NCBI GenBank assembly: GCA_035968315.1
Contig: JAVYIN010000005.1
Location: 248,001 to 312,000, forward strand
DNA length: 64,000 bases
Origin: Nitrospira sp.
GTDB lineage: Bacteria; Nitrospirota; Nitrospiria; Nitrospirales; Nitrospiraceae
Direction of reading: 5' to 3'
How positions within the stretch are numbered: position 1 is the first letter of the stretch; each line of letters opens with the position of its first letter. The position numbers were made by a program, and so were the translations under genes. The notes beneath the pieces were generated by a model that had not been told where the DNA came from, did not search any database, and worked only from the letters and a program-made list of their open reading frames with translations. Below, piece after piece: positions 1-64,000 of this stretch.

Positions 1-74
1 GTTTCATCATGAGTGAAGCAATGCCTGTGCCCGCCTGTGATTCAGGCGAAAGTGCCAGTAGTGTGATGAGCTAA
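1..74 (+). CDS. Possible C-terminal end of a gene entering from the left
   Basis: The frame is open from the window edge and closes with TAA. It would encode about 24 residues ending SASSVMS. Nothing in it is recognisable and it could be chance. It is listed because it is open to the edge and no other gene occupies this end. From here to the pump gene (about 290 bases) I see no further gene, tRNA or clear terminator. Confidence 0.22.
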   Translation, partial: FIMSEAMPVPACDSGESASSVMS

Positions 75-361
75 GGTCCCGATCTCTCAGCGGTCTTGAC
101 GCGGGGCGCGGATTCTATGCGAGTGCTGCTGCGAGCAGTTCGATTGATTGACCGTAACGGAAGTGATGGCACAACCCTCCACTCCAGCGGGCGCCCGCAT
201 TGCTTAATGTGACTGGGAGGTGCGCTGGAAACTCTTCCCCATGACAAGGCAAGGTTGGCAAATCATGTCATCGGGGCGGACGCTAGAATGCCGTCGGATT
301 GCGGAAGCGGCCGTTTGGGGCACCATGTTGTGAATGTATGCCTCTCCCAGGTTCCATTGTA

Positions 362-3300
362 CTAGGTGGATCCCGAGGCCGGTGGCATGAAATCCCTGGT
401 GATCGTTTGGGGAGATGACGCGCCGGTATCGAGAACGGTGCCGGAGCTGTGCGCTACGGTGTTGCCGGTGGCAGTCCTGTGTTGAGCCGGGCTGTAACGA
501 GACTCAAGCCATCGATACAAGACGGGCAACACGATGAGCGTGAGGGCAGTGGAGCTCACCAGGCCGCCGATGACGACGATGGCCAACGGCCGCTGCACCT
601 CCGATCCGATTCCATGGGCGAAGGCCAGGGGGAGCAAGCCCAGCAACGCCACCAAGGCGGTCATCAGCACGGGACGCAGGCGGAGCAGCGCGCCGGACTG
701 TACCGCCTCGTCCAACGTGGCCCCCTCTTCTCTGAGCGCATTCATGCAGGACACCAGCACGATGCCGTTTAAGACGGCCACCCCGAATAAATTGATGAAG
801 CCGACAGAGGCTGGAACACTGAGGTATTCGCCCGTCAGCCAGAGTGCGATTATCCCGCCGATGAGCGCGAAGGGAAGGTTCAAAATAATGAGAGCTGCCT
901 GGCGGAGCGAATTGAATGTGGAGTACAGCAGCAGGAAGATCAGGCCGATCGTCATGGGAACGATGAGGCGTAGCTTTGCCATCGCCCGCTCCATATTCTC
1001 GAAAGAGCCTCCCCAGGCAACGGTGTATCCGGCCGGAAGCGTCACATCCGCAGCGATCTTCTGCTGCGCTTCCGCCACCAGACTGCCGATGTCGCGCCCC
1101 AGTGTGTTGAACCCGATCGAGACATACCGCTGGAGCCGCTCTCGGCTGATCCGCCCCGGGCCTTCTTCAAGCCGCACCGTTCCCAGATCGGCCAGCGGGA
1201 TGAGGGCGCCGGATTTGTCGCTGAGCGGAATGTTGCTGATGGTTTCAACGCTGTTCCGGTACTGTTCCGGGAAGCGGACGACCAGGTCGAACCGCTGCTG
1301 GTTTTCGTACACTCGGGTGGCGGCTTCACCGCCGATCGCGGTGGTAATGATTTCCCGGACGTCGGCGACGTTGATCCCGTGGCGGGCGATGTTGCCGCGA
1401 TCGATGTCGATCGTGAGATAGGGCTGTCCGAACAGCTGTTCCACCTTGATGTCCCGCACGCCCCGCACGGTTCCCAGGACGCCGGCGATCTCCTCGGCTT
1501 TTGCCCGCAAGGTTTCCAGATCGTCGCCGAAGAGTTTCACGGTGGCTTCGGTCCGCACCCCTGAAATCAATTCATCGACCCGCTGCTGAATGGGCTGGCT
1601 GATGAGGAAGGTGGCGCCTGCCACCTGGGTGAGCCGTTCGCGAAACTTCTGCATCAACTCCGGCATCGTCCGGGCCGTCGTCCATTCGTCGAGCGGGCGC
1701 AGTCTGACCACGGGATCGCTCTCGTTCGCCTCTTGGGGGTCGTTTCCCAGCTCCGTGCGCCCGATCTTGGACACCACGGCCTCCACTTCAGGAAATTCCA
1801 TGATGGCCTGCTGCATGCGTTTTTCAATTTCGATGGAGGCCGGAAGGGAGATGCTCGGCAGCCGGATCGTTTGGGGGGCCACGGCTCCTTCGTTGAGGAT
1901 CGGGATGAACTCGCTGCCAAGCATCGGGAACAGCGCCAGGCTGCCGAGCAGCGCGCCACAGGCGATCATCAGAACCACCCTGGTGTGTTTCAACGCCCAC
2001 GAAAGCGAGGGGGCATACAGGCGCTTGGCGATGCGGACGATCCAGGGATCCTCCTCGCTGCCTCTTGTCAGCATCAGCGAACAGAGCACCGGTGACAGGG
2101 TGAGCGACAGCACGAGGGAGGTCAGCAGGGCGATCATGATGGTGTAGGCAAGCGGCTTGAACATCTTGCCCTCCATCCCGTGCAGGGAGAGGAGGGGCAG
2201 GAACACCAGGATGATAATCAGAATGCCGAACACGACCGGCTGCCCCACCTCCTTCACGGATCTGGTAATCAGTGCGAGCCGCGGGATCGCGGCGGCCGAT
2301 GGTTCCGAGAGATGCCGGTAGACGTTCTCGACCACGACTACGGAGCCGTCCACGATCATGCCAATGGCGATGGCCAGCCCGCCGAGCGACATGAGATTGG
2401 CCGTCAATCCGACTTGACCCATCACGATGAATGTGGCCAGAGGGGCCAGGACCAATGTGCCGACGACGATCAGCGCGCTGCGAATGTTGCCCAGAAAGAG
2501 AAACAGGATCACGACCACCAGCGCCACTCCCTCGGCCAGGGATTTGTACACCGTATTCAAGGCGGCGGTGATGAGTTCGATCCGGTCGTAAAACGGCACG
2601 ATGCGTAGCCCGTCGGGCAGCAGATGCCGCGCATGGATGTCGTCGATGCGGGTTTTGATGCCTTCCACGACGTCGCGGGCGTTTCCGCCCCGCAGCATCA
2701 GCACGATGCCGCTCACGACCTCCCGATTCCCGTTCAAGACGGTGGCGCCGTGCCTGACCGCATGGTCGATCTGCACGGTCGCCACATCGCCGACGAATAC
2801 CGGCGTGCCACCGGTTTCCTTGATGACAATGCGCTCGATATCCGCGAGTGTCCGGATCAGCCCGACACCCCGCACGATGTATTTTTCGGCGTTCTTTTCG
2901 AGGATATTGCCGCCGGCGTTGGCGTTGTTGCGGGCGACGGCGTCAAAGATGTCATGGAGTGTCAGATCGTATTTCCGCAACAGGGCCGGCTCCACGAGGA
3001 CTTGATACTGCTTGACGTAGCCCCCCATCGAGTTCACGTCGATCACTTCCGGTGTGCTCTTCAGCAGGGGGCGGATGATCCAGTCTTGAATGGTGCGCTG
3101 ATCGATCAAATTCTGGTGCTGCATGGATTCGTCCGGGAGAGGGCTCTGAGGTCCCTCCAGGTAGTATTGAAACACTTCGCCCAGGCCCGTGCTGTTGGGG
3201 GCCAGCATCGGTTCCGCGCCGGGGGGCAGCAGTTCTTTCACCTCGATCAGACGCTCGAGGACGAGCTGGCGCGCGAGGTTGATGTCCATGGAGTCGTCGA

Positions 3301-3589
3301 ACACGATGGTGACGAGCGAGAGGCCGACCTTGGTCAGGGAGCGCATTTCCGTCAGCGCGGGGACGCCGGTCATTTGGAGTTCGATCGGGTACGTCACCAC
3401 CCGCTCAACCTCCTCCGGCGAGAGCCCGGGGGCCTTGGTCACGACCTGCACCAGCACGCTGGTGACGTCGGGAAAGGCGTCGATGGGAATGGTTGTGAAG
3501 GCGTAGAGGCCTCCGGCCCCGATCATGATGGCAAAGATCACGACGAGCATGCGTTGGCGGAGCGAAATATCGAGCAGACGGTCGACCAT
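362..3589 (-). CDS. Heavy-metal efflux RND pump, CusA/CzcA family
   Basis: Inner-membrane proton-driven pump of the HME-RND family, the engine of a tripartite metal exporter. At 1075 aa it has normal family length. It shows the expected order: N-terminal TM helix (residues about 12-32), first periplasmic loop, TM2-6 (about 340-500), TM7, second periplasmic loop, then the C-terminal helix bundle (about 870-1030). The TM4 segment reads IGMIVDGSVVVVEN, so the proton-relay Asp and Glu are kept. The extra upstream Asp of classical CzcA (DFG) is Ala-Ile-Gly, as in CusA-like members, so the substrate metal cannot be fixed from sequence. It is last in the operon and its ATG overlaps the stop of a short upstream frame (TGATG), indicating translational coupling. 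Confidence 0.93.
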   Translation of the reverse strand: MVDRLLDISLRQRMLVVIFAIMIGAGGLYAFTTIPIDAFPDVTSVLVQVVTKAPGLSPEEVERVVTYPIELQMTGVPALTEMRSLTKVGLSLVTIVFDDSMDINLARQLVLERLIEVKELLPPGAEPMLAPNSTGLGEVFQYYLEGPQSPLPDESMQHQNLIDQRTIQDWIIRPLLKSTPEVIDVNSMGGYVKQYQVLVEPALLRKYDLTLHDIFDAVARNNANAGGNILEKNAEKYIVRGVGLIRTLADIERIVIKETGGTPVFVGDVATVQIDHAVRHGATVLNGNREVVSGIVLMLRGGNARDVVEGIKTRIDDIHARHLLPDGLRIVPFYDRIELITAALNTVYKSLAEGVALVVVILFLFLGNIRSALIVVGTLVLAPLATFIVMGQVGLTANLMSLGGLAIAIGMIVDGSVVVVENVYRHLSEPSAAAIPRLALITRSVKEVGQPVVFGILIIILVFLPLLSLHGMEGKMFKPLAYTIMIALLTSLVLSLTLSPVLCSLMLTRGSEEDPWIVRIAKRLYAPSLSWALKHTRVVLMIACGALLGSLALFPMLGSEFIPILNEGAVAPQTIRLPSISLPASIEIEKRMQQAIMEFPEVEAVVSKIGRTELGNDPQEANESDPVVRLRPLDEWTTARTMPELMQKFRERLTQVAGATFLISQPIQQRVDELISGVRTEATVKLFGDDLETLRAKAEEIAGVLGTVRGVRDIKVEQLFGQPYLTIDIDRGNIARHGINVADVREIITTAIGGEAATRVYENQQRFDLVVRFPEQYRNSVETISNIPLSDKSGALIPLADLGTVRLEEGPGRISRERLQRYVSIGFNTLGRDIGSLVAEAQQKIAADVTLPAGYTVAWGGSFENMERAMAKLRLIVPMTIGLIFLLLYSTFNSLRQAALIILNLPFALIGGIIALWLTGEYLSVPASVGFINLFGVAVLNGIVLVSCMNALREEGATLDEAVQSGALLRLRPVLMTALVALLGLLPLAFAHGIGSEVQRPLAIVVIGGLVSSTALTLIVLPVLYRWLESRYSPAQHRTATGNTVAHSSGTVLDTGASSPQTITRDFMPPASGST

Positions 3590-3696
3590 CAGACTTGTTC
3601 CCTCAAGAGCTCGGACGTGAGAGCGAACACGCTATGCGTCGTGATCGGGTGGCCTTTTCTGCCCGAGCTATGTGCATCGAATAAACGAGTGGCCAT
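3589..3696 (-). pseudogene. 35-codon fusion left by duplication of the adaptor/pump junction
   Basis: Between the adaptor and pump genes lies an open frame linked by TGATG to both neighbours. Its first residues (MATRLFDA) resemble the pump N-terminus (MVDRLLDI). Its last 24 (HPITTHSVFALTSELLREQV) resemble the adaptor C-terminus (EPIVTHGAFVLKSELLKKQA). The simplest reading is a tandem duplication of about 108 bp spanning the gene junction, since diverged but kept in frame. It may be translated only to preserve coupling. No function is implied. Confidence 0.6.
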
Positions 3697-4883
3697 CAGG
3701 CTTGTTTCTTCAAGAGCTCGGACTTCAAGACAAAGGCGCCGTGCGTCACGATCGGCTCCCCTTCGTGAAGGCCCCCGAGGATGGTGGTGAGGGCGCCGTT
3801 GGATTCACCGGTCTGGACCTCGCGGGCTTCGTACTCGTTCACGCTGCGCTGGACGAAGACGAAGGTCCGATCCTGATCCCGTTGCAGCGCGGCTTCCGGC
3901 ACGGTCAGCCGGTCCGGCTGCGATTCCGAGTGGAGGCGGATCGTCGCGAACATTTCCGGCTTCAATCGCCCTTCAGGATTCGGCAGCTCCAGCCGGAGCT
4001 GCATGGTGCGGGTGGCGGGATCCAGGACATCGCCGACGTAGGTGATCGTGCCTTTGAAGATTTCCCGCGGGTAGGCGTTGATGCGCACTTCCGCCTGCGT
4101 GCCGCCTGAGGCATGAATGGAATGGACGAAGGGGATGTCTTTCTCCGGAATGTTGGCCCGCACCCACACTTCCGACAGGTCGGCGACCACGAAGAGTTTC
4201 TCGGTCGTCTCGACGACTTCGCCTCTGGTCAAGTGGCGTCCGATGATGCGGCCGGCAAAAGGCGCCACGATCGGGACGTGGGAACGAATGTCCCGGCTTT
4301 TATTGAGGCGGCGAAATTCTCCGTCAGTCATGCCGAGGAGCTTCAGGTGATCGCGCGCCTCATGGGCTTCCGCCTGCATGCTGAGCAGCTCCGCGTGGCG
4401 GCGCTGGGCTTCCGCCTCGCCGATGACTTGTTCCTGCAGCAGAAACTTCGCCCGCGCATAAGCCTGCTCGGCGACATGGAGTTTGGCCTGCGATTTCAGA
4501 TACGCCGACTGCGCCAGGCCGAGGTCGCTGCTGTACAAGATCGCCAGGAGAGCGTTGGCTTCGACCTGTTGCCCCAGGTCCGCATAGACATCCACCACGC
4601 GGCCGCGGACCAGTGTCGTGATATCGGCCATGGCGCGCTCGTTCGGCTGCAGGATGGCGGGAAAGTCCCGGTAGGTCCGGAAGTCGCTGCGAGTGGCCGG
4701 CTGAACGACCAGTCCGATGCGCGACGATTCCTCTGCTGGCAGGCGGACGATCCCGGGAGCCGGGGCGGCAGCCTGCAGCTTGGGCACGACGGCTTCGCTG
4801 GGCGTTCTGTCGCATCCTGACCCAGCCAGGAGCAGGCCGAAAAGCAGGCCCAGAAGGGAATGGGAGTGAGAGGTTGTTGTCAT
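3696..4883 (-). CDS. RND efflux periplasmic adaptor, lipoprotein (CzcB/CusB type)
   Basis: Membrane-fusion protein linking the RND pump to the outer-membrane channel. The chosen start gives a lipoprotein signal peptide with lipobox LLAGSGC, so the mature protein would be lipid-anchored in the periplasm. Domains follow the HlyD pattern: split lipoyl/barrel-sandwich halves around GRVVDVYADLGQQVEANALL and VPIVAPFAGRIIGRHLTRGE, a helical hairpin between them, then beta-barrel and membrane-proximal domains. A start at 4928 is also possible: its ATG overlaps the stop of the upstream gene (ATGA) and it would add 15 residues before the signal peptide. The stop is followed at once by the duplicated junction frame. 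Confidence 0.9.
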   Translation of the reverse strand: MTTTSHSHSLLGLLFGLLLAGSGCDRTPSEAVVPKLQAAAPAPGIVRLPAEESSRIGLVVQPATRSDFRTYRDFPAILQPNERAMADITTLVRGRVVDVYADLGQQVEANALLAILYSSDLGLAQSAYLKSQAKLHVAEQAYARAKFLLQEQVIGEAEAQRRHAELLSMQAEAHEARDHLKLLGMTDGEFRRLNKSRDIRSHVPIVAPFAGRIIGRHLTRGEVVETTEKLFVVADLSEVWVRANIPEKDIPFVHSIHASGGTQAEVRINAYPREIFKGTITYVGDVLDPATRTMQLRLELPNPEGRLKPEMFATIRLHSESQPDRLTVPEAALQRDQDRTFVFVQRSVNEYEAREVQTGESNGALTTILGGLHEGEPIVTHGAFVLKSELLKKQA

Positions 4884-4924
4884 GATTGGTTGTACTCCGC
4901 TCTGCGCGTCCGATTTCTGCCGAG

Positions 4925-6241
4925 TCATAGTGCTCCGCCAACGGCCCGCTCAAGGCGTGCCAGCGAGACAGATAATTCGTATCGGGCCTGGGCGTAGTCC
5001 ATCTGGATCTGGCGCTGGACCCGCTGGGCATCGAAGACGTCCAAGAGGCTGGATGCGCCCTGCTGGAAACTGAATTGGGCGAGCCGCAGTGCTTCCTGGG
5101 CTTGCTTCAAGAGCCCCTTGTCGAAGACCGTGATCAAATCAGCCGTGGTTCTGGCATCTTGATAATGCTGATGGATGGCCCTGGCCAGGTCGTTGCGGGC
5201 GCGCAACAGCTCCGCCTCTTCACGGCGTTTCTCGCCCAGCGAGGCCGCGATCTCTCCCTGCTTCCGGTACCACAGCGGCAGGGGAACCGACAGGCCGCCT
5301 TGCACCGCTTCGCGCCCGATCTCCCGCCAATAACTGCCGTTCACGGTCACGCTGGGCACCCGTGATTGCCGCTCGAATTCGACCTTCCAGTCCGACTGTT
5401 CCACCGATTTCAGGAGGCGTTGAATGGTCGGATGCTGGACCGCCATGCGGGCCATCAGCCCTTCGATGTGCAATTCCCGCAAGCTCCCTGCAAATTCGCC
5501 CTGAACCAGGTAGGCGGATTCCAGTGCGCCGCCGGTCAGGGTATTCACCACGACACGATTGATCCGGACCGCGTTGTCCGCGCGCGCGAGTTGCTGCCGG
5601 GCCTTCAATACTTCAACCTCGGCCTTGATCGATTCGAATTGAGGCCCCTCGCCGGATTTGACCCGCGCCTTGACGATCCGGGCCACGCTTTCGACGGTCT
5701 CCAGATTCTGCCGGGCGAGGGCGGCATCCTGTTGGGCTAGAAGCAAGTCATAAAACGCCACCTTGACCTGGGTCGTCAGATTCAGCCGGGTCTCCGACAG
5801 GCCCGCGTTGGCCGTTGCCAGTCCCGCCTCCGCCGCCTGCTTCCGGGCGTTCCGCATCGCCGGCCATTCCAGCGGCTGGCCGAGCGTCACGTTGTATTCG
5901 GTGAGCGATTCACGGTCCAGGGACTCGCGGATATTGGCGCGGCCGGTGTCCCGCACCTCGCCATAGCCCACGTTGCCGAAGACGGTTGGGTTGGGATAGG
6001 CGCCGGCGGCGGTTTGCTGGCCGCGCTGCCGGTCAATGAGCCCTTCCGCGGACGACACCACAGGATTTCTCGCCAGCGCCAGGTCAAGTATCGAGTCGAG
6101 CGTATAGACCGTGGGGAGCGGTTCCTGCGCCAGGCTTGGCGAACAGAGGAGTGCCGCTCCACACAGCATGGCGCCGAAATAGACGAGAGAAAAAGCGGCG
6201 CGCGGGCGCATTTGCATAATTCCGACGAACGCGGTGCTCAT
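4925..6241 (-). CDS. TolC-family outer-membrane efflux protein (CzcC/CusC type)
   Basis: Outer-membrane factor of the metal efflux system, 438 aa. It has a signal peptide (hydrophobic stretch ending SPSLAQ) and two OEP repeats typical of TolC trimers, with long helices rich in Ala, Gln and Glu (residues about 50-240 and 260-435). RBS AAGAAGGG precedes the ATG. It begins 13 nt after the cupredoxin-like gene and overlaps the adaptor ATG by four bases in the longer reading, so the order is channel, adaptor, pump in one transcript. Confidence 0.9.
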   Translation of the reverse strand: MSTAFVGIMQMRPRAAFSLVYFGAMLCGAALLCSPSLAQEPLPTVYTLDSILDLALARNPVVSSAEGLIDRQRGQQTAAGAYPNPTVFGNVGYGEVRDTGRANIRESLDRESLTEYNVTLGQPLEWPAMRNARKQAAEAGLATANAGLSETRLNLTTQVKVAFYDLLLAQQDAALARQNLETVESVARIVKARVKSGEGPQFESIKAEVEVLKARQQLARADNAVRINRVVVNTLTGGALESAYLVQGEFAGSLRELHIEGLMARMAVQHPTIQRLLKSVEQSDWKVEFERQSRVPSVTVNGSYWREIGREAVQGGLSVPLPLWYRKQGEIAASLGEKRREEAELLRARNDLARAIHQHYQDARTTADLITVFDKGLLKQAQEALRLAQFSFQQGASSLLDVFDAQRVQRQIQMDYAQARYELSVSLARLERAVGGAL

Positions 6242-6254
6242 GTCATTCCCTTCT

Positions 6255-6701
6255 TCATGCCGGGCGCGCAGAAATGAGCATTTGGGCGGTGGGTGTCATG
6301 CTTCTGAGCGGATCGGCAGGATTGAGCCAGACGTTGTAGTGAATCGTGCCGGCGCGGGCAAAGCAGAGGCTCACGTAGCCGTCCGGCGGAATGGTGGCGG
6401 TGTCGTCGAGTGATCCAAAGCGGGTAAAGCCTTTCCCGCAGGACACAGCGTCCGCTGTGAGCGTGCTCAGAAGCCCAATCGTGACCGGAGCCGTCCGCCG
6501 GTTTTGCCAGCGCACTTCATCGCCGACGTGGACGTACAAGTGCCGCGGGCTGACGTGTTCCTGAATCTGGACGTAATGCGTTCGCCCGGGTTCCGTGACG
6601 CTTGTGGAGCTGGCGCAGCTTGCGAGACTGCCGAGGCACAGGACAGCGGCGGCAAGTTGCCGTGACAGGATGAAACATGGGCTGAGAAAATCGTTCCGCA
6701 C
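6255..6701 (-). CDS. Cupredoxin-like lipoprotein leading the metal efflux operon
   Basis: A 148-residue secreted protein. GTG start chosen because AAGGAG lies 6 nt upstream and because it gives a clean lipoprotein signal peptide ending LASC. The mature part has the strand pattern of a cupredoxin (YVHVGDEVRWQNRR, then DGYVSLCFARAGTIHYNVW), as in periplasmic copper-handling proteins. The usual first copper His after the NxR strand is not visible, and only one Cys and one His remain in the C-terminal ligand loop. Copper binding is therefore doubtful. Its place as first gene of the RND operon suggests a periplasmic accessory role in metal export; that is inference. Confidence 0.62.
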   Translation of the reverse strand: MRNDFLSPCFILSRQLAAAVLCLGSLASCASSTSVTEPGRTHYVQIQEHVSPRHLYVHVGDEVRWQNRRTAPVTIGLLSTLTADAVSCGKGFTRFGSLDDTATIPPDGYVSLCFARAGTIHYNVWLNPADPLRSMTPTAQMLISARPA

Positions 6702-6984
6702 AGGTGTCTCCTTATCTTGGTATCGCACGTTCTTATTGATCGCAGGCATCATCTGTTTGTACGGCGTGTGGGTCATAGTGAGCAGCGGTCAGTCTCCATC
6801 TGGTCGGCGCGTTTCCCCGCTGCAACGAAGGCAGCGGCGCCGCCGGTTCTTGCGGTTCAGGGGGAAGCGGGCGGGCACATCAGCCGACAGTGCTTGCCGA
6901 GGCGCCGGTGTCCGTCAGTGTACGAAGGGTTCGCCGTGGTTGCGTTGACTCAGAAAAAGACTCCGTGTGTTCCCTGATCGAAGC

Positions 6985-7010
6985 GGTGCCCGGCCGGCTG
7001 GCCGGGCACC
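6985..7010. terminator. Strong GC hairpin in the 6702-7082 gap
   Basis: Perfect 11-bp inverted repeat GGTGCCCGGCC with a 4-nt loop, 73 bases past the stop of the minus-strand zinc-ribbon gene. No T-run follows on either strand, so it may act as a stalling or mRNA-protecting hairpin rather than a classical terminator. The rest of this 380-base gap shows no gene. Confidence 0.45.
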
Positions 7011-7082
7011 CAGGCGCTCGTGTCCACCGTGTGTGATGCACCGCGCATGGAATGGCATGGTGTGGCATGACCGGGAAGGATA

Positions 7083-7310
7083 TTAGCGAGTGAGCCGGAT
7101 CAGTTTGCCGGAAACCGTGCCCCTTGCTCCGCGCATGCCCTTGGCGTTCATGACCACCGGGCTCCCGTTCGAATGGCATTCCCGATTCGTCAGAATCACC
7201 GGATCGATGACGTCGCCGCAGTTGAGACAGAGCCAGCCGTCAAATGCCCACCATTGGTCGGCACCAAAGTGTGTGGCCACGCTTAGCCCATGACATCGCC
7301 GGCATTTCAT
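7083..7310 (-). CDS. Small zinc-ribbon protein, paralogue A
   Basis: About 75 residues. The start MKCRRCHGL is chosen by analogy with the paralogue ending at 7995; longer starts exist to 7427, and none has a clear RBS. Two Cys pairs (CRRC and CLNC) frame a Trp/Phe-rich core, DQWWAFDGWLCLNCGD, giving a treble-clef or zinc-ribbon look. The shared pattern with its paralogue is MKCxRCxG...FxGWxCLxCGDxxDxxIL. The function is unknown. It lies downstream of receiver genes in the same direction. Confidence 0.55.
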   Translation of the reverse strand: MKCRRCHGLSVATHFGADQWWAFDGWLCLNCGDVIDPVILTNRECHSNGSPVVMNAKGMRGARGTVSGKLIRLTR

Positions 7311-7498
7311 CGTGTGAACGCGCTTCAAGGGTTGCATTGGACTGCACGGTTCCTGTCGTTGTTTCTCCAGAGCCAGATCAATCAGTGACGGGGTTTTCCG
7401 GCACATCCCGTACAGGAGGGGCAGCATGCCACGGGAGTTGCCGTTGAGCCCCGGCCACCGATCGATCTGACTGTGCTGGACGAGTGCGATGGGTCATC

Positions 7499-7960
7499 TC
7501 ATGTCCTATTAATGGGGCTGGAGAACGAATAGGTACATTTCAGCTTTAACAGTTCCGTATCGAGCGGCTTGACGAGGTATTCCTGTGCCCACATTCTGAC
7601 GGCGTCGCGGAGCTTCCCGATATGGCGCGCGTCGGCCATGACGAGGACCGGAATGGCGGGATGGCGGTCTTTCATCTCCTGGAGCACCGCCATTCCGCCG
7701 AGCAAGGGCATGTCCATCTCCAGCAGCATGCCTGCGAACGAGTGGGTGGGCGGGGTATGGGCCAGGAGCGTCAGCGCCGACAGGCCGTTGTCTTCTCCAA
7801 CTGTATCGAATCCCCACTGAGTCAGCCGATGACAAGCCGCCAGCCGTGCCCGATCATCGTGATCCACGATCAGAATGCGCGGGCGCACCAGGGGTTCCTT
7901 GAGCGCGCCGGGCGTGTGGTGAGTCTGTCTGTTTTCTTGATCGAATGAGCTTCGTCTCAT
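7499..7960 (-). CDS. Receiver-domain protein with altered phospho-site
   Basis: Single-domain response regulator of 153 aa with no output domain. The CheY-like fold starts at about residue 27 (RPRILIVDHDDRARL). The phospho-acceptor position, normally D in DxxMP-type motifs, reads LLEMDMPLLGG, so it is Glu81. The second acidic residue of the metal pocket is His. The switch Lys is kept (EYLVKPLD). It therefore looks like a pseudo-receiver possibly fixed in an active-like state. The start is the ATG before RRSSFDQ; the RBS is weak. Neighbours are two zinc-ribbon genes and an intact receiver. Confidence 0.75.
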   Translation of the reverse strand: MRRSSFDQENRQTHHTPGALKEPLVRPRILIVDHDDRARLAACHRLTQWGFDTVGEDNGLSALTLLAHTPPTHSFAGMLLEMDMPLLGGMAVLQEMKDRHPAIPVLVMADARHIGKLRDAVRMWAQEYLVKPLDTELLKLKCTYSFSSPINRT

Positions 7961-7994
7961 GGTCTGCGCGATGCCGCCCTCGTGCGAATCAAGG

Positions 7995-8210
7995 TCATGG
8001 CCGGCCTTGCCGAATGATCGGTCCCGTGTTGTGCCGTGGGTGGCGGGAAGCCGGCTGAGGCCTGGCGGTACGATGCGACAGGATGATGGAGTCGCTGATA
8101 TCTCCGCACATGAGACACCGCCACCCCGAAAACGACAGATGGCCCCCGCCTGATCCCCAGTCGACGAAGACCTCGGAGACCGTCGGCCCCTGACAGCGCC
8201 CACATTTCAT
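7995..8210 (-). CDS. Small zinc-ribbon protein, paralogue B
   Basis: A 71-residue protein starting MKCGRCQGP, with the same layout as the 7083 gene: CGRC, then FSGWRCLMCGD, then a D..IL motif and a basic tail. Its ATG overlaps the stop of the upstream zinc-ribbon gene (ATGA), which supports both genes. Such proteins may bind zinc and partner proteins or RNA. No specific role can be given. Confidence 0.6.
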   Translation of the reverse strand: MKCGRCQGPTVSEVFVDWGSGGGHLSFSGWRCLMCGDISDSIILSHRTARPQPASRHPRHNTGPIIRQGRP

Positions 8211-8527
8211 TGCGCACCGCTCCCGGGTAATGAAGGTCTGGCATTGGTTGCACAGACCTTCGGCGATGGGGCCCCAGCTTCCGGTTCGGGAGATTCCGCG
8301 AGATTCCATTCGAAGGGGAGGGGCTCTCCCCGCCCATAGGTAACCAGTTGCCGGTAAAACCTGTCGCATTCGCCGCAATAGGTATCGTGCTCTGGGGAAT
8401 CAGAAAATAGAACAGGCTGGTGATCGGGAGCGGGTGCCGCATCAGATCGTCCGGTGGTCTGTTTGGGCTCGTTGGGCCGGTCTGTGACACGCCGGCAAAA
8501 TCCACACGGTGTGGCGGTTGAGGCCAT
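8207..8527 (-). CDS. Small zinc-finger-like protein upstream of paralogue B
   Basis: About 106 residues from the chosen ATG (MASTATPCGFCRR); earlier ATGs at 8572 and 8665 are open. It has two Cys pairs, CGFC near the N-terminus and CGEC (DTYCGECDRFYRQL) further on, followed by a Pro-rich tail. Its stop overlaps the next start by ATGA. It is not a recognised family. The C..C pairs suggest metal binding. Confidence 0.5.
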   Translation of the reverse strand: MASTATPCGFCRRVTDRPNEPKQTTGRSDAAPAPDHQPVLFSDSPEHDTYCGECDRFYRQLVTYGRGEPLPFEWNLAESPEPEAGAPSPKVCATNARPSLPGSGAQ

Positions 8528-8588
8528 GGTGCCGGTCCGTTTCTCCCGGCTTGCCGGAGGCCGAAACGCCATGGCGAGGCGCTGATCG

Positions 8589-9035
8589 TTACCGCTCAAG
8601 GTGCCCTCCGACAGGCGGATGTGACATGGGTGCCTGCATGGCATTGAGATTCGCTCTGGAGGCATGGGGGTGAATGTTCTGAATGGCCGTTCTCAGCGAA
8701 CCATGCAGATCGTTCGTCTTGCCTTTGATGAGATAACCTTCTGCGCCTGCCGCATAGGCCGCCGCAATATCGGCAGGGTTGCCGTGGCCTGTAAGGAAAA
8801 TCACATGTGCGTGGGGCGCAACATATTTCAGAAGCGGGAGGGCCTCCAACCCGGTGACCTTGGGCATATCGATGTCGGAGATAATCACATCAGGCTGCAG
8901 CGCGTGCGCATATTGAAGGAGTGTCTCGCCATCGGCGACGGAGCCGACGACCTGAAACTCTGGTTCCAGGAGGACGCGGAGGAGTTCGCAGATTTGCGGA
9001 TGGTCGTCTGCCAAGAGAATGCGTATCCGTGTCAT
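8589..9035 (-). CDS. Stand-alone response-regulator receiver protein
   Basis: A 148-aa CheY-like protein. Start chosen because GGAGG sits 5 nt before the ATG and the receiver begins immediately (MTRIRILLADDHP). The acid pair DD is intact, the phospho-Asp lies in VIISDIDMP, the switch Thr in FLTGHG and the Lys in YLIKGK, so all canonical sites are present. A tail of about 25 residues has no known domain. It follows the kinase/LuxR-regulator pair, suggesting the kinase may have a second phospho-target. Confidence 0.85.
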   Translation of the reverse strand: MTRIRILLADDHPQICELLRVLLEPEFQVVGSVADGETLLQYAHALQPDVIISDIDMPKVTGLEALPLLKYVAPHAHVIFLTGHGNPADIAAAYAAGAEGYLIKGKTNDLHGSLRTAIQNIHPHASRANLNAMQAPMSHPPVGGHLER

Positions 9036-9202
9036 AGGGACCTCCGTGGCCTGAAGGTTGGCGATGGTCCTGAATCGGCTCACCCCATTACGTGTGCAGT
9101 GTACGAGGCGGACGGACAAGGCGGTACTCGGCATTTCCCTGGGTGGGGAACCGAAAATGCCTCGGTGATGCCTGGGAACGATTGGAAGATTCGGCGGCGG
9201 TA

Positions 9203-9841
9203 TTAGGAGGAGATCAACCCGTGGGCCAGCGCGTAGCGGGTGAGTTCGGCGGTCGTATGAATATCGAGCTGCTCCATGAGCTGGGTTTTGTGGAATTCGA
9301 CAGTTTTCGGCGAGATATCCAGTGCCGTGGCAATCTCTTTGACGGTGTTGCCCTCTGCCACGAGCTGCAGGACTTCCCGCTGGCGGGGCGTCAGCTTGTG
9401 CCCTGTTTTGACGGCCGGCGTGCGCCCAGTGACCATGGACTGGACCAGGCTTTTCGCAATGAGCGGGGTCACATAGTTGTGCCCATTCATGACCGATTGA
9501 ATGGCTTGGAGAAGCTCCGATGCCGCCGACCGTTTGAGCAGATACCCGGTGGCGCCAGCTTTGAACGCCTCGGCCACGTAAGCCTGGTCGGCATGCATGG
9601 TGACGAAAATAATCTTCGTGTCCGGGAGTTCCTTGTGCAGCTTTCGTGCGGCGTCGATGCCGTTCAGGTGGGGCATGGAAATGTCGAGCGTCACAATGTC
9701 CGGCCGAAGCTGCTGCGCCATCTTCAGCAGCGTGCGCCCGTCCTCGGCGGCGCCGACGATGTCGCAGGAGCCCTCCAGGATCTTCCGGTAGCCGTCTAAG
9801 ACGAGCGTATGATCGTCGGCAAGGAGCACCCTCGGGTTCAT
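9203..9841 (-). CDS. NarL/LuxR-family response regulator
   Basis: A 212-aa DNA-binding response regulator. Receiver domain at residues 1-120 with ADDH acid pair, phospho-Asp in TLDISMP and Lys in GYLLKRSA. A LuxR-type helix-turn-helix follows at about 148-205 (LTPRQREVLQLVAEGNTVKE, then SPKTVEFHKTQLMEQL). Its ATG overlaps the stop of the sensor kinase gene by four bases, so the two are cotranslated partners. The target genes are unknown. Confidence 0.93.
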   Translation of the reverse strand: MNPRVLLADDHTLVLDGYRKILEGSCDIVGAAEDGRTLLKMAQQLRPDIVTLDISMPHLNGIDAARKLHKELPDTKIIFVTMHADQAYVAEAFKAGATGYLLKRSAASELLQAIQSVMNGHNYVTPLIAKSLVQSMVTGRTPAVKTGHKLTPRQREVLQLVAEGNTVKEIATALDISPKTVEFHKTQLMEQLDIHTTAELTRYALAHGLISS

Positions 9842-10956
9842 CGTATCTCTCCCTCCGCAATGGGAATCGTGGCTTGCACCTGGGTTCCCGCACCAAGCGC
9901 GGATTTGATCGTCAAGGTCCCCCCCACCAGGGTCACGCGCTCTTTCATGCTCAAGAGCCCCAGCCCTCCCGTGTCGCTCTGCGGATGAGCGGCAAGAAAT
10001 CCGACCCCGTTGTCGGCGATGGAGACGGTGAGTCCCATGCTCGACCGGCCCAGTTCGACATCGACCCGGGACGCCTTGGCGTGCCGGATGATATTGCCCA
10101 GGCTTTCCTGTGCGACCCGATAGATGCAGGTGGCAACTTCATGAGAAAGCGACTCCGGCAGGTGATCGCAGGTGATGTGCGCTTCAATATGGCTGCGGGC
10201 GGCGGCATCTTCGACCAGCCGTTGCATCGCAATGGAGAGGCCGAGATCGTCGAGGATCGACGGGTGGTAGCCATAGGCCAGATGGCGGACGTCCTCGGAG
10301 AGTTCGGCAATGCGATCGGCGAGCGATCTGAGGGCCTCTTGTTGAGGGGCGGGGAGCTGCCGCTGCAGGCTGTCCAGTTCAATGGCGAACAGGGCCAGCC
10401 GCTGATTGACGTCATCATGCAGGTCGCGTGAAATGCGTCGCCGTTCCTCTTCCTGGATGCGAATGAGTTGTGACGCCAGGCGTTTCAACTCCTGGCGGCT
10501 GGATTCGAGCGACCGTTCCGTGCGCATGCGCTCCGCCACTTCGGCGACCAGCGCGTCATTCACCGTGGCCAGTTGGTGGGTGCGGTCCTTCACGCGCTGT
10601 TCGAGGTCCTCGTTCAGCCGCTGGAGCTGGATCTCGTGGTCGCGGCGTTTGGTGAAATACCAGATGGGCATCCACATGGCCCAAATGCTAAAGGCGCGAT
10701 TGGAAATGGGCACCCATAGCGGGACGTTATGCGGGTTCTCGCTCAGGACTCCGGCCACGATGATCAAGATGGAGACGGTTCCGGAGACGATGAAGGGAAA
10801 CCAGCGCTGCGGTGACAGGAGCGACAGCAAGACAGGGCCGAGGTAGAGAATGTGGTTGGCCACGCCCAATGGGGTATGGAGATCGAACACAAGAAGCCCG
10901 ACCGTCAGTGCGGCGACGCCGGACGAGATAACCCATTGTCGAGTGTCAGTGTGCAT
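9838..10956 (-). CDS. NarX/DegS-type sensor histidine kinase
   Basis: A 372-aa membrane kinase. The N-terminal 110 residues carry four hydrophobic segments without a large periplasmic loop. A coiled coil follows (about 115-165), then HisKA_3 with the phospho-His in RRRISRDLHDDVNQRL, and a HATPase_c domain (IADNGVGF; GLGLLSMKERV). The intramembrane sensor layout suggests it reads membrane or intracellular state rather than a periplasmic ligand. It forms an overlapping pair with the LuxR-type regulator. Confidence 0.92.
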   Translation of the reverse strand: MHTDTRQWVISSGVAALTVGLLVFDLHTPLGVANHILYLGPVLLSLLSPQRWFPFIVSGTVSILIIVAGVLSENPHNVPLWVPISNRAFSIWAMWMPIWYFTKRRDHEIQLQRLNEDLEQRVKDRTHQLATVNDALVAEVAERMRTERSLESSRQELKRLASQLIRIQEEERRRISRDLHDDVNQRLALFAIELDSLQRQLPAPQQEALRSLADRIAELSEDVRHLAYGYHPSILDDLGLSIAMQRLVEDAAARSHIEAHITCDHLPESLSHEVATCIYRVAQESLGNIIRHAKASRVDVELGRSSMGLTVSIADNGVGFLAAHPQSDTGGLGLLSMKERVTLVGGTLTIKSALGAGTQVQATIPIAEGEIR

Positions 10957-11059
10957 AGCAGGATGTACGGAGAATTATCCTCTTCCAGTGGCCCGCGGTT
11001 CAAGAGAGGGGGATGAGCCGGTGTCTGCCGGCAATCTGTGCGGTGGCGCCGCTCCGATC

Positions 11060-12721
11060 CTAGGGCTTATCGGTCGAGAGCTTCTTGCCCAGCCTGCGCG
11101 CGAGACGGACCATGCCGGGGGAGCGATCGGCGGGGTTGAGCAGCACGTTGAGCAGATGGACGTGTGACGCGTCTGTGAGGGCCGCGGCCAGGCTGCGCTC
11201 GAACTCCCGTTGCGTCGTCACACGCGAGCCGACGCCTCCACCGATCACCTCGCAGAGGCGTTCGTAGTGCCATTCGTGGATGTCATTGAACGGCCCTTCG
11301 AGAATTTCCCGCTCGGTTGAGTAGCCATGGTTGTTCAAGAGGATCACGATGGGCGCCTGTCCGTAGCGCACGCAGGTCGAGAGCTCCGTCCCGGTCATCT
11401 GGAAGGCGCCGTCACCCACCAGCACGATGGGGCGCAAGGTGGGATCGGCGAAGGAGGCGCCGAGCGCCGCCGGCACGGCAAATCCCATGGAGGTGTAGTA
11501 CGCCGGTGAAAGAAATTCAAACCGGCGGTGGACATGCAAATCGGCGGCGGCGAACAGCGACTCGCCCACATCGGCGATGACCAGCGTGTGTGCTGTCAGA
11601 ACGCTGTCGAGATGGCGAAAGAGCCCCTGAAGCGTGACGGGGGCGTCCGGAGCCGGCGCGGGTGTCGTGGTGATGGCCGGGGCCGGGAGTGTGCGGGATG
11701 GGAAGGTCGGCAGCGGGGTTTCGCCGAGCGCACACACAAAGTCCTGAAAGCGGATGGCTTCGTAGCGATGGTGCTTGACCGCGATCCGGTCAGCGGTCGC
11801 ATGGATGGTGCGGCCTTCGGTCATGAGCGGCGAGCGGGCATCCACATCTTCGACATCCGACAGAATCGAGCCCAGGATCAGCAGGCAATCGGATTCGTTG
11901 ATGAACCGCTGCACCTCATCGCGTCCGATGAGGCCTCCGTAGACTCCCACATATAATGGATGATCCTCGCGAATGACGGATTTCCCCAGCAGCGTGGAGG
12001 CGATCGGAATGTTCAGCCGTTCGACCAGGCGCGCCAGATGATCGTGCAGGCCGAAGCGGCCGACCTCCGCCCCCACCAGAATCGCCGGCCGCTGGGCTGA
12101 GGCGAGCATGGTCCTCACCTCACTCACCGCTTCAGCCAGCGCCGCCGGGTCGCTCGGTTCATCTTCGAGACAGACCGGTTTGCCGGTGCTCCGCAGCGGC
12201 GTATGGACCATGTCGCGGGGAATTTCGATGTAGATCGGACGGCGGTATCGGAGCAAGGCGGCAAAGGCACGGTCCATTTCCCGTTCGGCGGTCAGCGGAT
12301 CGTCGAGCGCCACGGCGGCCACGGTCATGCGCTCGAAGACTTCCCTCTGCGTGGAGAAGTCTCTCACCATGTGGTGCATGTAGGGTGTTCGGGTGCGTTC
12401 CGAAAGCCCGGGCGATCCGGTGAGCAGCACCACGGGAGAGCGTTCGGCGTAGGCGCAGGCAATCGCGTTGACGGTATTCAATCCGCCGACGCAGTACGTC
12501 ACGCAGACGGCGCCGATGCCGTTGATGCGGGCGTAGGCATCCGCCGCAAATCCCGCGCAGTCTTCGCGCGTGGTGCCGATGTGTCTGATCGGAGAGGCGT
12601 CGATCAGCTGATAGAGGGAGAGCACGTAGTCGCCGGGGATGCCGAAGATGTGGCGGACCCCGAGTCGGTGGAGCCGGTCAAGAACGGTCGATCCGATGGT
12701 TGGGGGGCGGTTCATGGACAA
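11060..12721 (-). CDS. ThDP-dependent 2-oxo-acid decarboxylase (pyruvate/indolepyruvate type)
   Basis: A 553-aa enzyme of the pyruvate decarboxylase group; it should decarboxylate a 2-oxo acid to an aldehyde. It has the full PDC-type catalytic set: Asp31 (GIPGDY), Glu53 (TREDCAG), tandem His116-His117 (PYMHHMV), the GDGAFQMTG...NNHGYSTERE ThDP-Mg motif and a Glu after GYST. The three-domain order (PYR, central, PP) is complete. The tandem His and GYSTE motif separate it from acetolactate synthase. The substrate (pyruvate, indolepyruvate or phenylpyruvate) cannot be told from sequence. It lies alone between a signalling block and a divergent methyltransferase gene. Confidence 0.85.
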   Translation of the reverse strand: MSMNRPPTIGSTVLDRLHRLGVRHIFGIPGDYVLSLYQLIDASPIRHIGTTREDCAGFAADAYARINGIGAVCVTYCVGGLNTVNAIACAYAERSPVVLLTGSPGLSERTRTPYMHHMVRDFSTQREVFERMTVAAVALDDPLTAEREMDRAFAALLRYRRPIYIEIPRDMVHTPLRSTGKPVCLEDEPSDPAALAEAVSEVRTMLASAQRPAILVGAEVGRFGLHDHLARLVERLNIPIASTLLGKSVIREDHPLYVGVYGGLIGRDEVQRFINESDCLLILGSILSDVEDVDARSPLMTEGRTIHATADRIAVKHHRYEAIRFQDFVCALGETPLPTFPSRTLPAPAITTTPAPAPDAPVTLQGLFRHLDSVLTAHTLVIADVGESLFAAADLHVHRRFEFLSPAYYTSMGFAVPAALGASFADPTLRPIVLVGDGAFQMTGTELSTCVRYGQAPIVILLNNHGYSTEREILEGPFNDIHEWHYERLCEVIGGGVGSRVTTQREFERSLAAALTDASHVHLLNVLLNPADRSPGMVRLARRLGKKLSTDKP

Positions 12722-12871
12722 TCTCCTGAAAACCGGTCAACAATCGGGCCTCACCCGCAGCAAACCACACGGCGGAGGTGGCGTCAAGCATCGTGTCGCG
12801 CGGACGGTCCCATTTCAAGGCGGCTGGGATTGTGCTTGACCTTTGGGGGCGCGCAATCGGATAACAATAAA

Positions 12872-14065
12872 ATGACAACACCACATGATCTGCCGACAGC
12901 GAAAGTGACGCTTACTCAGCCGCGAGGCGCAGAGGGGCCAGGCCATCTCTGGGTCTATGCCGGCCATCTCGGAAATGTTGACGGACAGCCGGTGGCCGGC
13001 GATGTCGTCGATGTCGTGACGCCGGCCGGCCGATTCTGCGGCCGTGGGCTCTATAATCCGGAGTCCAAGATCCGGGTTCGCTTCCTGACCTTCGAGGATG
13101 AACCGATTACCGAGCCATTTTGGCGTGAGCGGATCCGCCAGGCGGTGCGCCTGCGGAAGCGCATCGTGAGAAACGCCACGGCCTATCGGCTGATCCATGG
13201 CGAGGGGGACCGGCTGCCGGGGCTGATCGTCGATCGATACGATCAGGTGCTCGTGATGCAGACCCTGTCATTCGGCATGGACCGCCGCAAGGAGCGGCTG
13301 GCGGAATGGCTGGCTCAGGAAACGGGCGTGCACACGATTTACCTCAGGAACGATGCCAAGAGCCGGACGCTCGAAGGGCTGCCGCTTGAGCGCGGATTCA
13401 TCAAGGGATCCGGGGCGACGACGGTGGAGATTGCCGAAGGCCCGGCGACATTTCTGGTCGATATCGAGCGCGGGCAAAAGACCGGCTGGTTTTGCGATCA
13501 GCGGGAGAATCGGCTGGCGGCGGCCACCTATGCCAGCGGGGCCGATGTGCTGGAAGTGTTTTGCCATACGGGTGCCTTTGGTATTCATGCGGCGCTCGCC
13601 GGGGCCAAGTCGGTCGAAGGGCTCGATGTGAGCGAGGAAACCCTGGTGCTGGCGCGCGAGCAGGCGAAACGAAATAAGGTTGAGGCGCAGTGCCACTACC
13701 GGGCGTGCGATGCCTTCAACGAGCTGCGGACGCTGGGAAAATCTGGCAAGCGCTACGATGTGGTGATGCTCGATCCGCCGGCCTTTGCCCGGAGCCAGCA
13801 GGCCGTGCGAAAAGCGCTGAGCGGGTACAAAGACATCAATCTCCAGGGGATCAGATTGACGAAGCCCGAGGGATTTCTGGTGACGAGTTCCTGCTCGCAC
13901 CATATTTCAGAGCACGATTTCTGGGGCGCCGTTCGGCTGGCGGCGCGTGATGCCAAGCGAGAGCTTCGCCTGATCGAGCAGCGGGGGCAAAGCGGCGATC
14001 ATCCGATCCTGGCCAGCATGCCGGAGACCAGGTATTTGAAGTGTCTGATCCTGCAGGTCTTGTAG
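12872..14065 (+). CDS. Class I SAM-dependent rRNA methyltransferase, RlmI-like
   Basis: A 397-aa enzyme with an N-terminal PUA domain (RGAEGPGHLWVYAGHLG), a middle EEHxD-like domain and a C-terminal Rossmann methyltransferase (VLEVFCHTGAFGIHAALAGA). The catalytic-type motif DPPAFA and a C-terminal TSSCSHH segment match the RlmI/RlmK family, which makes m5C in 23S rRNA in E. coli. The start is chosen at the first ATG that precedes the PUA domain; no strong RBS is seen. The exact modified base is inferred from family only. Confidence 0.88.
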   Translation: MTTPHDLPTAKVTLTQPRGAEGPGHLWVYAGHLGNVDGQPVAGDVVDVVTPAGRFCGRGLYNPESKIRVRFLTFEDEPITEPFWRERIRQAVRLRKRIVRNATAYRLIHGEGDRLPGLIVDRYDQVLVMQTLSFGMDRRKERLAEWLAQETGVHTIYLRNDAKSRTLEGLPLERGFIKGSGATTVEIAEGPATFLVDIERGQKTGWFCDQRENRLAAATYASGADVLEVFCHTGAFGIHAALAGAKSVEGLDVSEETLVLAREQAKRNKVEAQCHYRACDAFNELRTLGKSGKRYDVVMLDPPAFARSQQAVRKALSGYKDINLQGIRLTKPEGFLVTSSCSHHISEHDFWGAVRLAARDAKRELRLIEQRGQSGDHPILASMPETRYLKCLILQVL

Positions 14066-14066
14066 C

Positions 14067-14528
14067 TTAATCGCTCGGCGGCTCGAAATGTCCTGACGGC
14101 CGGTGAAGCCAGGGCACCGTAGCCTGGCGGGATTGTTTCACGAGGCTGCGCAAGCTCATCTCCGCGGCTCTGAGTAATTTCGGATCACCGGCCTGCATCA
14201 AGGCCGTCAACATGACATAGAGCGACCGATCCAGGCGTGAGCCTGCGAGGATGCGATCCGTCACGGGATCGGTCTGAGCGGGATCCGGCCGGTCGCCGTC
14301 GTCCGCTTGCTCAAACAGGTGTTCAAAGGATTTTGGTGAATCAAAGAGCCAGGACGGGGGGATATTGAGCGCGGAGGCGAGCGATTCAATCGTGGCCGCA
14401 GAGGGGTCGGCCTGATCGGTCTCGATCTCCTCAAGAAGAGCGGATGGGATCCCGGCCGTTGTAGACAGTGCCTCCAGAGATTGGTTTCTGGAAAGCCTCC
14501 ACGCCTGTATCAGGGCACCGATAGCCAT
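14067..14528 (-). CDS. XRE-family helix-turn-helix regulator
   Basis: A 153-aa protein. The N-terminal HTH_3 domain covers residues about 5-62 (GALIQAWRLSRNQSLEALST, then LASALNIPPSWLF). The C-terminal half is helical and has no known fold. The start at MAIGALIQ is chosen because the domain begins there. It ends one base after the plus-strand methyltransferase stop (convergent) and is divergent from the coiled-coil gene, whose promoter it could control; that is inference. Confidence 0.8.
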   Translation of the reverse strand: MAIGALIQAWRLSRNQSLEALSTTAGIPSALLEEIETDQADPSAATIESLASALNIPPSWLFDSPKSFEHLFEQADDGDRPDPAQTDPVTDRILAGSRLDRSLYVMLTALMQAGDPKLLRAAEMSLRSLVKQSRQATVPWLHRPSGHFEPPSD

Positions 14529-14700
14529 GCGCGAATGATACAGAAAACAGCGGTGTGCCGCAACCGGCTCCGCGTACAGCGTATTTGTAATGGCTAAGTA
14601 AATCAATGGGTTGCGGATAGGTATGCTTGGTGGCAGGTCAGGGGGAGAATCAGGTACAATACAACCGTTCGTGTGGTGGTTTGAGAAGGAGGCGGGACGT

Positions 14701-15042
14701 ATGTTGGGAACAGATATTCGCGGCATCATGGCGGAAGAAGAAGAAGTGACCAGGCGTCAGCAGGCGCTGAAGTCGCTGATGACGATGCGGGCCAAGCAGC
14801 TGCGTGAGTCGTTGGATGCTCGGATCAAGCGCGCACAAGGCACCGGCGATTGGGCACATTTGTCCAAGGCCGAATGTGCGGATCTGCATAAACAGGAAAA
14901 AGCGCATCTGAAATCGCAGCTGGAGAAGCTGCAAACGGAGCAGGACCGGACGCGCGGCAAATTGACGGCCTTGAAGCGTGCCAAGGCACGGGCTCAGCGG
15001 ATTCGCGCCGCGGAGGCGGCCTCCGAGCGAAAGCGGCGGTAG
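14701..15042 (+). CDS. Small charged coiled-coil protein, unknown function
   Basis: A 113-residue soluble protein rich in Lys, Arg, Glu and Gln, predicted almost wholly helical (residues 15-110 as one or two coiled coils). AAGGAGG precedes the ATG at MLGTDIRG. There are no Cys, no membrane segment and no catalytic motif. It sits 56 bp before the TrmH-type methyltransferase gene in the same direction, so they may share a transcript. I do not recognise a family. Confidence 0.7.
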   Translation: MLGTDIRGIMAEEEEVTRRQQALKSLMTMRAKQLRESLDARIKRAQGTGDWAHLSKAECADLHKQEKAHLKSQLEKLQTEQDRTRGKLTALKRAKARAQRIRAAEAASERKRR

Positions 15043-15098
15043 GCTTCTGACGGTTTGTTGTCACGATAGCGGTTTCGGACGGTAGGAGGAGTCTAGGC

Positions 15099-15905
15099 GT
15101 GTCCGGTCCTCTCCGTCCTCTCACCAAAGCCCACGCGGCCCTCATCAGGCACCTGCTTCACGAGAAGAAAACGCGGCAGTCCGAGGGCGCCTTCGTTATC
15201 GAAGGCGCCCATGCCTGCCGCGATATCATCCAGTCGTATCCGGACCAGATCCTCAGCCTCGTCGCCGCCCCGCAGTATCTTCAGAGTGAAGACGTGGCGG
15301 CTCGGGCAGCCCGGGCCGTGCTTGCCGTGCCGCAGTTCACCTGTTCGGATCTCGCGTTTGAAAAGCTCTCGGATGTCGATGTGCCGCAGGGCATTGTGGC
15401 GGTGGTGCGTCAGCCGAGATGGAGTGAAGCGGACCTGGGTGCGCAGGCACGGCTGTTGGGGGTGTACGGAGAGCGATTACAAGATCCGGCCAATGTCGGC
15501 ACGATCATTCGGACGGCTGCGGCGCTCAATCTCACGGGCGTCTGGCTGAGCCCGGATTCCGTGGATTGCTTCCATCCCAAAGTCGTACGGGCCACTGCCG
15601 GGGCATTGCTCGCGCTGCCGGTGTTTCAACATGCCGCGCTCGAGGCGTTCTCCCAATCAGGCTGTTCACTCTATGCTGCCGTGGTGTCTTCTCCGGATGC
15701 GGTTTCGATCAGAGCCATCACAGCGATCCCCGCACGGACGGTGATTGCTGTCGGAAACGAAAGCCAAGGGTTGGCTCAGGAGACGGTCGCCGCTGCGCAG
15801 GTCAGATTCACCATTCCGCTGTCGCGGGGCGTAGAGTCATTGAATGTGGCGGCCACCCTTGCGATGACGGCCTTCTACTTCAGTGAGCTTCCCGTCACCG
15901 CCTAG
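15099..15905 (+). CDS. TrmH/SpoU-family RNA 2'-O-methyltransferase
   Basis: A 268-aa SPOUT enzyme. GTG start chosen because GGAGGA lies 8 nt upstream. An N-terminal substrate-binding domain (residues 1-100) precedes the trefoil-knot domain. All three SPOUT motifs are present: NVGTIIRTAAAL, VGNESQGL and IPLSRGVESLNVAAT. Family members methylate the ribose of rRNA or tRNA; this group resembles RlmB/TsnR-type enzymes, but the site is unknown. Confidence 0.9.
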   Translation: MSGPLRPLTKAHAALIRHLLHEKKTRQSEGAFVIEGAHACRDIIQSYPDQILSLVAAPQYLQSEDVAARAARAVLAVPQFTCSDLAFEKLSDVDVPQGIVAVVRQPRWSEADLGAQARLLGVYGERLQDPANVGTIIRTAAALNLTGVWLSPDSVDCFHPKVVRATAGALLALPVFQHAALEAFSQSGCSLYAAVVSSPDAVSIRAITAIPARTVIAVGNESQGLAQETVAAAQVRFTIPLSRGVESLNVAATLAMTAFYFSELPVTA

Positions 15906-15916
15906 TCCAGCCCCGT

Positions 15917-16018
15917 CAGTCCAAGACGAATGTGACTTTCATGTCCACGCGATAGAGGGCGGCCCTCCCGTTCTCGGCCAGCATATGCTGCTTCTTTACC
16001 CACGCTAATTTGACAGCC
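15917..16018 (-). pseudogene. Dodecin C-terminal remnant
   Basis: The minus strand encodes a stretch ending GRAALYRVDMKVTFVLD, preceded by KLAWVKKQHMLAENG. This matches the C-terminal half of dodecins, small flavin-storage proteins, including the Trp that stacks on flavin and the final YxVxxKVxFxL strand. Upstream the frame has no start codon or N-terminal dodecin half, so it looks like a truncated gene. The rest of the 15906-16261 gap, up to the next plus-strand gene, shows no other gene. Confidence 0.55.
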
Positions 16019-16261
16019 AAAGGGTGAGGTAATTCGCTACAAGACTACTGAAGTTACTGTAGCGAAAGGTCGCAATCGTGCGCAGGGGAGAGCAAGTCAG
16101 CGCAGTGCGATTGATGGCGAGCAGATGCTCCAGGTCATCCGATCCTCTGAATAGGTATCTCGAAATGGAGATTCCGGCGGTCTGATTAGCTGCCTGGCAG
16201 AGCGGCGGCATTGCGATTGCTCATTGGCTGCTGGTGGGGGGAGTTGTCGTAGCGGAGGAGC

Positions 16262-17179
16262 ATGCCAGCTGTGCAACCATTGCGTCTCGCAGTCGTGGGA
16301 CTTGGCCGGGTCGGGCAGGTCTGCGCGGAATTGATTTCACGCAGCCACGACCTCAGTCTGGCCGCCATCGTGCGGCGGGCTGGCAGTGCGGGGGGAACGC
16401 TTCCGGAGGCGCTACGATCTGTTCCGGTGGCCACGCACATCGGTCAGGCGAGGGATGTCGATGCCGCACTGATTTGTGTGCCGACAAATTCAGCCCTAGA
16501 GATCGCCGGACAGATTCTTCAGCACGGCATTCCAATCGTGGACTGCGTCATGCTGCAAGGCGAGTCGCTCCATGCCCATAAGCAGGCCATCCGCAAGGCA
16601 GCCCTCCATCATCGGGCTCCGGCGATTGTCGGAGCGGGCTGGGATCCCGGCGCACTGTCGGTGTTCCGTTCGTGGTTTGCCCTGCTGACGCCCGGGGGAT
16701 CGACGGAGACACGGCGCCACACTGGGATCAGCCTTCGCCATACTACGATGGCTCAAGGTGTGAAAGGGGTGAGGGATGCGCTCTGTGCCGAAATCCAGTC
16801 CCCCGAGGGGAGGTTGCAGCGGTACGTCTATGTCGAGTTGGAGAAGCAGGCGGATGCGGAGAGGGTCGCGCAGGCGATCCGCGCCGATCCGCTCTTTCTT
16901 GGGGACGAGACGCAGGTGTTTCCGGTGGAAAGTCTCGCGGCGCTGGAGCAGGAAGGGCGGGGAGTGGTCCTCGACCGGCGGGGCCCTCCGGGACGATTGG
17001 GTCACCAGCATCTGCTGCTGGAGGCGCGTTGTGACGACACGGTGCTGACGGCGCAGATGATGCTTGCCGCCGCTCGCGCTCTTCCGGAGCTTGATCCGGG
17101 AGCCTATGTGCTCACGGAGATTCCCCTCAGTGCGATGTGGGGAGAGCGGGTGGAGCAGGCGCGGCGGGACTGGCTGTAA
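16262..17179 (+). CDS. Diaminopimelate dehydrogenase-like oxidoreductase
   Basis: A 305-aa protein with N-terminal Rossmann fold (LRLAVVGLGRVGQVCAEL) and the hallmarks of meso-diaminopimelate D-dehydrogenase (Ddh): a GAGWDPGALSVFR segment like the GWDPG loop of Ddh, GISLRHTTMAQGVKGVRDAL like its dimer/substrate loop, and GRLGHQHLLLEA like its GHxITT segment. Ddh reduces tetrahydrodipicolinate to meso-DAP with NADPH and ammonia, a one-step branch of lysine/peptidoglycan synthesis. Activity is not proven. The ATG follows a close GGAGGAG. Confidence 0.72.
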   Translation: MPAVQPLRLAVVGLGRVGQVCAELISRSHDLSLAAIVRRAGSAGGTLPEALRSVPVATHIGQARDVDAALICVPTNSALEIAGQILQHGIPIVDCVMLQGESLHAHKQAIRKAALHHRAPAIVGAGWDPGALSVFRSWFALLTPGGSTETRRHTGISLRHTTMAQGVKGVRDALCAEIQSPEGRLQRYVYVELEKQADAERVAQAIRADPLFLGDETQVFPVESLAALEQEGRGVVLDRRGPPGRLGHQHLLLEARCDDTVLTAQMMLAAARALPELDPGAYVLTEIPLSAMWGERVEQARRDWL

Positions 17180-17302
17180 CTAGGGAAAGAGTGTACGGTC
17201 TTCGGAACCACGATGGAGGCAAAGGAAAAGGCGGGGACTGTCAGCGTGATGTGAGCGGCAGCACGCTTAGGGTGTTTTCGGGAGAGGCCTCGTTTCGAAA
17301 CC

Positions 17303-17722
17303 ATGGAGCCAAGCTGGGAACATTTTCCGCACCAGGCCGATATCGGCGTGCGAGGGATCGGTTCGACGAAGGACGCGGCGTTTGAAGGCGCGGCACGCGC
17401 TATGACGGCCGTGATCACGGATCCGGACGCTGTCGTTCCGGCACAATCGGTCTCGATGGCCTGTGAGGCGCCTGATGATGAGCTCTTGCTGGTCGATTGG
17501 CTGAACGCGCTCATCTATGAAATGGCCACGCGGAAGATGCTGTTCTGCCGCTTCGCCGTGCGCATCAACGGCCATGCGTTACAGGCGACGGCATGGGGAG
17601 AGCCCGTCGAGGTATTGCGGCATCAGCCGGCCGTCGAGGTCAAAGGCGCGACCTACACGGAGCTGTCGGTGAAGCAGGACGGGCAAGGCCGTTGGATAGC
17701 CCAGTGCGTGGTGGACGTGTAG
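17303..17722 (+). CDS. Archease, RtcB activating factor
   Basis: A 139-aa archease. The HxADIGVxGxG motif near the N-terminus ([12 protein letters not shown]) holds the conserved metal-binding Asp, and the C-terminal strand pattern is complete. Archease speeds the guanylylation and turnover of the RNA ligase RtcB. It lies about 170 bp upstream of rtcB on the same strand, with a palindromic repeat between them. Confidence 0.9.
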
Positions 17723-17743
17723 AAAGCATTCACGCCAACTGAC

Positions 17744-17820
17744 AAGGCTAGGGGCTAGGGGCACGAGGCCAGAGGGTGGAAGGCCTCTCCCCTCTTGCCT
17801 CTCGCCCCGTTCCTCGCGCC
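17744..17820. repeat. Imperfect palindromic element between archease and rtcB
   Basis: A GGGGCACGAGGCCAGAGGG-type left arm is matched by an inverted right arm (CCCTCTTGCCTCTCGCCCC) with a few mismatches. Short repeats of this AGGGGCGAGAGG style look like dispersed REP-like elements. No coding content. Confidence 0.5.
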
Positions 17821-17892
17821 TGAAGATTCAGGGCAGCGGCAGCAGTGTTCAGGAATACGGTGCGCTAGTCCGGATCAACAAATGAGGCAGTG

Positions 17893-19323
17893 ATGGATCT
17901 GAGTCGATTGAAACGGCGAGGGCATGACGAATGGCACATTGCACCCCGCGGCAAGATGCGGGTGCCAGGGGTGATCTATGCGACCGAAGACTTGATTCGC
18001 GACATGGACGAAAAGGTGTATGAGCAAGTGACGAACGTCGCGACGTTGCCTGGCATCGTCCGGGCCTCCTATGCCATGCCCGACGCCCATTGGGGCTACG
18101 GCTTTCCCATCGGCGGAGTCGCCGCGTTCGATCCCGATCTCGGCGGAGTCGTGTCTGCCGGTGGCGTGGGGTTCGATATTTCCTGCGGCGTCCGGTTGCT
18201 TCGCACGGGACTGACGGTGGAGGATCTTCAGCCGGTGAAGGAACTTTTGGCCGAGGCCTTGTTCCATCGCATTCCCGCCGGTGTGGGGAGCACGGGGTTG
18301 GTGCATTTGGACAAGCAGGCGATGGATGCCATGCTTGCCGGAGGGGCGAAATGGGCGGTGGGGAAAGGCTATGGGCTGCACGAGGATCTGGAGTTCATCG
18401 AAGAGCACGGCTGCATGGCCGGCGCCAAACCGGACTGCGTGTCGGATTACGCCAAGAAGCGCCAGCAGGACGAAATGGGGACGCTCGGTTCCGGGAACCA
18501 CTACCTTGAAGTGCAGCAGGTCGTGACGGTGTTTGATGCGGAGGTAGCGTCTGTATTCGGTATCCGCGAGGGCGACCTCGTCGTGAGCATCCATTGTGGT
18601 TCGCGCGGGCTCGGGCACCAGATCGGCACAGAGTTTCTCAAACGCATGGCTGTGAGCGCCGCCCGGTACCAGATCGAATTGCCGGATCGCGAATTGGCGT
18701 CCGCTCCGATCAATTCTGAGGTGGGCCAGGAGTATCTCGGCGCCATGCGGGCGGGGATCAACTGCGCCCTCGCCAACCGCCAGATCGTCACCCATCTCGT
18801 CAGGCAGATCTTTGAGGAGGTCTTGCCACAGGCGACGCTCTCTCTGCTCTACGACGTGTCGCATAACACCTGCAAAGTTGAGGAGCATGTCATCGATGGA
18901 AGGGTGATGCGCCTTTTCGTCCATCGTAAAGGCGCCACGCGGGCTTTTGGACCAGGCCATCCTGATATTCCTCCGCCGCTCCGGGCTGTGGGGCAGCCGG
19001 TGCTGATTGGCGGAACCATGGGAACGGCCTCCTATGTGCTCGTGGGCACGAAGGAGAGCATGACGCTGGCGTTCGGGTCCGCCTGCCACGGAGCGGGCCG
19101 CAGCATGAGCCGGCATCAGGCGCTCAGGCAGTGGCATGGCCGTGATGTGGTGAAGGAGCTGGCGGCGCGTGGGATTCTGATCCGCAGCCCATCCATGCGC
19201 GGAGTCGCCGAAGAAGCGCCGGGCGCCTACAAGGATGTCAGCGAAGTGGTCGATGCGGCGGATGACGCGAACCTGGCGCGGAAGGTCGCCAGACTCGAAC
19301 CGCTCGTGTGCGTGAAGGGGTAG
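17893..19323 (+). CDS. rtcB: RNA ligase RtcB
   Basis: About 476 aa, normal length. RtcB joins 2',3'-cyclic phosphate (or 3'-P) and 5'-OH RNA ends using GTP and manganese. Visible sites: metal Cys in FDISCGVRLLRTG, metal His in SIHCGSRGLGHQ, and the guanylylated His in ACHGAGRSMSR. A GTG three bases upstream could also start it. With archease it forms the canonical pair. Whether the role is tRNA repair or stress RNA healing cannot be told. No RtcR-type regulator is adjacent. Confidence 0.95.
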   Translation: MDLSRLKRRGHDEWHIAPRGKMRVPGVIYATEDLIRDMDEKVYEQVTNVATLPGIVRASYAMPDAHWGYGFPIGGVAAFDPDLGGVVSAGGVGFDISCGVRLLRTGLTVEDLQPVKELLAEALFHRIPAGVGSTGLVHLDKQAMDAMLAGGAKWAVGKGYGLHEDLEFIEEHGCMAGAKPDCVSDYAKKRQQDEMGTLGSGNHYLEVQQVVTVFDAEVASVFGIREGDLVVSIHCGSRGLGHQIGTEFLKRMAVSAARYQIELPDRELASAPINSEVGQEYLGAMRAGINCALANRQIVTHLVRQIFEEVLPQATLSLLYDVSHNTCKVEEHVIDGRVMRLFVHRKGATRAFGPGHPDIPPPLRAVGQPVLIGGTMGTASYVLVGTKESMTLAFGSACHGAGRSMSRHQALRQWHGRDVVKELAARGILIRSPSMRGVAEEAPGAYKDVSEVVDAADDANLARKVARLEPLVCVKG

Positions 19324-19456
19324 CGAAGCAGACTGTGCATGATCCGGCGGCGGCTCGACGCCAATGCCGCGGGTCGGGTTGTTGTCTTGTAAGCGCGCAG
19401 ACGCAGGATTGTGTCTTATGTGAATGCGTATATGGAACTCCGGTCTGATGCGGCTG

Positions 19457-19738
19457 TTATGGCGATTTTAGTGTGACCCGAACAGTCGCCGTGTCCGGCG
19501 ATGGCAAGGGGATCGCGTGGCGGGAGAACGGCAGCGGTTCAGCGGGGGAGGCCTCAAGGGCGATATCGTTCAACTGATAACAGGCTCTGAGGGCTTGCTG
19601 TGCATAAGGCGTGCTGACAGGCTGAGCCGTGTCTTTTGCGCGCAAGTCCGGAGTTCCCCAGATGCGGCTAATGATGAAGTAGACGCATGCGGCGACCAGG
19701 CTGTTCGCGACGATGAGCAGAAGAATGAAATCCATCAT
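19457..19738 (-). CDS. Small single-span membrane protein under a sigma-54 promoter
   Basis: A 93-residue protein starting MMDFILLLIVANSLVAACVY, one TM helix at residues 3-25, then a soluble Pro-rich tail ending TVRVTLKSP. The N-terminal 26 residues match the 28-residue protein at 38650: MDFxLLIxxxNxLxAxxxYxxxRxIW. A sigma-54 promoter and an upstream box lie in the 244-base gap before it. Next upstream, in the same direction, is the NtrC-type activator gene. Function unknown; probably a small regulatory or scaffold membrane peptide. Confidence 0.72.
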   Translation of the reverse strand: MMDFILLLIVANSLVAACVYFIISRIWGTPDLRAKDTAQPVSTPYAQQALRACYQLNDIALEASPAEPLPFSRHAIPLPSPDTATVRVTLKSP

Positions 19739-19784
19739 ATGGCTGCTTCTGGCCTAATTTTGAGTGGTGGTTGCATAGCAATAA

Positions 19785-19803
19785 ATGCAAGCGCCGAACC
19801 AGA
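19785..19803 (-). promoter_or_regulatory. Sigma-54 promoter motif
   Basis: The minus strand reads CTGGTTCGGCGCTTGCATT. The invariant GG and GC are separated by exactly 10 nt, and TTGCA is kept at -12. It lies about 49 bp before the start of the small membrane protein gene ending at 19457. Confidence 0.65.
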
Positions 19804-19919
19804 GAGGTGAGTCTGTCCAATCAATGCGGAGGGCGGGAGAGAGCCGTGCATTGGCGTGATGTTGTGCCTGTAGGTGCCGGGGCTGAGCCAGTACTACACA
19901 TTGAGGGCTGGGGGGAATT

Positions 19920-19945
19920 GATTCCAAAATGATCCACGTTGGATC
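19920..19945. promoter_or_regulatory. Candidate activator box upstream of the sigma-54 promoter
   Basis: GATTC, then the core CAAAATG, then GATCC and an inverted GGATC. The core is identical to that of the boxes at 27207 and 38963, though the half-sites are arranged differently. It lies about 120 bp above the -24 element, a usual place for an enhancer site. Confidence 0.4.
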
Positions 19946-19982
19946 GGTAGCAGTTCAATGAAGGGGAGGCGGAAATCTTTCT

Positions 19983-21449
19983 CTATGGATACAGGCGTGA
20001 ATCGTCCCTGTTGGAATGGCCCAGTGCGCCTCCAGGAGGCCGGCCGGGAATCTGCTTGAGTCTGAGAAGTTTGGTGAGGTAGGTCCGTTGGAGTCCCAAG
20101 AGCTCAGCGGATCTGGTCTGGTTCCATCCAGTGCGGCGCAGAGCCTCCTCGATAATGGTTCGGCTGTATGTTTCCATCAACTCGTGATAGCCCTGCTCAA
20201 GAGCAAGGGGCTGGTGGTTGCCAGACGACGGGCCGGTCTGTTCCGAAGAGAGGGTGAGATGGACCGGTTCAATGACGGATCCCTCGCATAACACCAGCGC
20301 TCTGGTCAGCACATTTTCCAATTCCCGGATATTGCCGGGCCAGTGGTAATGGTGAAGCCTTTGTAATGCGGCAGGGCTCAAGGTGCAGTGCTGGCGTGCG
20401 CCGAACTGGACGGCCCGGCTGAGGAAATGATCCGCGAGGATGGGCAGATCCTCTATCCGCTCGCGGAGCGGCGGCAGCCGGAGGGTGATGATGTCGAGGC
20501 GATAAAATAAATCTTCCCGGAAGGCTCCTTGCCGAATGGCCTGGCGAAGGTCTTTATTGGTGGCGGCGATGAATCGGACATCTGTGTGCACGGCTTGCGA
20601 GCCGCCGATGCGATAGAACACTTGATCTTGCAGGACCCGCAAGAGATGGCTTTGCATCGGGAGGGGCATGTCGCCGATTTCATCCAGAAAGAGGGTGCCG
20701 CCTTCGGCGATTTCGATTTTCCCCGGCTCGCGCTTGAGCGCGCCTGTAAACGCGCCCCGCTCATGGCCGAATAATTCGTTCTCCAGCAGGCTTTCGGGGA
20801 GCGCCGCGCAATTGACGGCGATGAACGGCTTGTCCCGGCGCGGACTCCACTGATGGATGGCGCGGGCCATGACTTCCTTGCCGGTTCCCGTTTCTCCCAG
20901 CAGGAGCACGGTGGTGTTGGACCCCGCCGCTTGTTGCGCCAGCTTGAGCGGGGCCGCCATCGTAGCGGCGCGGCCCGTGACCGAGGTGTATCGTTCGGCG
21001 ACTTCTTTTCGGAGCACATCGACCTGGCGATGAAGCGACACGGATGCGAGCGCCTTATTAATGACGACGGTGAGATGCTCGCCGGTGAAGGGCTTGGGAA
21101 TGAAATCGCAGGCTCCCAATTGCATGGCTTGCACGGCGCGCTCGACGGTGCCGAACGCGGTGAGGATGATGACCTGGGGGGCCGTGTGGTCCGATGAGAG
21201 GCCGGTGGAATCGCCCGGCCTGGCTCTTGTCTGGGATTTGTCGCGAATCTGTTTCAGGATGTCGAGTCCTGAGAGGAACGGCAGTTCCAGGTCCAGAAGC
21301 ACCAGGTCAGGGTGTTCCTGCTCGATGAGCCGCAGGCCCTCCTTGCCATCCTGAGCCGTGAGAACCTCGTGGCCCATCCAGGCCATGCGATTCTCCAGCC
21401 CAAGGAGAATGTCGCGGTCATCGTCAACAATCAGAATTTTCGCACGCAT
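19983..21449 (-). CDS. NtrC-family sigma-54-dependent response regulator
   Basis: A 488-aa transcription activator. Receiver at residues 1-125 with phospho-Asp in LVLLDLELP. AAA+ domain at about 165-400 with Walker A GETGTGKE, the sigma-54 contact loop GAFTGA, and Walker B GGTLFLDEIGD. C-terminal Fis-type helix-turn-helix at about 435-475 (TGWNQTRSAELLGLQRTYLT). The GAFTGA loop is intact, so it should drive sigma-54 promoters. It is last gene of the sensory operon after the histidine kinase, and is followed by a small gene that has its own sigma-54 promoter. Confidence 0.95.
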   Translation of the reverse strand: MRAKILIVDDDRDILLGLENRMAWMGHEVLTAQDGKEGLRLIEQEHPDLVLLDLELPFLSGLDILKQIRDKSQTRARPGDSTGLSSDHTAPQVIILTAFGTVERAVQAMQLGACDFIPKPFTGEHLTVVINKALASVSLHRQVDVLRKEVAERYTSVTGRAATMAAPLKLAQQAAGSNTTVLLLGETGTGKEVMARAIHQWSPRRDKPFIAVNCAALPESLLENELFGHERGAFTGALKREPGKIEIAEGGTLFLDEIGDMPLPMQSHLLRVLQDQVFYRIGGSQAVHTDVRFIAATNKDLRQAIRQGAFREDLFYRLDIITLRLPPLRERIEDLPILADHFLSRAVQFGARQHCTLSPAALQRLHHYHWPGNIRELENVLTRALVLCEGSVIEPVHLTLSSEQTGPSSGNHQPLALEQGYHELMETYSRTIIEEALRRTGWNQTRSAELLGLQRTYLTKLLRLKQIPGRPPGGALGHSNRDDSRLYP

Positions 21450-21572
21450 AGCGGACGGTGCTCCAGGGTAAGAATTCTACGGTATTGCGCCGGGAAAAGA
21501 CATGCTCCTTACTCGGCTTGGTTCCTCTGCGATCATATGTGCGCTTCGACTGAGATGGGCTGCCATTTCCTC

Positions 21573-23903
21573 TCAAAATGTTCGTGTTATCGGGGCGCAG
21601 GGGGGGCCGGATATGCCGGCAATGGGCACGGTAAAGAAGATCCGGGTTCCCGATCCAGGCGCGCTTTCGACAGCAATCTCTCCTTTGTGCATGGCCACGA
21701 GGGTTTTGGTGATGAATAAGCCAAGCTGGGCTCCTTGAGAGGCCGGCATTGATGAGGGCACTTTAGAGAATTCATCGAAAATATGGGGCAGATGTTGCGG
21801 AGAAATCCCGCAGCCCGTATCGGCCACGCAGGTTTTGACCATGTCGTCGGCTGTGCGGGAAAAGGAGATGGTCACGGTTCCGCCAGGCGGAGTGAATTTG
21901 ATGGCATTTCCGATGAGGTTCCAGAGGATCTGTTCCAGTTTATCCCGATCACCGTAGACCTGTGGCAGTGTCGCATGGGCGTCGATGACCAGTGTCACCT
22001 GTTTTTCCGCCGCGACGGCTTGCAGGCTGTCTATGGCCGTGACCGCGATCTCCGCGATGCAGACGGAGTCCGGGTGCAGTACGTCTTTCTGTCTGTCCAA
22101 ACGGGACCAGTCCAGTAATTGATTGATGATGCGGGCGAGCCGGGCCACGTTGTGTTCGATGCGGGCGAGGTAGGTGGTCTGCTGGGGGGTCAATGGGCCG
22201 GTGACCCCGTCGAGCATGTTTTCCGCAAAGTTGCGGATCGCGGTCATGGGCGTGCGCAATTCATGAGACACCACCGATAAGAAGGTCGAGCGCCGCCGGT
22301 CGTGGGCCTGCAGTTGGTCGTTTGCCCGAGACAGTTCGTCGGTGCGTTCGCGAATGCGCTCTTCGAGGTGCTGGGTGAGCTCGGACAAGTGCATGTAGGC
22401 CCGCGTGTTATCGATGGCGGCGGCGACATGGCTGGCAATCGTCAGGAGAATCCGGAGATCGTCTTCGGTGCAGGCCTGCTGGCCGCGGTCTCCGGCCAGA
22501 TATCCCACAATGCCGTTCCGGCTTTGCAGCGGCACGGCAATAAAGGACGAGATGCCGGTGTCTTGGAGTAATGCCAGCACCGGCGGGTGGATCCGGCCGG
22601 TTTCGGATTCCAGGTGTTCCACGAGCACCGGTGTTCCATGCAGCAAGAGCGCGGCGGTGATGGAGCCGTCGTCGCGAATGGGAATCTCCAGGCGATAGGC
22701 GGATTCGGCGACGTCGGGCGAGACGCCGGTGACTCTGGCAATATAGGACGTCTCCCGGTCTTCGTGGCGAAGGCTCAGCACCATGCGCACAAAACCGAGA
22801 TTACCGACCAGCAATTGCAGCACGGTATCGAGGAGCACGTTCATGTTCAGTGTGCTGGCAATGGCCGCGCTGGCTTGATGCAGCGTGGTGAGCTGGCTGA
22901 CGTGCCGTGTAATGGTATGGAGGTTGGCGGTGATGGCCTGATTGCGTTCTTGCACCGAGCGGGCCATGTCGTTGAACAGGCAGGTCAATTGGCCTACTTC
23001 GTCATGCGTCGTTGCGGGCAAGTGCTCCGGGACGGCACCGGTGGACACTTGGCGGGCCATGTCGGCGAGCCGCCGCAGTGGCGTGGTAATTTTGGCCGTC
23101 AACATGTGGGCGCCGGCAATGCCGGCGACAATGATGAGGGCGGTCAAGGCAAAGACGTTTCCCATCATGGTGATGACTGACTGGCGGACATGTTTGTCGG
23201 TGAGGCCGATTTGAACGATGCCATAGATGGCCGGGGCGGCCGTCTCGCTCCGCGGAGCCGTCAGATTGTCGGGGTCGAGCGCAAAGGGAGGAAGGGGCAT
23301 CGCCGAGGGGCGGCGTATCGGCAGGGCGAAGTCATAGAGATTCTCCGAGAGGGCAGGGAACACGTCAAACCAGAGCGAGTGGCGCTCGGAAGATTGGGGC
23401 GCGAGCGTGCCTGGCGCCGTGAGCGGTGTGACCTGCGGAGTTGCGGCGTGTGCCTGTACGGCCCGGGCGGCGATATCGGCATCCGGGTAGAGGGGGAGCG
23501 TTGCGGATGGGTGCGAGCCTGTGGCGGAGGGATAGGTGTCCTTGCTCTGTTTGGCGAGAATGCGGCCCTGAGCGTTCGTGATAACGACATAGACGACTTC
23601 GTCGATGGAGGCGAGTCCATCGATGTATTGTTGCAAGGTAATGGGATCTTCCGCGATTAAGGCCGCAAAACGAAAATGATCGTTATGCGCGACGTTGGCC
23701 AGAAGGATGGTGCCGAGACGATGGAGATCCTCCATCATGGCGGCGCGTTTGGTTTCGACAAAATACCAGCTCAAGGTGGAGCAGGTGAGGACGAGGATGA
23801 GGCTGAAGAACAGCACGAACTTCGTGCGCAAGCTGATGAACGGGCTTGCGGGGGAGCCGGGCGGCGGGGATGCGTGGCGGAGAGGGGCGGGGTCAGGGTG
23901 CAT
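21573..23903 (-). CDS. Membrane sensor histidine kinase with HAMP and GAF domains
   Basis: A 776-aa kinase. TM helix at residues 26-48, a periplasmic sensor region of about 200 residues, second TM around 235-255, HAMP (about 265-320), GAF (about 345-490), coiled coil, HisKA with phospho-His in FLSVVSHELRTPMTAI, and HATPase_c with NLIGNAIKF, DTGCGIS and GLFITKTLV. It lies between the PF04392 binding protein and the NtrC-type regulator in one direction, so it is the likely cognate kinase: periplasmic ligand protein to kinase to sigma-54 activator. Confidence 0.93.
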   Translation of the reverse strand: MHPDPAPLRHASPPPGSPASPFISLRTKFVLFFSLILVLTCSTLSWYFVETKRAAMMEDLHRLGTILLANVAHNDHFRFAALIAEDPITLQQYIDGLASIDEVVYVVITNAQGRILAKQSKDTYPSATGSHPSATLPLYPDADIAARAVQAHAATPQVTPLTAPGTLAPQSSERHSLWFDVFPALSENLYDFALPIRRPSAMPLPPFALDPDNLTAPRSETAAPAIYGIVQIGLTDKHVRQSVITMMGNVFALTALIIVAGIAGAHMLTAKITTPLRRLADMARQVSTGAVPEHLPATTHDEVGQLTCLFNDMARSVQERNQAITANLHTITRHVSQLTTLHQASAAIASTLNMNVLLDTVLQLLVGNLGFVRMVLSLRHEDRETSYIARVTGVSPDVAESAYRLEIPIRDDGSITAALLLHGTPVLVEHLESETGRIHPPVLALLQDTGISSFIAVPLQSRNGIVGYLAGDRGQQACTEDDLRILLTIASHVAAAIDNTRAYMHLSELTQHLEERIRERTDELSRANDQLQAHDRRRSTFLSVVSHELRTPMTAIRNFAENMLDGVTGPLTPQQTTYLARIEHNVARLARIINQLLDWSRLDRQKDVLHPDSVCIAEIAVTAIDSLQAVAAEKQVTLVIDAHATLPQVYGDRDKLEQILWNLIGNAIKFTPPGGTVTISFSRTADDMVKTCVADTGCGISPQHLPHIFDEFSKVPSSMPASQGAQLGLFITKTLVAMHKGEIAVESAPGSGTRIFFTVPIAGISGPPCAPITRTF

Positions 23904-23914
23904 GGCGTCGCCTC

Positions 23915-24886
23915 CTAATAAGTGGCATCGATCAGGCGTTCGAGGTCGCCGGGAAAGGCGATGCCCAGGAAGTTGGCGGTCTTGTGATTCACTGTGATCG
24001 TCATGCGTTCGATCGGGACCGGCTTCGTCGAAAGTATTCGTTCTCCGTCGAGCAGACGTTTGGCCAGCTGCCCGGTTTCGCGGCCGACATCGCCGTAGGC
24101 AATCGAAATACTGAGCAGCGCCCCAAGCTTCGTCAATTCCGGCGAAAACCCGATCACCGGAATATGCCGCGCGAGGGCGGACTCAAGAATAAACCGAATC
24201 GACTCAGCGGTCAGGACGGTGGAGTCTGGCGTCAGCCAAAGGCCCTCGACTTCGGCGAGCAGCGCGCGCAGTTGCTGAGGGATGTCTTTCTCGCTGCCGA
24301 CGGGAAAGGATTCCAGTCGAAACCCGCTGGCGGCGGCCTGTAGGACGGCATCATTGATTCGAGCGGCGGATTTGTTGGACTCAAAGAGGACGCCGAGCCG
24401 CCGCAACGATGGCAGCAGGGTGTGGATGATTTTGAATTGTCGGTGGAGCGGAATTTCTAATTGCGTGCCGGTCATATTGGGCGCCGTGAGGCGGTGCTTG
24501 AGCGGGTCGAGGATCATCATATAGACGATGGGGATATCCGCAATTTCGTGCTTGGCGGCCAGCGCGGCTTTGATGCCGACGGCGAGGACCATCTGCGCGT
24601 CCGAAGCTCTGATTTTCTTGGCCAAGAGGAGGCCCAGCTCGGCATCATTGCGCAGATCGTATTCCACATAGGTTGCGGAGGCCGGAGCTGTGGCTTTGAA
24701 GCCTTCGATGGCCTGGGCGTAGGCCGGCAGGTCCGAGGACTTGAGGATTGCGATCTCGGCGGCCTGTGCCGGCGGAATGGCGAAGATGGAGGCGAGGAGT
24801 GCCAAGATGAGGGCGAGCAGATGCTGTCCGGCCGCGCCATGCCGGAGGTGAGAGAGGTGTGCTGTGCGGCATCCGTATATTGGCAT
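23915..24886 (-). CDS. Periplasmic ABC-type substrate-binding protein (PF04392)
   Basis: A 323-aa exported protein with signal peptide (ALILALLASIFAIPPAQA). The two-lobe binding fold resembles the TrpX/PF04392 family (IPIVYMMILDPLKH, then IPVIGFSPELTKLGALLSISIAYGDVGRETG). No ABC ATPase or permease lies nearby. The gene is 8 nt after the receiver-PAS gene and 11 nt before the kinase gene. The likely role is ligand sensing for the kinase rather than transport; that is inference from context. Confidence 0.85.
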   Translation of the reverse strand: MPIYGCRTAHLSHLRHGAAGQHLLALILALLASIFAIPPAQAAEIAILKSSDLPAYAQAIEGFKATAPASATYVEYDLRNDAELGLLLAKKIRASDAQMVLAVGIKAALAAKHEIADIPIVYMMILDPLKHRLTAPNMTGTQLEIPLHRQFKIIHTLLPSLRRLGVLFESNKSAARINDAVLQAAASGFRLESFPVGSEKDIPQQLRALLAEVEGLWLTPDSTVLTAESIRFILESALARHIPVIGFSPELTKLGALLSISIAYGDVGRETGQLAKRLLDGERILSTKPVPIERMTITVNHKTANFLGIAFPGDLERLIDATY

Positions 24887-24894
24887 GATGACGG

Positions 24895-26445
24895 TCAGCG
24901 GCCGGGCGGTGTGTGCGCTTGGACGGTGCCCACGATGCGAGAGGCTCGTCCCGTCTCGTCATGAATAATATGGCCGGACCATGCCAGCCACCGAAGGGTG
25001 CCGTCAGGGCGGCGGACTCGATGCTCGAAGGCGATTTCGCCCTGTGAGGTGCTGTCCGCCAGGCGGAGCGCGGCCAGGATCGAGGGCCGGTCGTCGGGAT
25101 GGATCCGCGCGAGAAAGTCTTGCCGGCTTATGAGGCCCGATCCGGCTGGGTCTCCGAGCAGGTCATGGGCGATCGGCGACCAGTAACAACGGTCTGTCCG
25201 GAGGTTCCAGTCCCAAATGCCGATGCGCGCGCTTCCGAGCGCGTGCTGAATCCGCTCCTCATTGGTTCTGAGATGGTCGCCGATTCGTTTGCGTTCGGTA
25301 ATGTCGGTGGAGATGCCGCAGACGGCGTAAGGCCCGCCGGTGTCGTCGCACAGCGGAAATTTGATGGAGATGTAGTGATGGAGTCCGTCCGGATGCGGGG
25401 CGGTCTCGTCGTATTCCGCCGGCCCATTGCGGTCCAAGACCTGGCGATCATTGGCGCTGAAGACCTCGGCGATCTTGGGGGGAAAGAGGTCGTGGTCGGT
25501 GCGTCCGGCAATCTGCCCGGCCGTCAGATGGAACAATTCCTGGAACCGCCGATTGGTCAGGATGTACCGGCCGTCCGCGCCTTTCACGTAAATGACCGCG
25601 GTGCTATTGTCGATAATATCTTTCAGCAACCGCTCGCTGCGGCGCAGCGTTTCTTCGATCTGCTTCCGCTGTGAAATGTCTCGAATGATGCCGCTGTAAA
25701 AATTGCCGCCGCCGGTTTTCCATGTGGCCAGCGAGAGTTCGATCGGAAATTCGGTGCCATCCTTCTTGATCCCTTGCAGCTCGACCGCCGATCCGATCAG
25801 ACGGCTCACCCCGGTTGTCTCGACGCGCGCCAGCCCGGCCAGATGCCGGTCTCGAAAGCGGACGGGCATCAGGATGGTAAGGGGCTGCCCAAGCAGCCCG
25901 TCGTGCGGGTAGCCGAACATCGTGGCCGCCGAGCGGTTGTGCGAGACGATGGTGCCGCGCCCGTCCGCAACGACGATGGCATCGCTGGCCGATTCCACCA
26001 GCGAGCGGAAGCGGTGTTCGCTTTCCGTCAAGAGATGCTCGGCCTGCTGCGCTTTCACCGCGAGTTCCTTGACCCCGATGGCGCGCCGGAGCGTTTGCCG
26101 AAGCTCCTCGCGGTGGTAGGGTTTGGTCAGATAGGCGTACGCGCCCCGTGACAGTGAGCCCACGGTTTTCTCCGTGGCCGTGCTGGCGGTCACGATGATG
26201 ACCGGCAAGTGCGGGTCCAGCTGCTGGATGGTGCCGAGGAGCGTCAGTCCATCGCCATCGGGCAGTGTGACGTCGAGCAAGACCGCATTAAACCGGTGGG
26301 CATGGAGGTGGGCGAGCGCTTGGGCGCAGGAGGTGGCGGTGTGGACCGCATACCCGTCATGAATGAGCAGGTCCTGCAGGCTGACGACAATGTCCGGATT
26401 GTCTTCAACGACGAGGACGGCATAGGAGGCGGTATCGACGGCCAT
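24895..26445 (-). CDS. Receiver-PAS-PAS-PAS protein without a kinase domain
   Basis: A 516-aa protein. Receiver domain at residues 8-125 with phospho-Asp in AVLLDVTLPDGDG and Lys in YLTKPYHRE, then three PAS domains at about 145-265, 275-395 and 400-510, each starting with an S/R-rich helix (e.g. FRSLVESASDAIVVADGRG). The protein stops after the third PAS with no HisKA, GGDEF or other output. It may act as a phospho-relay adaptor or signal integrator for the downstream kinase. It is first gene of the sensory operon. Confidence 0.9.
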   Translation of the reverse strand: MAVDTASYAVLVVEDNPDIVVSLQDLLIHDGYAVHTATSCAQALAHLHAHRFNAVLLDVTLPDGDGLTLLGTIQQLDPHLPVIIVTASTATEKTVGSLSRGAYAYLTKPYHREELRQTLRRAIGVKELAVKAQQAEHLLTESEHRFRSLVESASDAIVVADGRGTIVSHNRSAATMFGYPHDGLLGQPLTILMPVRFRDRHLAGLARVETTGVSRLIGSAVELQGIKKDGTEFPIELSLATWKTGGGNFYSGIIRDISQRKQIEETLRRSERLLKDIIDNSTAVIYVKGADGRYILTNRRFQELFHLTAGQIAGRTDHDLFPPKIAEVFSANDRQVLDRNGPAEYDETAPHPDGLHHYISIKFPLCDDTGGPYAVCGISTDITERKRIGDHLRTNEERIQHALGSARIGIWDWNLRTDRCYWSPIAHDLLGDPAGSGLISRQDFLARIHPDDRPSILAALRLADSTSQGEIAFEHRVRRPDGTLRWLAWSGHIIHDETGRASRIVGTVQAHTPPGR

Positions 26446-26522
26446 AGCACCTCAACATACTAGGGTGCGGACAGGTGCGGGTGGTCTCAGATAAGGCTGT
26501 TTCGAAATGCTCGTGCCATCGT

Positions 26523-26536
26523 ACTGTCTAGACAGT
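26523..26536. promoter_or_regulatory. Perfect 14-bp palindrome, possible operator
   Basis: ACTGTCTAGACAGT overlaps the stop codon of the ribbon-helix-helix gene and lies 78 bp upstream of the receiver-PAS gene. Ribbon-helix-helix proteins usually bind such palindromes, so it could be the operator through which that protein controls the sensory operon. Only the symmetry is observed. Confidence 0.35.
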
Positions 26537-26914
26537 CCGTTCGCAAGGCGGATGCGGTTGAGGTATCGGCCTGCGACGGGGCCTTCCCGGTTTCAAGGGC
26601 GCAAGACGAGGAGGGAAGACTCCGCCGTTTGCCTGTTCCATTTCGGCCACGGCATCGTGCAGCGCATCGGTAATGACACGCGCCAGCGTGGCTCGTTCAG
26701 TCCAATAAATGGCATTTCGGAGGCGCTCGATCAGAATGGTGGGCACATTCACGGTGACACGTGAGGTGCCATGAGCCGTCAGAGAGGCGGGGGCACTTTT
26801 CACGGACAAGCGCCGCGCCGCCGTTGTCGGCTGACTATGACTATTGGGCCATAGGTCCTGGGGGGGAGGGGCGGTGTTGAGGGGGGTCGGATGCTTCGAG
26901 GTCTGTTGTGCCAT
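26528..26914 (-). CDS. Ribbon-helix-helix DNA-binding protein
   Basis: A 128-aa protein. The start at MAQQTSKHP has AAGGA 8 nt upstream. The first 55 residues are disordered and rich in Pro, Thr and Ser. A ribbon-helix-helix core follows: SRVTVNVPTILIERLRNAIY, then a second helix TERATLARVITDALHDAVAE. The tail is basic (KPGRPRRRP). Likely a CopG/Arc-type repressor. Its start lies inside the end of the small membrane protein gene (74-nt overlap), so they are one transcript. Confidence 0.7.
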   Translation of the reverse strand: MAQQTSKHPTPLNTAPPPQDLWPNSHSQPTTAARRLSVKSAPASLTAHGTSRVTVNVPTILIERLRNAIYWTERATLARVITDALHDAVAEMEQANGGVFPPRLAPLKPGRPRRRPIPQPHPPCERTV

Positions 26915-27032
26915 GTGCCGGTTCCTTTTGGATGATACGCCGATCGTCAAGGGTAATGGACAAGACCAGGAACCACACAACGCCCAGGATGCTGACCAAG
27001 GGGACCCAGATAATAAGGAATTCCAGTGTCAT
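26841..27032 (-). CDS. Small single-span membrane protein under a sigma-54 promoter
   Basis: A 63-residue protein starting MTLEFLIIWVPLVSILGVVW, one TM helix at residues 4-25, then a short charged tail (DDRRIIQKEP) rich in Pro. AGGAGAAG precedes the ATG. It overlaps the ribbon-helix-helix gene by 74 nt. It resembles the tiny membrane proteins at 19457 and 38650 in size and plan, and shares with them an upstream sigma-54 motif and box. Function unknown. Confidence 0.65.
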   Translation of the reverse strand: MTLEFLIIWVPLVSILGVVWFLVLSITLDDRRIIQKEPAHGTTDLEASDPPQHRPSPPGPMAQ

Positions 27033-27083
27033 CCTGTCTTCTCCTGAGTGCGGTGGTGCTGATGGGACAATATTGGAGTAGCA

Positions 27084-27101
27084 ACGCAAACCACATGCCG
27101 T
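27084..27101 (-). promoter_or_regulatory. Sigma-54 promoter motif
   Basis: The minus strand reads ACGGCATGTGGTTTGCGT. GG and GC are 10 nt apart with TTTGC at -12; the base before GG is C rather than T. It lies about 54 bp upstream of the small membrane protein gene. Confidence 0.55.
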
Positions 27102-27206
27102 TGCGGACAAACCCGATGGGATCAGTAAGAATGCGGCAGAATAGTGGGAAAATTTATTTTGTCGGGGCTATGGCGGGAATAGCAGATGGGAGAAAATTCT
27201 TAAAGT

Positions 27207-27222
27207 GAATCAAAATGGATTC
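27207..27222. promoter_or_regulatory. Candidate activator box, inverted repeat
   Basis: GAATC-AAAATG-GATTC, a perfect 5-bp inverted repeat with a 6-nt spacer. The same sequence, with one or two changes in the left arm, occurs at 38963. It lies 108 bp above the -24 element at 27099, a normal place for an enhancer-binding-protein site. Confidence 0.55.
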
Positions 27223-27284
27223 GTCGTTGGTCTAAAAAGGATTCTCCCGACTGTTCAAAAACCATATTGAGGAAAAAGAATGGC

Positions 27285-28109
27285 CTAACGAGGATGCGAG
27301 GAGAGGGCTCGTAAATCCCATTCCGCGACGCCGTGGAGACCGACTTGTTTGAGCAGCGCCGCCCGCATGCGGCGGAGGGATTTATCTGTTGGGTGGTGTT
27401 CGATGAGCGAACAGAGGCAGGACATGGCATCGTACCAAAACCCGTTATGTGCATTCTCACTGACGCTGTGTGTCGTGCAGGTGAGATCCGGCCCTGCCTC
27501 CACCAGGCAGGCGTTGAACTCACAGCGCTCAATGACGCCGCCGGCGACGATATCTTGAGATGGAGAGTCGGGATTGCGGACAACGGACACATACCAGCGG
27601 TATTGCACGTCCGGTTCAAGGGAGAGCCCCAGCTCTTTCAGATTGATCGCCTGGATGCCGGCGGCTTTCGGAGAAGGCAGGGGAGCTTCGTAGACGGGTT
27701 GAATCTGGCGATTGTCAACCAGGGTGAACCGTACAGTATAGGCGGTCGGCTTGGAGAGGAACCAATTCAAGACGGGTGTCCGGCTGATGGTTAGTCCGAC
27801 ATGATCCGGGACAAGGGCCTGAATCTCCGGATCGCTCCCTTCCGTTCCGCGAAGGGAGCCTCCAACGCGTGCACGGGGAACCAGTTTGGGGGGCGGCGTA
27901 TAGATTGGTATGGAGGCATCGGAGCCGCTCTCGGAGGGGATTTCAGCGGGGAGATCGGCCGTCTGTCCGAACGAGGGAGAGAACGATAGGATGAGACCGG
28001 CACACAGCGCTCGCATCAAATATGGCAATGTGCGCCGCACAAGAGGCCTTGTTGCTCCACCGTCTGAATGACTCTCCATCGCGAATACCGTAGCATAAAA
28101 TGGTTTCAT
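27285..28109 (-). CDS. DUF928 secreted protein
   Basis: About 274 aa. A signal peptide (LCAGLILSFSPSFGQ) follows a variable N-terminus; ATG 28109, TTG 28121 and ATG 28079 are possible starts. The mature part fits DUF928: GRVGGSLRGTEG-like segment, LVPDHVGLTISRTPVLNWFL, a beta-sandwich with YRWYVSVV, and a helical C-terminus (WDLRALSSHPR). DUF928 proteins often accompany CHAT and TPS genes in cyanobacteria. It is last gene of the TPS operon, its start overlapping or abutting the CHAT stop. Role unknown. Confidence 0.8.
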   Translation of the reverse strand: MKPFYATVFAMESHSDGGATRPLVRRTLPYLMRALCAGLILSFSPSFGQTADLPAEIPSESGSDASIPIYTPPPKLVPRARVGGSLRGTEGSDPEIQALVPDHVGLTISRTPVLNWFLSKPTAYTVRFTLVDNRQIQPVYEAPLPSPKAAGIQAINLKELGLSLEPDVQYRWYVSVVRNPDSPSQDIVAGGVIERCEFNACLVEAGPDLTCTTHSVSENAHNGFWYDAMSCLCSLIEHHPTDKSLRRMRAALLKQVGLHGVAEWDLRALSSHPR

Positions 28110-28111
28110 AT

Positions 28112-30472
28112 TTATAGCCAATTGTTCAGCAAGAGGAATGCCGCCCAGTACGCCGGGTGGGCATACACGCGGTCCTTCAGCAGATGGCGCTGGGCTCGCT
28201 GCAGGGCCTCGGCCTTTGAGGCCGAAGGATTGTTGAGCTGCCGGTAGAATTCCGCAATGAGGGCGGTGGAGGCTTCGTCATTGATGAACCAGAGGGACGC
28301 CAGCGCGCTACGGGCTCCGGCTTTGATCGCCACGCCGGCGAGGCCCAAGGCGGCACGGTCGTCGCCGATGCCGGTTTGGCAGGCGCTCAGGGTTAGCAGT
28401 TCGAGCGGGTCTTGCCGGAAGCGCAGGAGCCCAACCAGGCGGTCCAACTGTGTCATGGTCAGTTTGCCGTCGTAAGTGAGCAGAAACGAGTCCGCAGGTT
28501 CAGGGGAAAAGTGTCCGTGGGTGGCAATGTGCAGCACCCCGTAGCGGCCTTCGCGTAATTCCGTTTCGAGGCGGGTAGCCAGAAAGTCATGATTTTCGAG
28601 GCGCTGCCCCTTGTAGAGTGATTCAATCGAAGCGAGTTCTTCCGCGACGTAAGGCAGGGCCGGAAAACCCTGCACGGAGACCGTCAACCCGGCCGCCAGG
28701 ATGCGTGTGCGTGTTCGGTCCAGCGGGTGGGGGTCGGTTAACGTCAATCCGGGGGTCGAGGCGACGGCGTACCGGTCGATGAGAAAGGCGGTTCCGTCGT
28801 GCAGCGCCGCCATCGGCACGGTTCTCAGCGCACGATCGGGCACGAAGACGAGCGTCGTAATGTGCAGGCGGTTCAAGTCGGCCTGGATTGGCCGTACGAG
28901 CCAGTCGTAGAGGTGCTGGGCATGAGGCAGATACTCATGCGTCGTCCGTTTTTCCAGCAGGCGGCGGAACGCTCTGATTTCCTGCGTGACCCGTTTGTCG
29001 TCGATGGGCACGAGGTAGCGCGTGAGTCCGGTTGGAAGACTGACCAGCAGTTCAATCCTGGTTGGGAAAAGGATCGGGTAGACGACCGCAGTGGACGGGG
29101 CGAGCCGGTCGAAGGGCATTGTGCGCGCCTGGAGCGCATCCACGCAGTCGTCACGAAAGTAGTCGCGAAGCTCGGCGGCCTTAGAGGCTTCGATGGCGTC
29201 CCGCGCGGCCAGGATGTCCTGCTCGATGCCGGGCGCGCCGGGGCCGCGCGAGGCGCGTTGGAGAAGCAGGTCCGCCAGTTCGAAAAAGAGCGGGCGGATC
29301 GAGTCCTGCTCGTCCGGCGGGTCGCCGGCGTGCGCCTGTGTGAGTTGTGGCCGGATGGGCTGCAGGGTGGCGACGGCGTGCCGGTAGGCATCGATCGCCT
29401 CGTCCAATTGGCCTGCCAGTCCCAATTCGCGTCCCAACTGCCATTCCCACCGATACAGCGATTCCGGCGCGTCCACCGACTGGGCGGCAAACCAGGCTTG
29501 TCTGGTGAGATGGATTGCGTCGTCCAGCCGGTGCTCTGTTTCGTACAGATGGCCCAGATAGCCGAGCGCATAGGAGAGCGTGCGGGTATCGCCGAGGGAC
29601 TTCGCAACCGTGGCCGATTCCTGAAGCGCCCCGGCGGCGCGCAGCAAGAGGGGCGATTGGATGTCTGGCAGCAGCGTCCGGAGCCGTGCGTACAAGCGTC
29701 CCACACGCACAAGCGCCTGGGCTTTGTCGTGGGATGGCGGCAGCAGGGTGAGTTGCTCAAGCGCCTGATCCGTCCATCGCCGGCTGTCGTCAGGACGGCC
29801 GAGCCGCAGGGCGGCGCGTGCGGCATTGATCCGTGCGTGGAGGGCCACCATTGGCGCCTGTCCGGCCTGGGCGAGGCGGATGGCGTCGGCAAAAGCGGCC
29901 AGCGCATCGGCCTCGTGTTGCTGAAGCACGGCAAGGATGCCTTGATCGTTCAGAATCGAGGCCATCAGCGAGGGAGAGGGCTGCTGGCCGGCCATGGTGT
30001 GGGCTTGGGCGAGCAGATCCGCCGCCATGTCCAGGTGGCGGGTCTCCAGATAGGCGCGTCCCAGGTGGGCCAGCACGGTGGCCTGCCAGACCCTGTCGGT
30101 CTGTTGTTGTGCCAGGGCGAGCGCGAGTTCCAGAGATTGGAGCGCCTGCTTCGTATGTCCGAGTGTCTGCGCGGCTTGCGCGGCGCCGAGGAGTGCCTGG
30201 CTTTGCAGGCGCACGGCGCCCTGCTCCCCGAATAACCGGGCGGCGTCTTTCCAGGCGGCGAGGGCCTGTTCGAAATCACCACGGTGAAAGGCCTCCGAGC
30301 CCTGGGTCATGAGCTGGTCAGGATGGTCTGCTGCGATTGCCAGGTTCAGGCCGGTGATCAGGAAGAGTCCACAGAGCAGCAGACGCAACAAGATCCGGCG
30401 GCCTCGTGCCACGCCCGTACGATGGGGGTTGAGGGGGAAGCCGCGCGGGAGAGACCGATCTCGATGGGGCAT
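28112..30472 (-). CDS. TPR-CHAT cysteine peptidase, exported
   Basis: A 786-aa protein. The N-terminus has a hydrophobic signal segment (RLLLCGLFLITGLNLAIAAD), then about ten TPR-like helical repeats (residues 60-420), then a C-terminal CHAT domain (about 480-786). The catalytic dyad appears intact: His652 in HIATHGHF and Cys698 in LTLSACQTGIGD. CHAT domains are caspase/separase-like peptidases. A signal peptide points to action in the periplasm or outside. It lies 12 nt after tpsB and overlaps or abuts DUF928. Substrate unknown; the co-encoded exoprotein is a candidate by context. Confidence 0.9.
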   Translation of the reverse strand: MPHRDRSLPRGFPLNPHRTGVARGRRILLRLLLCGLFLITGLNLAIAADHPDQLMTQGSEAFHRGDFEQALAAWKDAARLFGEQGAVRLQSQALLGAAQAAQTLGHTKQALQSLELALALAQQQTDRVWQATVLAHLGRAYLETRHLDMAADLLAQAHTMAGQQPSPSLMASILNDQGILAVLQQHEADALAAFADAIRLAQAGQAPMVALHARINAARAALRLGRPDDSRRWTDQALEQLTLLPPSHDKAQALVRVGRLYARLRTLLPDIQSPLLLRAAGALQESATVAKSLGDTRTLSYALGYLGHLYETEHRLDDAIHLTRQAWFAAQSVDAPESLYRWEWQLGRELGLAGQLDEAIDAYRHAVATLQPIRPQLTQAHAGDPPDEQDSIRPLFFELADLLLQRASRGPGAPGIEQDILAARDAIEASKAAELRDYFRDDCVDALQARTMPFDRLAPSTAVVYPILFPTRIELLVSLPTGLTRYLVPIDDKRVTQEIRAFRRLLEKRTTHEYLPHAQHLYDWLVRPIQADLNRLHITTLVFVPDRALRTVPMAALHDGTAFLIDRYAVASTPGLTLTDPHPLDRTRTRILAAGLTVSVQGFPALPYVAEELASIESLYKGQRLENHDFLATRLETELREGRYGVLHIATHGHFSPEPADSFLLTYDGKLTMTQLDRLVGLLRFRQDPLELLTLSACQTGIGDDRAALGLAGVAIKAGARSALASLWFINDEASTALIAEFYRQLNNPSASKAEALQRAQRHLLKDRVYAHPAYWAAFLLLNNWL

Positions 30473-30484
30473 GGGCGTTGTCCT

Positions 30485-32263
30485 TTATAAGACCTGTACA
30501 ACCATTTGCAGGTGGATGCCATGGTCTTGCAGATTGCCAGGCGGATGGGACACATGGTTGAGCGGATGCCCCCAATAGAGTTCGAATCGCGCGCGCTCTT
30601 GCGGCAGGAGAGTCCAGCGTAGGCCGAGCCCGACGCTGGCCAAGGTGTTGGGCTCGGCCGTGCTGCCCTTGGCATCCCATGCACGGCCCATATCGGCGAA
30701 TTGGGCGAATTGCAGCCGGGGCTCTCCGGATGGAAAGGCCAGCAGCGGGATGCGCGATTCGAGGGAGGCGAGGAACGCATTGTCGCGGATGAGGGTATTC
30801 TCCCGATACCCCCGTACGCTGAACCGTCCTCCGACCGGCACCTGTTCCAGCGGGAAGAGGCGGTCGTTCGAGAGTTGGAGGCTCATCTGTCCCAGTAGTT
30901 GCACGCCCCCCCAGTCATCGAGCCGCCGCAGGCCCTGGACCTGTCCTAACCAGGAGAAGAATTGCGAGTCGGGCAGGGGACCGGCATTATTTGTCGCGCC
31001 CAGCGCATCAAGGCCGATCGAAAAACGGGAACGCGCGGCCACCACGGCACTCGGCGTCCGATGCACATATTCTTGGATGAAGCGGAGCGCGCTGACCGTA
31101 TTGACCCCGGTATCCGACGAGCCGGGAATCAGATCGTTGGTGCCGACGCTCCAGGTGACTTTGTTGTACAAGCGTTCACCGGTCACGGCGACGGCGAACT
31201 CGTCGGTCAGGGTTTTATAGAGCGGCTGGCGGATGGTGACACCGATGATCTCCGCGTCAGACCGCACATCGAGGGACCGAAAGTTGTCGGCGACGACGAG
31301 AAAGTCGTTGCGCCGGTAGTACCCCGTCACGGTGGTGTCGTAGCGGGAGACCGGCAGCGTATAGGAGGTATCGATGATGGGATTGACGCCGCGAGACCGG
31401 CCGTAGGTGAAGGAAAAGAGATCGCCATGGCCGGTGAGGTTCTGATGCGCGACGGTGGCCAGTCCTCGTTCGGCGCCGACGACGGGCGTTTGATGGTTGT
31501 TCAGATCCAGCCAGGCTTTCCAGGGGCTCGCTTCCGTGACGCGCAGGTTCAAGATGCTTTCGCCGCGCCGGTCTCCGGGGCGGAGTTCGGCGTTGATGCG
31601 CTCGATCCGGCTATCTTGCTGCAAGAGTTGCAGCCGCTCTTGCAATGGGGCGATGGCAAACGGGGTGCCCGCGCCGAGTGCGACCCGATCACGCAGGTAG
31701 TCGGGGCGGAACCACTCGGTGCCCTCCACATCGATCCGTGCCAGCGCGCCTTCGACGATCTGGATCGTGATGGTGTTGAAGGTCACATCCTGATCGGGGA
31801 TGATCGCGCCTGAGGTGATATAGCCGTGGTTGACATAGAGGAGTGTCAACGCGAGGCGCAGCCGCTCCAGATCGTCTGTCGTGAGGGTGCGGCCCTTATA
31901 GGGGCTGGTGACTGCGTCGATCTCTGCGTCCGTGAAGACGGTGCTGCCGGTCACATGGATGTCATGGACAAAGACGCGGATCTGTCCCAACGGCTGCTTG
32001 AGATCGCCGTCGGGAGGGCGGGGAACCGGTGGCAGGACCGGACCGGGCGGCGGGCCGGGCGGCGGAAACTCTTTTTTCAGCGGTCCGGACGGTTCGCCGG
32101 AACGGCCGGTCGGGTCGAAGACCGGCGGTATGACTTGCGCGAAGAGCGGCGGCTGCGTCAGTGCGAGCAGCATAACGACCCCCAAGAAGCGTGCGAGGCG
32201 TGTTCCCGGCTGTGCCGGCACGCGCCGCATACGATCGGCCGCGTCGGAGCTTAAGCGCGGCAT
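30485..32263 (-). CDS. Two-partner secretion outer-membrane transporter (TpsB; ShlB/FhaC family)
   Basis: A 592-aa outer-membrane protein. Signal peptide (LGVVMLLALTQPPLFAQ), Pro-rich linker, two POTRA domains (about 90-165 and 170-245), then a 16-strand barrel (about 245-592) with the RGYRENTL-type motif of FhaC (GRFSVRGYRENTL). It exports the TpsA partner across the outer membrane. Its start overlaps the TpsA stop by 13 nt, and CHAT follows 12 nt downstream. Confidence 0.93.
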   Translation of the reverse strand: MPRLSSDAADRMRRVPAQPGTRLARFLGVVMLLALTQPPLFAQVIPPVFDPTGRSGEPSGPLKKEFPPPGPPPGPVLPPVPRPPDGDLKQPLGQIRVFVHDIHVTGSTVFTDAEIDAVTSPYKGRTLTTDDLERLRLALTLLYVNHGYITSGAIIPDQDVTFNTITIQIVEGALARIDVEGTEWFRPDYLRDRVALGAGTPFAIAPLQERLQLLQQDSRIERINAELRPGDRRGESILNLRVTEASPWKAWLDLNNHQTPVVGAERGLATVAHQNLTGHGDLFSFTYGRSRGVNPIIDTSYTLPVSRYDTTVTGYYRRNDFLVVADNFRSLDVRSDAEIIGVTIRQPLYKTLTDEFAVAVTGERLYNKVTWSVGTNDLIPGSSDTGVNTVSALRFIQEYVHRTPSAVVAARSRFSIGLDALGATNNAGPLPDSQFFSWLGQVQGLRRLDDWGGVQLLGQMSLQLSNDRLFPLEQVPVGGRFSVRGYRENTLIRDNAFLASLESRIPLLAFPSGEPRLQFAQFADMGRAWDAKGSTAEPNTLASVGLGLRWTLLPQERARFELYWGHPLNHVSHPPGNLQDHGIHLQMVVQVL

Positions 32264-35166
32264 CCGGTCAACCCATTCTCCGCGAAGCTCTGGGTCAGAA
32301 AGCCGGCCGGATTCATGCGGCGCAACGAGACCGATTCGTCGGCCGGCGTCGTGACGGTCTCACGTGATGGCACGGTCCGGGCGAATGGGCCGCTGTTCTC
32401 TCCGCCGGTTGCGAAGGGGCTCGGTGACCACCCGGCTGGTTCCGCCGGTAAATGGTCGCGTCCGGCGATGAGCAAGCTGCTGGCTTGGCTGTCCGCGAGG
32501 GCGGCGCACCGTCCCGTCCGCAGCGTCTGCGTTTGCCGCAACGAGGCGGGCAGGGACGAGACGGTGCCGCTCAGGCTCGACGTCGGCGACTGAATGTTCA
32601 CCGGGCCATCCAGGCCGAACTGTGATGAGGCATCGACCAGGCTTAGGGCGTCTTGCAGGTAGAGCTGGGAGTAGTTGATGGTGATGGCGCCCCCGTTGCC
32701 TTGCACCGCCTGGGCGAGAATCTGGCTGTTCCGCAGAATGACCACGTTCGGATCGATGAAAATATTGCCGCCGCCGCCGGCACCGCCGAGCACCGAAGTG
32801 CTGATGGTGCTGTCCGTCAGCCGGATGAGATCCGTCGCGCGGATGTCGATATTGCCGCCGCCAGCCTGCGCGGCCTCAGCTCGCACCGTGCTGTCTGTCA
32901 TGCGAAACGCTTGTCCCGCAGCGATGGCAATATTGCCGGCATTGCCGGGCCCGGCGCTGCTGGCTGAAATCGATGCGCCACCGCTCATGGTCACGGATTG
33001 TCCGGCGGTTACGGTAATATCGCCGCCTGCACCAGGCCCTTGAGTATCAGAGAGGACTTTGGTGCCCCGGTCCATCAACAAGACTTGCTTGCCGGCTGTG
33101 ATGGCGACTGACCCGGCTGTACCGGTCGATGTGCTCAGGCTTTCGGTGGTGATTATGGATCCACTCAAAAGAGAAATTGAGTCGGATGCGCTGAGTTGAA
33201 TCTGGCCGCCTTGGCCGGAAGATACGGTGCGGCTTGTGATTAAGCTTTGGCCGGACAGCGTGATCGATTCTCCTGTGAGGTTGATCGCCCCTCCGGTTCC
33301 GCTCTCAGTCGTGGAACTTCGAAGAACGGCGTGATCGTCAAGAGTGATACTCTTGAGTGCGGATAACTGGATGGGACCTGTATCAGCGCCGACTGATCTC
33401 GTTCGGCTGTTTATCTCAGCGCTTTGTCCGATAAGAATCGAGTCTATGGCGGTAATGTTCACGGTGCCACTGGCGGCCGTGTCAGATATCGTAAATAGTT
33501 GAGCGGCATCGGTAAGGCGAAAATTCTTTGCAGTGATTGAAATGTCGCCGCTTGACCCAAGCCCGGCCTGAGAAGTGCTGATGCGGCTTTGCGTGGGTTG
33601 GGTGAATTGTGAGGCCCCGGCAAGGGACACTGTGCCGGTCGAAGTTACAGCGATACTTCCAGCTGCACCCTGGCTTGTGCCGATCGTCTCAATAAATCCT
33701 CCTCCGGTAATCGTGAGGTTCTCGGCCGAAAGGGCGATATTCCCTGACTTTCCATCGGCTATGGTTAGGGTTTGGATTCCGCCTTGTTCTCCAAGGGAAA
33801 TCGAGGCGGCGTTGATTGTAATCTGCCCGCCATCGCCGGCACGGGCTACAACGTTTCCTCCCGTCGTGCTGCTCTGGATACTGCTGAAGCCTCCTAGGCC
33901 GTCGCCTCCAGTGACGGAGACAATCCCGGATGCTGTTATGTTGATGCTTCCCGCTTGGGCATCGCCGTCCGTTGAGGTTCCTAGGAGGGATCCTCCCGAC
34001 ACTTGCACATTCTGGGCGTTGATGGAGATATCACCGGAACGGCCTTGTCCAGTCCCTGCGGAAAAGATTGTGCTTGGCATCCCGATTGTATTATTGAGCG
34101 ACAGATCGCCGGTCAGGTTGATATCGATGGCGGTCGGCGCGCCGTCCACGTTCCCTTGGGTTGCTGAAAAAAGAAGGGCGCTGTCCATCACCAACTGTCC
34201 GCCTCGAATACGGATGGTGCCTCCTGCGCCTCCGGCTTCGAAGGCGTTATCGCTCGTGTCGAGGAAGGCGCCTTCCGAGAGCGTGATGGTTCCCATGGTC
34301 GAAAATGACTGGCTGTTGATGTTCGGGCCGGTCTGCAAATTGGGGAGGAGAATTTCGCCAGGCGAGGCCACGCTGGCCAGTCGGATTTCACCGGCTGGCG
34401 CTGCGAGCATGCTCGGTGTACCGGTGGCGGGATCGGATGTGATCGTAATATCTCCGCCAGCCAAGGTCATCGATTGGCTGACAGGAACGGAGAGCGCGCT
34501 GCCTAGAACGGTAATGGGAGCAGGGGCGGCATCCAGGAATCCAAAGGCGGCGGGCTCCAAGAATCCAAAACTCGCGATGGGCGACACGGAAAGCACGCTG
34601 TTTGAGAGGCTGTCGCTCGCCGGATTCGCGTAGAAGTTTGTGCTGTTCGTTCCGTCGAACAGGCGAATGTAGTTGGCGGTGGTGAAGGCGACCGATCCGC
34701 CGACATTCAAGCTGGCGGTTGGGCCGAAGACGATGCCGGCAGGGTTCATCAGAAACAAATTGACGGCGGCCCCGTTCGGGTTCACGAACTGGGTGGTTTG
34801 AATCGTCCCATAGATATTCGAGACATTTCCGCCTGTGACGCGGCCAAGGATGTTGGATGTTTGTAGCCCGCTGCTGTTGAGGAAGTTGGCGACATCCCCC
34901 GGTCCAATGATGAAGTCTCCAAAGCTATGTAACAGGTTCGGACCGCTGCCCGGTCTCGTGCCGCCGGTGATGTTGTAGAGATTTCCATTCGGTGTGATCG
35001 TGGTGTTGAGATTTCCTGCGCCATTCGTCGAGGTAATCGAGGTTGTGACTTGGGCTCGAAGGCTGTTTGTCGTGAACGAGAGAAAGGCCAAAATGGCAAG
35101 GATGAGGCCTATGCTTGAGTTTGGAGATAAGCGAGGAAGCTGATTCCGGCTAGTTGTGTCGTTCAT
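32251..35166 (-). CDS. TPS exoprotein (TpsA, filamentous-haemagglutinin-like)
   Basis: A 971-aa secreted protein. Signal peptide, then the TPS haemagglutination domain (residues about 40-290) with NPNGAAVNLFLMNPAGIVFG (the NPNG and NPAGI motifs). A long beta-helix follows, with repeats of the type GxIxITA and SGDISI up to about residue 870, and a C-terminus ending in one Cys-containing segment (RTGRCAALAD). It should be exported by the adjacent TpsB. The cyanobacterial-type architecture fits surface-exposed or released adhesin. RBS GGGGAG precedes the ATG. Its C-terminus may be processed by the neighbouring peptidases; not shown. Confidence 0.9.
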   Translation of the reverse strand: MNDTTSRNQLPRLSPNSSIGLILAILAFLSFTTNSLRAQVTTSITSTNGAGNLNTTITPNGNLYNITGGTRPGSGPNLLHSFGDFIIGPGDVANFLNSSGLQTSNILGRVTGGNVSNIYGTIQTTQFVNPNGAAVNLFLMNPAGIVFGPTASLNVGGSVAFTTANYIRLFDGTNSTNFYANPASDSLSNSVLSVSPIASFGFLEPAAFGFLDAAPAPITVLGSALSVPVSQSMTLAGGDITITSDPATGTPSMLAAPAGEIRLASVASPGEILLPNLQTGPNINSQSFSTMGTITLSEGAFLDTSDNAFEAGGAGGTIRIRGGQLVMDSALLFSATQGNVDGAPTAIDINLTGDLSLNNTIGMPSTIFSAGTGQGRSGDISINAQNVQVSGGSLLGTSTDGDAQAGSINITASGIVSVTGGDGLGGFSSIQSSTTGGNVVARAGDGGQITINAASISLGEQGGIQTLTIADGKSGNIALSAENLTITGGGFIETIGTSQGAAGSIAVTSTGTVSLAGASQFTQPTQSRISTSQAGLGSSGDISITAKNFRLTDAAQLFTISDTAASGTVNITAIDSILIGQSAEINSRTRSVGADTGPIQLSALKSITLDDHAVLRSSTTESGTGGAINLTGESITLSGQSLITSRTVSSGQGGQIQLSASDSISLLSGSIITTESLSTSTGTAGSVAITAGKQVLLMDRGTKVLSDTQGPGAGGDITVTAGQSVTMSGGASISASSAGPGNAGNIAIAAGQAFRMTDSTVRAEAAQAGGGNIDIRATDLIRLTDSTISTSVLGGAGGGGNIFIDPNVVILRNSQILAQAVQGNGGAITINYSQLYLQDALSLVDASSQFGLDGPVNIQSPTSSLSGTVSSLPASLRQTQTLRTGRCAALADSQASSLLIAGRDHLPAEPAGWSPSPFATGGENSGPFARTVPSRETVTTPADESVSLRRMNPAGFLTQSFAENGLTGCRA

Positions 35167-35228
35167 GATCGATTCTCCCCGCCCAAATCCGACCCCGCCA
35201 TTAGAACCTTTCCCCTGCGGTCCTCTGG

Positions 35229-35996
35229 TTACGGCTTCAAAAATCTTTCGGCATACCCGTCGAACACTCCGGTCTGGCCGAAGTTCGGAACGTTTGCAAT
35301 TGCGGCAGACTTCACTTCGACAAGCGATAAGGTGAGTTTGTCACCCGCGTATTTCTGATAGAACCAGAATTCTCCCTTCATTACACGGCTTCCGGCAAGA
35401 CCGGAACTCCAGGTTTCACTCGTCGCCAGATTGAAATTGCCATACGATGCCGGGATGGAGCAACACACGGACTTTTGCTGATATGTCGCGATCTCGTTGT
35501 CTCCTGTATTGTTGTCATTGACCCAGCCGGTGACCTTGAACCAGTCATCTTTAGCTGCATTGCTTCCCCGCGTCATCGAACCGTTGGCCGTTCGATCAAA
35601 TTGGACTTGAACTGGAGGGTTGGCGCTCGGATTGGCTGTCGGTGGTGCATCGAACTGTGCGAAAAATACGATGTCTCCGTTCACTGGCTCCGTGCTGGCC
35701 GTGATGAGCACATTTTCAACCCAGATCGAGTCATTGTTGCCGTCGGTCACTTTTGCCATTGCCGGATTGGCGGCACCCGGTTTTTTTTCAATGGTAATCC
35801 CACTATAGCTTTTAGCGGTTCCGTCGCAATTGCTGAGAACGACGTCGTTCGGGAAATCGGTGCAATTTCCGGCCGTGAGCTGTGTGCCCTGGATCACGAC
35901 GGTTAAACCGGTGGCGGCCTGTGATGGCACGGGCAAGATGACCGCAGTGGCCAGCAAGCACAGTGTGGCGAGCAGCAGCGTTGGTGTCTTCGTCAT
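35229..35996 (-). CDS. Secreted protein of unknown function in the TPS cluster
   Basis: A 255-aa protein with a clear signal peptide (LLATLCLLATAVILPVPSQA). The mature part is rich in Asn, Thr, Gly and Ser with beta-strand character, and carries a few Cys that could form disulfides (NCTDF, SNCDG, SVCCSI). RBS AGGAGGAG lies close to the ATG. No known domain is recognised. It lies 62 nt upstream of tpsA and about 100 nt downstream of the S8 gene, all same strand, so it may be cotranscribed with the export system. Confidence 0.75.
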   Translation of the reverse strand: MTKTPTLLLATLCLLATAVILPVPSQAATGLTVVIQGTQLTAGNCTDFPNDVVLSNCDGTAKSYSGITIEKKPGAANPAMAKVTDGNNDSIWVENVLITASTEPVNGDIVFFAQFDAPPTANPSANPPVQVQFDRTANGSMTRGSNAAKDDWFKVTGWVNDNNTGDNEIATYQQKSVCCSIPASYGNFNLATSETWSSGLAGSRVMKGEFWFYQKYAGDKLTLSLVEVKSAAIANVPNFGQTGVFDGYAERFLKP

Positions 35997-36093
35997 GTTC
36001 TCCTCCTGTGGGGGGTGAGAATATTGGGGTAGCGGACATCCCGGCTCCCCGGATCACAATACCTTAGATAATTCCGACGAACCTATTGCCCAT

Positions 36094-37740
36094 CTATGGG
36101 CTGCCTCCTGTGCAACGCTTGTATGCCTCTTGCAGCGCCCTATCTACACTGATGCGGCCGTATCCTGTTTCTTGATCCCAGAGGTAGGGATAAGGGGTGC
36201 CCGTGGGATCATTGTGATTGTATAGATAGGGAGGTGCAGGCAATGGCGTTACGGTGCTTTCAATAATGTCGCGCACGTCCCGGCTTGTGTAGGACTTCCC
36301 GGTACTCTCATAGACGCTGATGACCAGAGCGGCCAGCGCCGCTACGTGGGGGGTCGCCGAAGAGGTTCCCCAGAAATCCATTGTGTAATCGCCATCGGCA
36401 CTTCCCGAGTCGTTGTTTTGGGTGGTGATGATATGGTTCCCGGGAGCCACCACGGAGAGTCCCGTGCCGTAATTCGATCCCCACCCGGTTCCCCACACGG
36501 TTTCGTCGCAGCGCTTCTCGGTATTATTGCCATCGAGGCTGAATGCACCGCACGCGATGACCGATGGATCGGATGCGGGGTAGGCAATCGAGGAACCGTT
36601 GGTATTCCCTGTCGCAGCACAGATCACAATGTCTTGGCTGGACGCCTTTCTGATGGCGTCTCTCACGCTCGGGCTTTCGAATCCATTGTCCGCCAAGCTT
36701 ATGCTGATCACATGGGCGCGCTGATTCGTCGCATGCTCAATGGCGATGGCCAATTCCTGTGATGTTTCTGTCTGGAGCCGAATGGGCATGATCGCGCAAT
36801 TCGGAGCCAGCCCTGCAACGCAATGGTCTTTCCATTCGGCCGCAATGATGCCCGCGCAATAGGTTCCATGCGAGCTGTTGACGGCCTGGCCTCCCGGGAC
36901 GATGCTGGAGCCTGAAACTGTTGCGCCCGTTGTTGTATAAGCAGCCTGTAGGCTCGGGTGTGTGAGATCGCAGCCCCGGTCGATCACGGCTACGACTACT
37001 GTGCGGTGTCCGGTTGTAATACCCCAGCCTTTTTGAGCGCCGATCTGTGTTAAATTCCATTGCTGCTCATAGAGACGTCCGGTCGGGGCGTGCTGGCCGC
37101 CGGATGCGATGGAATCCAATAGAGGCATATAATCAAAATCGACGAACTCGACGGAATCCCGTGCGTTCTCCTGGAGGTGTTTGTTTAGGTCGTAGGCACT
37201 GTTCTTTTTTGGCTGTTTAAGTTGATAAGCTCGAAACGCACACGCGGCTTCTTGTCCAGACACTTCTTCCAGGCCTAAGCGGCGCATCTTTATGGTAAGA
37301 GCCTCTAGGCTATTTGCTATCACCACCGTTGCTTGTTGAGCGGGCTTGATGACGAGCGTATTGGGTAGGGGACAGAGCAGCCCTTTTCGTCCCGTTGTCT
37401 CCGGCAACCGATAAACCGGGCCGATCCATTCCAGTTGTGTTTGGCTAGTTCTAGAGCCGAGCGCGTTCCAAATTCGCTGATCGACCGGCTTGTTGCCGGG
37501 CGTCCGAACCCAAAAGCGCTGGTCGGTGTGGTGGACGCGTTCCCCCGGAAGGAACGCAGCACGATCGGATTGGTCCGGTGAGTCTTCGAGGATGAGCCCG
37601 CTTCCTTGCAGCAGATTCTTAACCGTGGCACATGTTTGAGGGCGTTTGAAGCCGAGCAACAAGCGAGAGCGGTCGAGTTCCATTATCCGGCCAGATCCAT
37701 GCAGCAGCTGCTGTGGAAAAGTAAGGGGAGGAGTGAGCAT
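36094..37740 (-). CDS. S8 family (subtilisin-like) serine peptidase without a signal peptide
   Basis: A 548-aa protein. An N-terminal region of about 240 residues without a visible signal peptide precedes an S8 catalytic domain. The catalytic triad is visible: Asp254 (VVVAVIDRG), His291 (NSSHGTYCAG) and Ser460 (WGTSSATPHVAA), with the oxyanion Asn379 (AATGNT). The N-terminal part may be a propeptide or regulatory domain. No leader means cytoplasmic location or export by another route. First gene of the likely TPS/CHAT cluster. The start is uncertain (MELDRSRLLL at 37683 is possible); a hairpin sits just before the ATG. Confidence 0.88.
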   Translation of the reverse strand: MLTPPLTFPQQLLHGSGRIMELDRSRLLLGFKRPQTCATVKNLLQGSGLILEDSPDQSDRAAFLPGERVHHTDQRFWVRTPGNKPVDQRIWNALGSRTSQTQLEWIGPVYRLPETTGRKGLLCPLPNTLVIKPAQQATVVIANSLEALTIKMRRLGLEEVSGQEAACAFRAYQLKQPKKNSAYDLNKHLQENARDSVEFVDFDYMPLLDSIASGGQHAPTGRLYEQQWNLTQIGAQKGWGITTGHRTVVVAVIDRGCDLTHPSLQAAYTTTGATVSGSSIVPGGQAVNSSHGTYCAGIIAAEWKDHCVAGLAPNCAIMPIRLQTETSQELAIAIEHATNQRAHVISISLADNGFESPSVRDAIRKASSQDIVICAATGNTNGSSIAYPASDPSVIACGAFSLDGNNTEKRCDETVWGTGWGSNYGTGLSVVAPGNHIITTQNNDSGSADGDYTMDFWGTSSATPHVAALAALVISVYESTGKSYTSRDVRDIIESTVTPLPAPPYLYNHNDPTGTPYPYLWDQETGYGRISVDRALQEAYKRCTGGSP

Positions 37741-37748
37741 TTGAGCCT

Positions 37749-37769
37749 GAGAGCCATTCCGTGGCTCTC
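37749..37769 (-). promoter_or_regulatory. Leader hairpin overlapping a Shine-Dalgarno-like stretch
   Basis: An 8-bp perfect stem GAGAGCCA/TGGCTCTC with a 5-nt loop, beginning 8 bases before the S8 peptidase ATG. The GGAGGAG motif (37767-37773) partly overlaps the stem, so folding could hide or reposition it. This may tune translation of the protease. Confidence 0.4.
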
Positions 37770-38006
37770 CTCCATTTGTCGTCAGCCGATCTGTCGTGGA
37801 CCCTGCAGCCTGTCAGATATGGTGCCTAACTAGGCCTTTTTCGCAATATTCGCAATAACCCTTTATGGTTATCGGGGAGGGTTCTCCAGCTATGTGAGGC
37901 TATGCGCATATTGTGGTAATTTCCGTATATTCTCTTCTGCAAACGCCTTTAGATATCCCAGCAATTTCCGATAGAGAAGCAACGGCTTTTCTTCGGGAGT
38001 GGGCTG

Positions 38007-38408
38007 ATGGTGGATTTGACGCAACGGTCATGCTGGATCCTGTGTTTGGCCTCAATGCTAGCCGGCTGCTTTCAGACGGGCCTGGGCGATAAGTCCTCTG
38101 CAGGCAAAGCCTTTTACGTCTCCTCCTCGATCATTGATTCTGCCCCCGGTCTTCCGATCGTGCCTCTTGTCTCTTCTCGGTTGCCAGCTGGTGTGTCCGT
38201 TCGTTGGCTGTCACTGGATGTTCTCCCCCCTGCGGCACATGAACCGGTATGGCCTTCGATAACTCTGGTGCAGCGCCGTGACGGCGGGGTTGTCCTCCGT
38301 GCAAAGAATGCATCCGCTTCGATGCTGCAGGGGCTCGATCCGTTTCAGCTTGATCCCGCCGTGCTTCCGTTTGTATTGCCCACCTGCTCCGTTCATATTG
38401 TGCCTTGA
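38007..38408 (+). CDS. Putative lipoprotein of unknown function
   Basis: A 133-residue protein with a lipoprotein signal peptide (lipobox LAGC, Cys21). The mature part is Pro-, Ser- and Val-rich with no known domain; it ends SVHIVP. GGGAG lies upstream of the ATG. Divergent from the S8/TPS cluster, so it may share a control region with it. The 265-base gap before it holds no other gene; an ATAACC/GGTTAT hairpin is the only structure noted. Confidence 0.6.
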   Translation: MVDLTQRSCWILCLASMLAGCFQTGLGDKSSAGKAFYVSSSIIDSAPGLPIVPLVSSRLPAGVSVRWLSLDVLPPAAHEPVWPSITLVQRRDGGVVLRAKNASASMLQGLDPFQLDPAVLPFVLPTCSVHIVP

Positions 38409-38417
38409 CCGTTTGAA

Positions 38418-38452
38418 GGAGCCGCCGCTCCATGAAGGGAAAGGGCGGCTCC
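38418..38452. terminator. Hairpin after the lipoprotein gene
   Basis: Perfect 9-bp stem GGAGCCGCC/GGCGGCTCC with a 17-nt loop, ten bases after the lipoprotein stop. A second 7-bp stem GAGCCGG/CCGGCTC lies at 38534-38558. The two lie between convergent genes; no strong T-run follows. The remaining 38409-38649 gap shows no gene. Confidence 0.4.
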
Positions 38453-38649
38453 CATGTCCTCGGCGTGGAGGCGGCAGGCAGAGTCTGGATTGGGCACGAT
38501 CCAGGCTGTGTGGAGCGACTCGACTCCGCATGTGAGCCGGATGCCGCATGGCCGGCTCTTTGCCAAGGCAACGGTTGAAGGAGGAGAAGCATCGGGACCT
38601 CGGTTCTGACATTCCCATTCAGGGCAAACTGCATGACGCCGTTTCCCTG

Positions 38650-38736
38650 TCAGTCTTGCCAAATCAGCCTCAGGACCAGATAGATAAAGAGGGCCATGAG
38701 GGTATTGGAGAAGAAGATCAATAGTGTGAAATCCAT
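38650..38736 (-). CDS. 28-residue membrane peptide under a sigma-54 promoter
   Basis: A very short gene encoding MDFTLLIFFSNTLMALFIYL followed by VLRLIWQD, almost a bare TM helix with a basic/aromatic end. A strong RBS (AAGGAG, 7 nt from ATG) supports it. It aligns with the first 27 residues of the 93-residue protein at 19457 (MDFILLLIVANSLVAACVYF...RIW). It has its own sigma-54 promoter and upstream box. Function unknown. Confidence 0.7.
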   Translation of the reverse strand: MDFTLLIFFSNTLMALFIYLVLRLIWQD

Positions 38737-38806
38737 GGTCAGCTCCTTGCCGGTGTGGACGGCATTTGATTGCTAGCGTCCAGCTCTTGGTTCTCGTTGA
38801 AATGAA

Positions 38807-38825
38807 TTTGCAAACGAGAGGCCAA
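38807..38825 (-). promoter_or_regulatory. Sigma-54 promoter motif
   Basis: The minus strand reads TTGGCCTCTCGTTTGCAAA. GG and GC are 10 nt apart, with TTGGC at -24 and TTTGCA at -12, close to the consensus. The 28-residue membrane peptide gene begins about 74 bp downstream. Confidence 0.75.
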
Positions 38826-38962
38826 TGCGAAGGCAGGTTAGTCTGCGATGGTGTGGTCTTCTCAGGCGTGAATTGGCGGGCTTATTGGAGGGGTTTCGTT
38901 TTCTTGCGAAATATGGAATTGATGAAACGAGATTCTTGTAAGAACCTAAAAGAATTCAGCCC

Positions 38963-38978
38963 GGATCAAAATGGATTC
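38963..38978. promoter_or_regulatory. Candidate activator box
   Basis: GGATC-AAAATG-GATTC, nearly the same as the box at 27207, 140 bp above the -24 element. The rest of the 38737-39109 gap is AT-richer than the surroundings and shows no convincing gene. Confidence 0.5.
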
Positions 38979-39109
38979 ATCTATGGAAAAGACTGCGTTC
39001 TATGCTGCGAGAGTTCAATACTGATTCGTTACTTAATGCTTCATAGGTCAAGGGATTTGATTGTCTACAGCGTTTGGATCTGACTCTCTAGCGTGGGAGT
39101 ACGGCAGTT

Positions 39110-39244
39110 GGTCTCGGACAACTTCTTGGACAACCAATCGGGCGAAATAAGCTGAAAAATGCTGAAATCGTGGCTTTTTGACGGGGTCGAATGAAGCTGG
39201 ATTTTGTTAATATTTTGAAGGGGATTATGGTGCCGAGGGACAGA
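39110..39244. repeat. Direct repeat, distal copy, with tRNA-Phe 3' end fragment
   Basis: From 39126 the sequence matches 40421-40538 with one extra T; from 39110 the match is weaker but clear (ggtct.ggacaac). The last 16-18 bases are the 3' end of tRNA-Phe, including CCA. This looks like the left attachment site of an element that entered at tRNA-Phe. Confidence 0.75.
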
Positions 39245-39366
39245 CTGGACCCACATGAAATGAAGGTGGCAAGGATGGCCCGGGCGTCTATGGGGACAAC
39301 AGTGTTAAGAGGGAATAGGAACGACGAGAGAGGAGGAGGCGTGGAGGGTCTTGATGAGAGCGCGTC

Positions 39367-39861
39367 TTACGAAAAGAGCGTTCGAAGGTCTTTTAAGAGC
39401 ATGAAGAGATGCAACGGATCGCTGGGGGAGGGGAGGAAATCGAAGCGTTCGTAGAACTGTTTTGCTTTCTCGTCTTTGGCATGGACCACCAAGGTACGGA
39501 TTCCGGCAATATCCGCAGCCTGTAGGGTTCGCAGGGTTGCATCCTTGAGGAGTGCAGCACCCACTCCTTGCTTCTGCCAGTGAAGATCTACGGCTAACCG
39601 GGCGAGCAGCATGATTGGAATGGCATGTTTGGCGAGCCCTTTCTTCACTCGTTCCGGGGCCATGGCTTGCTCAACCGATCCGACCGCGAGTGCGTAATAG
39701 CCGACGATGGTGTCATCGACCACCCCCACATAGGTTTGTGATCCCCCGCTCTGTTGATTGGGGAGGGCGTATTGCTGGAGAAAGCGATTCAGCTCTTTTC
39801 GGCCGCAGTCGAATGCATCAACGGCGTGGTGGCGCTGAAGCTTTTCGATCGTTCGAGTCAA
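39367..39861 (-). CDS. GNAT toxin of a DUF1778-type toxin-antitoxin pair (TacT-like)
   Basis: A 164-aa GNAT acetyltransferase. The acetyl-CoA loop reads LAVDLHWQKQGVGAALL, with the strand before it (IMLLARLAVD), and the C-terminal YERFDFLPS motif is as in TacT/AtaT. Such toxins acetylate the amino acid of charged tRNA and stop translation. ATG overlaps the stop of the DUF1778 antitoxin gene (ATGA). The pair lies inside the repeat-bounded segment next to tRNA-Phe. Confidence 0.88.
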   Translation of the reverse strand: MTRTIEKLQRHHAVDAFDCGRKELNRFLQQYALPNQQSGGSQTYVGVVDDTIVGYYALAVGSVEQAMAPERVKKGLAKHAIPIMLLARLAVDLHWQKQGVGAALLKDATLRTLQAADIAGIRTLVVHAKDEKAKQFYERFDFLPSPSDPLHLFMLLKDLRTLFS

Positions 39862-40166
39862 CGCGGTTCTGTCGTGCGGTGAAGAGGGCGGGCGTCAAAG
39901 AATCCTGGCTCAGTCAGGAGTTCTTTCATGCGAGGGAGGGGGCGAGTCGGAGCATCGAGCGCCGCCTGAAACTCAGCCCATTGTGCTTTGCTCAGGAGGA
40001 AGGTGCGACGATCTGCCAGGGTTTCATCAGCGTGCGCGAGCGCACTTTCACGGACAAAGTCACTCACTGATCGACTGGAAACGGAGGCCGCCGCTTCCAG
40101 TATCCGCTTATCTGAGGCACTCAGCCGAAGATCCAGTTTTTCGCTTCGAATAGCACGGACTGTCAT
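39858..40166 (-). CDS. DUF1778 antitoxin (TacA-like)
   Basis: A 102-aa protein with an N-terminal ribbon-helix-helix (EKLDLRLSASDKRILEAAAS, then RSVSDFVRESALAHAD) and a C-terminal toxin-neutralising tail (FDARPLHRTTEPR). It should bind the toxin and repress the operon. A pair of 11-bp direct repeats 49 bp upstream is a likely operator. Confidence 0.88.
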   Translation of the reverse strand: MTVRAIRSEKLDLRLSASDKRILEAAASVSSRSVSDFVRESALAHADETLADRRTFLLSKAQWAEFQAALDAPTRPLPRMKELLTEPGFFDARPLHRTTEPR

Positions 40167-40214
40167 CTTGGCACCTCTCCTTGGTATTAAAGGTAGCGTA
40201 AGAGGGAAGCGATG

Positions 40215-40236
40215 TCAAGACAGTGTCATGACAGTG
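40215..40236. promoter_or_regulatory. Tandem 11-bp repeats, likely antitoxin operator
   Basis: TCAAGACAGTG followed at once by TCATGACAGTG; the second contains the palindrome TGTCATGACA with its preceding bases. It lies upstream of the antitoxin ATG, where ribbon-helix-helix antitoxins bind. Between here and the repeat at 40405 there is no gene. Confidence 0.5.
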
Positions 40237-40404
40237 TTGCGCGATGAGATGAATGCGGCCCGCATAGATTTTTCGACAACGATTATGAGCCGTAACGGGG
40301 AAGGGACGGTGATGGTGGCGAACATAAAACGGGGTGTAAGACAGGGCATTGTAGCGCATGAAAAAGGATCGTCTCTAAGCCCTGGGAGCTGGTTGACCGC
40401 TCAT

Positions 40405-40538
40405 GGTCTTGGACAACCATTTGGACAACCAATCGGGCGAAATAAGCTGAAAAATGCTGAAATCGTGGCTTTTTGACGGGGTCGAATGAAGCTGGATTTT
40501 GTTAATATTTTGAAGGGGATATGGTGCCGAGGGACAGA
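40405..40538. repeat. Direct repeat, proximal copy, ending in the tRNA-Phe gene
   Basis: Matches 39110-39244 (best from 40421). It runs from the 3' flank of tRNA-Phe into its last 17 bases. With the distal copy it brackets the toxin-antitoxin cassette. No integrase gene lies between them. Confidence 0.75.
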
Positions 40539-40597
40539 ATCGAACTGTCGACACCAGCCTTTTCAGGGCTGTGCTCTACCAACTGAGCTACCTCGGC
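40522..40597 (-). tRNA. tRNA-Phe (GAA)
   Basis: A 76-nt cloverleaf with encoded CCA. Acceptor stem GCCGAGG/CCTCGGC, D-arm AGCTCAGTTGGTAGAGC, anticodon loop CTGAAAA within stem CAGCC/GGCTG, T-arm GACAGTTCGATTCTGTC. Its 3' end is duplicated at 39228-39244, marking it as an integration site. Confidence 0.96.
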
Positions 40598-40628
40598 ACG
40601 CTAAGAGGCTCGGTCGCGGAAGGTGGTG

Positions 40629-40658
40629 ACAATACCGCAGGAGCCGTGAGTTGGTCAA
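40629..40658 (-). promoter_or_regulatory. Promoter of tRNA-Phe
   Basis: Minus-strand TTGACC, 18-nt spacer, TATTGT, placing transcription start about 25 nt before the tRNA 5' end. This fits a sigma-70-type promoter. Confidence 0.5.
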
Positions 40659-40690
40659 GACCAATTGGGCCTGCTCCATGTTTCTTGTCG

Positions 40691-40721
40691 AAAAAAACGG
40701 CGGCACCGATCGGTGCCGCCG
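40691..40721 (-). terminator. Rho-independent terminator of the FKBP gene
   Basis: A 24-bp perfect palindrome built on CGGCGGCACCGA, followed on the minus strand by a seven-T run. It lies just after the isomerase stop. Confidence 0.9.
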
Positions 40722-40743
40722 CTCCTCTGTCTGTCACGGCCGG

Positions 40744-41418
40744 TTATTTTGCCGCGACGATCTCTAATAGCTCAACTTCAAAGGTCAGCGTGGCGCCCGG
40801 CTTGATCACGGGAGGCGAGCCACGGTCGCCATAGGCGAGGTTGGCGGGGCATACGAGGCGGCTCTTGCCGCCGACTTTGATCTGTTGCACGCCTTCGGTC
40901 CAGCACTTGATGACTTGGCTCAGCGGGAAGGTGGCTGGTTCACCGCGCTTCACGGAGCTGTCGAATACGGTGCCATCGATGAGGGTGCCGTGGTAGTGGA
41001 CCTTTACAGTATCGGTAGCTTTAGGTGCGGCGCCGGTGCCCGGCTTGATCGGGGTGATGATGATGCCGGAGTCCGTTTTGGTGGAGCCTTTTTCTGCTGC
41101 CGCTTTAGCCAGGTAGGCCGCGCCGGCTTTCTTTTCGCCCTCGGCCACGGCTGCGGCTCTGGCTTGCTGGAGTTGTTGAATCTTTGGTCCGAATGCCTGG
41201 AGATCCGCTTTGGGAGTGCGCTTCAAGACGCCGTCCGCGATGCCGGATTTGACAAATTCTAATTCCGCTTCACTGAGGGCAAAGGTGCCTAAGGATTGGC
41301 TGATGGCCAAGCCCAGGGCATAGAGGGTTTTTTGGTCGTCTGTCGTGGGGTCTCCTGAGGCTGCCAGTGTGGGTGACGCTGTCAGCAGCAGAGCCGCGAG
41401 CAATGCAACGATGCGCAT
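40744..41418 (-). CDS. FKBP-type peptidyl-prolyl isomerase, periplasmic (Mip/FkpA-like)
   Basis: A 224-aa exported protein. Signal peptide (LLAALLLTASPTLA), N-terminal helical dimerisation domain FKBP_N (residues 25-110), then the FKBP fold (about 120-222) with VKVHYHGTLIDGTVFDSS and the hydrophobic pocket residues F, W (KCWTEGV) and Y (LAYGDRG). It assists folding of exported proteins. RBS AAAGG precedes the ATG; a strong terminator ends it. Confidence 0.93.
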   Translation of the reverse strand: MRIVALLAALLLTASPTLAASGDPTTDDQKTLYALGLAISQSLGTFALSEAELEFVKSGIADGVLKRTPKADLQAFGPKIQQLQQARAAAVAEGEKKAGAAYLAKAAAEKGSTKTDSGIIITPIKPGTGAAPKATDTVKVHYHGTLIDGTVFDSSVKRGEPATFPLSQVIKCWTEGVQQIKVGGKSRLVCPANLAYGDRGSPPVIKPGATLTFEVELLEIVAAK

Positions 41419-41461
41419 GGATCATCCTTTCGTGATGGTGAGGAAATCCTCGTTCAAAAAA

Positions 41462-41556
41462 TGGCGGAGAGGGAGGGATTTGAACCCTCGGTAAGGATAT
41501 TCTCCCTACGACGGTTTAGCAAACCGTTGCCTTCGGCCGTACTCGGCCACCTCTCC
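41462..41556 (-). tRNA. tRNA-Ser (GCT)
   Basis: A 95-nt class II tRNA with encoded CCA. Acceptor stem GGAGAGG/CCTCTCC, anticodon GCT in the loop TTGCTAA, a long variable arm (GTAGGGAGAATATCCTTAC) and T-arm GAGGGTTCAAATCCCTC. Reads AGC and AGU codons. Confidence 0.95.
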
Positions 41557-41684
41557 ACGATAGGGCTGCGATGGGGCGCATGTCCGTGGGCATCGAACGG
41601 GCATGTTTTCGTCAGTGGGGATTGGTCCGCTAACGAGCGGGCTGATATTACCTCAGCCGGCATGAGCGGCACAAGTAAAAGGTC

Positions 41685-42029
41685 TTATCGGACAGAAGGA
41701 ATTCCGATAATGCGCCAGGCCGCCTTTCCCATTCCCCAGTGCAACTGCCGCAAGTGGTGGGTGGAAAATTCAACCCAGGTTTTGGCTGTGGCTTGAAGGC
41801 GGGTTATGGCCAGGTTTATCTGATGGGGGCGTGATGGAACATGGGGCTGAATCTGCACCGGGCATTCCTGATGGTCACGAAGTGCGGTCACTTTCAACGG
41901 TGAGATGATATAGCGAGGCTCGCTGGTACTTGGGCGAATGACACCGCTCAGGGTGAGCAAACGAAGGGCGGTACGGGTTTGTCTGCGAGTGTGCCGGTAG
42001 TGATTCCAGCGGGTCAGGGGTCTGTGCAT
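41685..42029 (-). CDS. Basic protein of unknown function
   Basis: A 114-residue protein, very basic and His-rich (N-terminus MHRPLTRWNHYRHTRRQTRT), with a strand-rich middle (EPRYIISPLKVTAL) and a C-terminal amphipathic helix. A strong RBS GGGAGG lies just before the ATG. It is 49 nt downstream of the small zinc-ribbon gene in the same direction, so they form an operon. No family recognised. Confidence 0.6.
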   Translation of the reverse strand: MHRPLTRWNHYRHTRRQTRTALRLLTLSGVIRPSTSEPRYIISPLKVTALRDHQECPVQIQPHVPSRPHQINLAITRLQATAKTWVEFSTHHLRQLHWGMGKAAWRIIGIPSVR

Positions 42030-42078
42030 ATGTTCCTCCCTCTAGCGGTGAAGGGGACTCAAGGCCGAAAGACGGCAT

Positions 42079-42279
42079 CTACATCCAGAGGATGTCTCCA
42101 AGATTGTTGCCAATCGAGTGTTGGCGGTGGCACTGGACGCAATAGGCATGGAGCTTCACGATTCCCGGTTCGGCCGCGGGGGTCAGACGGAGTTGATATT
42201 GATGGCTCCCACAGAATGCGCAGGCTTTTCCGTCGACGTTTCTCCGAATGGTTCCCACCTTGCCGATTTGTTTTTGCAT
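42079..42279 (-). CDS. Small zinc-ribbon protein
   Basis: A 66-residue protein with two Cys pairs, CAFCGSHQY and CVQCHRQH, spaced as in a zinc ribbon. RBS AAGGAGGG lies close to the ATG. It belongs to the same style of short C..C proteins as those at 7-8.5 kb but does not align with them outside the Cys pairs. Function unknown. Confidence 0.68.
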   Translation of the reverse strand: MQKQIGKVGTIRRNVDGKACAFCGSHQYQLRLTPAAEPGIVKLHAYCVQCHRQHSIGNNLGDILWM

Positions 42280-42445
42280 GGGGCTCCCTCCTTACGCGGA
42301 TCAACCTGTTGTCATGGTGTGCGTACTTCGGTGCCTTTCTCATCGCCTGCTCAGGCTGGCAGGAGACACGATACGGGGTTCCGTGGCGGTGTGAAATACC
42401 GAAGAGGTAGGGTGTGCTTCCCACATTGAGGGGCCTGTGTGTCTG

Positions 42446-42529
42446 GCTGAAATCGTGGCAGGCGCGGAATGTTACCAGCAGTGGTTGAAAGAGGGGGAAT
42501 ATCCAACTTCTGGGGGATAGTGGTGCCGA
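42446..42529. repeat. Possible decayed third copy of the tRNA-Phe flank
   Basis: GCTGAAATCGTGGC and, 75 bases on, GGGGATAGTGGTGCCGA match blocks of the 39110/40405 repeats (there 67 bases apart), including part of the tRNA-Phe 3' end. The middle is diverged. The rest of the 42280-42588 gap shows no gene. Confidence 0.35.
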
Positions 42530-42588
42530 TGGTCGAAAGGATACCGTGGAGCGTGAACGAATCGCTCAGGGGGAGGAGGAACGATCGG

Positions 42589-42927
42589 ATGTCTGTGGGA
42601 ACGGTCACAATAGATTGCATGTTAAGTTCGGTGGCTCCGCAGTATCAGGCGGAAGGCTGTATCTATGAAATATCCGGGGTCGATCGAAGGCTGAGGGAGC
42701 CTGGCTTTCTTTCGGCGGGTGACCTGGTCAGAGTCCGGCTCTGGCTCCCGAACGATGACAGCTATATCGTTATTCAGCTGGCAGAGGTGCGATCGGTGAG
42801 CCATCAATGGGTCGCGATCGAACTCATTACAATCGATGCGCGCGAGAGGGCTCGATTGGTGCGGTATTCGGAAGAACAGCAAGCGTCTCTAAGCGAAGCC
42901 TGTGAGCAAATCTTGATTCGGGCGTAG
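42589..42927 (+). CDS. PilZ-like protein
   Basis: A 112-residue protein. The ATG at MSVGTVTID follows GGAGGAGG. The strand order (GCIYEISGVDRRL, LSAGDLVRVRLWLP, VIQLAEVRSVSHQWVAIEL) resembles a PilZ beta barrel, the c-di-GMP receptor fold. The RxxxR and DxSxxG ligand motifs are not complete (EISGVDR), so ligand binding is uncertain. Confidence 0.6.
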   Translation: MSVGTVTIDCMLSSVAPQYQAEGCIYEISGVDRRLREPGFLSAGDLVRVRLWLPNDDSYIVIQLAEVRSVSHQWVAIELITIDARERARLVRYSEEQQASLSEACEQILIRA

Positions 42928-42955
42928 AATTGGAAGATCGCAGGGAAGAGGGGTA

Positions 42956-43045
42956 TGGCGGAGGGGGCGAGATTTGAACTCGCGGACCCCTTGCGAGGTC
43001 TCCAGTTTTCAAGACTGGCACGTTCGGCCGCTCCGTCACCCCTCC
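42956..43045 (-). tRNA. tRNA-Ser (TGA)
   Basis: A 90-nt class II tRNA with encoded CCA. Acceptor stem GGAGGGG/CCCCTCC, anticodon TGA in loop CTTGAAA, long variable arm, T-arm GCGAGTTCAAATCTCGC. It begins 31 nt after the serS stop on the same strand and may be transcribed with it. Confidence 0.95.
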
Positions 43046-43076
43046 GTATGCACGCTTGTCGTTGTAGGTTGTGCCG

Positions 43077-44363
<1,287 letters not shown>

Positions 44364-44443
44364 TCAACTCCTGAAAAAGTTCGAGGAATCTAGCACCTGA
44401 TTCGGGCAGAGTCAACGAAACCGCAGGGTCTGGATTGACAAGG

Positions 44444-45487
44444 ATGGCTGCGGCTGGACAGGATAGCGCTATGCGTCCTGTGGCCAATCCTCCCAATCCG
44501 TTTGAGTCGCGGCATCGAGAATTGTTGGAGCCGGCCCCTGCCGCGACGCTGACGATTTTTGAAGACGCCAGCCGCGAGATTCTCAGCCGCAATGACAGCC
44601 CGGACCTGCCTTTTCGCTGGAGCGTCAATCCCTACCGTGGCTGTTTTCACGGGTGCGCCTACTGTTACGCCAGGCCGTCCCATGAGTACTGGGGCTTTGG
44701 AGCAGGGACCGACTTCGATACGAAAATCATGGTGAAGGAAGAGGCGCCGCAGTTGCTGCGGCGTGCGTTCGAGAAGCCGTCCTGGCAAGGGGAGTTGATC
44801 GTATTTTCCGGCAACACCGATTGCTATCAGCCGCTCGAAGCCTCGTATGAGTTGACGCGTGCCTGTCTGGAGGTCTGTGCCGAGTACCGGAATCCTGTGG
44901 GGGTTATCACGAAAGGGGCGCTGATCCGGCGAGATCTGGATGTGTTGGCGCGTTTGCACCGGGAAGCCTGGGTGCAGGTGTATGTCAGTATTCCCTTTGC
45001 GGATCACGAGACTGCGCGGCTGGTCGAGCCGCAGGCGCCCTCGCCGTCAAAGCGGTTTGAGACGATGCAGGCGCTGGCGGAGGCCGGGATTCCGGTCGGC
45101 CTGTCGCTCGCGCCGGTTATTCCCGGGCTCAATGACGAGGCGATTCCAGAGTTGTTGGCGCGAGCCTATGAGGCCGGAGCCAGGACCGTCACGTATAGTT
45201 TGCTGCGATTGTCCGGGAGCGTCGAACCGGTGTTTCTCGAACGGATGCAAGCGGCGTTTCCGGATCGGTTCAGCAAGATCGTCAATCGGTTGCGGGAGGC
45301 GCGGGAGGGGCATCTCACAGACACTGCGTTCTTTGCCCGTCATCAGGGGCGCGGGACCTATTGGCAAATGATTGAGCAGTTGTTTGAGGTGACGAAGCGC
45401 AAGACCGGCTTTCAGGAGACGGATAGGGGCGAGATTCCCTCCACTTTCCGGCGTTCTGGGGCCGTACAGTGTTCACTGTTCGAGTAA
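44444..45487 (+). CDS. Radical SAM protein, PA0069/SPL-like family
   Basis: About 347 aa. The [4Fe-4S] motif CX3CX2C is seen in GCFHGCAYCYARP. The TIM-barrel core has the NPYRGCxHGC signature and FSGNTDCYQPLE of the PA0069 group, related to spore photoproduct lyase. Reaction unknown. A start at 44471 (MRPVANPPNPFE) also fits the family N-terminus; a TTG at 44435 is open too. It lies 11 nt before the rhodanese gene. Confidence 0.88.
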   Translation: MAAAGQDSAMRPVANPPNPFESRHRELLEPAPAATLTIFEDASREILSRNDSPDLPFRWSVNPYRGCFHGCAYCYARPSHEYWGFGAGTDFDTKIMVKEEAPQLLRRAFEKPSWQGELIVFSGNTDCYQPLEASYELTRACLEVCAEYRNPVGVITKGALIRRDLDVLARLHREAWVQVYVSIPFADHETARLVEPQAPSPSKRFETMQALAEAGIPVGLSLAPVIPGLNDEAIPELLARAYEAGARTVTYSLLRLSGSVEPVFLERMQAAFPDRFSKIVNRLREAREGHLTDTAFFARHQGRGTYWQMIEQLFEVTKRKTGFQETDRGEIPSTFRRSGAVQCSLFE

Positions 45488-45498
45488 AAGGAGGACCG

Positions 45499-45879
45499 AT
45501 GCAGCATAATCCTGGATTTTTGCGATTAGTGGAGCAGGCGAGGCAGCGGGTGAGGGAGTGCACGGTGGCCGATGTGCAGGCCAGGCAGGCGCGCGGAGAG
45601 CGCTTTCACTTGGTGGATGTGCGGGAAGACCATGAGTTTGCGAAGGATCATGCGGCCGGAGCCTGTCATCTTGGGAAGGGCATCATCGAGCGCGACATTG
45701 AGACGGTGATTCCCGATAAGCAGGCCTCGATCGTCCTGTATTGCGGAGGGGGCTATCGGTCTGTGTTGGCGGCAGAGGCGCTGCAGCAGATGGGCTATAC
45801 CGATGTGATCTCAATGGACGGGGGAATTAAGGCCTGGCGGGAAGCCGGCTGTCCCTTGGAGAAGGGCCAGCCGGCGTAG
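45499..45879 (+). CDS. Rhodanese-domain sulfurtransferase
   Basis: A 126-aa single rhodanese domain with catalytic Cys in LYCGGGYRS and the CH2A-type LVDVREDHEF. RBS AAAGGAGG precedes the ATG. It transfers sulfane sulfur to acceptors; the partner is unknown. It follows the radical SAM gene closely, so they are probably one operon. Confidence 0.9.
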   Translation: MQHNPGFLRLVEQARQRVRECTVADVQARQARGERFHLVDVREDHEFAKDHAAGACHLGKGIIERDIETVIPDKQASIVLYCGGGYRSVLAAEALQQMGYTDVISMDGGIKAWREAGCPLEKGQPA

Positions 45880-45886
45880 ATCCGGA

Positions 45887-46438
45887 TTACTTGTTGACGC
45901 GGTCAAATTCTTTGACGACCTGTTCGGTAAGGTCGATCGTGTCTTTGCTGTAAATCACGATTTTGATGGTCTGTTCGCTGCCCTTATCGACGACGAGCGA
46001 GAAGCCGCCCTTTTCGGCCACGGTTTGGGTCGCCGCGGAGATCCGCTTCATATAGTCGTCCACCAGTTCCTTTTGCTTGCCCTGTAATTCCTGATTGAAT
46101 TCCTGCGCGCGCCGTTGATAGTCCTGAATCTTGCCGCGGAACTGCGCTTCTTTTTCTTTTTTCTCAGCGTCGCTCAACTTCGCCGCTTGCTCCTTCAATT
46201 GCTTCTCGTAGTTGCGCAAGTCCTCTTCATCCCGGGAGAGCAGTTTCTGGCGGGTGGAGACATATTCCTTCAGCCCCTCCAGCGCTTTTTTCCCGGCTTT
46301 CGATTTCTCCAGCACGCTTTGGGGATCGACGACCCCCATTTTGAACGCCTCGGCGGCGTGGAGCGAGGTGGACAGGGGCGACAGGGCGAGGGTCAACAGG
46401 GCGGTGGCACACAGGGTCCGGAAGACCGGGAGGCGCAT
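45887..46438 (-). CDS. OmpH/Skp-family periplasmic chaperone
   Basis: A 183-aa exported protein. The ATG at MRLPVFRT follows AAGGAG and gives a normal signal peptide (TALLTLALSPLSTSLHAA). The mature part is an OmpH/Skp fold: VVDPQSVLEKSKAGKKALE, long charged helical arms, and a final VVDKG...YSKDTIDLTEQV segment. Skp holds outer-membrane proteins in the periplasm. It is alone here, not in the usual bam-lpx cluster. Confidence 0.88.
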   Translation of the reverse strand: MRLPVFRTLCATALLTLALSPLSTSLHAAEAFKMGVVDPQSVLEKSKAGKKALEGLKEYVSTRQKLLSRDEEDLRNYEKQLKEQAAKLSDAEKKEKEAQFRGKIQDYQRRAQEFNQELQGKQKELVDDYMKRISAATQTVAEKGGFSLVVDKGSEQTIKIVIYSKDTIDLTEQVVKEFDRVNK

Positions 46439-46534
46439 ATCAATACTCCTTAGGCTAAGCATGACGCAGGACTTGAGCTGATCGCGGGTGAGAATAACGA
46501 GGCAATGGGTGCCTGTCAAGGCGGTATCGCCTGG

Positions 46535-48043
46535 CTAGACGAAATAGCGGCTGGTGTCGAATTTGCGCTCGGTATTGTCGATGAGCCGGACAATATAGTG
46601 GCGGTATTCGCCCATCTCGTCCTTCTCGCGGAGGTCGAGTTCGCGGCCATTGTCGATCGGCGTTCCGGCGGGATCCGTGATCACCTTGACGTAGGGATAT
46701 TCCGCCTCGGCCTGGTCGATCGCAGGCTTGAGGACGACGGCCAGCTCATTCGTGTCCAGCATGACGAGGCTGCCGATCGGAATAATGCCGACGCAGGTCA
46801 TGAAGAGCTTCATCAGGGTGGGATCGAAGGACGAGCCGGACTTGGCAAACATGATATTCAGGACTTTGGCCGGAGACATCGGCTCCCGCCGATAGACCCG
46901 CGACGAGGTCATGGCGTCATAACAGTCGGCGATCATGAGGATGCGCCCGGTCATGGACAATTTCCAGGGGACGTTGAGCTTGGGATAGCCGGAATAGTCC
47001 AGGTTCATGTGGTGCTCGAATGAGGCGGAGGCCATGCGGCCTGGCAAATTGGTGATCCCGCGCATCTGCGCGAGGCTCAGTGCCCCCTCGGTGGGATGAT
47101 TGCGCATCATTTGCCATTCTTCTTCTGTGAATTCTCCCGGCTTGTTCAACACCTCCATCGGGATGGTGGCTTTCCCGAGATCGTGGAAGAGGGCTGCGAG
47201 CCCCAAATCGGCCAGCTCGACTTTGGGATAGCCGGCCCGGTTTCCCAAGGCCATTGAGAGCAGAGAAACGTTGACGGAGTGGTTGTGGGTGTATTGATCG
47301 TGGCAGCGCAAGGTCGTCAGCCCGAGCAGGGAGGCTTCGTCGTTCATCATGAGGTCGACGATGCTTTGAATCGCCCGTTTCGCCTGTTTGAACCCGATGG
47401 TGCCTTTTTCACGAGAGTCTTGGATGAGTTTCCCAACGGCGGCGGCGGCGTTGGCATAGCGTGTTTTCGCCGTCGCTTTGCCGCGAAGGACCCGGCGCTC
47501 TTCGATGGTAATGCCCTTGACGGACTGTTCTTCCAGCGCGGTACGCAGGGTGTCCAGTGAGCTTTTGACGACATCGAATGTGGCCAGCTGGTACGCCAGT
47601 TCTCGAAGATCCCGCGGAGTCGTCGAGGCTGCAAACGAAACCCCGCCGATGTTCCATTTGTTGAACGTGTCGATGACGATCGAGAACACGGCCATTTGCC
47701 CGGAGGTCACTTTCAGGTGGCGCTGGCCGAGAAAGAGAAAATCGTTTTGAAGCCGGATGGTGGCGGGCTCCTCATGAGCCAGCGTGGCGATCACGGTCAT
47801 GGCGGTGTCGACGGGGCCATCCAGCGCGGCGTTTGTGCGGCCATGGATGCGGAACATCTTGATGAGGATGCTCAGCTGGGTGACCAATTGCGTGCCCAGC
47901 ATGAGGACTTGCTGGTCGTAGATGTCGCCGGCTTCCGATCCCTTCGCCACTTTCTTCGTGAGCGATTTTTCATGGGTCAGAATGGGCTGTGCCGCCGCCG
48001 CAGAGGCTGTGGCGGGGTCTGAGCTGCGCAATGGTTCAGTCAC
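46535..48043 (-). CDS. HD-GYP domain protein, likely c-di-GMP phosphodiesterase
   Basis: A 502-aa protein with GTG start (GAGGA upstream). The HD-GYP domain covers about 240-420, with HDQYTHNHS, HDLGK, HPTEG and FEHHMNLDYSGYP: the metal ligands and the GYP triplet are present. The N-terminal half is helical, without membrane segments. It should cleave c-di-GMP. It lies 34 nt after the HEAT-repeat gene in the same direction, suggesting a shared complex or pathway. Confidence 0.92.
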   Translation of the reverse strand: MTEPLRSSDPATASAAAAQPILTHEKSLTKKVAKGSEAGDIYDQQVLMLGTQLVTQLSILIKMFRIHGRTNAALDGPVDTAMTVIATLAHEEPATIRLQNDFLFLGQRHLKVTSGQMAVFSIVIDTFNKWNIGGVSFAASTTPRDLRELAYQLATFDVVKSSLDTLRTALEEQSVKGITIEERRVLRGKATAKTRYANAAAAVGKLIQDSREKGTIGFKQAKRAIQSIVDLMMNDEASLLGLTTLRCHDQYTHNHSVNVSLLSMALGNRAGYPKVELADLGLAALFHDLGKATIPMEVLNKPGEFTEEEWQMMRNHPTEGALSLAQMRGITNLPGRMASASFEHHMNLDYSGYPKLNVPWKLSMTGRILMIADCYDAMTSSRVYRREPMSPAKVLNIMFAKSGSSFDPTLMKLFMTCVGIIPIGSLVMLDTNELAVVLKPAIDQAEAEYPYVKVITDPAGTPIDNGRELDLREKDEMGEYRHYIVRLIDNTERKFDTSRYFV

Positions 48044-48077
48044 GAGACGCGTCCTCGCAATACATAAAATGTGTCGG

Positions 48078-49829
48078 CTAGCGCGTATCCAGGTGTTTCG
48101 TCATCTGGGCCAGCGCAGTCACGCAGGCTTTCTTGACCGCGGCCGTTCCTTTCTCGGCGCCGGTTCCCAGCGCGTGCTGCGCGGCTGCGGTTCCGAGCTT
48201 GCCGAGGGCATCGACGGCCAGCAGGGCCAGCTCTTCCCGTTTTTTCCGATTCGTCCATCCCCACTCCGTGAGCAGATTCATCAAAAAGGGGACGGCTTCG
48301 TCTCCGGCGGTTGCACGCATGGCGTGGAAGATATTGCGCCGTTCCGCAGGCGGGCGCTCGCCAAAGGTTTCCGCCGTGACGATCGGTTCCCAGATGGAAA
48401 ACGGAGCCGTATAGTGGCCGGTCAGCAGGGGCTTGAGCGCGGCGAGGCGCACGGCTTCATCGTGGTCGTTCAACAGCGGGACGATCTTGGCGCCGCTGCC
48501 CGATGGTCTCAGGGTTGAAAGCGTGCGGATCACCTCACGCCGGATGAGCGGATCCGGGTACCGGATGATCTTCTCGACACTGTCGGCCAGGCTTGGCATA
48601 TTCCATTGGGCGATCACGCTCAAGAGATTGCGCACAAGCGCCGGTTTCCGGTCGGTGAGATGGCGGACCAGCAAGTCCGGTGTGTTCTTGGCAAGGTCTG
48701 TCAAAACACTGCACAGCAACGTTTGATGCGTGGGGTGCTCCAAATTTCCGAGCAGCGTGCAGAGCGCGGAGATCGCGGAGGGTTTCATCATGAGGAGGAC
48801 CGAGGGCAGCCCGTCCAGGGACGGGTCGTCTGTGGTATTGAGGTAGCGCTCAATCAGTTTCACGTGCTCCGGTTGCCCGATCCGCTCCAGTATCGCGCCG
48901 ATTTTCTCGCGGTGCTCCGGCGTCAAGTCCTGGCGCATGGCCTCGGCATCGCCGAGAAGACTGAGGACTTGTTCCGCCAGTGTCCAGTGTCCGCCTTGAA
49001 ACAGCGAGATGAGGACGCCGTCATAGATATCGAGGACTTTACTCAGCAAGACAGGGGACCGTTCCGAGGAGAGAATCGCGCTGAGGATCTCAAGGACATA
49101 GGAGGCACTCTGACGGGCCGACTCGGCCGCAATATCGCGTTCGAGGGACGCCAGTTCAAATTCCGACACGTCATAGCCCATGATGCCGGAGGTCAGGCGG
49201 GGTTTCTGGGACTGCGTGTGTTGCGGGTCGGCGGCTTTTGCCGCGCGAACATCTTCGAGGATGTCCTTGAGAGAGGCCTCCAGCGGGGTGTGTGCTTGCG
49301 GCGTCAGGACGGTATCGATGTCTGACACTTTCATCACTTCATCGGCGGTCACGATCGTGATCGTGGGGAGATTTTTGGTCCACAGGCGCGTGACGATGTC
49401 ATCGTCTTCCGATCCGTCTGTGGTGGAGGTGTTCCATAAGGCTTCGAAGAAGAAGAGCACATCTTCTTCCGTGATATCGGGGTGCAGCGTCAGCTCGCGA
49501 ATGCCGTCGCTGTAGAGCGTAAAGGCAAAGTTCTCACCGGCCTCGGCGGTCTGGGAGCTATAGACCAGTTGGTCCATGAGGTAGAGCCCGTCTCGTTGCA
49601 CGAGAAAGGTTAAGGCGTTGAAATGGGCAAGGTGGGTGGTCAGGTCCGTATAAAACTGGTTAAAAAACTTCTGCGCGACGCTGTTGCGTATCCCGAAGGT
49701 GCGGATGTTTTTCGACGCACGGTCCAGCGATTTCAGCAGCTGGACCACCGAAGTCACTTCGGGGGCAGCCTGCTGTTTCGCAGCCACTGCTGCGGCCATC
49801 ATCTCTTGGGCCACCTTCAATTCTGACAT
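48078..49829 (-). CDS. HEAT-repeat protein of unknown function
   Basis: About 583 aa. The ATG at MSELKVAQ is chosen; a start 12 codons earlier is open. The N-terminal domain (1-220) is unrecognised. Residues about 290-580 form HEAT-like helical repeats (e.g. LIRREVIRTLSTLRPSGSGA, then IVPLLNDHDEAVRLAALKPL), a protein-binding solenoid. No enzyme motif. Directly upstream of the HD-GYP gene, so it may scaffold or regulate it. Confidence 0.82.
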   Translation of the reverse strand: MSELKVAQEMMAAAVAAKQQAAPEVTSVVQLLKSLDRASKNIRTFGIRNSVAQKFFNQFYTDLTTHLAHFNALTFLVQRDGLYLMDQLVYSSQTAEAGENFAFTLYSDGIRELTLHPDITEEDVLFFFEALWNTSTTDGSEDDDIVTRLWTKNLPTITIVTADEVMKVSDIDTVLTPQAHTPLEASLKDILEDVRAAKAADPQHTQSQKPRLTSGIMGYDVSEFELASLERDIAAESARQSASYVLEILSAILSSERSPVLLSKVLDIYDGVLISLFQGGHWTLAEQVLSLLGDAEAMRQDLTPEHREKIGAILERIGQPEHVKLIERYLNTTDDPSLDGLPSVLLMMKPSAISALCTLLGNLEHPTHQTLLCSVLTDLAKNTPDLLVRHLTDRKPALVRNLLSVIAQWNMPSLADSVEKIIRYPDPLIRREVIRTLSTLRPSGSGAKIVPLLNDHDEAVRLAALKPLLTGHYTAPFSIWEPIVTAETFGERPPAERRNIFHAMRATAGDEAVPFLMNLLTEWGWTNRKKREELALLAVDALGKLGTAAAQHALGTGAEKGTAAVKKACVTALAQMTKHLDTR

Positions 49830-49957
49830 AGTAGTACACTTATCGGGACATCGAAAAATCGTCAAGAAAATCGGTATTCTTGACTAGCGGAATGTATGAG
49901 GGCGGCGTCATCCGGTTGCTTGTCAGAAGGCGTCGTGGCCGGTACAATCGCGCCACG

Positions 49958-50590
49958 ATGAATCAGCCCGTCCGCGTCATCTGTTTTGGCGACAGCCTGA
50001 CTGCCGGGTTTCAGGCCCCGACGAGGGAGAATCCCCAAGGTCAGTCCACTCCCTATGGCGAGTGGGTGCAGGCACGGCTCGGTACCGCCGGTGAGGTGCG
50101 GGTCAGTGGAATCTGCGGCGAATTGACCGCGGAAATGCTCTTGCGGTTCCGGCGGGATGTGTTGGCGCATCACCCCCACTATGTCGTCATTCTGGGAGGA
50201 ACCAACGACCTGGGGTGGAATGGGCCGCCGGCCGAGATCATGCGCAACTTGGTCAAGATGTATGAACAGACGCTGGCCGCCGGCGGAGTGCCGGTTCCGG
50301 TCACCGTGCCCTCCCTCAGGGTGGAAGATGCCGGAAGCAGCCGCGAGGGGCAGGAGTGGGTGGCCGGTCATGTGGCCCGGCGCTTCGAACTCAATGGCTT
50401 GATCGGTGCCTATGCCAGGACGAAGGCGCTTCCGGCGATCGACTTGTTTGCCGCCACCGCCGAACCAGACACCAACTTGCTGGCCCGGGAGTATTCCAAC
50501 GACGGGCTCCATCTCAGCACGGCGGGCTATCGTCTTTTTGCCGATCTCGTCTATCGGCAGGTCTTGCAGCCTGCATTGGCACAGCAATAA
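49958..50590 (+). CDS. SGNH/GDSL-family hydrolase
   Basis: A 210-aa esterase-type protein. Block I GDSLTAG holds the catalytic Ser, block III GGTNDLGWN the oxyanion Asn, and block V DGLHLSTAGY the Asp-His pair. The start at MNQPVRVICFGDS is chosen to put the GDS motif near the N-terminus. No signal peptide, so cytoplasmic. The substrate is not predictable. It lies 8 nt before the thioredoxin gene. Confidence 0.9.
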   Translation: MNQPVRVICFGDSLTAGFQAPTRENPQGQSTPYGEWVQARLGTAGEVRVSGICGELTAEMLLRFRRDVLAHHPHYVVILGGTNDLGWNGPPAEIMRNLVKMYEQTLAAGGVPVPVTVPSLRVEDAGSSREGQEWVAGHVARRFELNGLIGAYARTKALPAIDLFAATAEPDTNLLAREYSNDGLHLSTAGYRLFADLVYRQVLQPALAQQ

Positions 50591-50598
50591 TCGCGACG

Positions 50599-50925
50599 AT
50601 GTCTTTAGGCCTTCAACCAGTGACCGATGCGGATTTCGACCGGGTGGTCGAGCGTGCCGCCGTGCCGGTGCTGGTCGAGTTCTGGAAGCCGGGTTGCGGG
50701 CATTGTCACGCGTTGATGCGCGAATTGGCGCAATTGCAGGACGAACTCGGAGCGAAGGTGCTGGTTCTGGCCATGAACGTCGAGGAGAACTTCCAGATCC
50801 CAGCCGAACTCGACGTGACCTCGCTTCCGGCCCTGGCCCTCTACCGTGATGGATCGTTCGAGCGGTTCATCGGCGGGTTGGGAACGAAGGAGGAGATTCG
50901 GAAGCAGGTGCACACCGCTCGGTGA
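50599..50925 (+). CDS. Thioredoxin-family protein
   Basis: A 108-aa single thioredoxin fold. Active site CGHC in FWKPGCGHCHALM rather than the usual CGPC, closer to protein disulfide isomerases. The cis-Pro is in VTSLPALALYRDG. No signal peptide. It probably acts as a cytoplasmic dithiol oxidoreductase, in an operon with the SGNH hydrolase. Confidence 0.9.
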   Translation: MSLGLQPVTDADFDRVVERAAVPVLVEFWKPGCGHCHALMRELAQLQDELGAKVLVLAMNVEENFQIPAELDVTSLPALALYRDGSFERFIGGLGTKEEIRKQVHTAR

Positions 50926-50929
50926 GCAC

Positions 50930-52474
50930 TTACAGCGTCCGCCAGGTGCGGCCGTCGTGTTGGATGAGGCGGTCGGCTTCGACCGGGCCCCAGGTGCCGG
51001 CTTGATATTCTGGGAGCCAGCGTTGTCCGGATTGTTGCCACCCGTCAAGGATCTGCGTAATCCAGGCCCAGGAGGCTTCTACGGCGTCACGGCGCATAAA
51101 GCGTGACGCATCCCCGGCCATGACGTCTAAGAGCAGCCGCTCGTAGGCTTCGGGTGAGGGGCGGCCGAAGACTTCCCCGTACTTGAAATTCATTTCAACC
51201 GGATGTGTCTGCGCTCTGGTGCCAGGCACGCGCGAGACGATGCGCAACGACAAGCCTTCTTCCGGCTGAATACGGAGTGTCAGGACATTGGGAGCCTGCG
51301 GGGCCTGGGCGTTGGCGTTGAAGAGAATTTGCGGAATGTCTTTGAACTGCACCGCGATTTCACTCGCGCGTAACGGCAAGGCCTTGCCGGTGCGCAGGTA
51401 GAAGGGCACGCCGGACCAGCGCCAATTTTCCACGAAACACTTCAGCGCGACATAGGTTTCGGTCGTCGAATTGGGGCGTACCCCTTGTGCCCGCCGATAG
51501 CCCGGCACCGCTTCACCGTGGGCGGTGCCTTCGGTGTACTGTGCGCGAACCGTAAATTCCTCCACGTCTTTCCCCGCGATTGGGCGCAGGCAGCGCAGCA
51601 CTTCCATCTTGGCGTTGCGCACGACATCCGGGTCGAGCGAGTAGGGCGGTTCCATGGCCACGAGACAGAGCAATTGGAGGAGGTGGTTTTGCACCATGTC
51701 GCGCAACGCGCCCGCTTCTTCGTAATAGCTGGCTCTGGTGCCGACCCCCTCCGCTTCGCTGACGGTGATTTGGACGTGGTCGATGTATTTGTGGTTCCAG
51801 AGTGGCTCGAAGATGCTGTTGGCGAACCGCACGACCATGAGGTTCTGCACGGTTTCTTTGCCCAGATAATGGTCGATTCGAAAGATTTGAGATTCGTCGA
51901 AGACGCGGGCGGTGACTTCATTAATGGCTTTGGCCGAGGCCAGATCGCGGCCGACCGGTTTTTCCACGATGATGCGGGCGTAGGGACTATGGCCATTGGC
52001 TTTGATGGCGGCGCCTGAGCTGGAGAGGCCTTCGCACACAGGCGTGAACGAGCTGGGCGGGATGCTGAGATAGAAGATGCGGTTGCCCGGCAAGCGGAAG
52101 GTCTGTTCCAGCTCCTCCGCACGGGCCTTGAGCCGGATGTAGGTGTGCGGATCGTCGTTTTCTCCGGCCAGGTAGAACAGATGGCGGGCGAACGCATTCC
52201 AGGTGTCCTCAATCAGCGCCTGGCGGGAATGTGTCATGACCCCCTCGCGAACGGCGGCGCGGAACTCATCGTCACTCATCGGTTTGCGGCCGAGTCCCAG
52301 CACGACATAGTTGGAGGGCATGAGGCCGTCGAGGAGCAGATTATAGAGCGCGGGGATCAGCCGGCGTTTGGCCAGATCGCCCGATCCGCCGAAAATCACC
52401 AGCGTGCAGGGCTCGACGGGAGGCAGGGTCTCCTGGGACGGGCTGATGTCGATGCGTGGGTTCGTGGCTGCCAT
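50930..52474 (-). CDS. zwf: Glucose-6-phosphate dehydrogenase
   Basis: A 514-aa enzyme that oxidises glucose 6-phosphate with NADP+ in the first step of the oxidative pentose phosphate pathway. N-terminal Rossmann motif GGSGDLAKRRL and the substrate-binding RIDHYLGKE with the catalytic His. RBS AAGGG precedes the ATG. It follows gnd by 30 nt on the same strand, so both oxidative steps are coexpressed. Confidence 0.97.
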   Translation of the reverse strand: MAATNPRIDISPSQETLPPVEPCTLVIFGGSGDLAKRRLIPALYNLLLDGLMPSNYVVLGLGRKPMSDDEFRAAVREGVMTHSRQALIEDTWNAFARHLFYLAGENDDPHTYIRLKARAEELEQTFRLPGNRIFYLSIPPSSFTPVCEGLSSSGAAIKANGHSPYARIIVEKPVGRDLASAKAINEVTARVFDESQIFRIDHYLGKETVQNLMVVRFANSIFEPLWNHKYIDHVQITVSEAEGVGTRASYYEEAGALRDMVQNHLLQLLCLVAMEPPYSLDPDVVRNAKMEVLRCLRPIAGKDVEEFTVRAQYTEGTAHGEAVPGYRRAQGVRPNSTTETYVALKCFVENWRWSGVPFYLRTGKALPLRASEIAVQFKDIPQILFNANAQAPQAPNVLTLRIQPEEGLSLRIVSRVPGTRAQTHPVEMNFKYGEVFGRPSPEAYERLLLDVMAGDASRFMRRDAVEASWAWITQILDGWQQSGQRWLPEYQAGTWGPVEADRLIQHDGRTWRTL

Positions 52475-52504
52475 GGATGCCCTTGTGAGGTTGGAATCGT
52501 GTGA

Positions 52505-53398
52505 TTACCGGCGTACGGCGTGGCCGCCGAAGGCATTCCGTAGCGCCGCCAGCATCTTCTCGGCAAAGGATTGTTCCTGCCGCGACCGGAATCGGGTAAA
52601 GAGGGCGGTCGTGAGCGTCGGGACCGGCACATCTTTTTCGATGGCGTCGGCAATCATCCAGCGGCCTTCTCCTGAGTCCTGCACAAAGCCTTTGAGCTTC
52701 TCCAGTTTGGGGTCGTCCTTGAGCGCGCTGACCGCCAGCTCCAAGAGCCATGAGCGCACCACACTGCCGTGCATCCACAAGTCGGCGATGCGGCCCAGGT
52801 CGAGGTGGTATTCACTCTTGGACATCAGCTCAAACCCTTCGGCATAGCCCTGCATCATGCTGTACTCGATGCCGTTGTGCACCATTTTCACATAGTGTCC
52901 GGCGCCGTGGCCGCCGACATGGGCCCAGCCGTTCTCGGGGGCGAGTGTCGTGAAGAGCGGTGTGAGCCGCTTGATCGGAGCCTCCTCCCCGCCAATCATG
53001 AGGCAATACCCCACTTTCAGTCCCCAGATGCCGCCGCTGGTGCCGGCATCGATGTAATGGATCTGTCTGGCTTTGAGCTCAGCGGCTCGACGGACATCGT
53101 CATGGAACCGGGTATTTCCACCATCAATGATGGTGTCGCCTGGATGGAGCAGGGCGGCGACGGCGTGTACGGTCTCTTCTGTCGGCATGCCCGAGGGGAC
53201 CATGATCCACACCGTTCGCGGGGCGCTGAGTTTGCCAACGAGATCGGCGAGCGAGGACGAGGCGATGCAGCCCTGGCCCTCAGCCTGCGTGACCAGATCG
53301 GCCGACCGGTCGAAGACGACGACACGATGCTGGTCGCGGCGTAATCGCGTGACCATGTTCATGCCCATTTTGCCAAGCCCGATGAATCCGAGTTCCAT
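52505..53398 (-). CDS. gnd: 6-phosphogluconate dehydrogenase, decarboxylating, short form
   Basis: A 297-aa enzyme of the short, probably NAD-preferring class (about 300 instead of 470 residues). Rossmann motif GFIGLGKMGMN, IIDGGNTRFHDD, the YIDAGTSGGIWGLKVG loop, and the catalytic Lys in GAGHYVKMVHNGIEY. It converts 6-phosphogluconate to ribulose 5-phosphate. First of a two-gene operon with zwf. Confidence 0.93.
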   Translation of the reverse strand: MELGFIGLGKMGMNMVTRLRRDQHRVVVFDRSADLVTQAEGQGCIASSSLADLVGKLSAPRTVWIMVPSGMPTEETVHAVAALLHPGDTIIDGGNTRFHDDVRRAAELKARQIHYIDAGTSGGIWGLKVGYCLMIGGEEAPIKRLTPLFTTLAPENGWAHVGGHGAGHYVKMVHNGIEYSMMQGYAEGFELMSKSEYHLDLGRIADLWMHGSVVRSWLLELAVSALKDDPKLEKLKGFVQDSGEGRWMIADAIEKDVPVPTLTTALFTRFRSRQEQSFAEKMLAALRNAFGGHAVRR

Positions 53399-53540
53399 GG
53401 CAGCTCCTTCGCGTACGTATAGGTGATGGCTGAGTGGTGTTCGCTATTGCCTGAGCGGACACTCCGCGAAGCGAGTCCGCTCGTGGTGACGATTCGGCCG
53501 TACCAGGCACACAGGACATCCGCTCAGTGGCACGACCGTC

Positions 53541-54326
53541 CTAGTCGATGCGTGCTGGATTGGGGATGTCTTTAAAGAGTAGATCGGCAAATTGCCGCCC
53601 AAAGTTAAGCCGGTCGGCCACGTTGGAGGCGAGGAGGAAGCGGGCGGCCAGATCGGCAAGCGCCGGTTCACGGGACGACATGAAACGATGGATATCCACA
53701 GGAGCGGTCAGCCAGAATCCCCGAATCCGAAAGAAGGCCTGGGTGGACTCCTCAAAAAACGTATTGAGCAGGTATTGCGCGAGCGCCGGCTTATCCAGGA
53801 CGTCCTGGGCTTTGCCCAGCCAGTGCAGGCATTCCGCTTTGATGCGGATCTGTTCGTTCATGGAGGTGGCCGGCGGCCCTTTTCGGAATCGCTGGCTGGC
53901 TTTCTCGATGAGGGTGGCGCTGATTCCCTCGTGGTCGTGCAGGATACGGGCTTTTCGCAGGAGCGAGGGCAGCACGAATGAGTAGGCGAGTTCGTCCTCA
54001 ACGAGTTTGTATCCGTAGTAGCGGATATCGACCAGGCGTTCCCCGGCCCGGAGGATTTCATGCCCTTCCCGGTCTCCTTTGACCAGTGCGATCAGATCGA
54101 TATCGCTGTGCGGGGTGATGGCGCGGCGTGCGCCGGACCCGACCATGAGAATGCCGACGAGGTCGCCGCCGCGGCGCCCGCGGATATGTTTGAGCGCGAT
54201 GGCGACGCTATCGTCGAATCCGGGGGGCTCGGGTGTCGCCGGTTGCTCGGGCGGTTCCGGTACCTCCAGCAGCTCGGCGTTGAGTTCTTCCCGCGTGGGG
54301 ATCGGTGCTGATACGTGCGAGTCCAT
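53541..54326 (-). CDS. Nucleotidyltransferase-fold protein
   Basis: A 261-aa protein. The motif VGSGARRAITPHSDIDLIAL (GS...DxD) is the pol-beta-type nucleotidyltransferase core with its two Asp. The C-terminal half is a helical region resembling HEPN/KNTase partners. Start at MDSHVSAP; the ATG is two bases after the stop of the preceding small gene. Substrate unknown. Confidence 0.75.
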   Translation of the reverse strand: MDSHVSAPIPTREELNAELLEVPEPPEQPATPEPPGFDDSVAIALKHIRGRRGGDLVGILMVGSGARRAITPHSDIDLIALVKGDREGHEILRAGERLVDIRYYGYKLVEDELAYSFVLPSLLRKARILHDHEGISATLIEKASQRFRKGPPATSMNEQIRIKAECLHWLGKAQDVLDKPALAQYLLNTFFEESTQAFFRIRGFWLTAPVDIHRFMSSREPALADLAARFLLASNVADRLNFGRQFADLLFKDIPNPARID

Positions 54327-54328
54327 AA

Positions 54329-54553
54329 TTATCCGTGCGCCTGCTGGATTTGAGCCGGAAGCGACATGAGCCATTGGTCGAACGGCTGGTCCGCATCGAC
54401 CACGATTTCCAGTTTGCCGTTGGTCAGTTTGCGCACGAGCCCTGGGCTTTCCGGCGAGAGAGGGATTTCGACCCATTCCCGGTTGAGGCCGAGCCCATCG
54501 GTCACGTCGAGAATGCGGCTGATTTGTTGGAACGACACCATGTGGAGCGGCAT
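54329..54553 (-). CDS. Small protein of unknown function upstream of the nucleotidyltransferase
   Basis: A 74-residue soluble protein (MPLHMVSFQQISRILDVTDG, ...LPAQIQQAHG). It has strand-helix character and no Cys or TM. Tandem with the nucleotidyltransferase gene, stop and start two bases apart, so cotranslated. No family recognised. Confidence 0.6.
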   Translation of the reverse strand: MPLHMVSFQQISRILDVTDGLGLNREWVEIPLSPESPGLVRKLTNGKLEIVVDADQPFDQWLMSLPAQIQQAHG

Positions 54554-54619
54554 ACGATCTCTCGATAGGTAATAGTCCGCATTGTAGGAGCCGCGGCAGG
54601 AGGTGTCAACGGACGCGCC

Positions 54620-55651
54620 TCAGGAGCCGAGGACTCGTGCGAAGATTTCGACCGCCGCGTCGATCTGTTTCGCGGTGATGTTGAGATGGGTCACGGCTCG
54701 GAACCGGTGCCCGCCGACGGTATGGATGAGCAGGCCCTCTTGCTTGAGCTGTGCGACCAGTTCGGCGGGCGTGAGGCGATGTTCGGGAATCTCGAACATG
54801 ACGATATTGGTTTCGACATGCTGCGGCGCGATGCGGACGGCCGGCATCTGGTACAGGGCGCGCGCGAGCCGTTTGGCGTGGTCGTGATCGTCTTTCAATC
54901 GCGCCACATGGTGGTCGAGCGCATGGATGCCCGCCGCCGCGAGGATCCCGGCCTGGCGCATGGCGCCGCCGTACATGCGGCGGAAGCGGCGGGCCTTGTC
55001 GATGAGCTGACTATCGCTGGAGACCAGCAGCGAGCCGGCCGGCGCGCCGAGGCCTTTTGAGAGGCAAAAGGAGACGGTTTCAAAATGCTGCGCATAGGTC
55101 GCGGGCGGCAGCGTCGTGGCGGCCACGGCGTTGAACAACCGCGCGCCGTCGAGGTGCATGGGGATGCCGTGTTTCGTCGCGATGGCGCGAATCTTTTCGA
55201 TGGTGGAGAGGGAGTAGATGGTGCCGCCTCCGCTGTTGTGTGTGTTCTCGAGACAGATCAAGCCGGTGGGGATGCTGTAGGGATCTTTCGGCCGGATAGC
55301 CGCTTCGACCTGATCCGCCGTCATGATCCCGCGGTCGCCCGTGACCCAATGCAATTGCACGCCCGCCAGGGCGCCGGCGGCCCCCTGTTCGTAGCGCACG
55401 ATGTGGGCCGTGCTCTCGACGATGACTTCTTGTCCCGGCTGGGTATGGACGCGAATGGCGAGCTGGTTCGCCATGGTGCCGGAGGGCACGAAGAGGGCCG
55501 CGCGTTTGCCCAGCAGCGCGGCGGCCATTTCTTGGAGGCGGTTGACCGTGGGATCTTCGCCGTAGACGTCATCGCCGACTTCGGCCCGTGCCATGGCGTT
55601 GCGCATGGCGTCGGTCGGGAGGGTGACGGTGTCGCTGCGAAGATCGATCAT
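54620..55651 (-). CDS. Low-specificity L-threonine aldolase
   Basis: A 343-aa PLP enzyme that cleaves threonine/allo-threonine to glycine and acetaldehyde. The start at [13 protein letters not shown] is the family N-terminus and has GGAGG in front. The PLP Lys lies in [13 protein letters not shown], the [10 protein letters not shown] segment binds PLP, and [15 protein letters not shown] is conserved. Typical length. Divergent from the MFS-type gene. Confidence 0.92.
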
Positions 55652-55750
55652 GGCTCCTCCAGAAGAAAGATGTCGGCGCATTGTAGCAAATTTTCTCCTT
55701 GCAGGAGAGGAGAACGGTCGGGCACTGTCTTCGCGTGATAGGACGAGGCC

Positions 55751-57022
55751 ATGCTGCTTGAGCGATTCTGGACATGGGCCAAGGTCGAAGCGGACGAGCG
55801 GGCGCCGCTGCTCTGGTCGTTCGTCTATTTCTTCTGTTTGCTCTGCGGTTACTACATTCTGCGTCCCGTGCGCGATGAGATGGCGATCGAGGGCGGCGTG
55901 CAGCATCTTCCCTGGATGATGACGGGCACGTTCCTGACCCTCCTGGTCGCGACACCCCTGTTTGGATTTGTTTCGGCGCGCTATTCCCGTGCCCGGCTGC
56001 TGTTGTCGGTCTATCTCTTCTTTATCGTCCATCTCCTGTGTTTTTTTGCGGCCATGACGAGCCAGTGGCATCCTGAATGGATCGCGCGTGTGTTCTTCGT
56101 CTGGCTCTCCGTGTTTAATCTGTTTGTCGTGTCCGTCTTCTGGAGTTTGATGGCTGATCTCTTCACGCCGGAGCAGGGGGTGCGGCTGTTCGGGGTGATT
56201 GCCGCGGGCGGGAGCACGGGCGCGCTCGTGGGGCCGCTGCTGACAACCGGCCTGACCTATCTGTGTCCGGTCCCGGTACTGATGCTGGTGTCGGGACTGT
56301 TTTTGTTGGCGTGCATGGGTTGCATCTACCGGTTGGAGCGGTGGAGCCGTGACCGGGCGGCAGGGCGGCAGGCCCCGGCCGGGGAGCCGCTCGGCGGTGG
56401 AGTCCTGGCAGGCATCCGGTTGGCCTTGGCCTCTCCCTACCTGCTGGGGATTTGTGGGTATCTGGCGATGCTCACGATGACCGCCACCTTTCTCTACTTT
56501 GAACAGGTGCGTCTGGTGGCTGAGTATGTGGCGACGCCAGAGGCGCGAACGCGGCTCTTTTCCGCAATGGATTTTGCGACGAATATCCTGACCTGGCTGA
56601 CGCAGGTCCTGATCACCCATCGCCTGGTTGGCCGGTTTGGCCTGGTGGCGGCCTTGCTGGTTCTTCCCGTCGTCAGTCTGGCCGGATTTCTTGGGATCGC
56701 GCTCTGGCCAGGGCTCGTCGTCTACGTCATTTTTTCCGTCGTGCGGCGTGTAGGGGAATATGCGTTGTCCAAACCGGCGCGGGAAATGCTCTTTACGGTC
56801 GTGAGCCGGGAAGAGAAATATAAGGCCAAGAACTTCATCGATACAGCGGTCTCGCGTGGGGGCGATGCCTCAACCGGGTGGCTGGTGACGGGCGTCAAGG
56901 CGCTGGGGGTGACGACGCTGCAAATCGCGTGGGCCCTTATTCCGGTGATGGTGCTCTGGGCCTGGCTGAGCCGGTGGCTGGCGTCGGAGCATGGCAAGCG
57001 TGTCCCGCCGCAGGTTGGATAA
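55751..57022 (+). CDS. MFS-type transporter, ADP/ATP-carrier-like
   Basis: A 423-aa protein with 12 predicted TM helices. The N-terminal motif [14 protein letters not shown] and [10 protein letters not shown] near the C-terminus recall the NTP/NDP antiporter (TlcA/Npt) group and its bacterial relatives. Transport of nucleotides is possible, but members outside obligate intracellular bacteria are uncharacterised. Start at MLLERFW. Confidence 0.8.
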
Positions 57023-57067
57023 GCGTCGGCGGTGCGTCATGGAATGCGCATCGGGCGCAGGCTCGGC

Positions 57068-57097
57068 TTTACTCTCGAAAAAATCGCATGCTATAGT
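57068..57097 (+). promoter_or_regulatory. Sigma-70-type promoter before the ProA-like gene
   Basis: TTTACT, an 18-nt spacer and TATAGT, ending about 47 bases before the ProA-like ATG. The fit is fair at both boxes. Confidence 0.45.
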
Positions 57098-57143
57098 CCG
57101 CGCGGTATTCTGCGACGACTTTTCTCAGAAAAGGGGCTCCGAT

Positions 57144-58511
57144 ATGCCTGAAGTTCCCGTTAAGATGTACATCGATAAGCTGTTGAAAACATGCCGGGAT
57201 GTCGTGGGTCCGCTCTCGTTGCTTTCCGGGCCGGTCAAGGAGAAGGCGCTGCGCGCGATGGCCGATCGGCTGGAGCAGGACGAGGAACAGATTTTAGCGG
57301 CTAACAAGCTCGATGTAGAGGCGGTCGGCAAGACCCTGCTGGGGGAAGGCGCACGGGGCGAACGGGTGAAGGAAGCGGTGACCCGCGTGCGAGTGACTGC
57401 GGACGATGTGAAAGAAATGGCTGATCGCCTGCGCCAGATCGCTGATCTGCCTGATCCCGTTGGGGCGGTGACGAAACGGTGGGAACGGCCGGATGGTCTG
57501 CTGGTCAGCCGGGTGCGTGTGCCCATCGGGGTGATCGCGGTCATTTCCGAATTGAAACCCCTGATCACCGTGGAGTCGCTCGCCCTCTGTCTCAAGTCCG
57601 GCAATGTGTGTGTGTTTCGCCCGGCGTTTGAATGGAACCGGACCCATCAGGCGATCGAACGGGGCTTGCGTGAGGCGGCGGAGCAGGCGGGGGTGCCGTC
57701 CGGCGCGTGGCTGCTGATCGACCGGCCGGAAAAAGAAGTCGCCATGGACATCATGCGGGCCGGCAAGAGCGTGGACGGGATTATCCCTCGCGGCGGTGCG
57801 GGCCTGCGCAAGGCCGTGCTGGACTCGGCGAAGATGCCGATCTTGTGCTACGACGGCGGGATCAGCCATGCCTACGTCGATGCCGATGCCGATATCCCCA
57901 TGGCCCAGAACGTGATTATCAATTCAAAAATTCAACAGGCGTCCGCGCCGAATTCGATCGATACGCTGTTAGTCCAGCAGGCGGTGGCCAGGCCGTTTTT
58001 GCCTGCATTGATTCGCCGGCTGCTCGATGAATATAAGATCCGGGTGATCGGCTGTCCCAAAACCGTGGCGATGATGGGGCAGATGGCCATGACCGGCCAT
58101 CAGGCGGTCGAGCCGGCGACGGAGGAAGATTGGCACAGGCAGTTCCTGGCGCCGGTCTTGGCGATCAAGATGGTGGCCGATCTCGACGACGCGCTCGCGC
58201 ACATTGCCCAGCACGGCCCTTGTCTGACGGCGGTGATTGCCACCTCCGATTATAATCACGCCATGCGGTTTACCCGCGAGGTTGATGCGACGGCGGTGAT
58301 GGTGAATGCCTCAACGCGGCTGAATGCGGGCGATAGCTATGGGGCGGGGCCGGATATCGGACTAAATCTCTCGCGCGTGCAGACGAAGGGGCCGATCGGG
58401 GTGGAGCAGCTGACGAACGAAAAGTATGTCGTGCTTGGCGGCGGGCAGTTGCGGTACCCGCATCCGGTGCCGGATACCTATGAAGACGCGATCATGCTGA
58501 AGCGTGCGTGA
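57144..58511 (+). CDS. ProA-like aldehyde-dehydrogenase-fold protein lacking the catalytic Cys
   Basis: A 455-aa protein of the glutamate-5-semialdehyde dehydrogenase (ProA) family by overall alignment: GVIAVISELKPLITVESLAL, IIPRGGAGLRKAV, VNASTRLNAGDSYG, GPIGVEQLTNEKYV. The catalytic Cys in the family motif (e.g. PSTCNTVETLLV) is Pro269 here (ASAPNSIDTLLV). NAD(P)-dependent aldehyde oxidation/acyl transfer is therefore unlikely. It may bind nucleotide or act as a regulatory or divergent enzyme. The start is the ATG after AAGGGG. Confidence 0.8.
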   Translation: MPEVPVKMYIDKLLKTCRDVVGPLSLLSGPVKEKALRAMADRLEQDEEQILAANKLDVEAVGKTLLGEGARGERVKEAVTRVRVTADDVKEMADRLRQIADLPDPVGAVTKRWERPDGLLVSRVRVPIGVIAVISELKPLITVESLALCLKSGNVCVFRPAFEWNRTHQAIERGLREAAEQAGVPSGAWLLIDRPEKEVAMDIMRAGKSVDGIIPRGGAGLRKAVLDSAKMPILCYDGGISHAYVDADADIPMAQNVIINSKIQQASAPNSIDTLLVQQAVARPFLPALIRRLLDEYKIRVIGCPKTVAMMGQMAMTGHQAVEPATEEDWHRQFLAPVLAIKMVADLDDALAHIAQHGPCLTAVIATSDYNHAMRFTREVDATAVMVNASTRLNAGDSYGAGPDIGLNLSRVQTKGPIGVEQLTNEKYVVLGGGQLRYPHPVPDTYEDAIMLKRA

Positions 58512-58631
58512 GGATGTTGAAACAGCCCGCTTGCTGCGTTCTCGTTTCATTCGGACCCTCGACGTACTAACTCAGTACGCCTCGGCCCCTCATTCACTGC
58601 GGCCTTGCAGGCAGACTGTTTGAACATCCTC
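58510..58631. repeat. Long imperfect inverted repeat (REP/MITE-like)
   Basis: Left arm GAGGATGTTGAAACAG and right arm CTGTTTGAACATCCTC (one mismatch) enclose partly complementary inner arms and a central CGTACT-N6-AGTACG. The whole 122-bp block could fold into one hairpin. It overlaps the ProA-like stop and fills the gap to the methyltransferase gene. This has the look of a dispersed non-coding element. Confidence 0.65.
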
Positions 58632-58644
58632 TAGCGAGAGGCGC

Positions 58645-59820
58645 ATGAACAGTTCTGTCTTGCTCGACCAACTTCATGCCCACCTGGCACGATGGGGACT
58701 TCGGCATGTGCTGTCCGATGCCGACTATTTCGCCTGGCAGCGGGACGCGTTTTCTTCCGCCGATCTCAATCAGCTCAATCAGCAGGTCGAACGCAAACGG
58801 AGCGGGGCGCTCTGTGACGACATCGCGTTTTACGATCTGACGGCGCAGCCTCACATCCTGCCCGTTCTCTACAGCCAGCGCTACGAGTATTACTGCGAGA
58901 TCGGAGCGCGTGTGGCCGCCCGCCTATCTCCGGCGCAGACGGTATTGGATGTCGGCTGCGGAATCGGGATTCTGACGACCTTCTATGCGCAGCAGTACCC
59001 ACAGGCGGAATTCGTCGGGATCGATCGCTCGCCGGCCTCCATCGCGAGGGCGCAGGAGCAGGCGGAGCGGCTGGGCTTGACGAATGTCCGTTTTCATTGC
59101 GCGGATCTCGATGCCGTCTCTCCGCGCCGCTCCTATGATCTGATTGTCGCCACGCACGCGCTGGTGCAGGCGGAACAGGATCCCGGCGTGCCAAGCCGGA
59201 GCTGGGAGACGTTCGAACGGGATCGCGATGGTCTTCAGCAGGCGGACTTTGAACGGCGCACCGGGCTCGGCTCTCGACTCGATCGGCTGGCAAGCCTCCT
59301 GGCGCCAGGAGCCAGGGTGATCCTGTTCGAGAAAACCAGTCAGTTGGCGCGGCGGGTGCCGTTTCAGCGTGCGCTGGCGGCGCGAGGGTGGCATTTGGCC
59401 GAACAGCCGGAACCTGTCCGGTACCGGCTTGTGGAGGAAGTGGCCGACGATGGGCCATTCTATGTGCTGGGCGAACGCCAGCCAGGGAATGGCGCCTGGG
59501 ATGAGTCGCCGGAGCCTGATGAGGGCCTTCTGTTTGACGCCACGGTGCGGCAGTCTCAGGATCCGCATGCGCCGCTCTACGAAAATCATTGGCCGTCGGC
59601 GCAGCGGGCGTGGGAACAACTCACGGATCGCATGGTGTTGAACGAGTGCACGCGACAAGAGGCCGACGGGCGCCAGTTGCACGTCGAGCTTGGCAGGATT
59701 GCAGGCGGAATCTATCTGTATTGTGCGAACACCTTTGATCAGCGGCAATTGGTGATCGTTCCGCCGGATCGTGTGGCCGATCTGGAAGGGTATTATCAGG
59801 AGATTGTGCAGGCGGCATGA
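58645..59820 (+). CDS. Class I SAM-dependent methyltransferase
   Basis: A 391-aa protein. The SAM motif I VLDVGCGIGILTTF and motif post-I GIDRSP lie at about 98-130. The rest of the Rossmann domain runs to about 240, with an unrecognised C-terminal domain (about 280-391). Substrate unknown. RBS GAGAGG precedes the ATG. Confidence 0.85.
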   Translation: MNSSVLLDQLHAHLARWGLRHVLSDADYFAWQRDAFSSADLNQLNQQVERKRSGALCDDIAFYDLTAQPHILPVLYSQRYEYYCEIGARVAARLSPAQTVLDVGCGIGILTTFYAQQYPQAEFVGIDRSPASIARAQEQAERLGLTNVRFHCADLDAVSPRRSYDLIVATHALVQAEQDPGVPSRSWETFERDRDGLQQADFERRTGLGSRLDRLASLLAPGARVILFEKTSQLARRVPFQRALAARGWHLAEQPEPVRYRLVEEVADDGPFYVLGERQPGNGAWDESPEPDEGLLFDATVRQSQDPHAPLYENHWPSAQRAWEQLTDRMVLNECTRQEADGRQLHVELGRIAGGIYLYCANTFDQRQLVIVPPDRVADLEGYYQEIVQAA

Positions 59821-59859
59821 TCCGGTTCGAATAGCGAATCGATCCTGAATTGCGCTAAG

Positions 59860-61242
59860 ATGCGCGTCATTTGTGAGGGCATTGTGGAGCAACCAGACGA
59901 CAAGAAAGCCGGCACGGACGAACTTTTGAGAAAGCTGCATGAGCGGCCGCAGATTCCGCTGACGGAGTGGCTGCGTGTGCCGGCGCATGTGCATTACAAG
60001 GCGTTTCGGATGGCCGACCCTCCGACTGACCGGCCGGCCAGCCGTGAGGAATTTCGCCGCATCGTCGAGTCGTTTCAGATGGCGCCGAATCACACGGTGC
60101 TGCGGGACACGTTTGGGTACGGCGTCAAGGTCGCGGGGAATGGGGATCGCTTGATCGTCGTGTGGCAGGCCCACACGGAGTACTACAGTTATCAGTTGTG
60201 GCACCTTCCCGTCGGTGCGGCCGCCACGGTCAGTTTTGGGCCGCTGCTCTTTCCCGACTACCGGTTTCCGGTCACGCCCTTGGGGCTTGAGGTGTGCCGA
60301 CTGGACATTGTCTTGCGGGCCGAGGCCATTCCTTCGCGGGATGAACTGTCTGCGGTTCTGCCGGGCCCGGTGATCTATGGGAGCAAGATTTTTGACGAGG
60401 CCACGTCGCTGGTGACGAGTTTTACGCCGGACGAGCAGCGGCGTGAGCGCTATCTGGTCAGCGTCGGGTCAGGGCGGACCGAGGCCTCGCATCTGAAGGA
60501 TATCGTGGATGCAATCGTGCGGATCGAAACGTATTATCATCTATTGCTGATGCAGAAGCCGCTGTTCTCGGCCGCGATCGACTCGGTCCATAAGTTCGAG
60601 CAGGTCCATATGCAGCAGCGCGAAATTATTACTGGGCATATCGGCCACGCCGACTCGCTGACGTTGCAGCGATGGCTGAACAGCCTGACGCAGGATTTGT
60701 TGAAGACGAATCGGCTGGCCGGACGGTTGCACTTCGAGCTATCGGCGTCATTGCCCTACGATAAGATTGTGCACGCCACATTGGCGTCGCTGGCGGAGCG
60801 GCCGCTGGTGTCGTATCGGCCTGTGTCCGACTATGTGCTGAGCGGAGTGACCGGCGTGGCGGAGGGCTATCAGCAGCTCTTGAAGCGGATGGAGACGCTG
60901 GGCAGCGGATTCGAAGGGATCATCTCGATCATTCGGGCCCGGGTCGATTTGATGCTGGAAGCGCAGAATCTGGCGTTGCTCACGAGCGTGGATAAGACGA
61001 CCAAGAGCCAGGCCATTCTCCAGCATACGGTCGAGGGCCTCTCCGTCATCGTGATTGCCTATTACTTGAGCGGACTGGCCGCGTATCTCTTCAAGGGGTT
61101 TCATGAATTGGGCTGGCTGCACAATGCGAATGTGGCGTCCGCCGTATTCGTTCCCATCGCCGTCGGACTCGCGTTTCTCATCACCACGCTCAGCCGCAAG
61201 TATTTGCACAAGAAGCTCTCCGGCGAGAAACCTCCGGCGTAG
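59860..61242 (+). CDS. DUF3422 membrane protein
   Basis: A 460-aa protein of the DUF3422 family. Cytoplasmic N-terminal domain of about 380 residues starting with a LHERPQIPLTEWLRVPAHVH motif, then two C-terminal TM helices (about 390-415 and 425-445). A GTG at 59884 is also possible as start. Function unknown in general. Confidence 0.85.
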   Translation: MRVICEGIVEQPDDKKAGTDELLRKLHERPQIPLTEWLRVPAHVHYKAFRMADPPTDRPASREEFRRIVESFQMAPNHTVLRDTFGYGVKVAGNGDRLIVVWQAHTEYYSYQLWHLPVGAAATVSFGPLLFPDYRFPVTPLGLEVCRLDIVLRAEAIPSRDELSAVLPGPVIYGSKIFDEATSLVTSFTPDEQRRERYLVSVGSGRTEASHLKDIVDAIVRIETYYHLLLMQKPLFSAAIDSVHKFEQVHMQQREIITGHIGHADSLTLQRWLNSLTQDLLKTNRLAGRLHFELSASLPYDKIVHATLASLAERPLVSYRPVSDYVLSGVTGVAEGYQQLLKRMETLGSGFEGIISIIRARVDLMLEAQNLALLTSVDKTTKSQAILQHTVEGLSVIVIAYYLSGLAAYLFKGFHELGWLHNANVASAVFVPIAVGLAFLITTLSRKYLHKKLSGEKPPA

Positions 61243-61257
61243 CCGGCCCAATCGACA

Positions 61258-61287
61258 TTGACAGTGCAGCGCCTTGCCCTGTAGGGT
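61258..61287 (+). promoter_or_regulatory. Possible sigma-70-type promoter of the CsbD cluster
   Basis: TTGACA, an 18-nt spacer and TAGGGT, about 200 bases before the CsbD-like gene. The -10 box is poor. The rest of this 245-base gap shows no gene. Confidence 0.3.
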
Positions 61288-61487
61288 GGTTTATGACGTA
61301 TTGAGCCACGCCGACTGTCCCATCTCTCGCGCATTCTTTCCTGTTTCGTGCCGGCGCGTCTGATTCCCCGGTCTCCGCCGCTTCTACGCCAGCGTATCGA
61401 TCTTCGTGCACGCGGTCTCTGTCCGTTCCGGTCTGTTGATCGTGTCATCGGGGATCCGTCTGTCATCTCATCACAAAGGAGTGCGCG

Positions 61488-61730
61488 ATGAATCAGGAAC
61501 AATTCGGACAGTTCTGGGATCAATTGAAGGCTCCGCTGAAGACAAAATGGGAGAAGATTACCGATCAAGATCTTCTGGAAATCCAGGGCGATCTGGCGGC
61601 CTTCGCCACGGTGCTTCAGAAACGGTATGGGGCTGTGGAGCAGGAGGAAGTCAGCACCTGGGCCAATCGCCGCTATTCACATTGGACGGGGAATTACATC
61701 GGCTATCAAGACCCCAAGCCGGTGGCGTAG
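61488..61730 (+). CDS. CsbD-like stress protein
   Basis: An 80-residue soluble protein of the CsbD/YjbJ type: MNQEQFGQFWDQLKAPLKTK start with the KWEKITDQDLLEIQGD core. Family members are induced by general stress; biochemical role unknown. RBS AAAGGAG lies close. First of three short genes in tandem. Confidence 0.85.
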   Translation: MNQEQFGQFWDQLKAPLKTKWEKITDQDLLEIQGDLAAFATVLQKRYGAVEQEEVSTWANRRYSHWTGNYIGYQDPKPVA

Positions 61731-61805
61731 TCGATCGATCGGTCGATTATCGCGCCGGGGCCGTGCCCGGTGCGCAGAGATATATGGGAGAAAGGAGATC
61801 GAGCG

Positions 61806-62150
61806 ATGCAAAAGATCGTGATCAATACCAGTGTCGATCGGTTTTGTTTGAGCCATAAGGCATTCATGCGGTTGCGGGAATTGGGGCAGGCGGAGGCGCT
61901 GCAGGAGACGAATCGCGGCGCCTATTGGCCGCAAGCCGCCGGGCCGCGCGAACCGAGTTTGAATCAGTGCGGACAACTCGTTCCGCGCAATGATGCCATG
62001 CTCGTCCGTGTCGTGGAAGAGCTCTGTGCCGATGCCAATGGCCATTGCGCCGAACTCAAAGTTGTGGCGATTCCCGACGGGGTGCAGTGGCAGATCGGCA
62101 AGACGGACGGGGTTGAGCATGTGAGCGAAGTGCATCGGATCTGGGAGTAA
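61806..62150 (+). CDS. Small conserved-looking protein in the stress cluster
   Basis: A 114-residue soluble protein with start MQKIVINTSVDRFCLSHKAF. RBS GAAAGGAG. The beginning resembles a strand-turn-helix; the middle QLVPRNDAMLVRVVEEL and the ending VEHVSEVHRIWE give alpha/beta character. No family assigned with certainty. Second gene of the CsbD cluster. Confidence 0.65.
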   Translation: MQKIVINTSVDRFCLSHKAFMRLRELGQAEALQETNRGAYWPQAAGPREPSLNQCGQLVPRNDAMLVRVVEELCADANGHCAELKVVAIPDGVQWQIGKTDGVEHVSEVHRIWE

Positions 62151-62191
62151 GGCCATTCAACGGTAGCGGGTTGCTGCGCAAGGATAGACCA

Positions 62192-62374
62192 ATGCAAGAG
62201 ACATCCAAGAGTCCACGAGATGAGAAGACGGCGAAGAAAATCGATCCGGTGATGCCCATTCGGGATTCCGATGATCTCACATGCAACGAAGGACAGGTTG
62301 AAGATCTGCTCTCGCAAGGGGAGTCGTCGGAAGCGGACCGGCCGAAGAAGCCGAAGCGGCCTACCGGTAAATAA
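62192..62374 (+). CDS. Small charged protein in the stress cluster
   Basis: A 60-residue protein, nearly all charged or small residues (KSPRDEKTAKKIDPVMP, ending KPKRPTGK), likely disordered. AAGGA lies 8 nt before the ATG. Third gene of the CsbD cluster. Function unknown. Confidence 0.5.
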   Translation: MQETSKSPRDEKTAKKIDPVMPIRDSDDLTCNEGQVEDLLSQGESSEADRPKKPKRPTGK

Positions 62375-62401
62375 GCGCGCTCCCGTTTTATCCCGTCATT
62401 C

Positions 62402-62435
62402 CTGAGGCCGGCTATCTTCGAATGGCCGGTCTCAG
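62402..62435. terminator. Hairpin between convergent genes
   Basis: CTGAGGCCGGC pairs with GGCCGGTCTCAG with two mismatches and a loop of about 11 nt. It sits between the CsbD cluster and the desaturase gene. No T-run is present on either side. The rest of 62375-62528 has only a further AGCCGCG/CGCGGCT stem. Confidence 0.4.
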
Positions 62436-62528
62436 TGCTGGTTCAGTAGAGCACCCCAGGACAGAATTCATCGGAAGCGTCTGAGAGCCGCGCGCCGCGT
62501 TGTGCGCGCCGCAGACGCGGCTGCGGTG

Positions 62529-63386
62529 TTATGTGTTGGGCGCCGTGCGAAGGGAGGAGGCTAAGCCGAGTTTGGACAGGGTATAGATCAACCATTTTGA
62601 CGGGTCGAAGTTGTACCACCGGGGGCCGTTGCGGTAGTCGCTTTGATGGGTGTGGTGATAGTTATGGTAGCCTTCGCCGAATGTCAGCAGCGAGACCAGC
62701 CAGCTGTCGCGGCTGGAGTCGGCTTGGCCGTGCGGCTGGTTTCCCCAGAGATGGCAGACCGAGTTGATGCAAAAGGTTGAATTCAGCACGGCAAAGGTTC
62801 GTCCCACCCCGGCCAGCAGGAAACATCCCAGGCCGCCGATCCACCCGTTGTGAAGAAAGCCCACGACAAACGTGAGCGCGAGGCCCGAGAGGACGATGAG
62901 CAGATAGTGCCGATGCTGCCACATGACGACAGGGTCCTGCCGAAGGCGTGAGGCATATTTTTCGTTGGCGTTCAGATCTTTGAAAAACAGCCATCCGCAG
63001 TGGCTATACCAAAACCCGCGCTGCGCATTATACGGATCGGCTTCTTGGTCGCAGCAGGCATGGTGGCGGATATGATCGGCCGCCCATTTGAGCGCGGAGT
63101 TTTCAAGCGCCCATCCGCCGGCGATTAAGAACCCCGCCTTGACCCAATCGGGGCAATCGAAGCTGCGGTGCGCCATTAGGCGATGGTAGCCGACCGTAAT
63201 GCCCAACCCCGTCATGACATACAGCAGTCCGAACATCGTCCAGTCTACCCACGTGTATCCATACCAGTAGGCGAAGGCTGGGACGCCGATGACCGTTCCC
63301 AATGAGACGAGTGCAAACAAGGCCATTGTCAGGTAATTGGGCCTGCTGCGGGTGCATGTTGGCGAGGATTCGGAGGCTGAGGTCAT
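62529..63386 (-). CDS. Acyl-CoA/fatty-acid desaturase
   Basis: A 285-aa integral membrane desaturase of the delta-9 type. The three His boxes are complete: HRLMAH, HIRHH and HNYHH (HNYHHTHQSDY), with four TM segments around them. It puts a double bond into saturated acyl chains, probably using O2. The RRM gene is 71 nt upstream on the same strand with a terminator between. Confidence 0.92.
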   Translation of the reverse strand: MTSASESSPTCTRSRPNYLTMALFALVSLGTVIGVPAFAYWYGYTWVDWTMFGLLYVMTGLGITVGYHRLMAHRSFDCPDWVKAGFLIAGGWALENSALKWAADHIRHHACCDQEADPYNAQRGFWYSHCGWLFFKDLNANEKYASRLRQDPVVMWQHRHYLLIVLSGLALTFVVGFLHNGWIGGLGCFLLAGVGRTFAVLNSTFCINSVCHLWGNQPHGQADSSRDSWLVSLLTFGEGYHNYHHTHQSDYRNGPRWYNFDPSKWLIYTLSKLGLASSLRTAPNT

Positions 63387-63411
63387 CGCAGAGATCCTCT
63401 GAGAGGTGAGA

Positions 63412-63438
63412 GAGGGGCGCCTCGGTGAGGCGCCCCTC
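63412..63438 (-). terminator. Terminator after the RRM gene
   Basis: A perfect 12-bp stem GAGGGGCGCCTC/GAGGCGCCCCTC with a 3-nt loop, 20 bases after the RRM stop. The T-run is weak. Confidence 0.6.
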
Positions 63439-63457
63439 TGCGATCCGCCGTGTGGCG

Positions 63458-63796
63458 TTAGAACCGGCTGCGGCTGCCGAAATCGTTCCCGCGTCCACCG
63501 CCGCCGCCGCTGAACCGTCCGCCGCCGCCACCGCCGCCGGTGCGGGGTTCTTGGGGCTTGGCTTCGTTCACGGTCAAGGAGCGGCCGTCCATCTGGGATC
63601 CGTTCAAGGCTGCAATGGCTGCCTTGGCTTCTTCAGGGGTCGACATTTCGACGAAGCCGAAGCCCCGCGATTGTCCGGTGAACTTGTCCGCAATCACGCG
63701 CGCCGACTCAACGGTGCCGTGCGTGGCAAACAAAGTGGTGAGCTGCGTTTCGGTCGCCGAGTAGGGCAAGCCGCCGACATACAATTTTGAACCCAT
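63458..63796 (-). CDS. RRM-domain RNA-binding protein
   Basis: A 112-aa protein with one RNA-recognition motif (residues 1-82): RNP2 KLYVGGLP and RNP1 SRGFGFVEM. A Gly/Arg/Ser-rich tail follows (GGGGGGGRFSGGGGG). RBS AAGGAGG. This type, found in cyanobacteria and some other bacteria, binds RNA and is often cold-induced. Confidence 0.93.
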   Translation of the reverse strand: MGSKLYVGGLPYSATETQLTTLFATHGTVESARVIADKFTGQSRGFGFVEMSTPEEAKAAIAALNGSQMDGRSLTVNEAKPQEPRTGGGGGGGRFSGGGGGRGNDFGSRSRF

Positions 63797-63883
63797 GGGG
63801 GTTCCTCCTTCTGAGAATGATATTGTCTGAGACTCGAGCAGGAGAGGGGAGGAATGGGCCAAAGACGCAATCATGAAGGCGGC

Positions 63884-64000
63884 TTAGGTCAGACTTCCGA
63901 TCAGATTCTCGGTGACAACAACATCGGTGATGGGCCGTTCGATGAGATGTTCCATGCGAGGCCCGCCGCGTTGAAACAGGTATATCCTAGCACGCCTTCC
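63884..64000 (-). CDS. C-terminal part of a gene leaving the window
   Basis: The minus-strand frame is open from the edge to a TAA for 38 residues: ...QRGGPRMEHLIERPITDVVV TENLIGSLT. It is not recognised. The direction matches the RRM gene, 87 nt downstream of its stop, so it is plausible as a preceding gene. Confidence 0.4.
   Translation of the reverse strand, partial: GRRARIYLFQRGGPRMEHLIERPITDVVVTENLIGSLT

Follow-up and report, generated by a model that had tools for sequence, protein, structure and literature searches.

According to the passages of PMC6321045 that deal with them, LuxPQ, TorTS and XylFII-LytS are sensor kinases gated by a periplasmic binding protein (PBP). Regulators that combine a receiver (REC) with PAS domains and have no output domain have been described in archaea, and the part of PMC5847659 that covers them proposes dimerization or contact with unknown targets. 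We considered PMC5108060 and, going by its relevant portion, set it aside as unrelated. Among open-licence PMC articles, we found no paper describing an arrangement of PBP, kinase, NtrC and REC-PAS. NtrC/sigma-54 units have palindromic enhancers, often in tandem, upstream of a -24/-12 site. Nitrospira are central nitrifiers that are hard to manipulate, and to our knowledge, little is known about the control of their surface and secreted products.

The window is a stretch of 64,000 nucleotides (contig positions 248001-312000) from a 3.1 Mb, 99.97%-complete Nitrospira genome. On its - strand, the genes for a REC-PAS protein with three PAS regions, a PF04392 PBP, a HAMP-GAF kinase and an NtrC-type regulator follow each other in that order and form one operon (Table 1). 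An earlier note on this DNA gave spacings of 8 and 11 nt around the PBP gene, and the ORF coordinates agree (8 nt from the REC-PAS stop at 24895 to the PBP start at 24886, and 11 nt from the PBP stop at 23915 to the kinase start at 23903). Pfam also bears out its descriptions of the neighbors: the receiver protein has PF00072 and three PAS regions but no kinase, GGDEF or HTH domain, and the kinase is HAMP-GAF-HisKA-HATPase. The GAFTGA loop of the NtrC regulator can be read off its translation. We think it rather likely that the operon encodes a LuxPQ-like, PBP-gated two-component system that controls both the operon itself and a two-partner secretion (TPS) cluster, with the function being a prediction. 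This reading builds on gene content, synteny, the absence of PF02653, the conservation of enhancer and promoter, and phyletic co-occurrence.

Table 1. Features of the sensory operon and the linked TPS cluster (positions in the window)
Feature	Position	Strand	Basis
NtrC-type sigma-54 response regulator, REC-AAA+(sigma-54)-HTH_8	19983..21449	-	Pfam
Sensor histidine kinase: TM, periplasmic Cache/PDC-like domain, TM, HAMP, GAF, HisKA, HATPase	21573..23903	-	Pfam and model
PF04392 periplasmic binding protein, 323 aa	23915..24886	-	Pfam; structure matches 3lft, 6hni, 3lkv
REC-PAS-PAS-PAS protein without output domain, 516 aa	24895..26445	-	ORF and Pfam
ORF150, small conserved protein without Pfam match	26528..26980	-	ORF and comparison of loci
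Unannotated 63-aa ORF, predicted single-TM, first ORF behind predicted sensory promoter	26841..27032	-	
Predicted sigma-54 -24/-12 site of sensory operon, CGGCATGTGGTTTGCG	27085..27100	-	
Predicted enhancer, exact palindromic consensus, GAATCCATTTTGATTC	27207..27222	-	
DUF928 protein, linked cluster	27285..28121	-	
TPR-CHAT (caspase-like) protein, apparent signal peptide, linked cluster	28112..30472	-	
TpsB (POTRA_2-ShlB) outer-membrane secretion pore	30485..32263	-	
TpsA-like exoprotein, PF05860 TPS domain	32251..35166	-	
255-aa exported-looking protein, no Pfam family	35229..35996	-	
Subtilase (PF00082)	36094..37740	-	
28-aa ORF, predicted single-TM, behind second predicted promoter	38650..38736	-	
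Predicted sigma-54 site upstream of TPS cluster, TGGCCTCTCGTTTGCA	38809..38824	-	
Predicted tandem enhancer, GAATCCATTTTGATCC / GAATTCTTTTAGGTTC, 21 bp apart, with 1 and 2 mismatches	38942..38978	-	

For synteny, we compared 61 distinct loci from the family and 20 from the phylum's other families. These were hand-picked from match lists, with best matches and complete genomes preferred, and are not a random sample. (L033, L089 and L092 were removed as duplicates of L040, L036 and L037, and counts over 61 exclude them.) We call a locus orthologous if its PBP shares at least 55% identity with ours; 39 loci are of this kind, and the remaining 22 are more distant. The PBP is 57-67% identical to those of six Nitrospira MAGs, which are the named relatives found. 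Relatives of it are present in 131 of 175 genomes of the family, and a profile search (E 1e-20) found relatives in 163 of 295 genomes of the phylum.

The kinase gene lies directly after the PBP gene in all 61 family loci (a contig end cuts the kinase in L035, L045 and L069) and after it in 18 of the 20 loci from other families (the exceptions are L115 and L120), which is the gene coupling of a PBP-gated two-component system. Together with the absence of PF02653 here, this gives good support to the PBP as the sensory partner of the kinase. The earlier reading as a multi-input sensory pathway is partly borne out: the PBP-kinase partnership stands on gene order, but the TonB receptor and the predicted TPS-CHAT target had been overlooked. 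An NtrC gene follows the kinase on the same strand in 36/39 orthologous loci; among the others, L035 and L045 run into the end of their contig, and L058 carries a different regulator. None of the 22 more distant loci has a co-oriented NtrC behind the kinase. L073-L077 have NtrC just past the kinase on the opposite strand, and L061, the one g14 locus that we scanned, has a REC-PAS-GAF-HisKA-HATPase hybrid in its place. The N-terminal model of the kinase (pLDDT 62) matches WalK (4ywz; Z 10.7, rmsd 3.2, 136 aligned) and, among many ties, LuxQ (1zhh_B; Z 9.6, rmsd 3.6, 141 aligned). The periplasmic domain appears to be Cache/PDC-like, with several kinds of sensor tied in this low-confidence model. 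Foldseek alone, integrative models excepted, gave weak matches. The PBP and kinase models are shallow (7 sequences), and we did not use absent fold matches as evidence.

The receiver protein seems to belong with this system. All 40 of the REC-PAS homologs that we scanned contain PF00072 and 36 contain PAS families (L068, L069, L071 and L072 are short REC-only homologs). The 12 families matched across the 40 include no kinase, GGDEF, EAL or HTH family, so the missing output domain is a conserved feature rather than a truncation. D15, D58, T86 and K108 are invariant in all 40. The protein thus has the phosphoacceptor set, the PAS domains and the lack of an output domain of a REC-(PAS)n regulator. 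It is possible, if rather doubtful, that it is an independent response regulator of another kinase and is outside this phosphorelay, as it is present in only 23 of the 39 orthologous loci. However, where it is present it adjoins the PBP or TonB gene (as close as 8 nt to the PBP here), and its acceptor residues do not vary.

In the relatives, what usually accompanies the PBP gene is a TonB-dependent receptor and not an ABC transporter. Of the ORFs of 600-760 amino acids that matched nothing else in the window and the first 46 loci, 35 group into one similarity cluster. We scanned ten proteins from the receptor position: nine have plug and barrel and the tenth, which is shorter, has the plug only. 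The TonB homolog matches CirA and BtuB, chiefly in the plug. The receptor is near-complete (matched span above 1.7 kb) in 31 of the 61 loci, is reduced to a remnant in 10 and is missing from 20; the window operon lacks it. Outside the family, 15 of the 20 loci have a receptor-like match no more than 5.3 kb away (four are on the opposite strand and several are only 24-27% identical). Our genome has just three plug genes, all elsewhere, so such proximity would be unlikely by chance. The receptor queries match two of these three proteins at 23-28% identity (L078 and L079) and have no match in the third (L080), so we found no moved ortholog of the receptor in this genome. These counts fit an old gene partner that was lost repeatedly while PBP, kinase and NtrC stayed, and they suggest that the gene partner of this PBP family in the phylum is often a TonB receptor and not an ABC pump.

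The receptor might instead be essential, with receptor-mediated import as the event that is sensed and the window system as a decaying remnant. A receptor that is near-complete in 31/61 loci and degraded in 10, and whose link is seen outside the family too, would agree with this. We consider it unlikely, as the PBP, the kinase, NtrC and the promoter elements persist in loci without the receptor, the window included, and signalling therefore seems to be independent of a linked receptor.

Ahead of the sensory unit, a sigma-54-like site was found at p ≤ 0.05 on the coding strand of 47/61 loci and on the reverse strand of 5/61 (p-values are against dinucleotide shuffles, and the site weights were preset, not fitted). 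When we looked for gapped palindromes within 260 bp upstream of sites with a score of at least 10.5, exact GAATC-N6-GATTC turned up in 28 of 48 loci, compared with maxima of 1-2 in ten shuffles. It is often in tandem, 21-22 bp apart, with the sigma-54 site about 105-160 bp downstream. The window's enhancer (27207-27222) sits 122 bp before the predicted sigma-54 site (27085-27100), and only the left half of a second copy is discernible 22 bp further upstream. The two window sites score modestly (10.7 and 10.5), and a scan of the whole window gave 28 sites, near the 20-26 expected by chance from 5 shuffles, so it is their conserved position that supports them. The genome has one sigma-54 (rpoN) gene. 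From its sequence, the conserved -24/-12 element with a distal palindrome looks like a sigma-54 promoter with an enhancer, and a GAATC-N6-GATTC enhancer that fronts both the operon and the TPS cluster appears to be newly defined here.

Only 82 nt separate ORF150 from the REC-PAS gene in the window. ORF150 may start downstream of the position given in Table 1, and it could be a ribbon-helix-helix protein. At the place of the 63-aa ORF, 27 of the 28 loci with ORF150, the window included, have a small hydrophobic ORF with a site resembling a ribosome-binding site, by a search whose filter was biased towards hydrophobic ORFs. Third-position changes were the commonest in 34 of 36 compared pairs, and dS exceeded dN in all 34 pairs with estimable dS, which argues that the 63-aa ORF is coding. 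This small membrane-protein ORF (26841-27032), like the predicted sigma-54/enhancer promoter, is an addition to the earlier note.

In the linked cluster, a TPS-domain exoprotein adjoins a POTRA-ShlB pore, as in two-partner secretion. Genes of the cluster lie upstream of the sensory operon in most of the 39 orthologous loci (CHAT in 36, DUF928 in 36 and TpsB in 30, with some loci cut by contig ends). There was no enrichment of sigma-54 sites in the gap directly before FHA (1/25, reverse 1), or directly before TpsB (0/31), CHAT (3/36, reverse 0) or DUF928 (1/39, reverse 1). Sites of the form AGGCACAAGCATTGCA before DUF928 in eight loci vanished once the region was trimmed at the end of the CHAT match, and we dropped them because they fall within the CHAT coding sequence. 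The predicted TPS promoter is up to several kb upstream of the cluster, with other genes intervening. We tested 21 regions (twenty around or upstream of TpsA, and the whole window), and a tandem enhancer with a sigma-54 site is near TpsA in 16/21 in the sense orientation and 0/21 in antisense. The tandem is between TpsA and TpsB in L155 and between two TpsA-like matches in L150, L160 and L162, and the region from L156 also spans the sensory promoter. The five regions that fail are L147, L152, L154, L159 (which has an enhancer pair 25 bp apart) and L164 (which has a single enhancer and a site of 15.9). The window's 28-aa ORF resembles ORFs behind the same element in L145, L146, L148, L155, L156, L157 and L164.

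We also searched 77 genomes of the genus with a combined enhancer and sigma-54 pattern. There were 97 matches, compared with 1 for the reversed control, and 43 of the 77 genomes have the pattern. We called a PBP ortholog at E ≤ 1e-95 (45 genomes with and 32 without), and the pattern is in 41/45 genomes with the ortholog and in 2/32 without (Fisher p 9e-15, which overstates independence because the sequences are related; part of the co-occurrence is also trivial because the operon carries its own promoter). In our own genome, a looser pattern has 1 match, the sensory operon (control 0), and does not catch the TPS-side element of the window. As those enhancers are mismatched, the link to TPS in this species rests on the relatives. 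(A scan of our genome for enhancers with 2 mismatches gave at least 1531 forward matches and 229 in the control, which was too loose, and we replaced it with the combined pattern.) Exact enhancers alone number 5 in our genome and 8-24 in eight relatives, with 0-1 in controls; some of these are not positioned before a sigma-54 site.

In 13 of the 31 pattern loci that we examined, sensory or TpsA genes follow within 1.5 kb. The genes that follow in the other 18 match neither the sensory nor the TPS proteins, which counts against our reading. We ran Pfam on ten genes from those 18 loci and found a ketosynthase (L167), TPR proteins (L170 and L187), an RTX-repeat protein (L176), a PrsW-like protease (L190), a papain-like protease (L174, where the gene falls in that genome's TPS region) and four genes without a family. 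Besides the sensory genes, the pattern thus leans towards surface and secreted products, which agrees with the general claim in the title of PMC3162934, 'sigma factor 54 is a central controller of the bacterial exterior'.

A different NtrC-type regulator could bind the enhancer, with the operon as one of its targets and the operon's own NtrC acting elsewhere. Several g14 loci do retain near-perfect sigma-54 sites despite having no co-oriented NtrC. But in the g14 loci that we examined, the palindrome has drifted to GTATC-N6-GATAC or is missing, and the pattern tracks the PBP ortholog, so we think that this is improbable.

The PBP scores 103.4 bits against PF04392 (ABC_sub_bind; cut-off 25.9, E 1.7e-29) and, by eye, has a signal peptide without a lipobox. 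Its best NCBIfam match is the TrpX equivalog NF041285, at 107.5 bits, which is far under the 390-bit cut-off, so we do not class it as TrpX. The earlier note held that the protein lacks ABC partners, and this is true genome-wide for the permease family PF02653 (BPD_transp_2): our genome contains a single PF04392 gene and nothing that matches PF02653, and hence no importer of the TrpXYZ kind as judged by that family. PF02653 is absent from 26 of the 77 genus genomes, and 15 of those 26 have the PBP ortholog. In the other 51 genomes it is mostly found as permease pairs side by side, and among the places listed in the genus, comparison by eye found none at a PBP locus. The PBP model (pLDDT 68) matches CD0873 (6hnj; Z 19.2, rmsd 7.0, 264 aligned) and Trp-bound 3lft (Z 16.9, rmsd 10.1, 257 aligned). 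That the PBP is an ordinary uptake protein using an unlinked permease, with an incidental position in the operon, is very improbable: the nearest solved structures (Trp-bound 3lft and CD0873 6hni) are described as ABC-type binding proteins and our permease search covered one family, PF02653, but that family is missing from the genome, the kinase is adjacent in 61/61 and 18/20 loci, and the TrpX match is so weak. These results suggest that "orphan ABC binding proteins" of the PF04392 family may act as sensors. MetH is found near a paralogous system (checked with Pfam in L077; ORFs of similar length have the same place in L074 and L075), which hints at cobalamin or methionine as a ligand of the paralog only.

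We propose that the PBP-gated system does not itself take part in transport. A small ligand from outside the cell would reach the periplasm via the TonB receptor in many relatives and, as that gene is gone here, by another route in this species. The ligand would bind the PF04392 PBP, and we infer that this protein contacts the kinase at its Cache-like periplasmic domain. The kinase would then phosphorylate the NtrC regulator, and this in turn would bind the GAATC-N6-GATTC enhancers and turn on the sigma-54 promoters of its own operon and, as predicted target genes, the TPS-CHAT-DUF928 cluster. Phosphate probably also passes between the kinase and the receiver domain of REC-PAS; the latter protein would be a side branch, perhaps a phosphate sink or a PAS-tuned modulator.

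More tentatively, Nitrospirota may have a wider module: a TonB receptor together with a PF04392 PBP would form a two-stage ligand antenna, a sigma-54 kinase-NtrC pair would relay the signal with tuning by REC-PAS, and GAATC-N6-GATTC would drive secreted or surface products. These would be two-partner secretion with CHAT and DUF928, other exported proteins and, in some species, the ketosynthase, and the promoters would often have a tiny membrane protein behind them. Naming a regulator together with its presumed DNA motif and candidate targets opens this proposed regulon to test with purified protein and reporter constructs.

Overall, we appear to have known parts in a new and conserved arrangement, with a predicted function. 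As in LuxPQ, TorTS and XylFII-LytS (in the passages of PMC6321045 that describe them), a PBP goes with a membrane kinase that bears an extracytoplasmic sensor domain, and the periplasmic domain of LuxQ is among the tied fold matches of our kinase model. Compared with those accounts, our system has a PF04392 (TrpX-type) PBP, a sigma-54 NtrC output and a REC-PAS side protein, and many operons related to it have a TonB receptor. TrpX (3lft) and CD0873 share the PF04392 family and the fold, but here the PBP is tied to a kinase gene in a genome with no PF02653 permease. The archaeal REC-(PAS)n regulators, as the relevant part of PMC5847659 presents them, likewise consist of a REC domain and then PAS repeats, with no output domain, whereas ours is bacterial, is in a PBP-kinase-NtrC operon and varies in its number of PAS domains, including none. 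Like other NtrC/sigma-54 units, this one has palindromic, often tandem enhancers, here about 105-160 bp from the -24/-12 site; its half-site (GAATC/GATTC) and its predicted targets are specific to the present system.

Most orthologous loci keep the TpsA-TpsB-CHAT-DUF928 cluster in its place upstream of the sensory genes. In the window, both its CHAT protein and its DUF928 protein seem to begin with a signal peptide (read by eye), so the caspase-like CHAT protein may act in the periplasm. The tiny proteins encoded behind predicted promoters in the window are of two types, both of which were found again in related loci. The remnants of the TonB receptor in four related loci may be decaying or repurposed.

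Coordinates of features in the window and of receptor remnants in related loci (L-numbers)
Feature	Position	Strand	Remark
TpsA-TpsB-CHAT(TPR)-DUF928 cluster	27285-35166	-	
Unannotated tiny protein, predicted single-TM	26841-27032	-	directly downstream of predicted sigma-54 promoter
Unannotated tiny protein, predicted single-TM	38650-38736	-	directly downstream of predicted sigma-54 promoter
TonB receptor remnant	L038:9158-9547		short ORF
TonB receptor remnant	L039:9197-9586		short ORF
TonB receptor remnant	L041:9178-9699		short ORF
TonB receptor remnant	L043:9766-10941		short ORF, plug only

Several of the more distant (g14) relatives of the PBP-kinase locus still have strong predicted sigma-54 sites, and we found no adjacent NtrC in these loci. 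In one g14 locus, a REC-PAS-GAF-HisKA-HATPase hybrid (L061:15713-18445) occupies the NtrC position. The paralogous TonB-PBP-kinase system adjoins a B12-dependent methionine synthase (L077:4559-8254) in one related genome; L074 and L075 contain ORFs that match this gene in position and approximate length.

Elsewhere in this genome, another exact enhancer (L124, G000:C5:203901-203916) is followed 177 bp downstream by a sigma-54-like site (score 11.0). In three loci of other genomes, the enhancer plus sigma-54 pattern precedes a ketosynthase gene (Pfam-checked in L167; assigned by a similar N-terminus in L169 and L182), which suggests that in some species this predicted pattern controls a natural product.

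Follow-up and report, generated by a model that had tools for sequence, protein, structure and literature searches.

What does an exoprotein of the two-partner secretion (TPS) pathway have to do with the two proteases encoded beside it? A 2017 review of the pathway states that TPS operons do not seem to include the genes for proteases that mature TpsA exoproteins (PMC5422565). A Nitrospira locus that places a subtilisin-like peptidase and a CHAT cysteine peptidase on either side of tpsA and tpsB therefore raises the question of whether these genes form one system, and what the proteases would act on. The locus lies in a stretch of 64,000 nucleotides (the window, from whose first letter positions are counted) with the following features:

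38007..38408, plus strand: divergent lipoprotein, 133 aa, lipobox LAGC
36094..37740, minus strand: S8 subtilisin-like peptidase, 548 aa (Pfam PF00082, E 2e-39), triad Asp254/His291/Ser460
35229..35996, minus strand: small secreted protein, 255 aa, outside every Pfam family, predicted jelly-roll/CBM-like beta sandwich
32251..35166, minus strand: TpsA exoprotein, 971 aa (TPS domain PF05860, E 2e-37)
32254..32508, minus strand: TpsA C-terminal signature, conserved Cys887 ... Ser896 ... Arg903 ... Pro910 ... Cys969
30485..32263, minus strand: TpsB transporter (POTRA_2 PF08479, E 8e-20; ShlB barrel PF03865, E 5e-29)
28112..30472, minus strand: exported TPR-CHAT cysteine peptidase (CHAT PF12770, E 3e-57, and TPR repeats), His652/Cys698
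27285..28121, minus strand: exported DUF928 protein (PF06051, E 1e-34), predicted Ig-like sandwich and TPR-like helices, MtxA-like
26528..26980, minus strand: small conserved downstream gene without a Pfam family
24895..26445, minus strand: response-regulator/PAS protein, syntenic downstream
23915..24886, minus strand: periplasmic ABC-type substrate-binding protein (PF04392), syntenic downstream
21573..23903, minus strand: membrane histidine kinase (HAMP-GAF-HisKA), syntenic downstream
19983..21449, minus strand: sigma-54 response regulator, adjoining the histidine kinase

The six minus-strand genes from the S8 peptidase to the DUF928 protein, on which the original prediction was built, are recovered as open reading frames at the same positions, and Pfam agrees for five of them. 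The claims that both catalytic sites are intact and that a divergent lipoprotein gene adjoins the cluster hold as well: the S8 triad is invariant in 5 aligned sequences, His652 and Cys698 of the CHAT domain are invariant in 18, and relatives of the lipoprotein sit divergently upstream of the equivalent genes in four other loci (L033, L034, L035, L089). The genes are tightly packed, with overlaps of 13 nt between tpsA and tpsB and of 10 nt between the CHAT and DUF928 genes. CHAT, DUF928, TPS and S8 each have one match in this genome and all four lie inside the cluster, which argues for more than chance, and specifically makes the link between the single S8 peptidase and the cluster better than proximity alone would. 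Hydrophobic export signals, called by hydropathy and not on the basis of a trained predictor, are present in five of the six cluster proteins (TpsA, TpsB, CHAT, DUF928 and the secreted protein). With a TPS-domain exoprotein and an adjoining TpsB of the POTRA/ShlB-FhaC type, the cluster is a variant of two-partner secretion (type Vb), in which TpsB-dependent export of TpsA is predicted from the gene families.

A comparison with relatives separates a constant from a variable part. In 40 loci from relatives the gene order TpsA-TpsB-CHAT-DUF928 is kept throughout the genus, mostly followed by the PF04392 binding protein and the histidine kinase, and often by the response-regulator/PAS protein too. 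CHAT and DUF928 occur together in 70 of 147 related genomes, are both lacking in 72 and occur singly in only 5 (2 and 3); these genomes are mutually related, and Fisher p values on the co-occurrence are not independent evidence. CHAT is accompanied by a TPS domain in 63 of the 147, and among the nine CHAT-bearing relatives in which the domain went undetected many are fragmented or incomplete assemblies. Outside the genus, plasmids of cyanobacteria carry TpsB, CHASE2, TpsA, CHAT and DUF928 genes as neighbours, so that the cyanobacterial neighbourhood named in the original prediction does exist, and other cyanobacterial CHATs have no TPS neighbour. The expectation that all six genes would be syntenic holds strongly for the four-gene core, but the S8 peptidase falls outside it, most relatives having none in the slot upstream of tpsA. 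The core is thus widespread and partly present in cyanobacteria, and as a system it is undescribed in the literature searched, which contained no papers linking CHAT with TPS or CHAT with DUF928.

The slot upstream of tpsA is where the loci differ. The order S8-secreted protein-tpsA recurs in four other Nitrospira (L073, L074, L089, L095), and a lone lineage-specific insertion of S8 can be rejected. Elsewhere the slot holds (i) a reprolysin-like zincin (L044, L048, L079; two tested, both above the Pfam cut-off), (ii) another HExxH protein, a zincin below the cut-off (L037, N. moscoviensis), (iii) a C39-like protein with its own exported partner, in 13 loci by a model built in this analysis (of three such proteins tested against Pfam, one was over the cut-off and two under), or (iv) a lipoprotein and a Cys-rich exported protein. 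A protease of the S8, zincin or C39-like kind was recognised in 22 of about 46 loci whose slots are readable at least in part, and its absence from the remainder is partly ignorance. The S8 peptidase is therefore part of a swappable accessory module, not of the core, and S8-specific maturation of the exoprotein is unlikely as a general rule, given that the same slot holds unrelated proteases in other Nitrospira; the enzyme may process its own exoprotein or hit an outside target. It has a long N-terminal region (residues 1-240) and, as originally noted, no signal peptide by hydropathy, which is also true of L073 and L074; a search of other frames upstream for a hidden export signal gave nothing convincing. 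The homologues of L089 and L095 start with twin-arginine-like leaders. The small secreted protein that accompanies S8 belongs to a family whose 23 matches in the fetched loci all lie directly upstream of tpsA on the same strand. As modelled, the protein looks like the jelly rolls of CBMs and lectins (best Z 8.3); a C-type lectin domain is found in a paralogous version. An assignment as a protease inhibitor was rejected on the strength of this fold, and since the jelly roll is a common arrangement we claim no function for the protein.

Closely related loci indicate how the variable part changes. Between L105 and L109, a stretch of 9.2 kb that starts inside tpsA is 96% identical, and the two loci diverge before it. 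The identity is 99% for CHAT, 99% for TpsB and 100% for DUF928, and within TpsA it is 98% over the last 120 residues, 62% over the first 340 and 44% in the middle; three further pairs (L050/L096, L046/L091, L038/L045) follow the same trend. Near-constant cores next to divergent slots and TpsA fronts mean that module and front are replaced against a constant background. Module types also change 21 times on the CHAT tree, where 6 changes would suffice, a rough count because slots that are mixed or could not be read were labelled together as 'other'. Full agreement of the module and TPS-domain trees was considered and not upheld: 10 changes on the TPS-domain tree compare with 12 on the CHAT tree, those of C39 falling from 9 to 5 and those of S8 rising from 3 to 5, and the module type thus matches the TPS-domain type only in part.

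What remains constant in TpsA is its end. The CHAT-linked exoproteins share a signature of the form Cys ... Ser-Ser-Phe ... Gly-Arg-Asp-x-Leu-Pro-x-x-Pro-Gly ... Cys, the last Cys lying near the end of the protein, in which Cys887 and Ser896 are present in 101 of 101 rows, Arg903 in 86%, Pro910 in 98% and Cys969 in 99 of 101, the rows having been chosen by a C-terminal model. When TpsAs are instead chosen by their N-terminal domain, 81 of 87 unique sequences have the terminal Cys. The two Cys are about 82 residues apart (mode 82-83), and two cyanobacterial TpsAs carry the signature too. Of 18 TpsAs encoded in CHAT-unlinked loci within the same order, three of them cut by a contig end, not one has the terminal Cys; these controls are distant TpsAs, and the signature could reflect lineage ancestry. 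Since TpsA varies at its front and not at its end, the end is, along with the TPS domain, what the constant machinery most likely reads. The exoprotein processing by CHAT that the original prediction proposed is thus plausible, and the conserved C-terminus is its candidate target region.

The enzyme that would act there carries a CHAT cysteine peptidase domain by both its PF12770 match and its invariant catalytic pair, and proteolytic activity is predicted from these. Its constant companion, DUF928, was modelled (pLDDT 81) as an Ig-like sandwich with five helices, and the best solved match is the C-terminal domain of MtxA (Foldseek E 2.5e-5; Z 10.1, rmsd 4.9 over 161 residues, 12% identity; next best Z 6.4). 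The mtxA gene precedes a CHASE2-adenylate cyclase gene (PMC4439547), and a second, paralogous Nitrospira system has a CHASE2-adenylate cyclase between CHAT and DUF928, a neighbour found in the paralogous loci and not in the window. From this fold and these neighbourhoods we infer that DUF928 serves as a periplasmic adaptor between a sensor and CHAT.

Taken together, these findings favour, at a probability of roughly 45%, an anchored TPS exoprotein with a dedicated display-and-release system. TpsB would export TpsA, whose C-terminal domain would remain periplasmic and serve as an anchor closed by a disulfide, with the two Cys about 82 residues apart and the Ser, Arg and Pro between them. Periplasmic TPR-CHAT would recognise this constant domain and cut, leading to release or maturation of the exoprotein, and DUF928 would tie CHAT to a sensor, namely the substrate-binding protein and histidine kinase in this genome and the CHASE2-adenylate cyclase in the paralogous loci. 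The upstream module, an exported protein plus a protease (here S8), is replaced along with the TpsA front and probably serves the particular exoprotein or its target. The sequences themselves show which genes are present, that catalytic and signature residues are conserved, that the genes are linked and that module and front are exchanged; the disulfide, the cleavage, the release, the coupling to a sensor and what the module does are inferred. Action of CHAT on the TpsA end is proposed by analogy: a C-terminal disulfide keeps HMW-type TpsAs on the cell, and the periplasmic protease LapG cuts the tail of CdrA and so releases it (PMC5422565, PMC4873976). The TPR-CHATs of Craspase cut nonconserved sites (PMC11106740), and for this reason the scissile bond in TpsA is left unnamed. 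A cut inside the disulfide loop alone would leave the two parts of TpsA joined. A broader formulation, which we hold only tentatively, sees the TpsA C-terminal anchor domain, TpsB, periplasmic CHAT, DUF928 and the sensor as a constant chassis for interchangeable exoprotein fronts with matching protease modules, that is, modular surface display with caspase-like release, polymorphic on the N-terminal side, whereas contact-dependent toxins are so on the C-terminal side.

Other readings place the proteases differently. CHAT might head a periplasmic cascade and act on the module (an S8, zincin or C39-like zymogen, or the secreted partner), with TpsA as platform or as target of the activated protease. 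The recurrence of several unrelated protease families in one slot fits this, as does the cutting of a partner protein by TPR-CHAT in Craspase (PMC11106740), but about half of the readable loci have no recognised slot protease and still conserve CHAT, and since modules change while CHAT is nearly identical, a conserved CHAT site in the modules is improbable; we regard the cascade as unlikely. Somewhat less probable still is an effector or recognition role, against other cells or phages, for the variable TpsA fronts and proteases, with the constant core as their carrier. The strong variation of front and module and the lectin-like character of the secreted protein and its paralogous version speak for such antagonism or self-recognition, but no toxin or immunity gene was recognised, and PADLOC returned only generic TPR and subtilase matches, on which a defence-system reading was also dropped.

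Maturation of TpsA at the surface by S8, a reading modelled on the SphB1-FhaB comparison of the original prediction, would explain why S8 adjoins tpsA in five Nitrospira and why two homologues have twin-arginine-like leaders, and FHA is indeed matured by SphB1 (PMC5422565). It is nevertheless doubtful here, because most relatives with the same core have no S8 in the slot, and the analogy fits poorly with an S8 peptidase that has neither a signal peptide (in the window, L073 and L074) nor an autotransporter domain, PF00082 being its only match in the Pfam scan. Least probable of all is that S8 and the secreted protein are mere neighbours in a recombination hotspot: the highly variable slot content would allow it, but it is hard to reconcile with the position of the genome's sole S8, with the recurrence of the three-gene order in four other genomes and with the invariant placement of the secreted family in the fetched loci.

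A fixed gene set with an exchangeable protease module suggests a dedicated system for display and release of surface proteins, one that the papers searched do not describe. Specifically, it (i) ties a protease family akin to caspases to a TPS exoprotein in which a conserved domain is the candidate substrate, and adds a second protease that is exchangeable, (ii) offers a testable function for extracytoplasmic CHAT proteins and DUF928, on which the literature searched contains almost nothing, and (iii) opens a way into the surface biology of nitrifying Nitrospira.

Among known systems, MtxA of Magnetospirillum (PDB 4z29) has the Ig-like plus TPR domain that the predicted DUF928 fold resembles, and a CHASE2-cyclase neighbour like that of the paralogous loci, but identity in the structural alignment is 12% and no TPS linkage is known for it. 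The cyanobacterial TPS-CHAT-CHASE2-DUF928 clusters (Pseudanabaena, Planktothrix plasmids) have the same core families and the same TpsA signature; they differ in that a CHASE2 protein replaces the substrate-binding protein and kinase, gene order is variable, and no S8 module occurs in the cluster stretches seen. Csx29 of Craspase likewise combines TPR with a CHAT cysteine peptidase, whereas the CHAT described here is exported and TPS-linked, and no Cas gene (such as the Cas7-11 partner of type III-E) is among the neighbours scanned (about 17.9 to 41.4 kb). Anchored TpsAs of the HMW1/HxuA type also have two Cys near the C-terminus, but the spacing of about 82 residues against 6 in HxuA makes the anchor analogy a loose one, and the signature and the linkage to CHAT and DUF928 are distinct. 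FHA and SphB1 likewise pair a TPS exoprotein with a subtilisin, as substrate or neighbour, but SphB1 is an autotransporter at the cell surface whose gene lies elsewhere, and neither applies to the S8 of the window. A closer functional analogue than SphB1 is CdrA-LapG of Pseudomonas aeruginosa, whose TpsA adhesin has its C-terminal tail in the periplasm and is released by a signal-controlled periplasmic protease (PMC5422565); the Pfam scan gave no match to the LapG-type C93 transglutaminase-like domain, and the protease here is instead of the CHAT type, encoded in the tps operon beside DUF928.

Upstream of the module, the exchangeable gene set 5′ of tpsA that in the window comprises the S8 (subtilisin-like) peptidase and a small secreted protein, lies a conserved leader, at most about 200 nt long (L089:1738-1945, and also in L100, L074, L073, L095 and L094; L-numbers denote loci fetched from the genomes of relatives, with coordinates within the locus). 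The leader is common to loci with and without the S8 gene, and is possibly a regulatory region. In the window, the S8 start is overlapped by a second reading frame encoding MALRLKCSLLPLLFHSSCC... (37670-37760, minus strand), which may reflect either chance or a lost signal peptide.

Tandem or partial copies of tpsA are present inside six loci (L045, L047, L105, L108, L109 and L115), and could serve as a source for recombination. A second, paralogous TPS-CHAT system occurs in L052, L053, L054, L055, L056 and L123, where the gene order is CHAT, CHASE2-adenylate cyclase and DUF928, and where the upstream protein carries, in some of the loci, SpaA-like and C-type lectin domains. A distinct family of Nitrospira TpsAs, of about 1400-1700 aa and from loci in which no CHAT gene is linked (L172-L186), has a conserved, KRGVVIQVDVKPQ-like tail at its C-terminal end.

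Beside the TPS-CHAT cluster, a GNAT acetyltransferase gene and an adjoining TacA1-like antitoxin gene (window 39367-40166) probably constitute a type II toxin-antitoxin pair. Many Nitrospira genomes also contain a dispersed intergenic repeat (up to 91% identity), found at:

L073:1116-1245 and some 20 further places, dispersed repeat of about 130 nt
window 58511-58630, the same repeat
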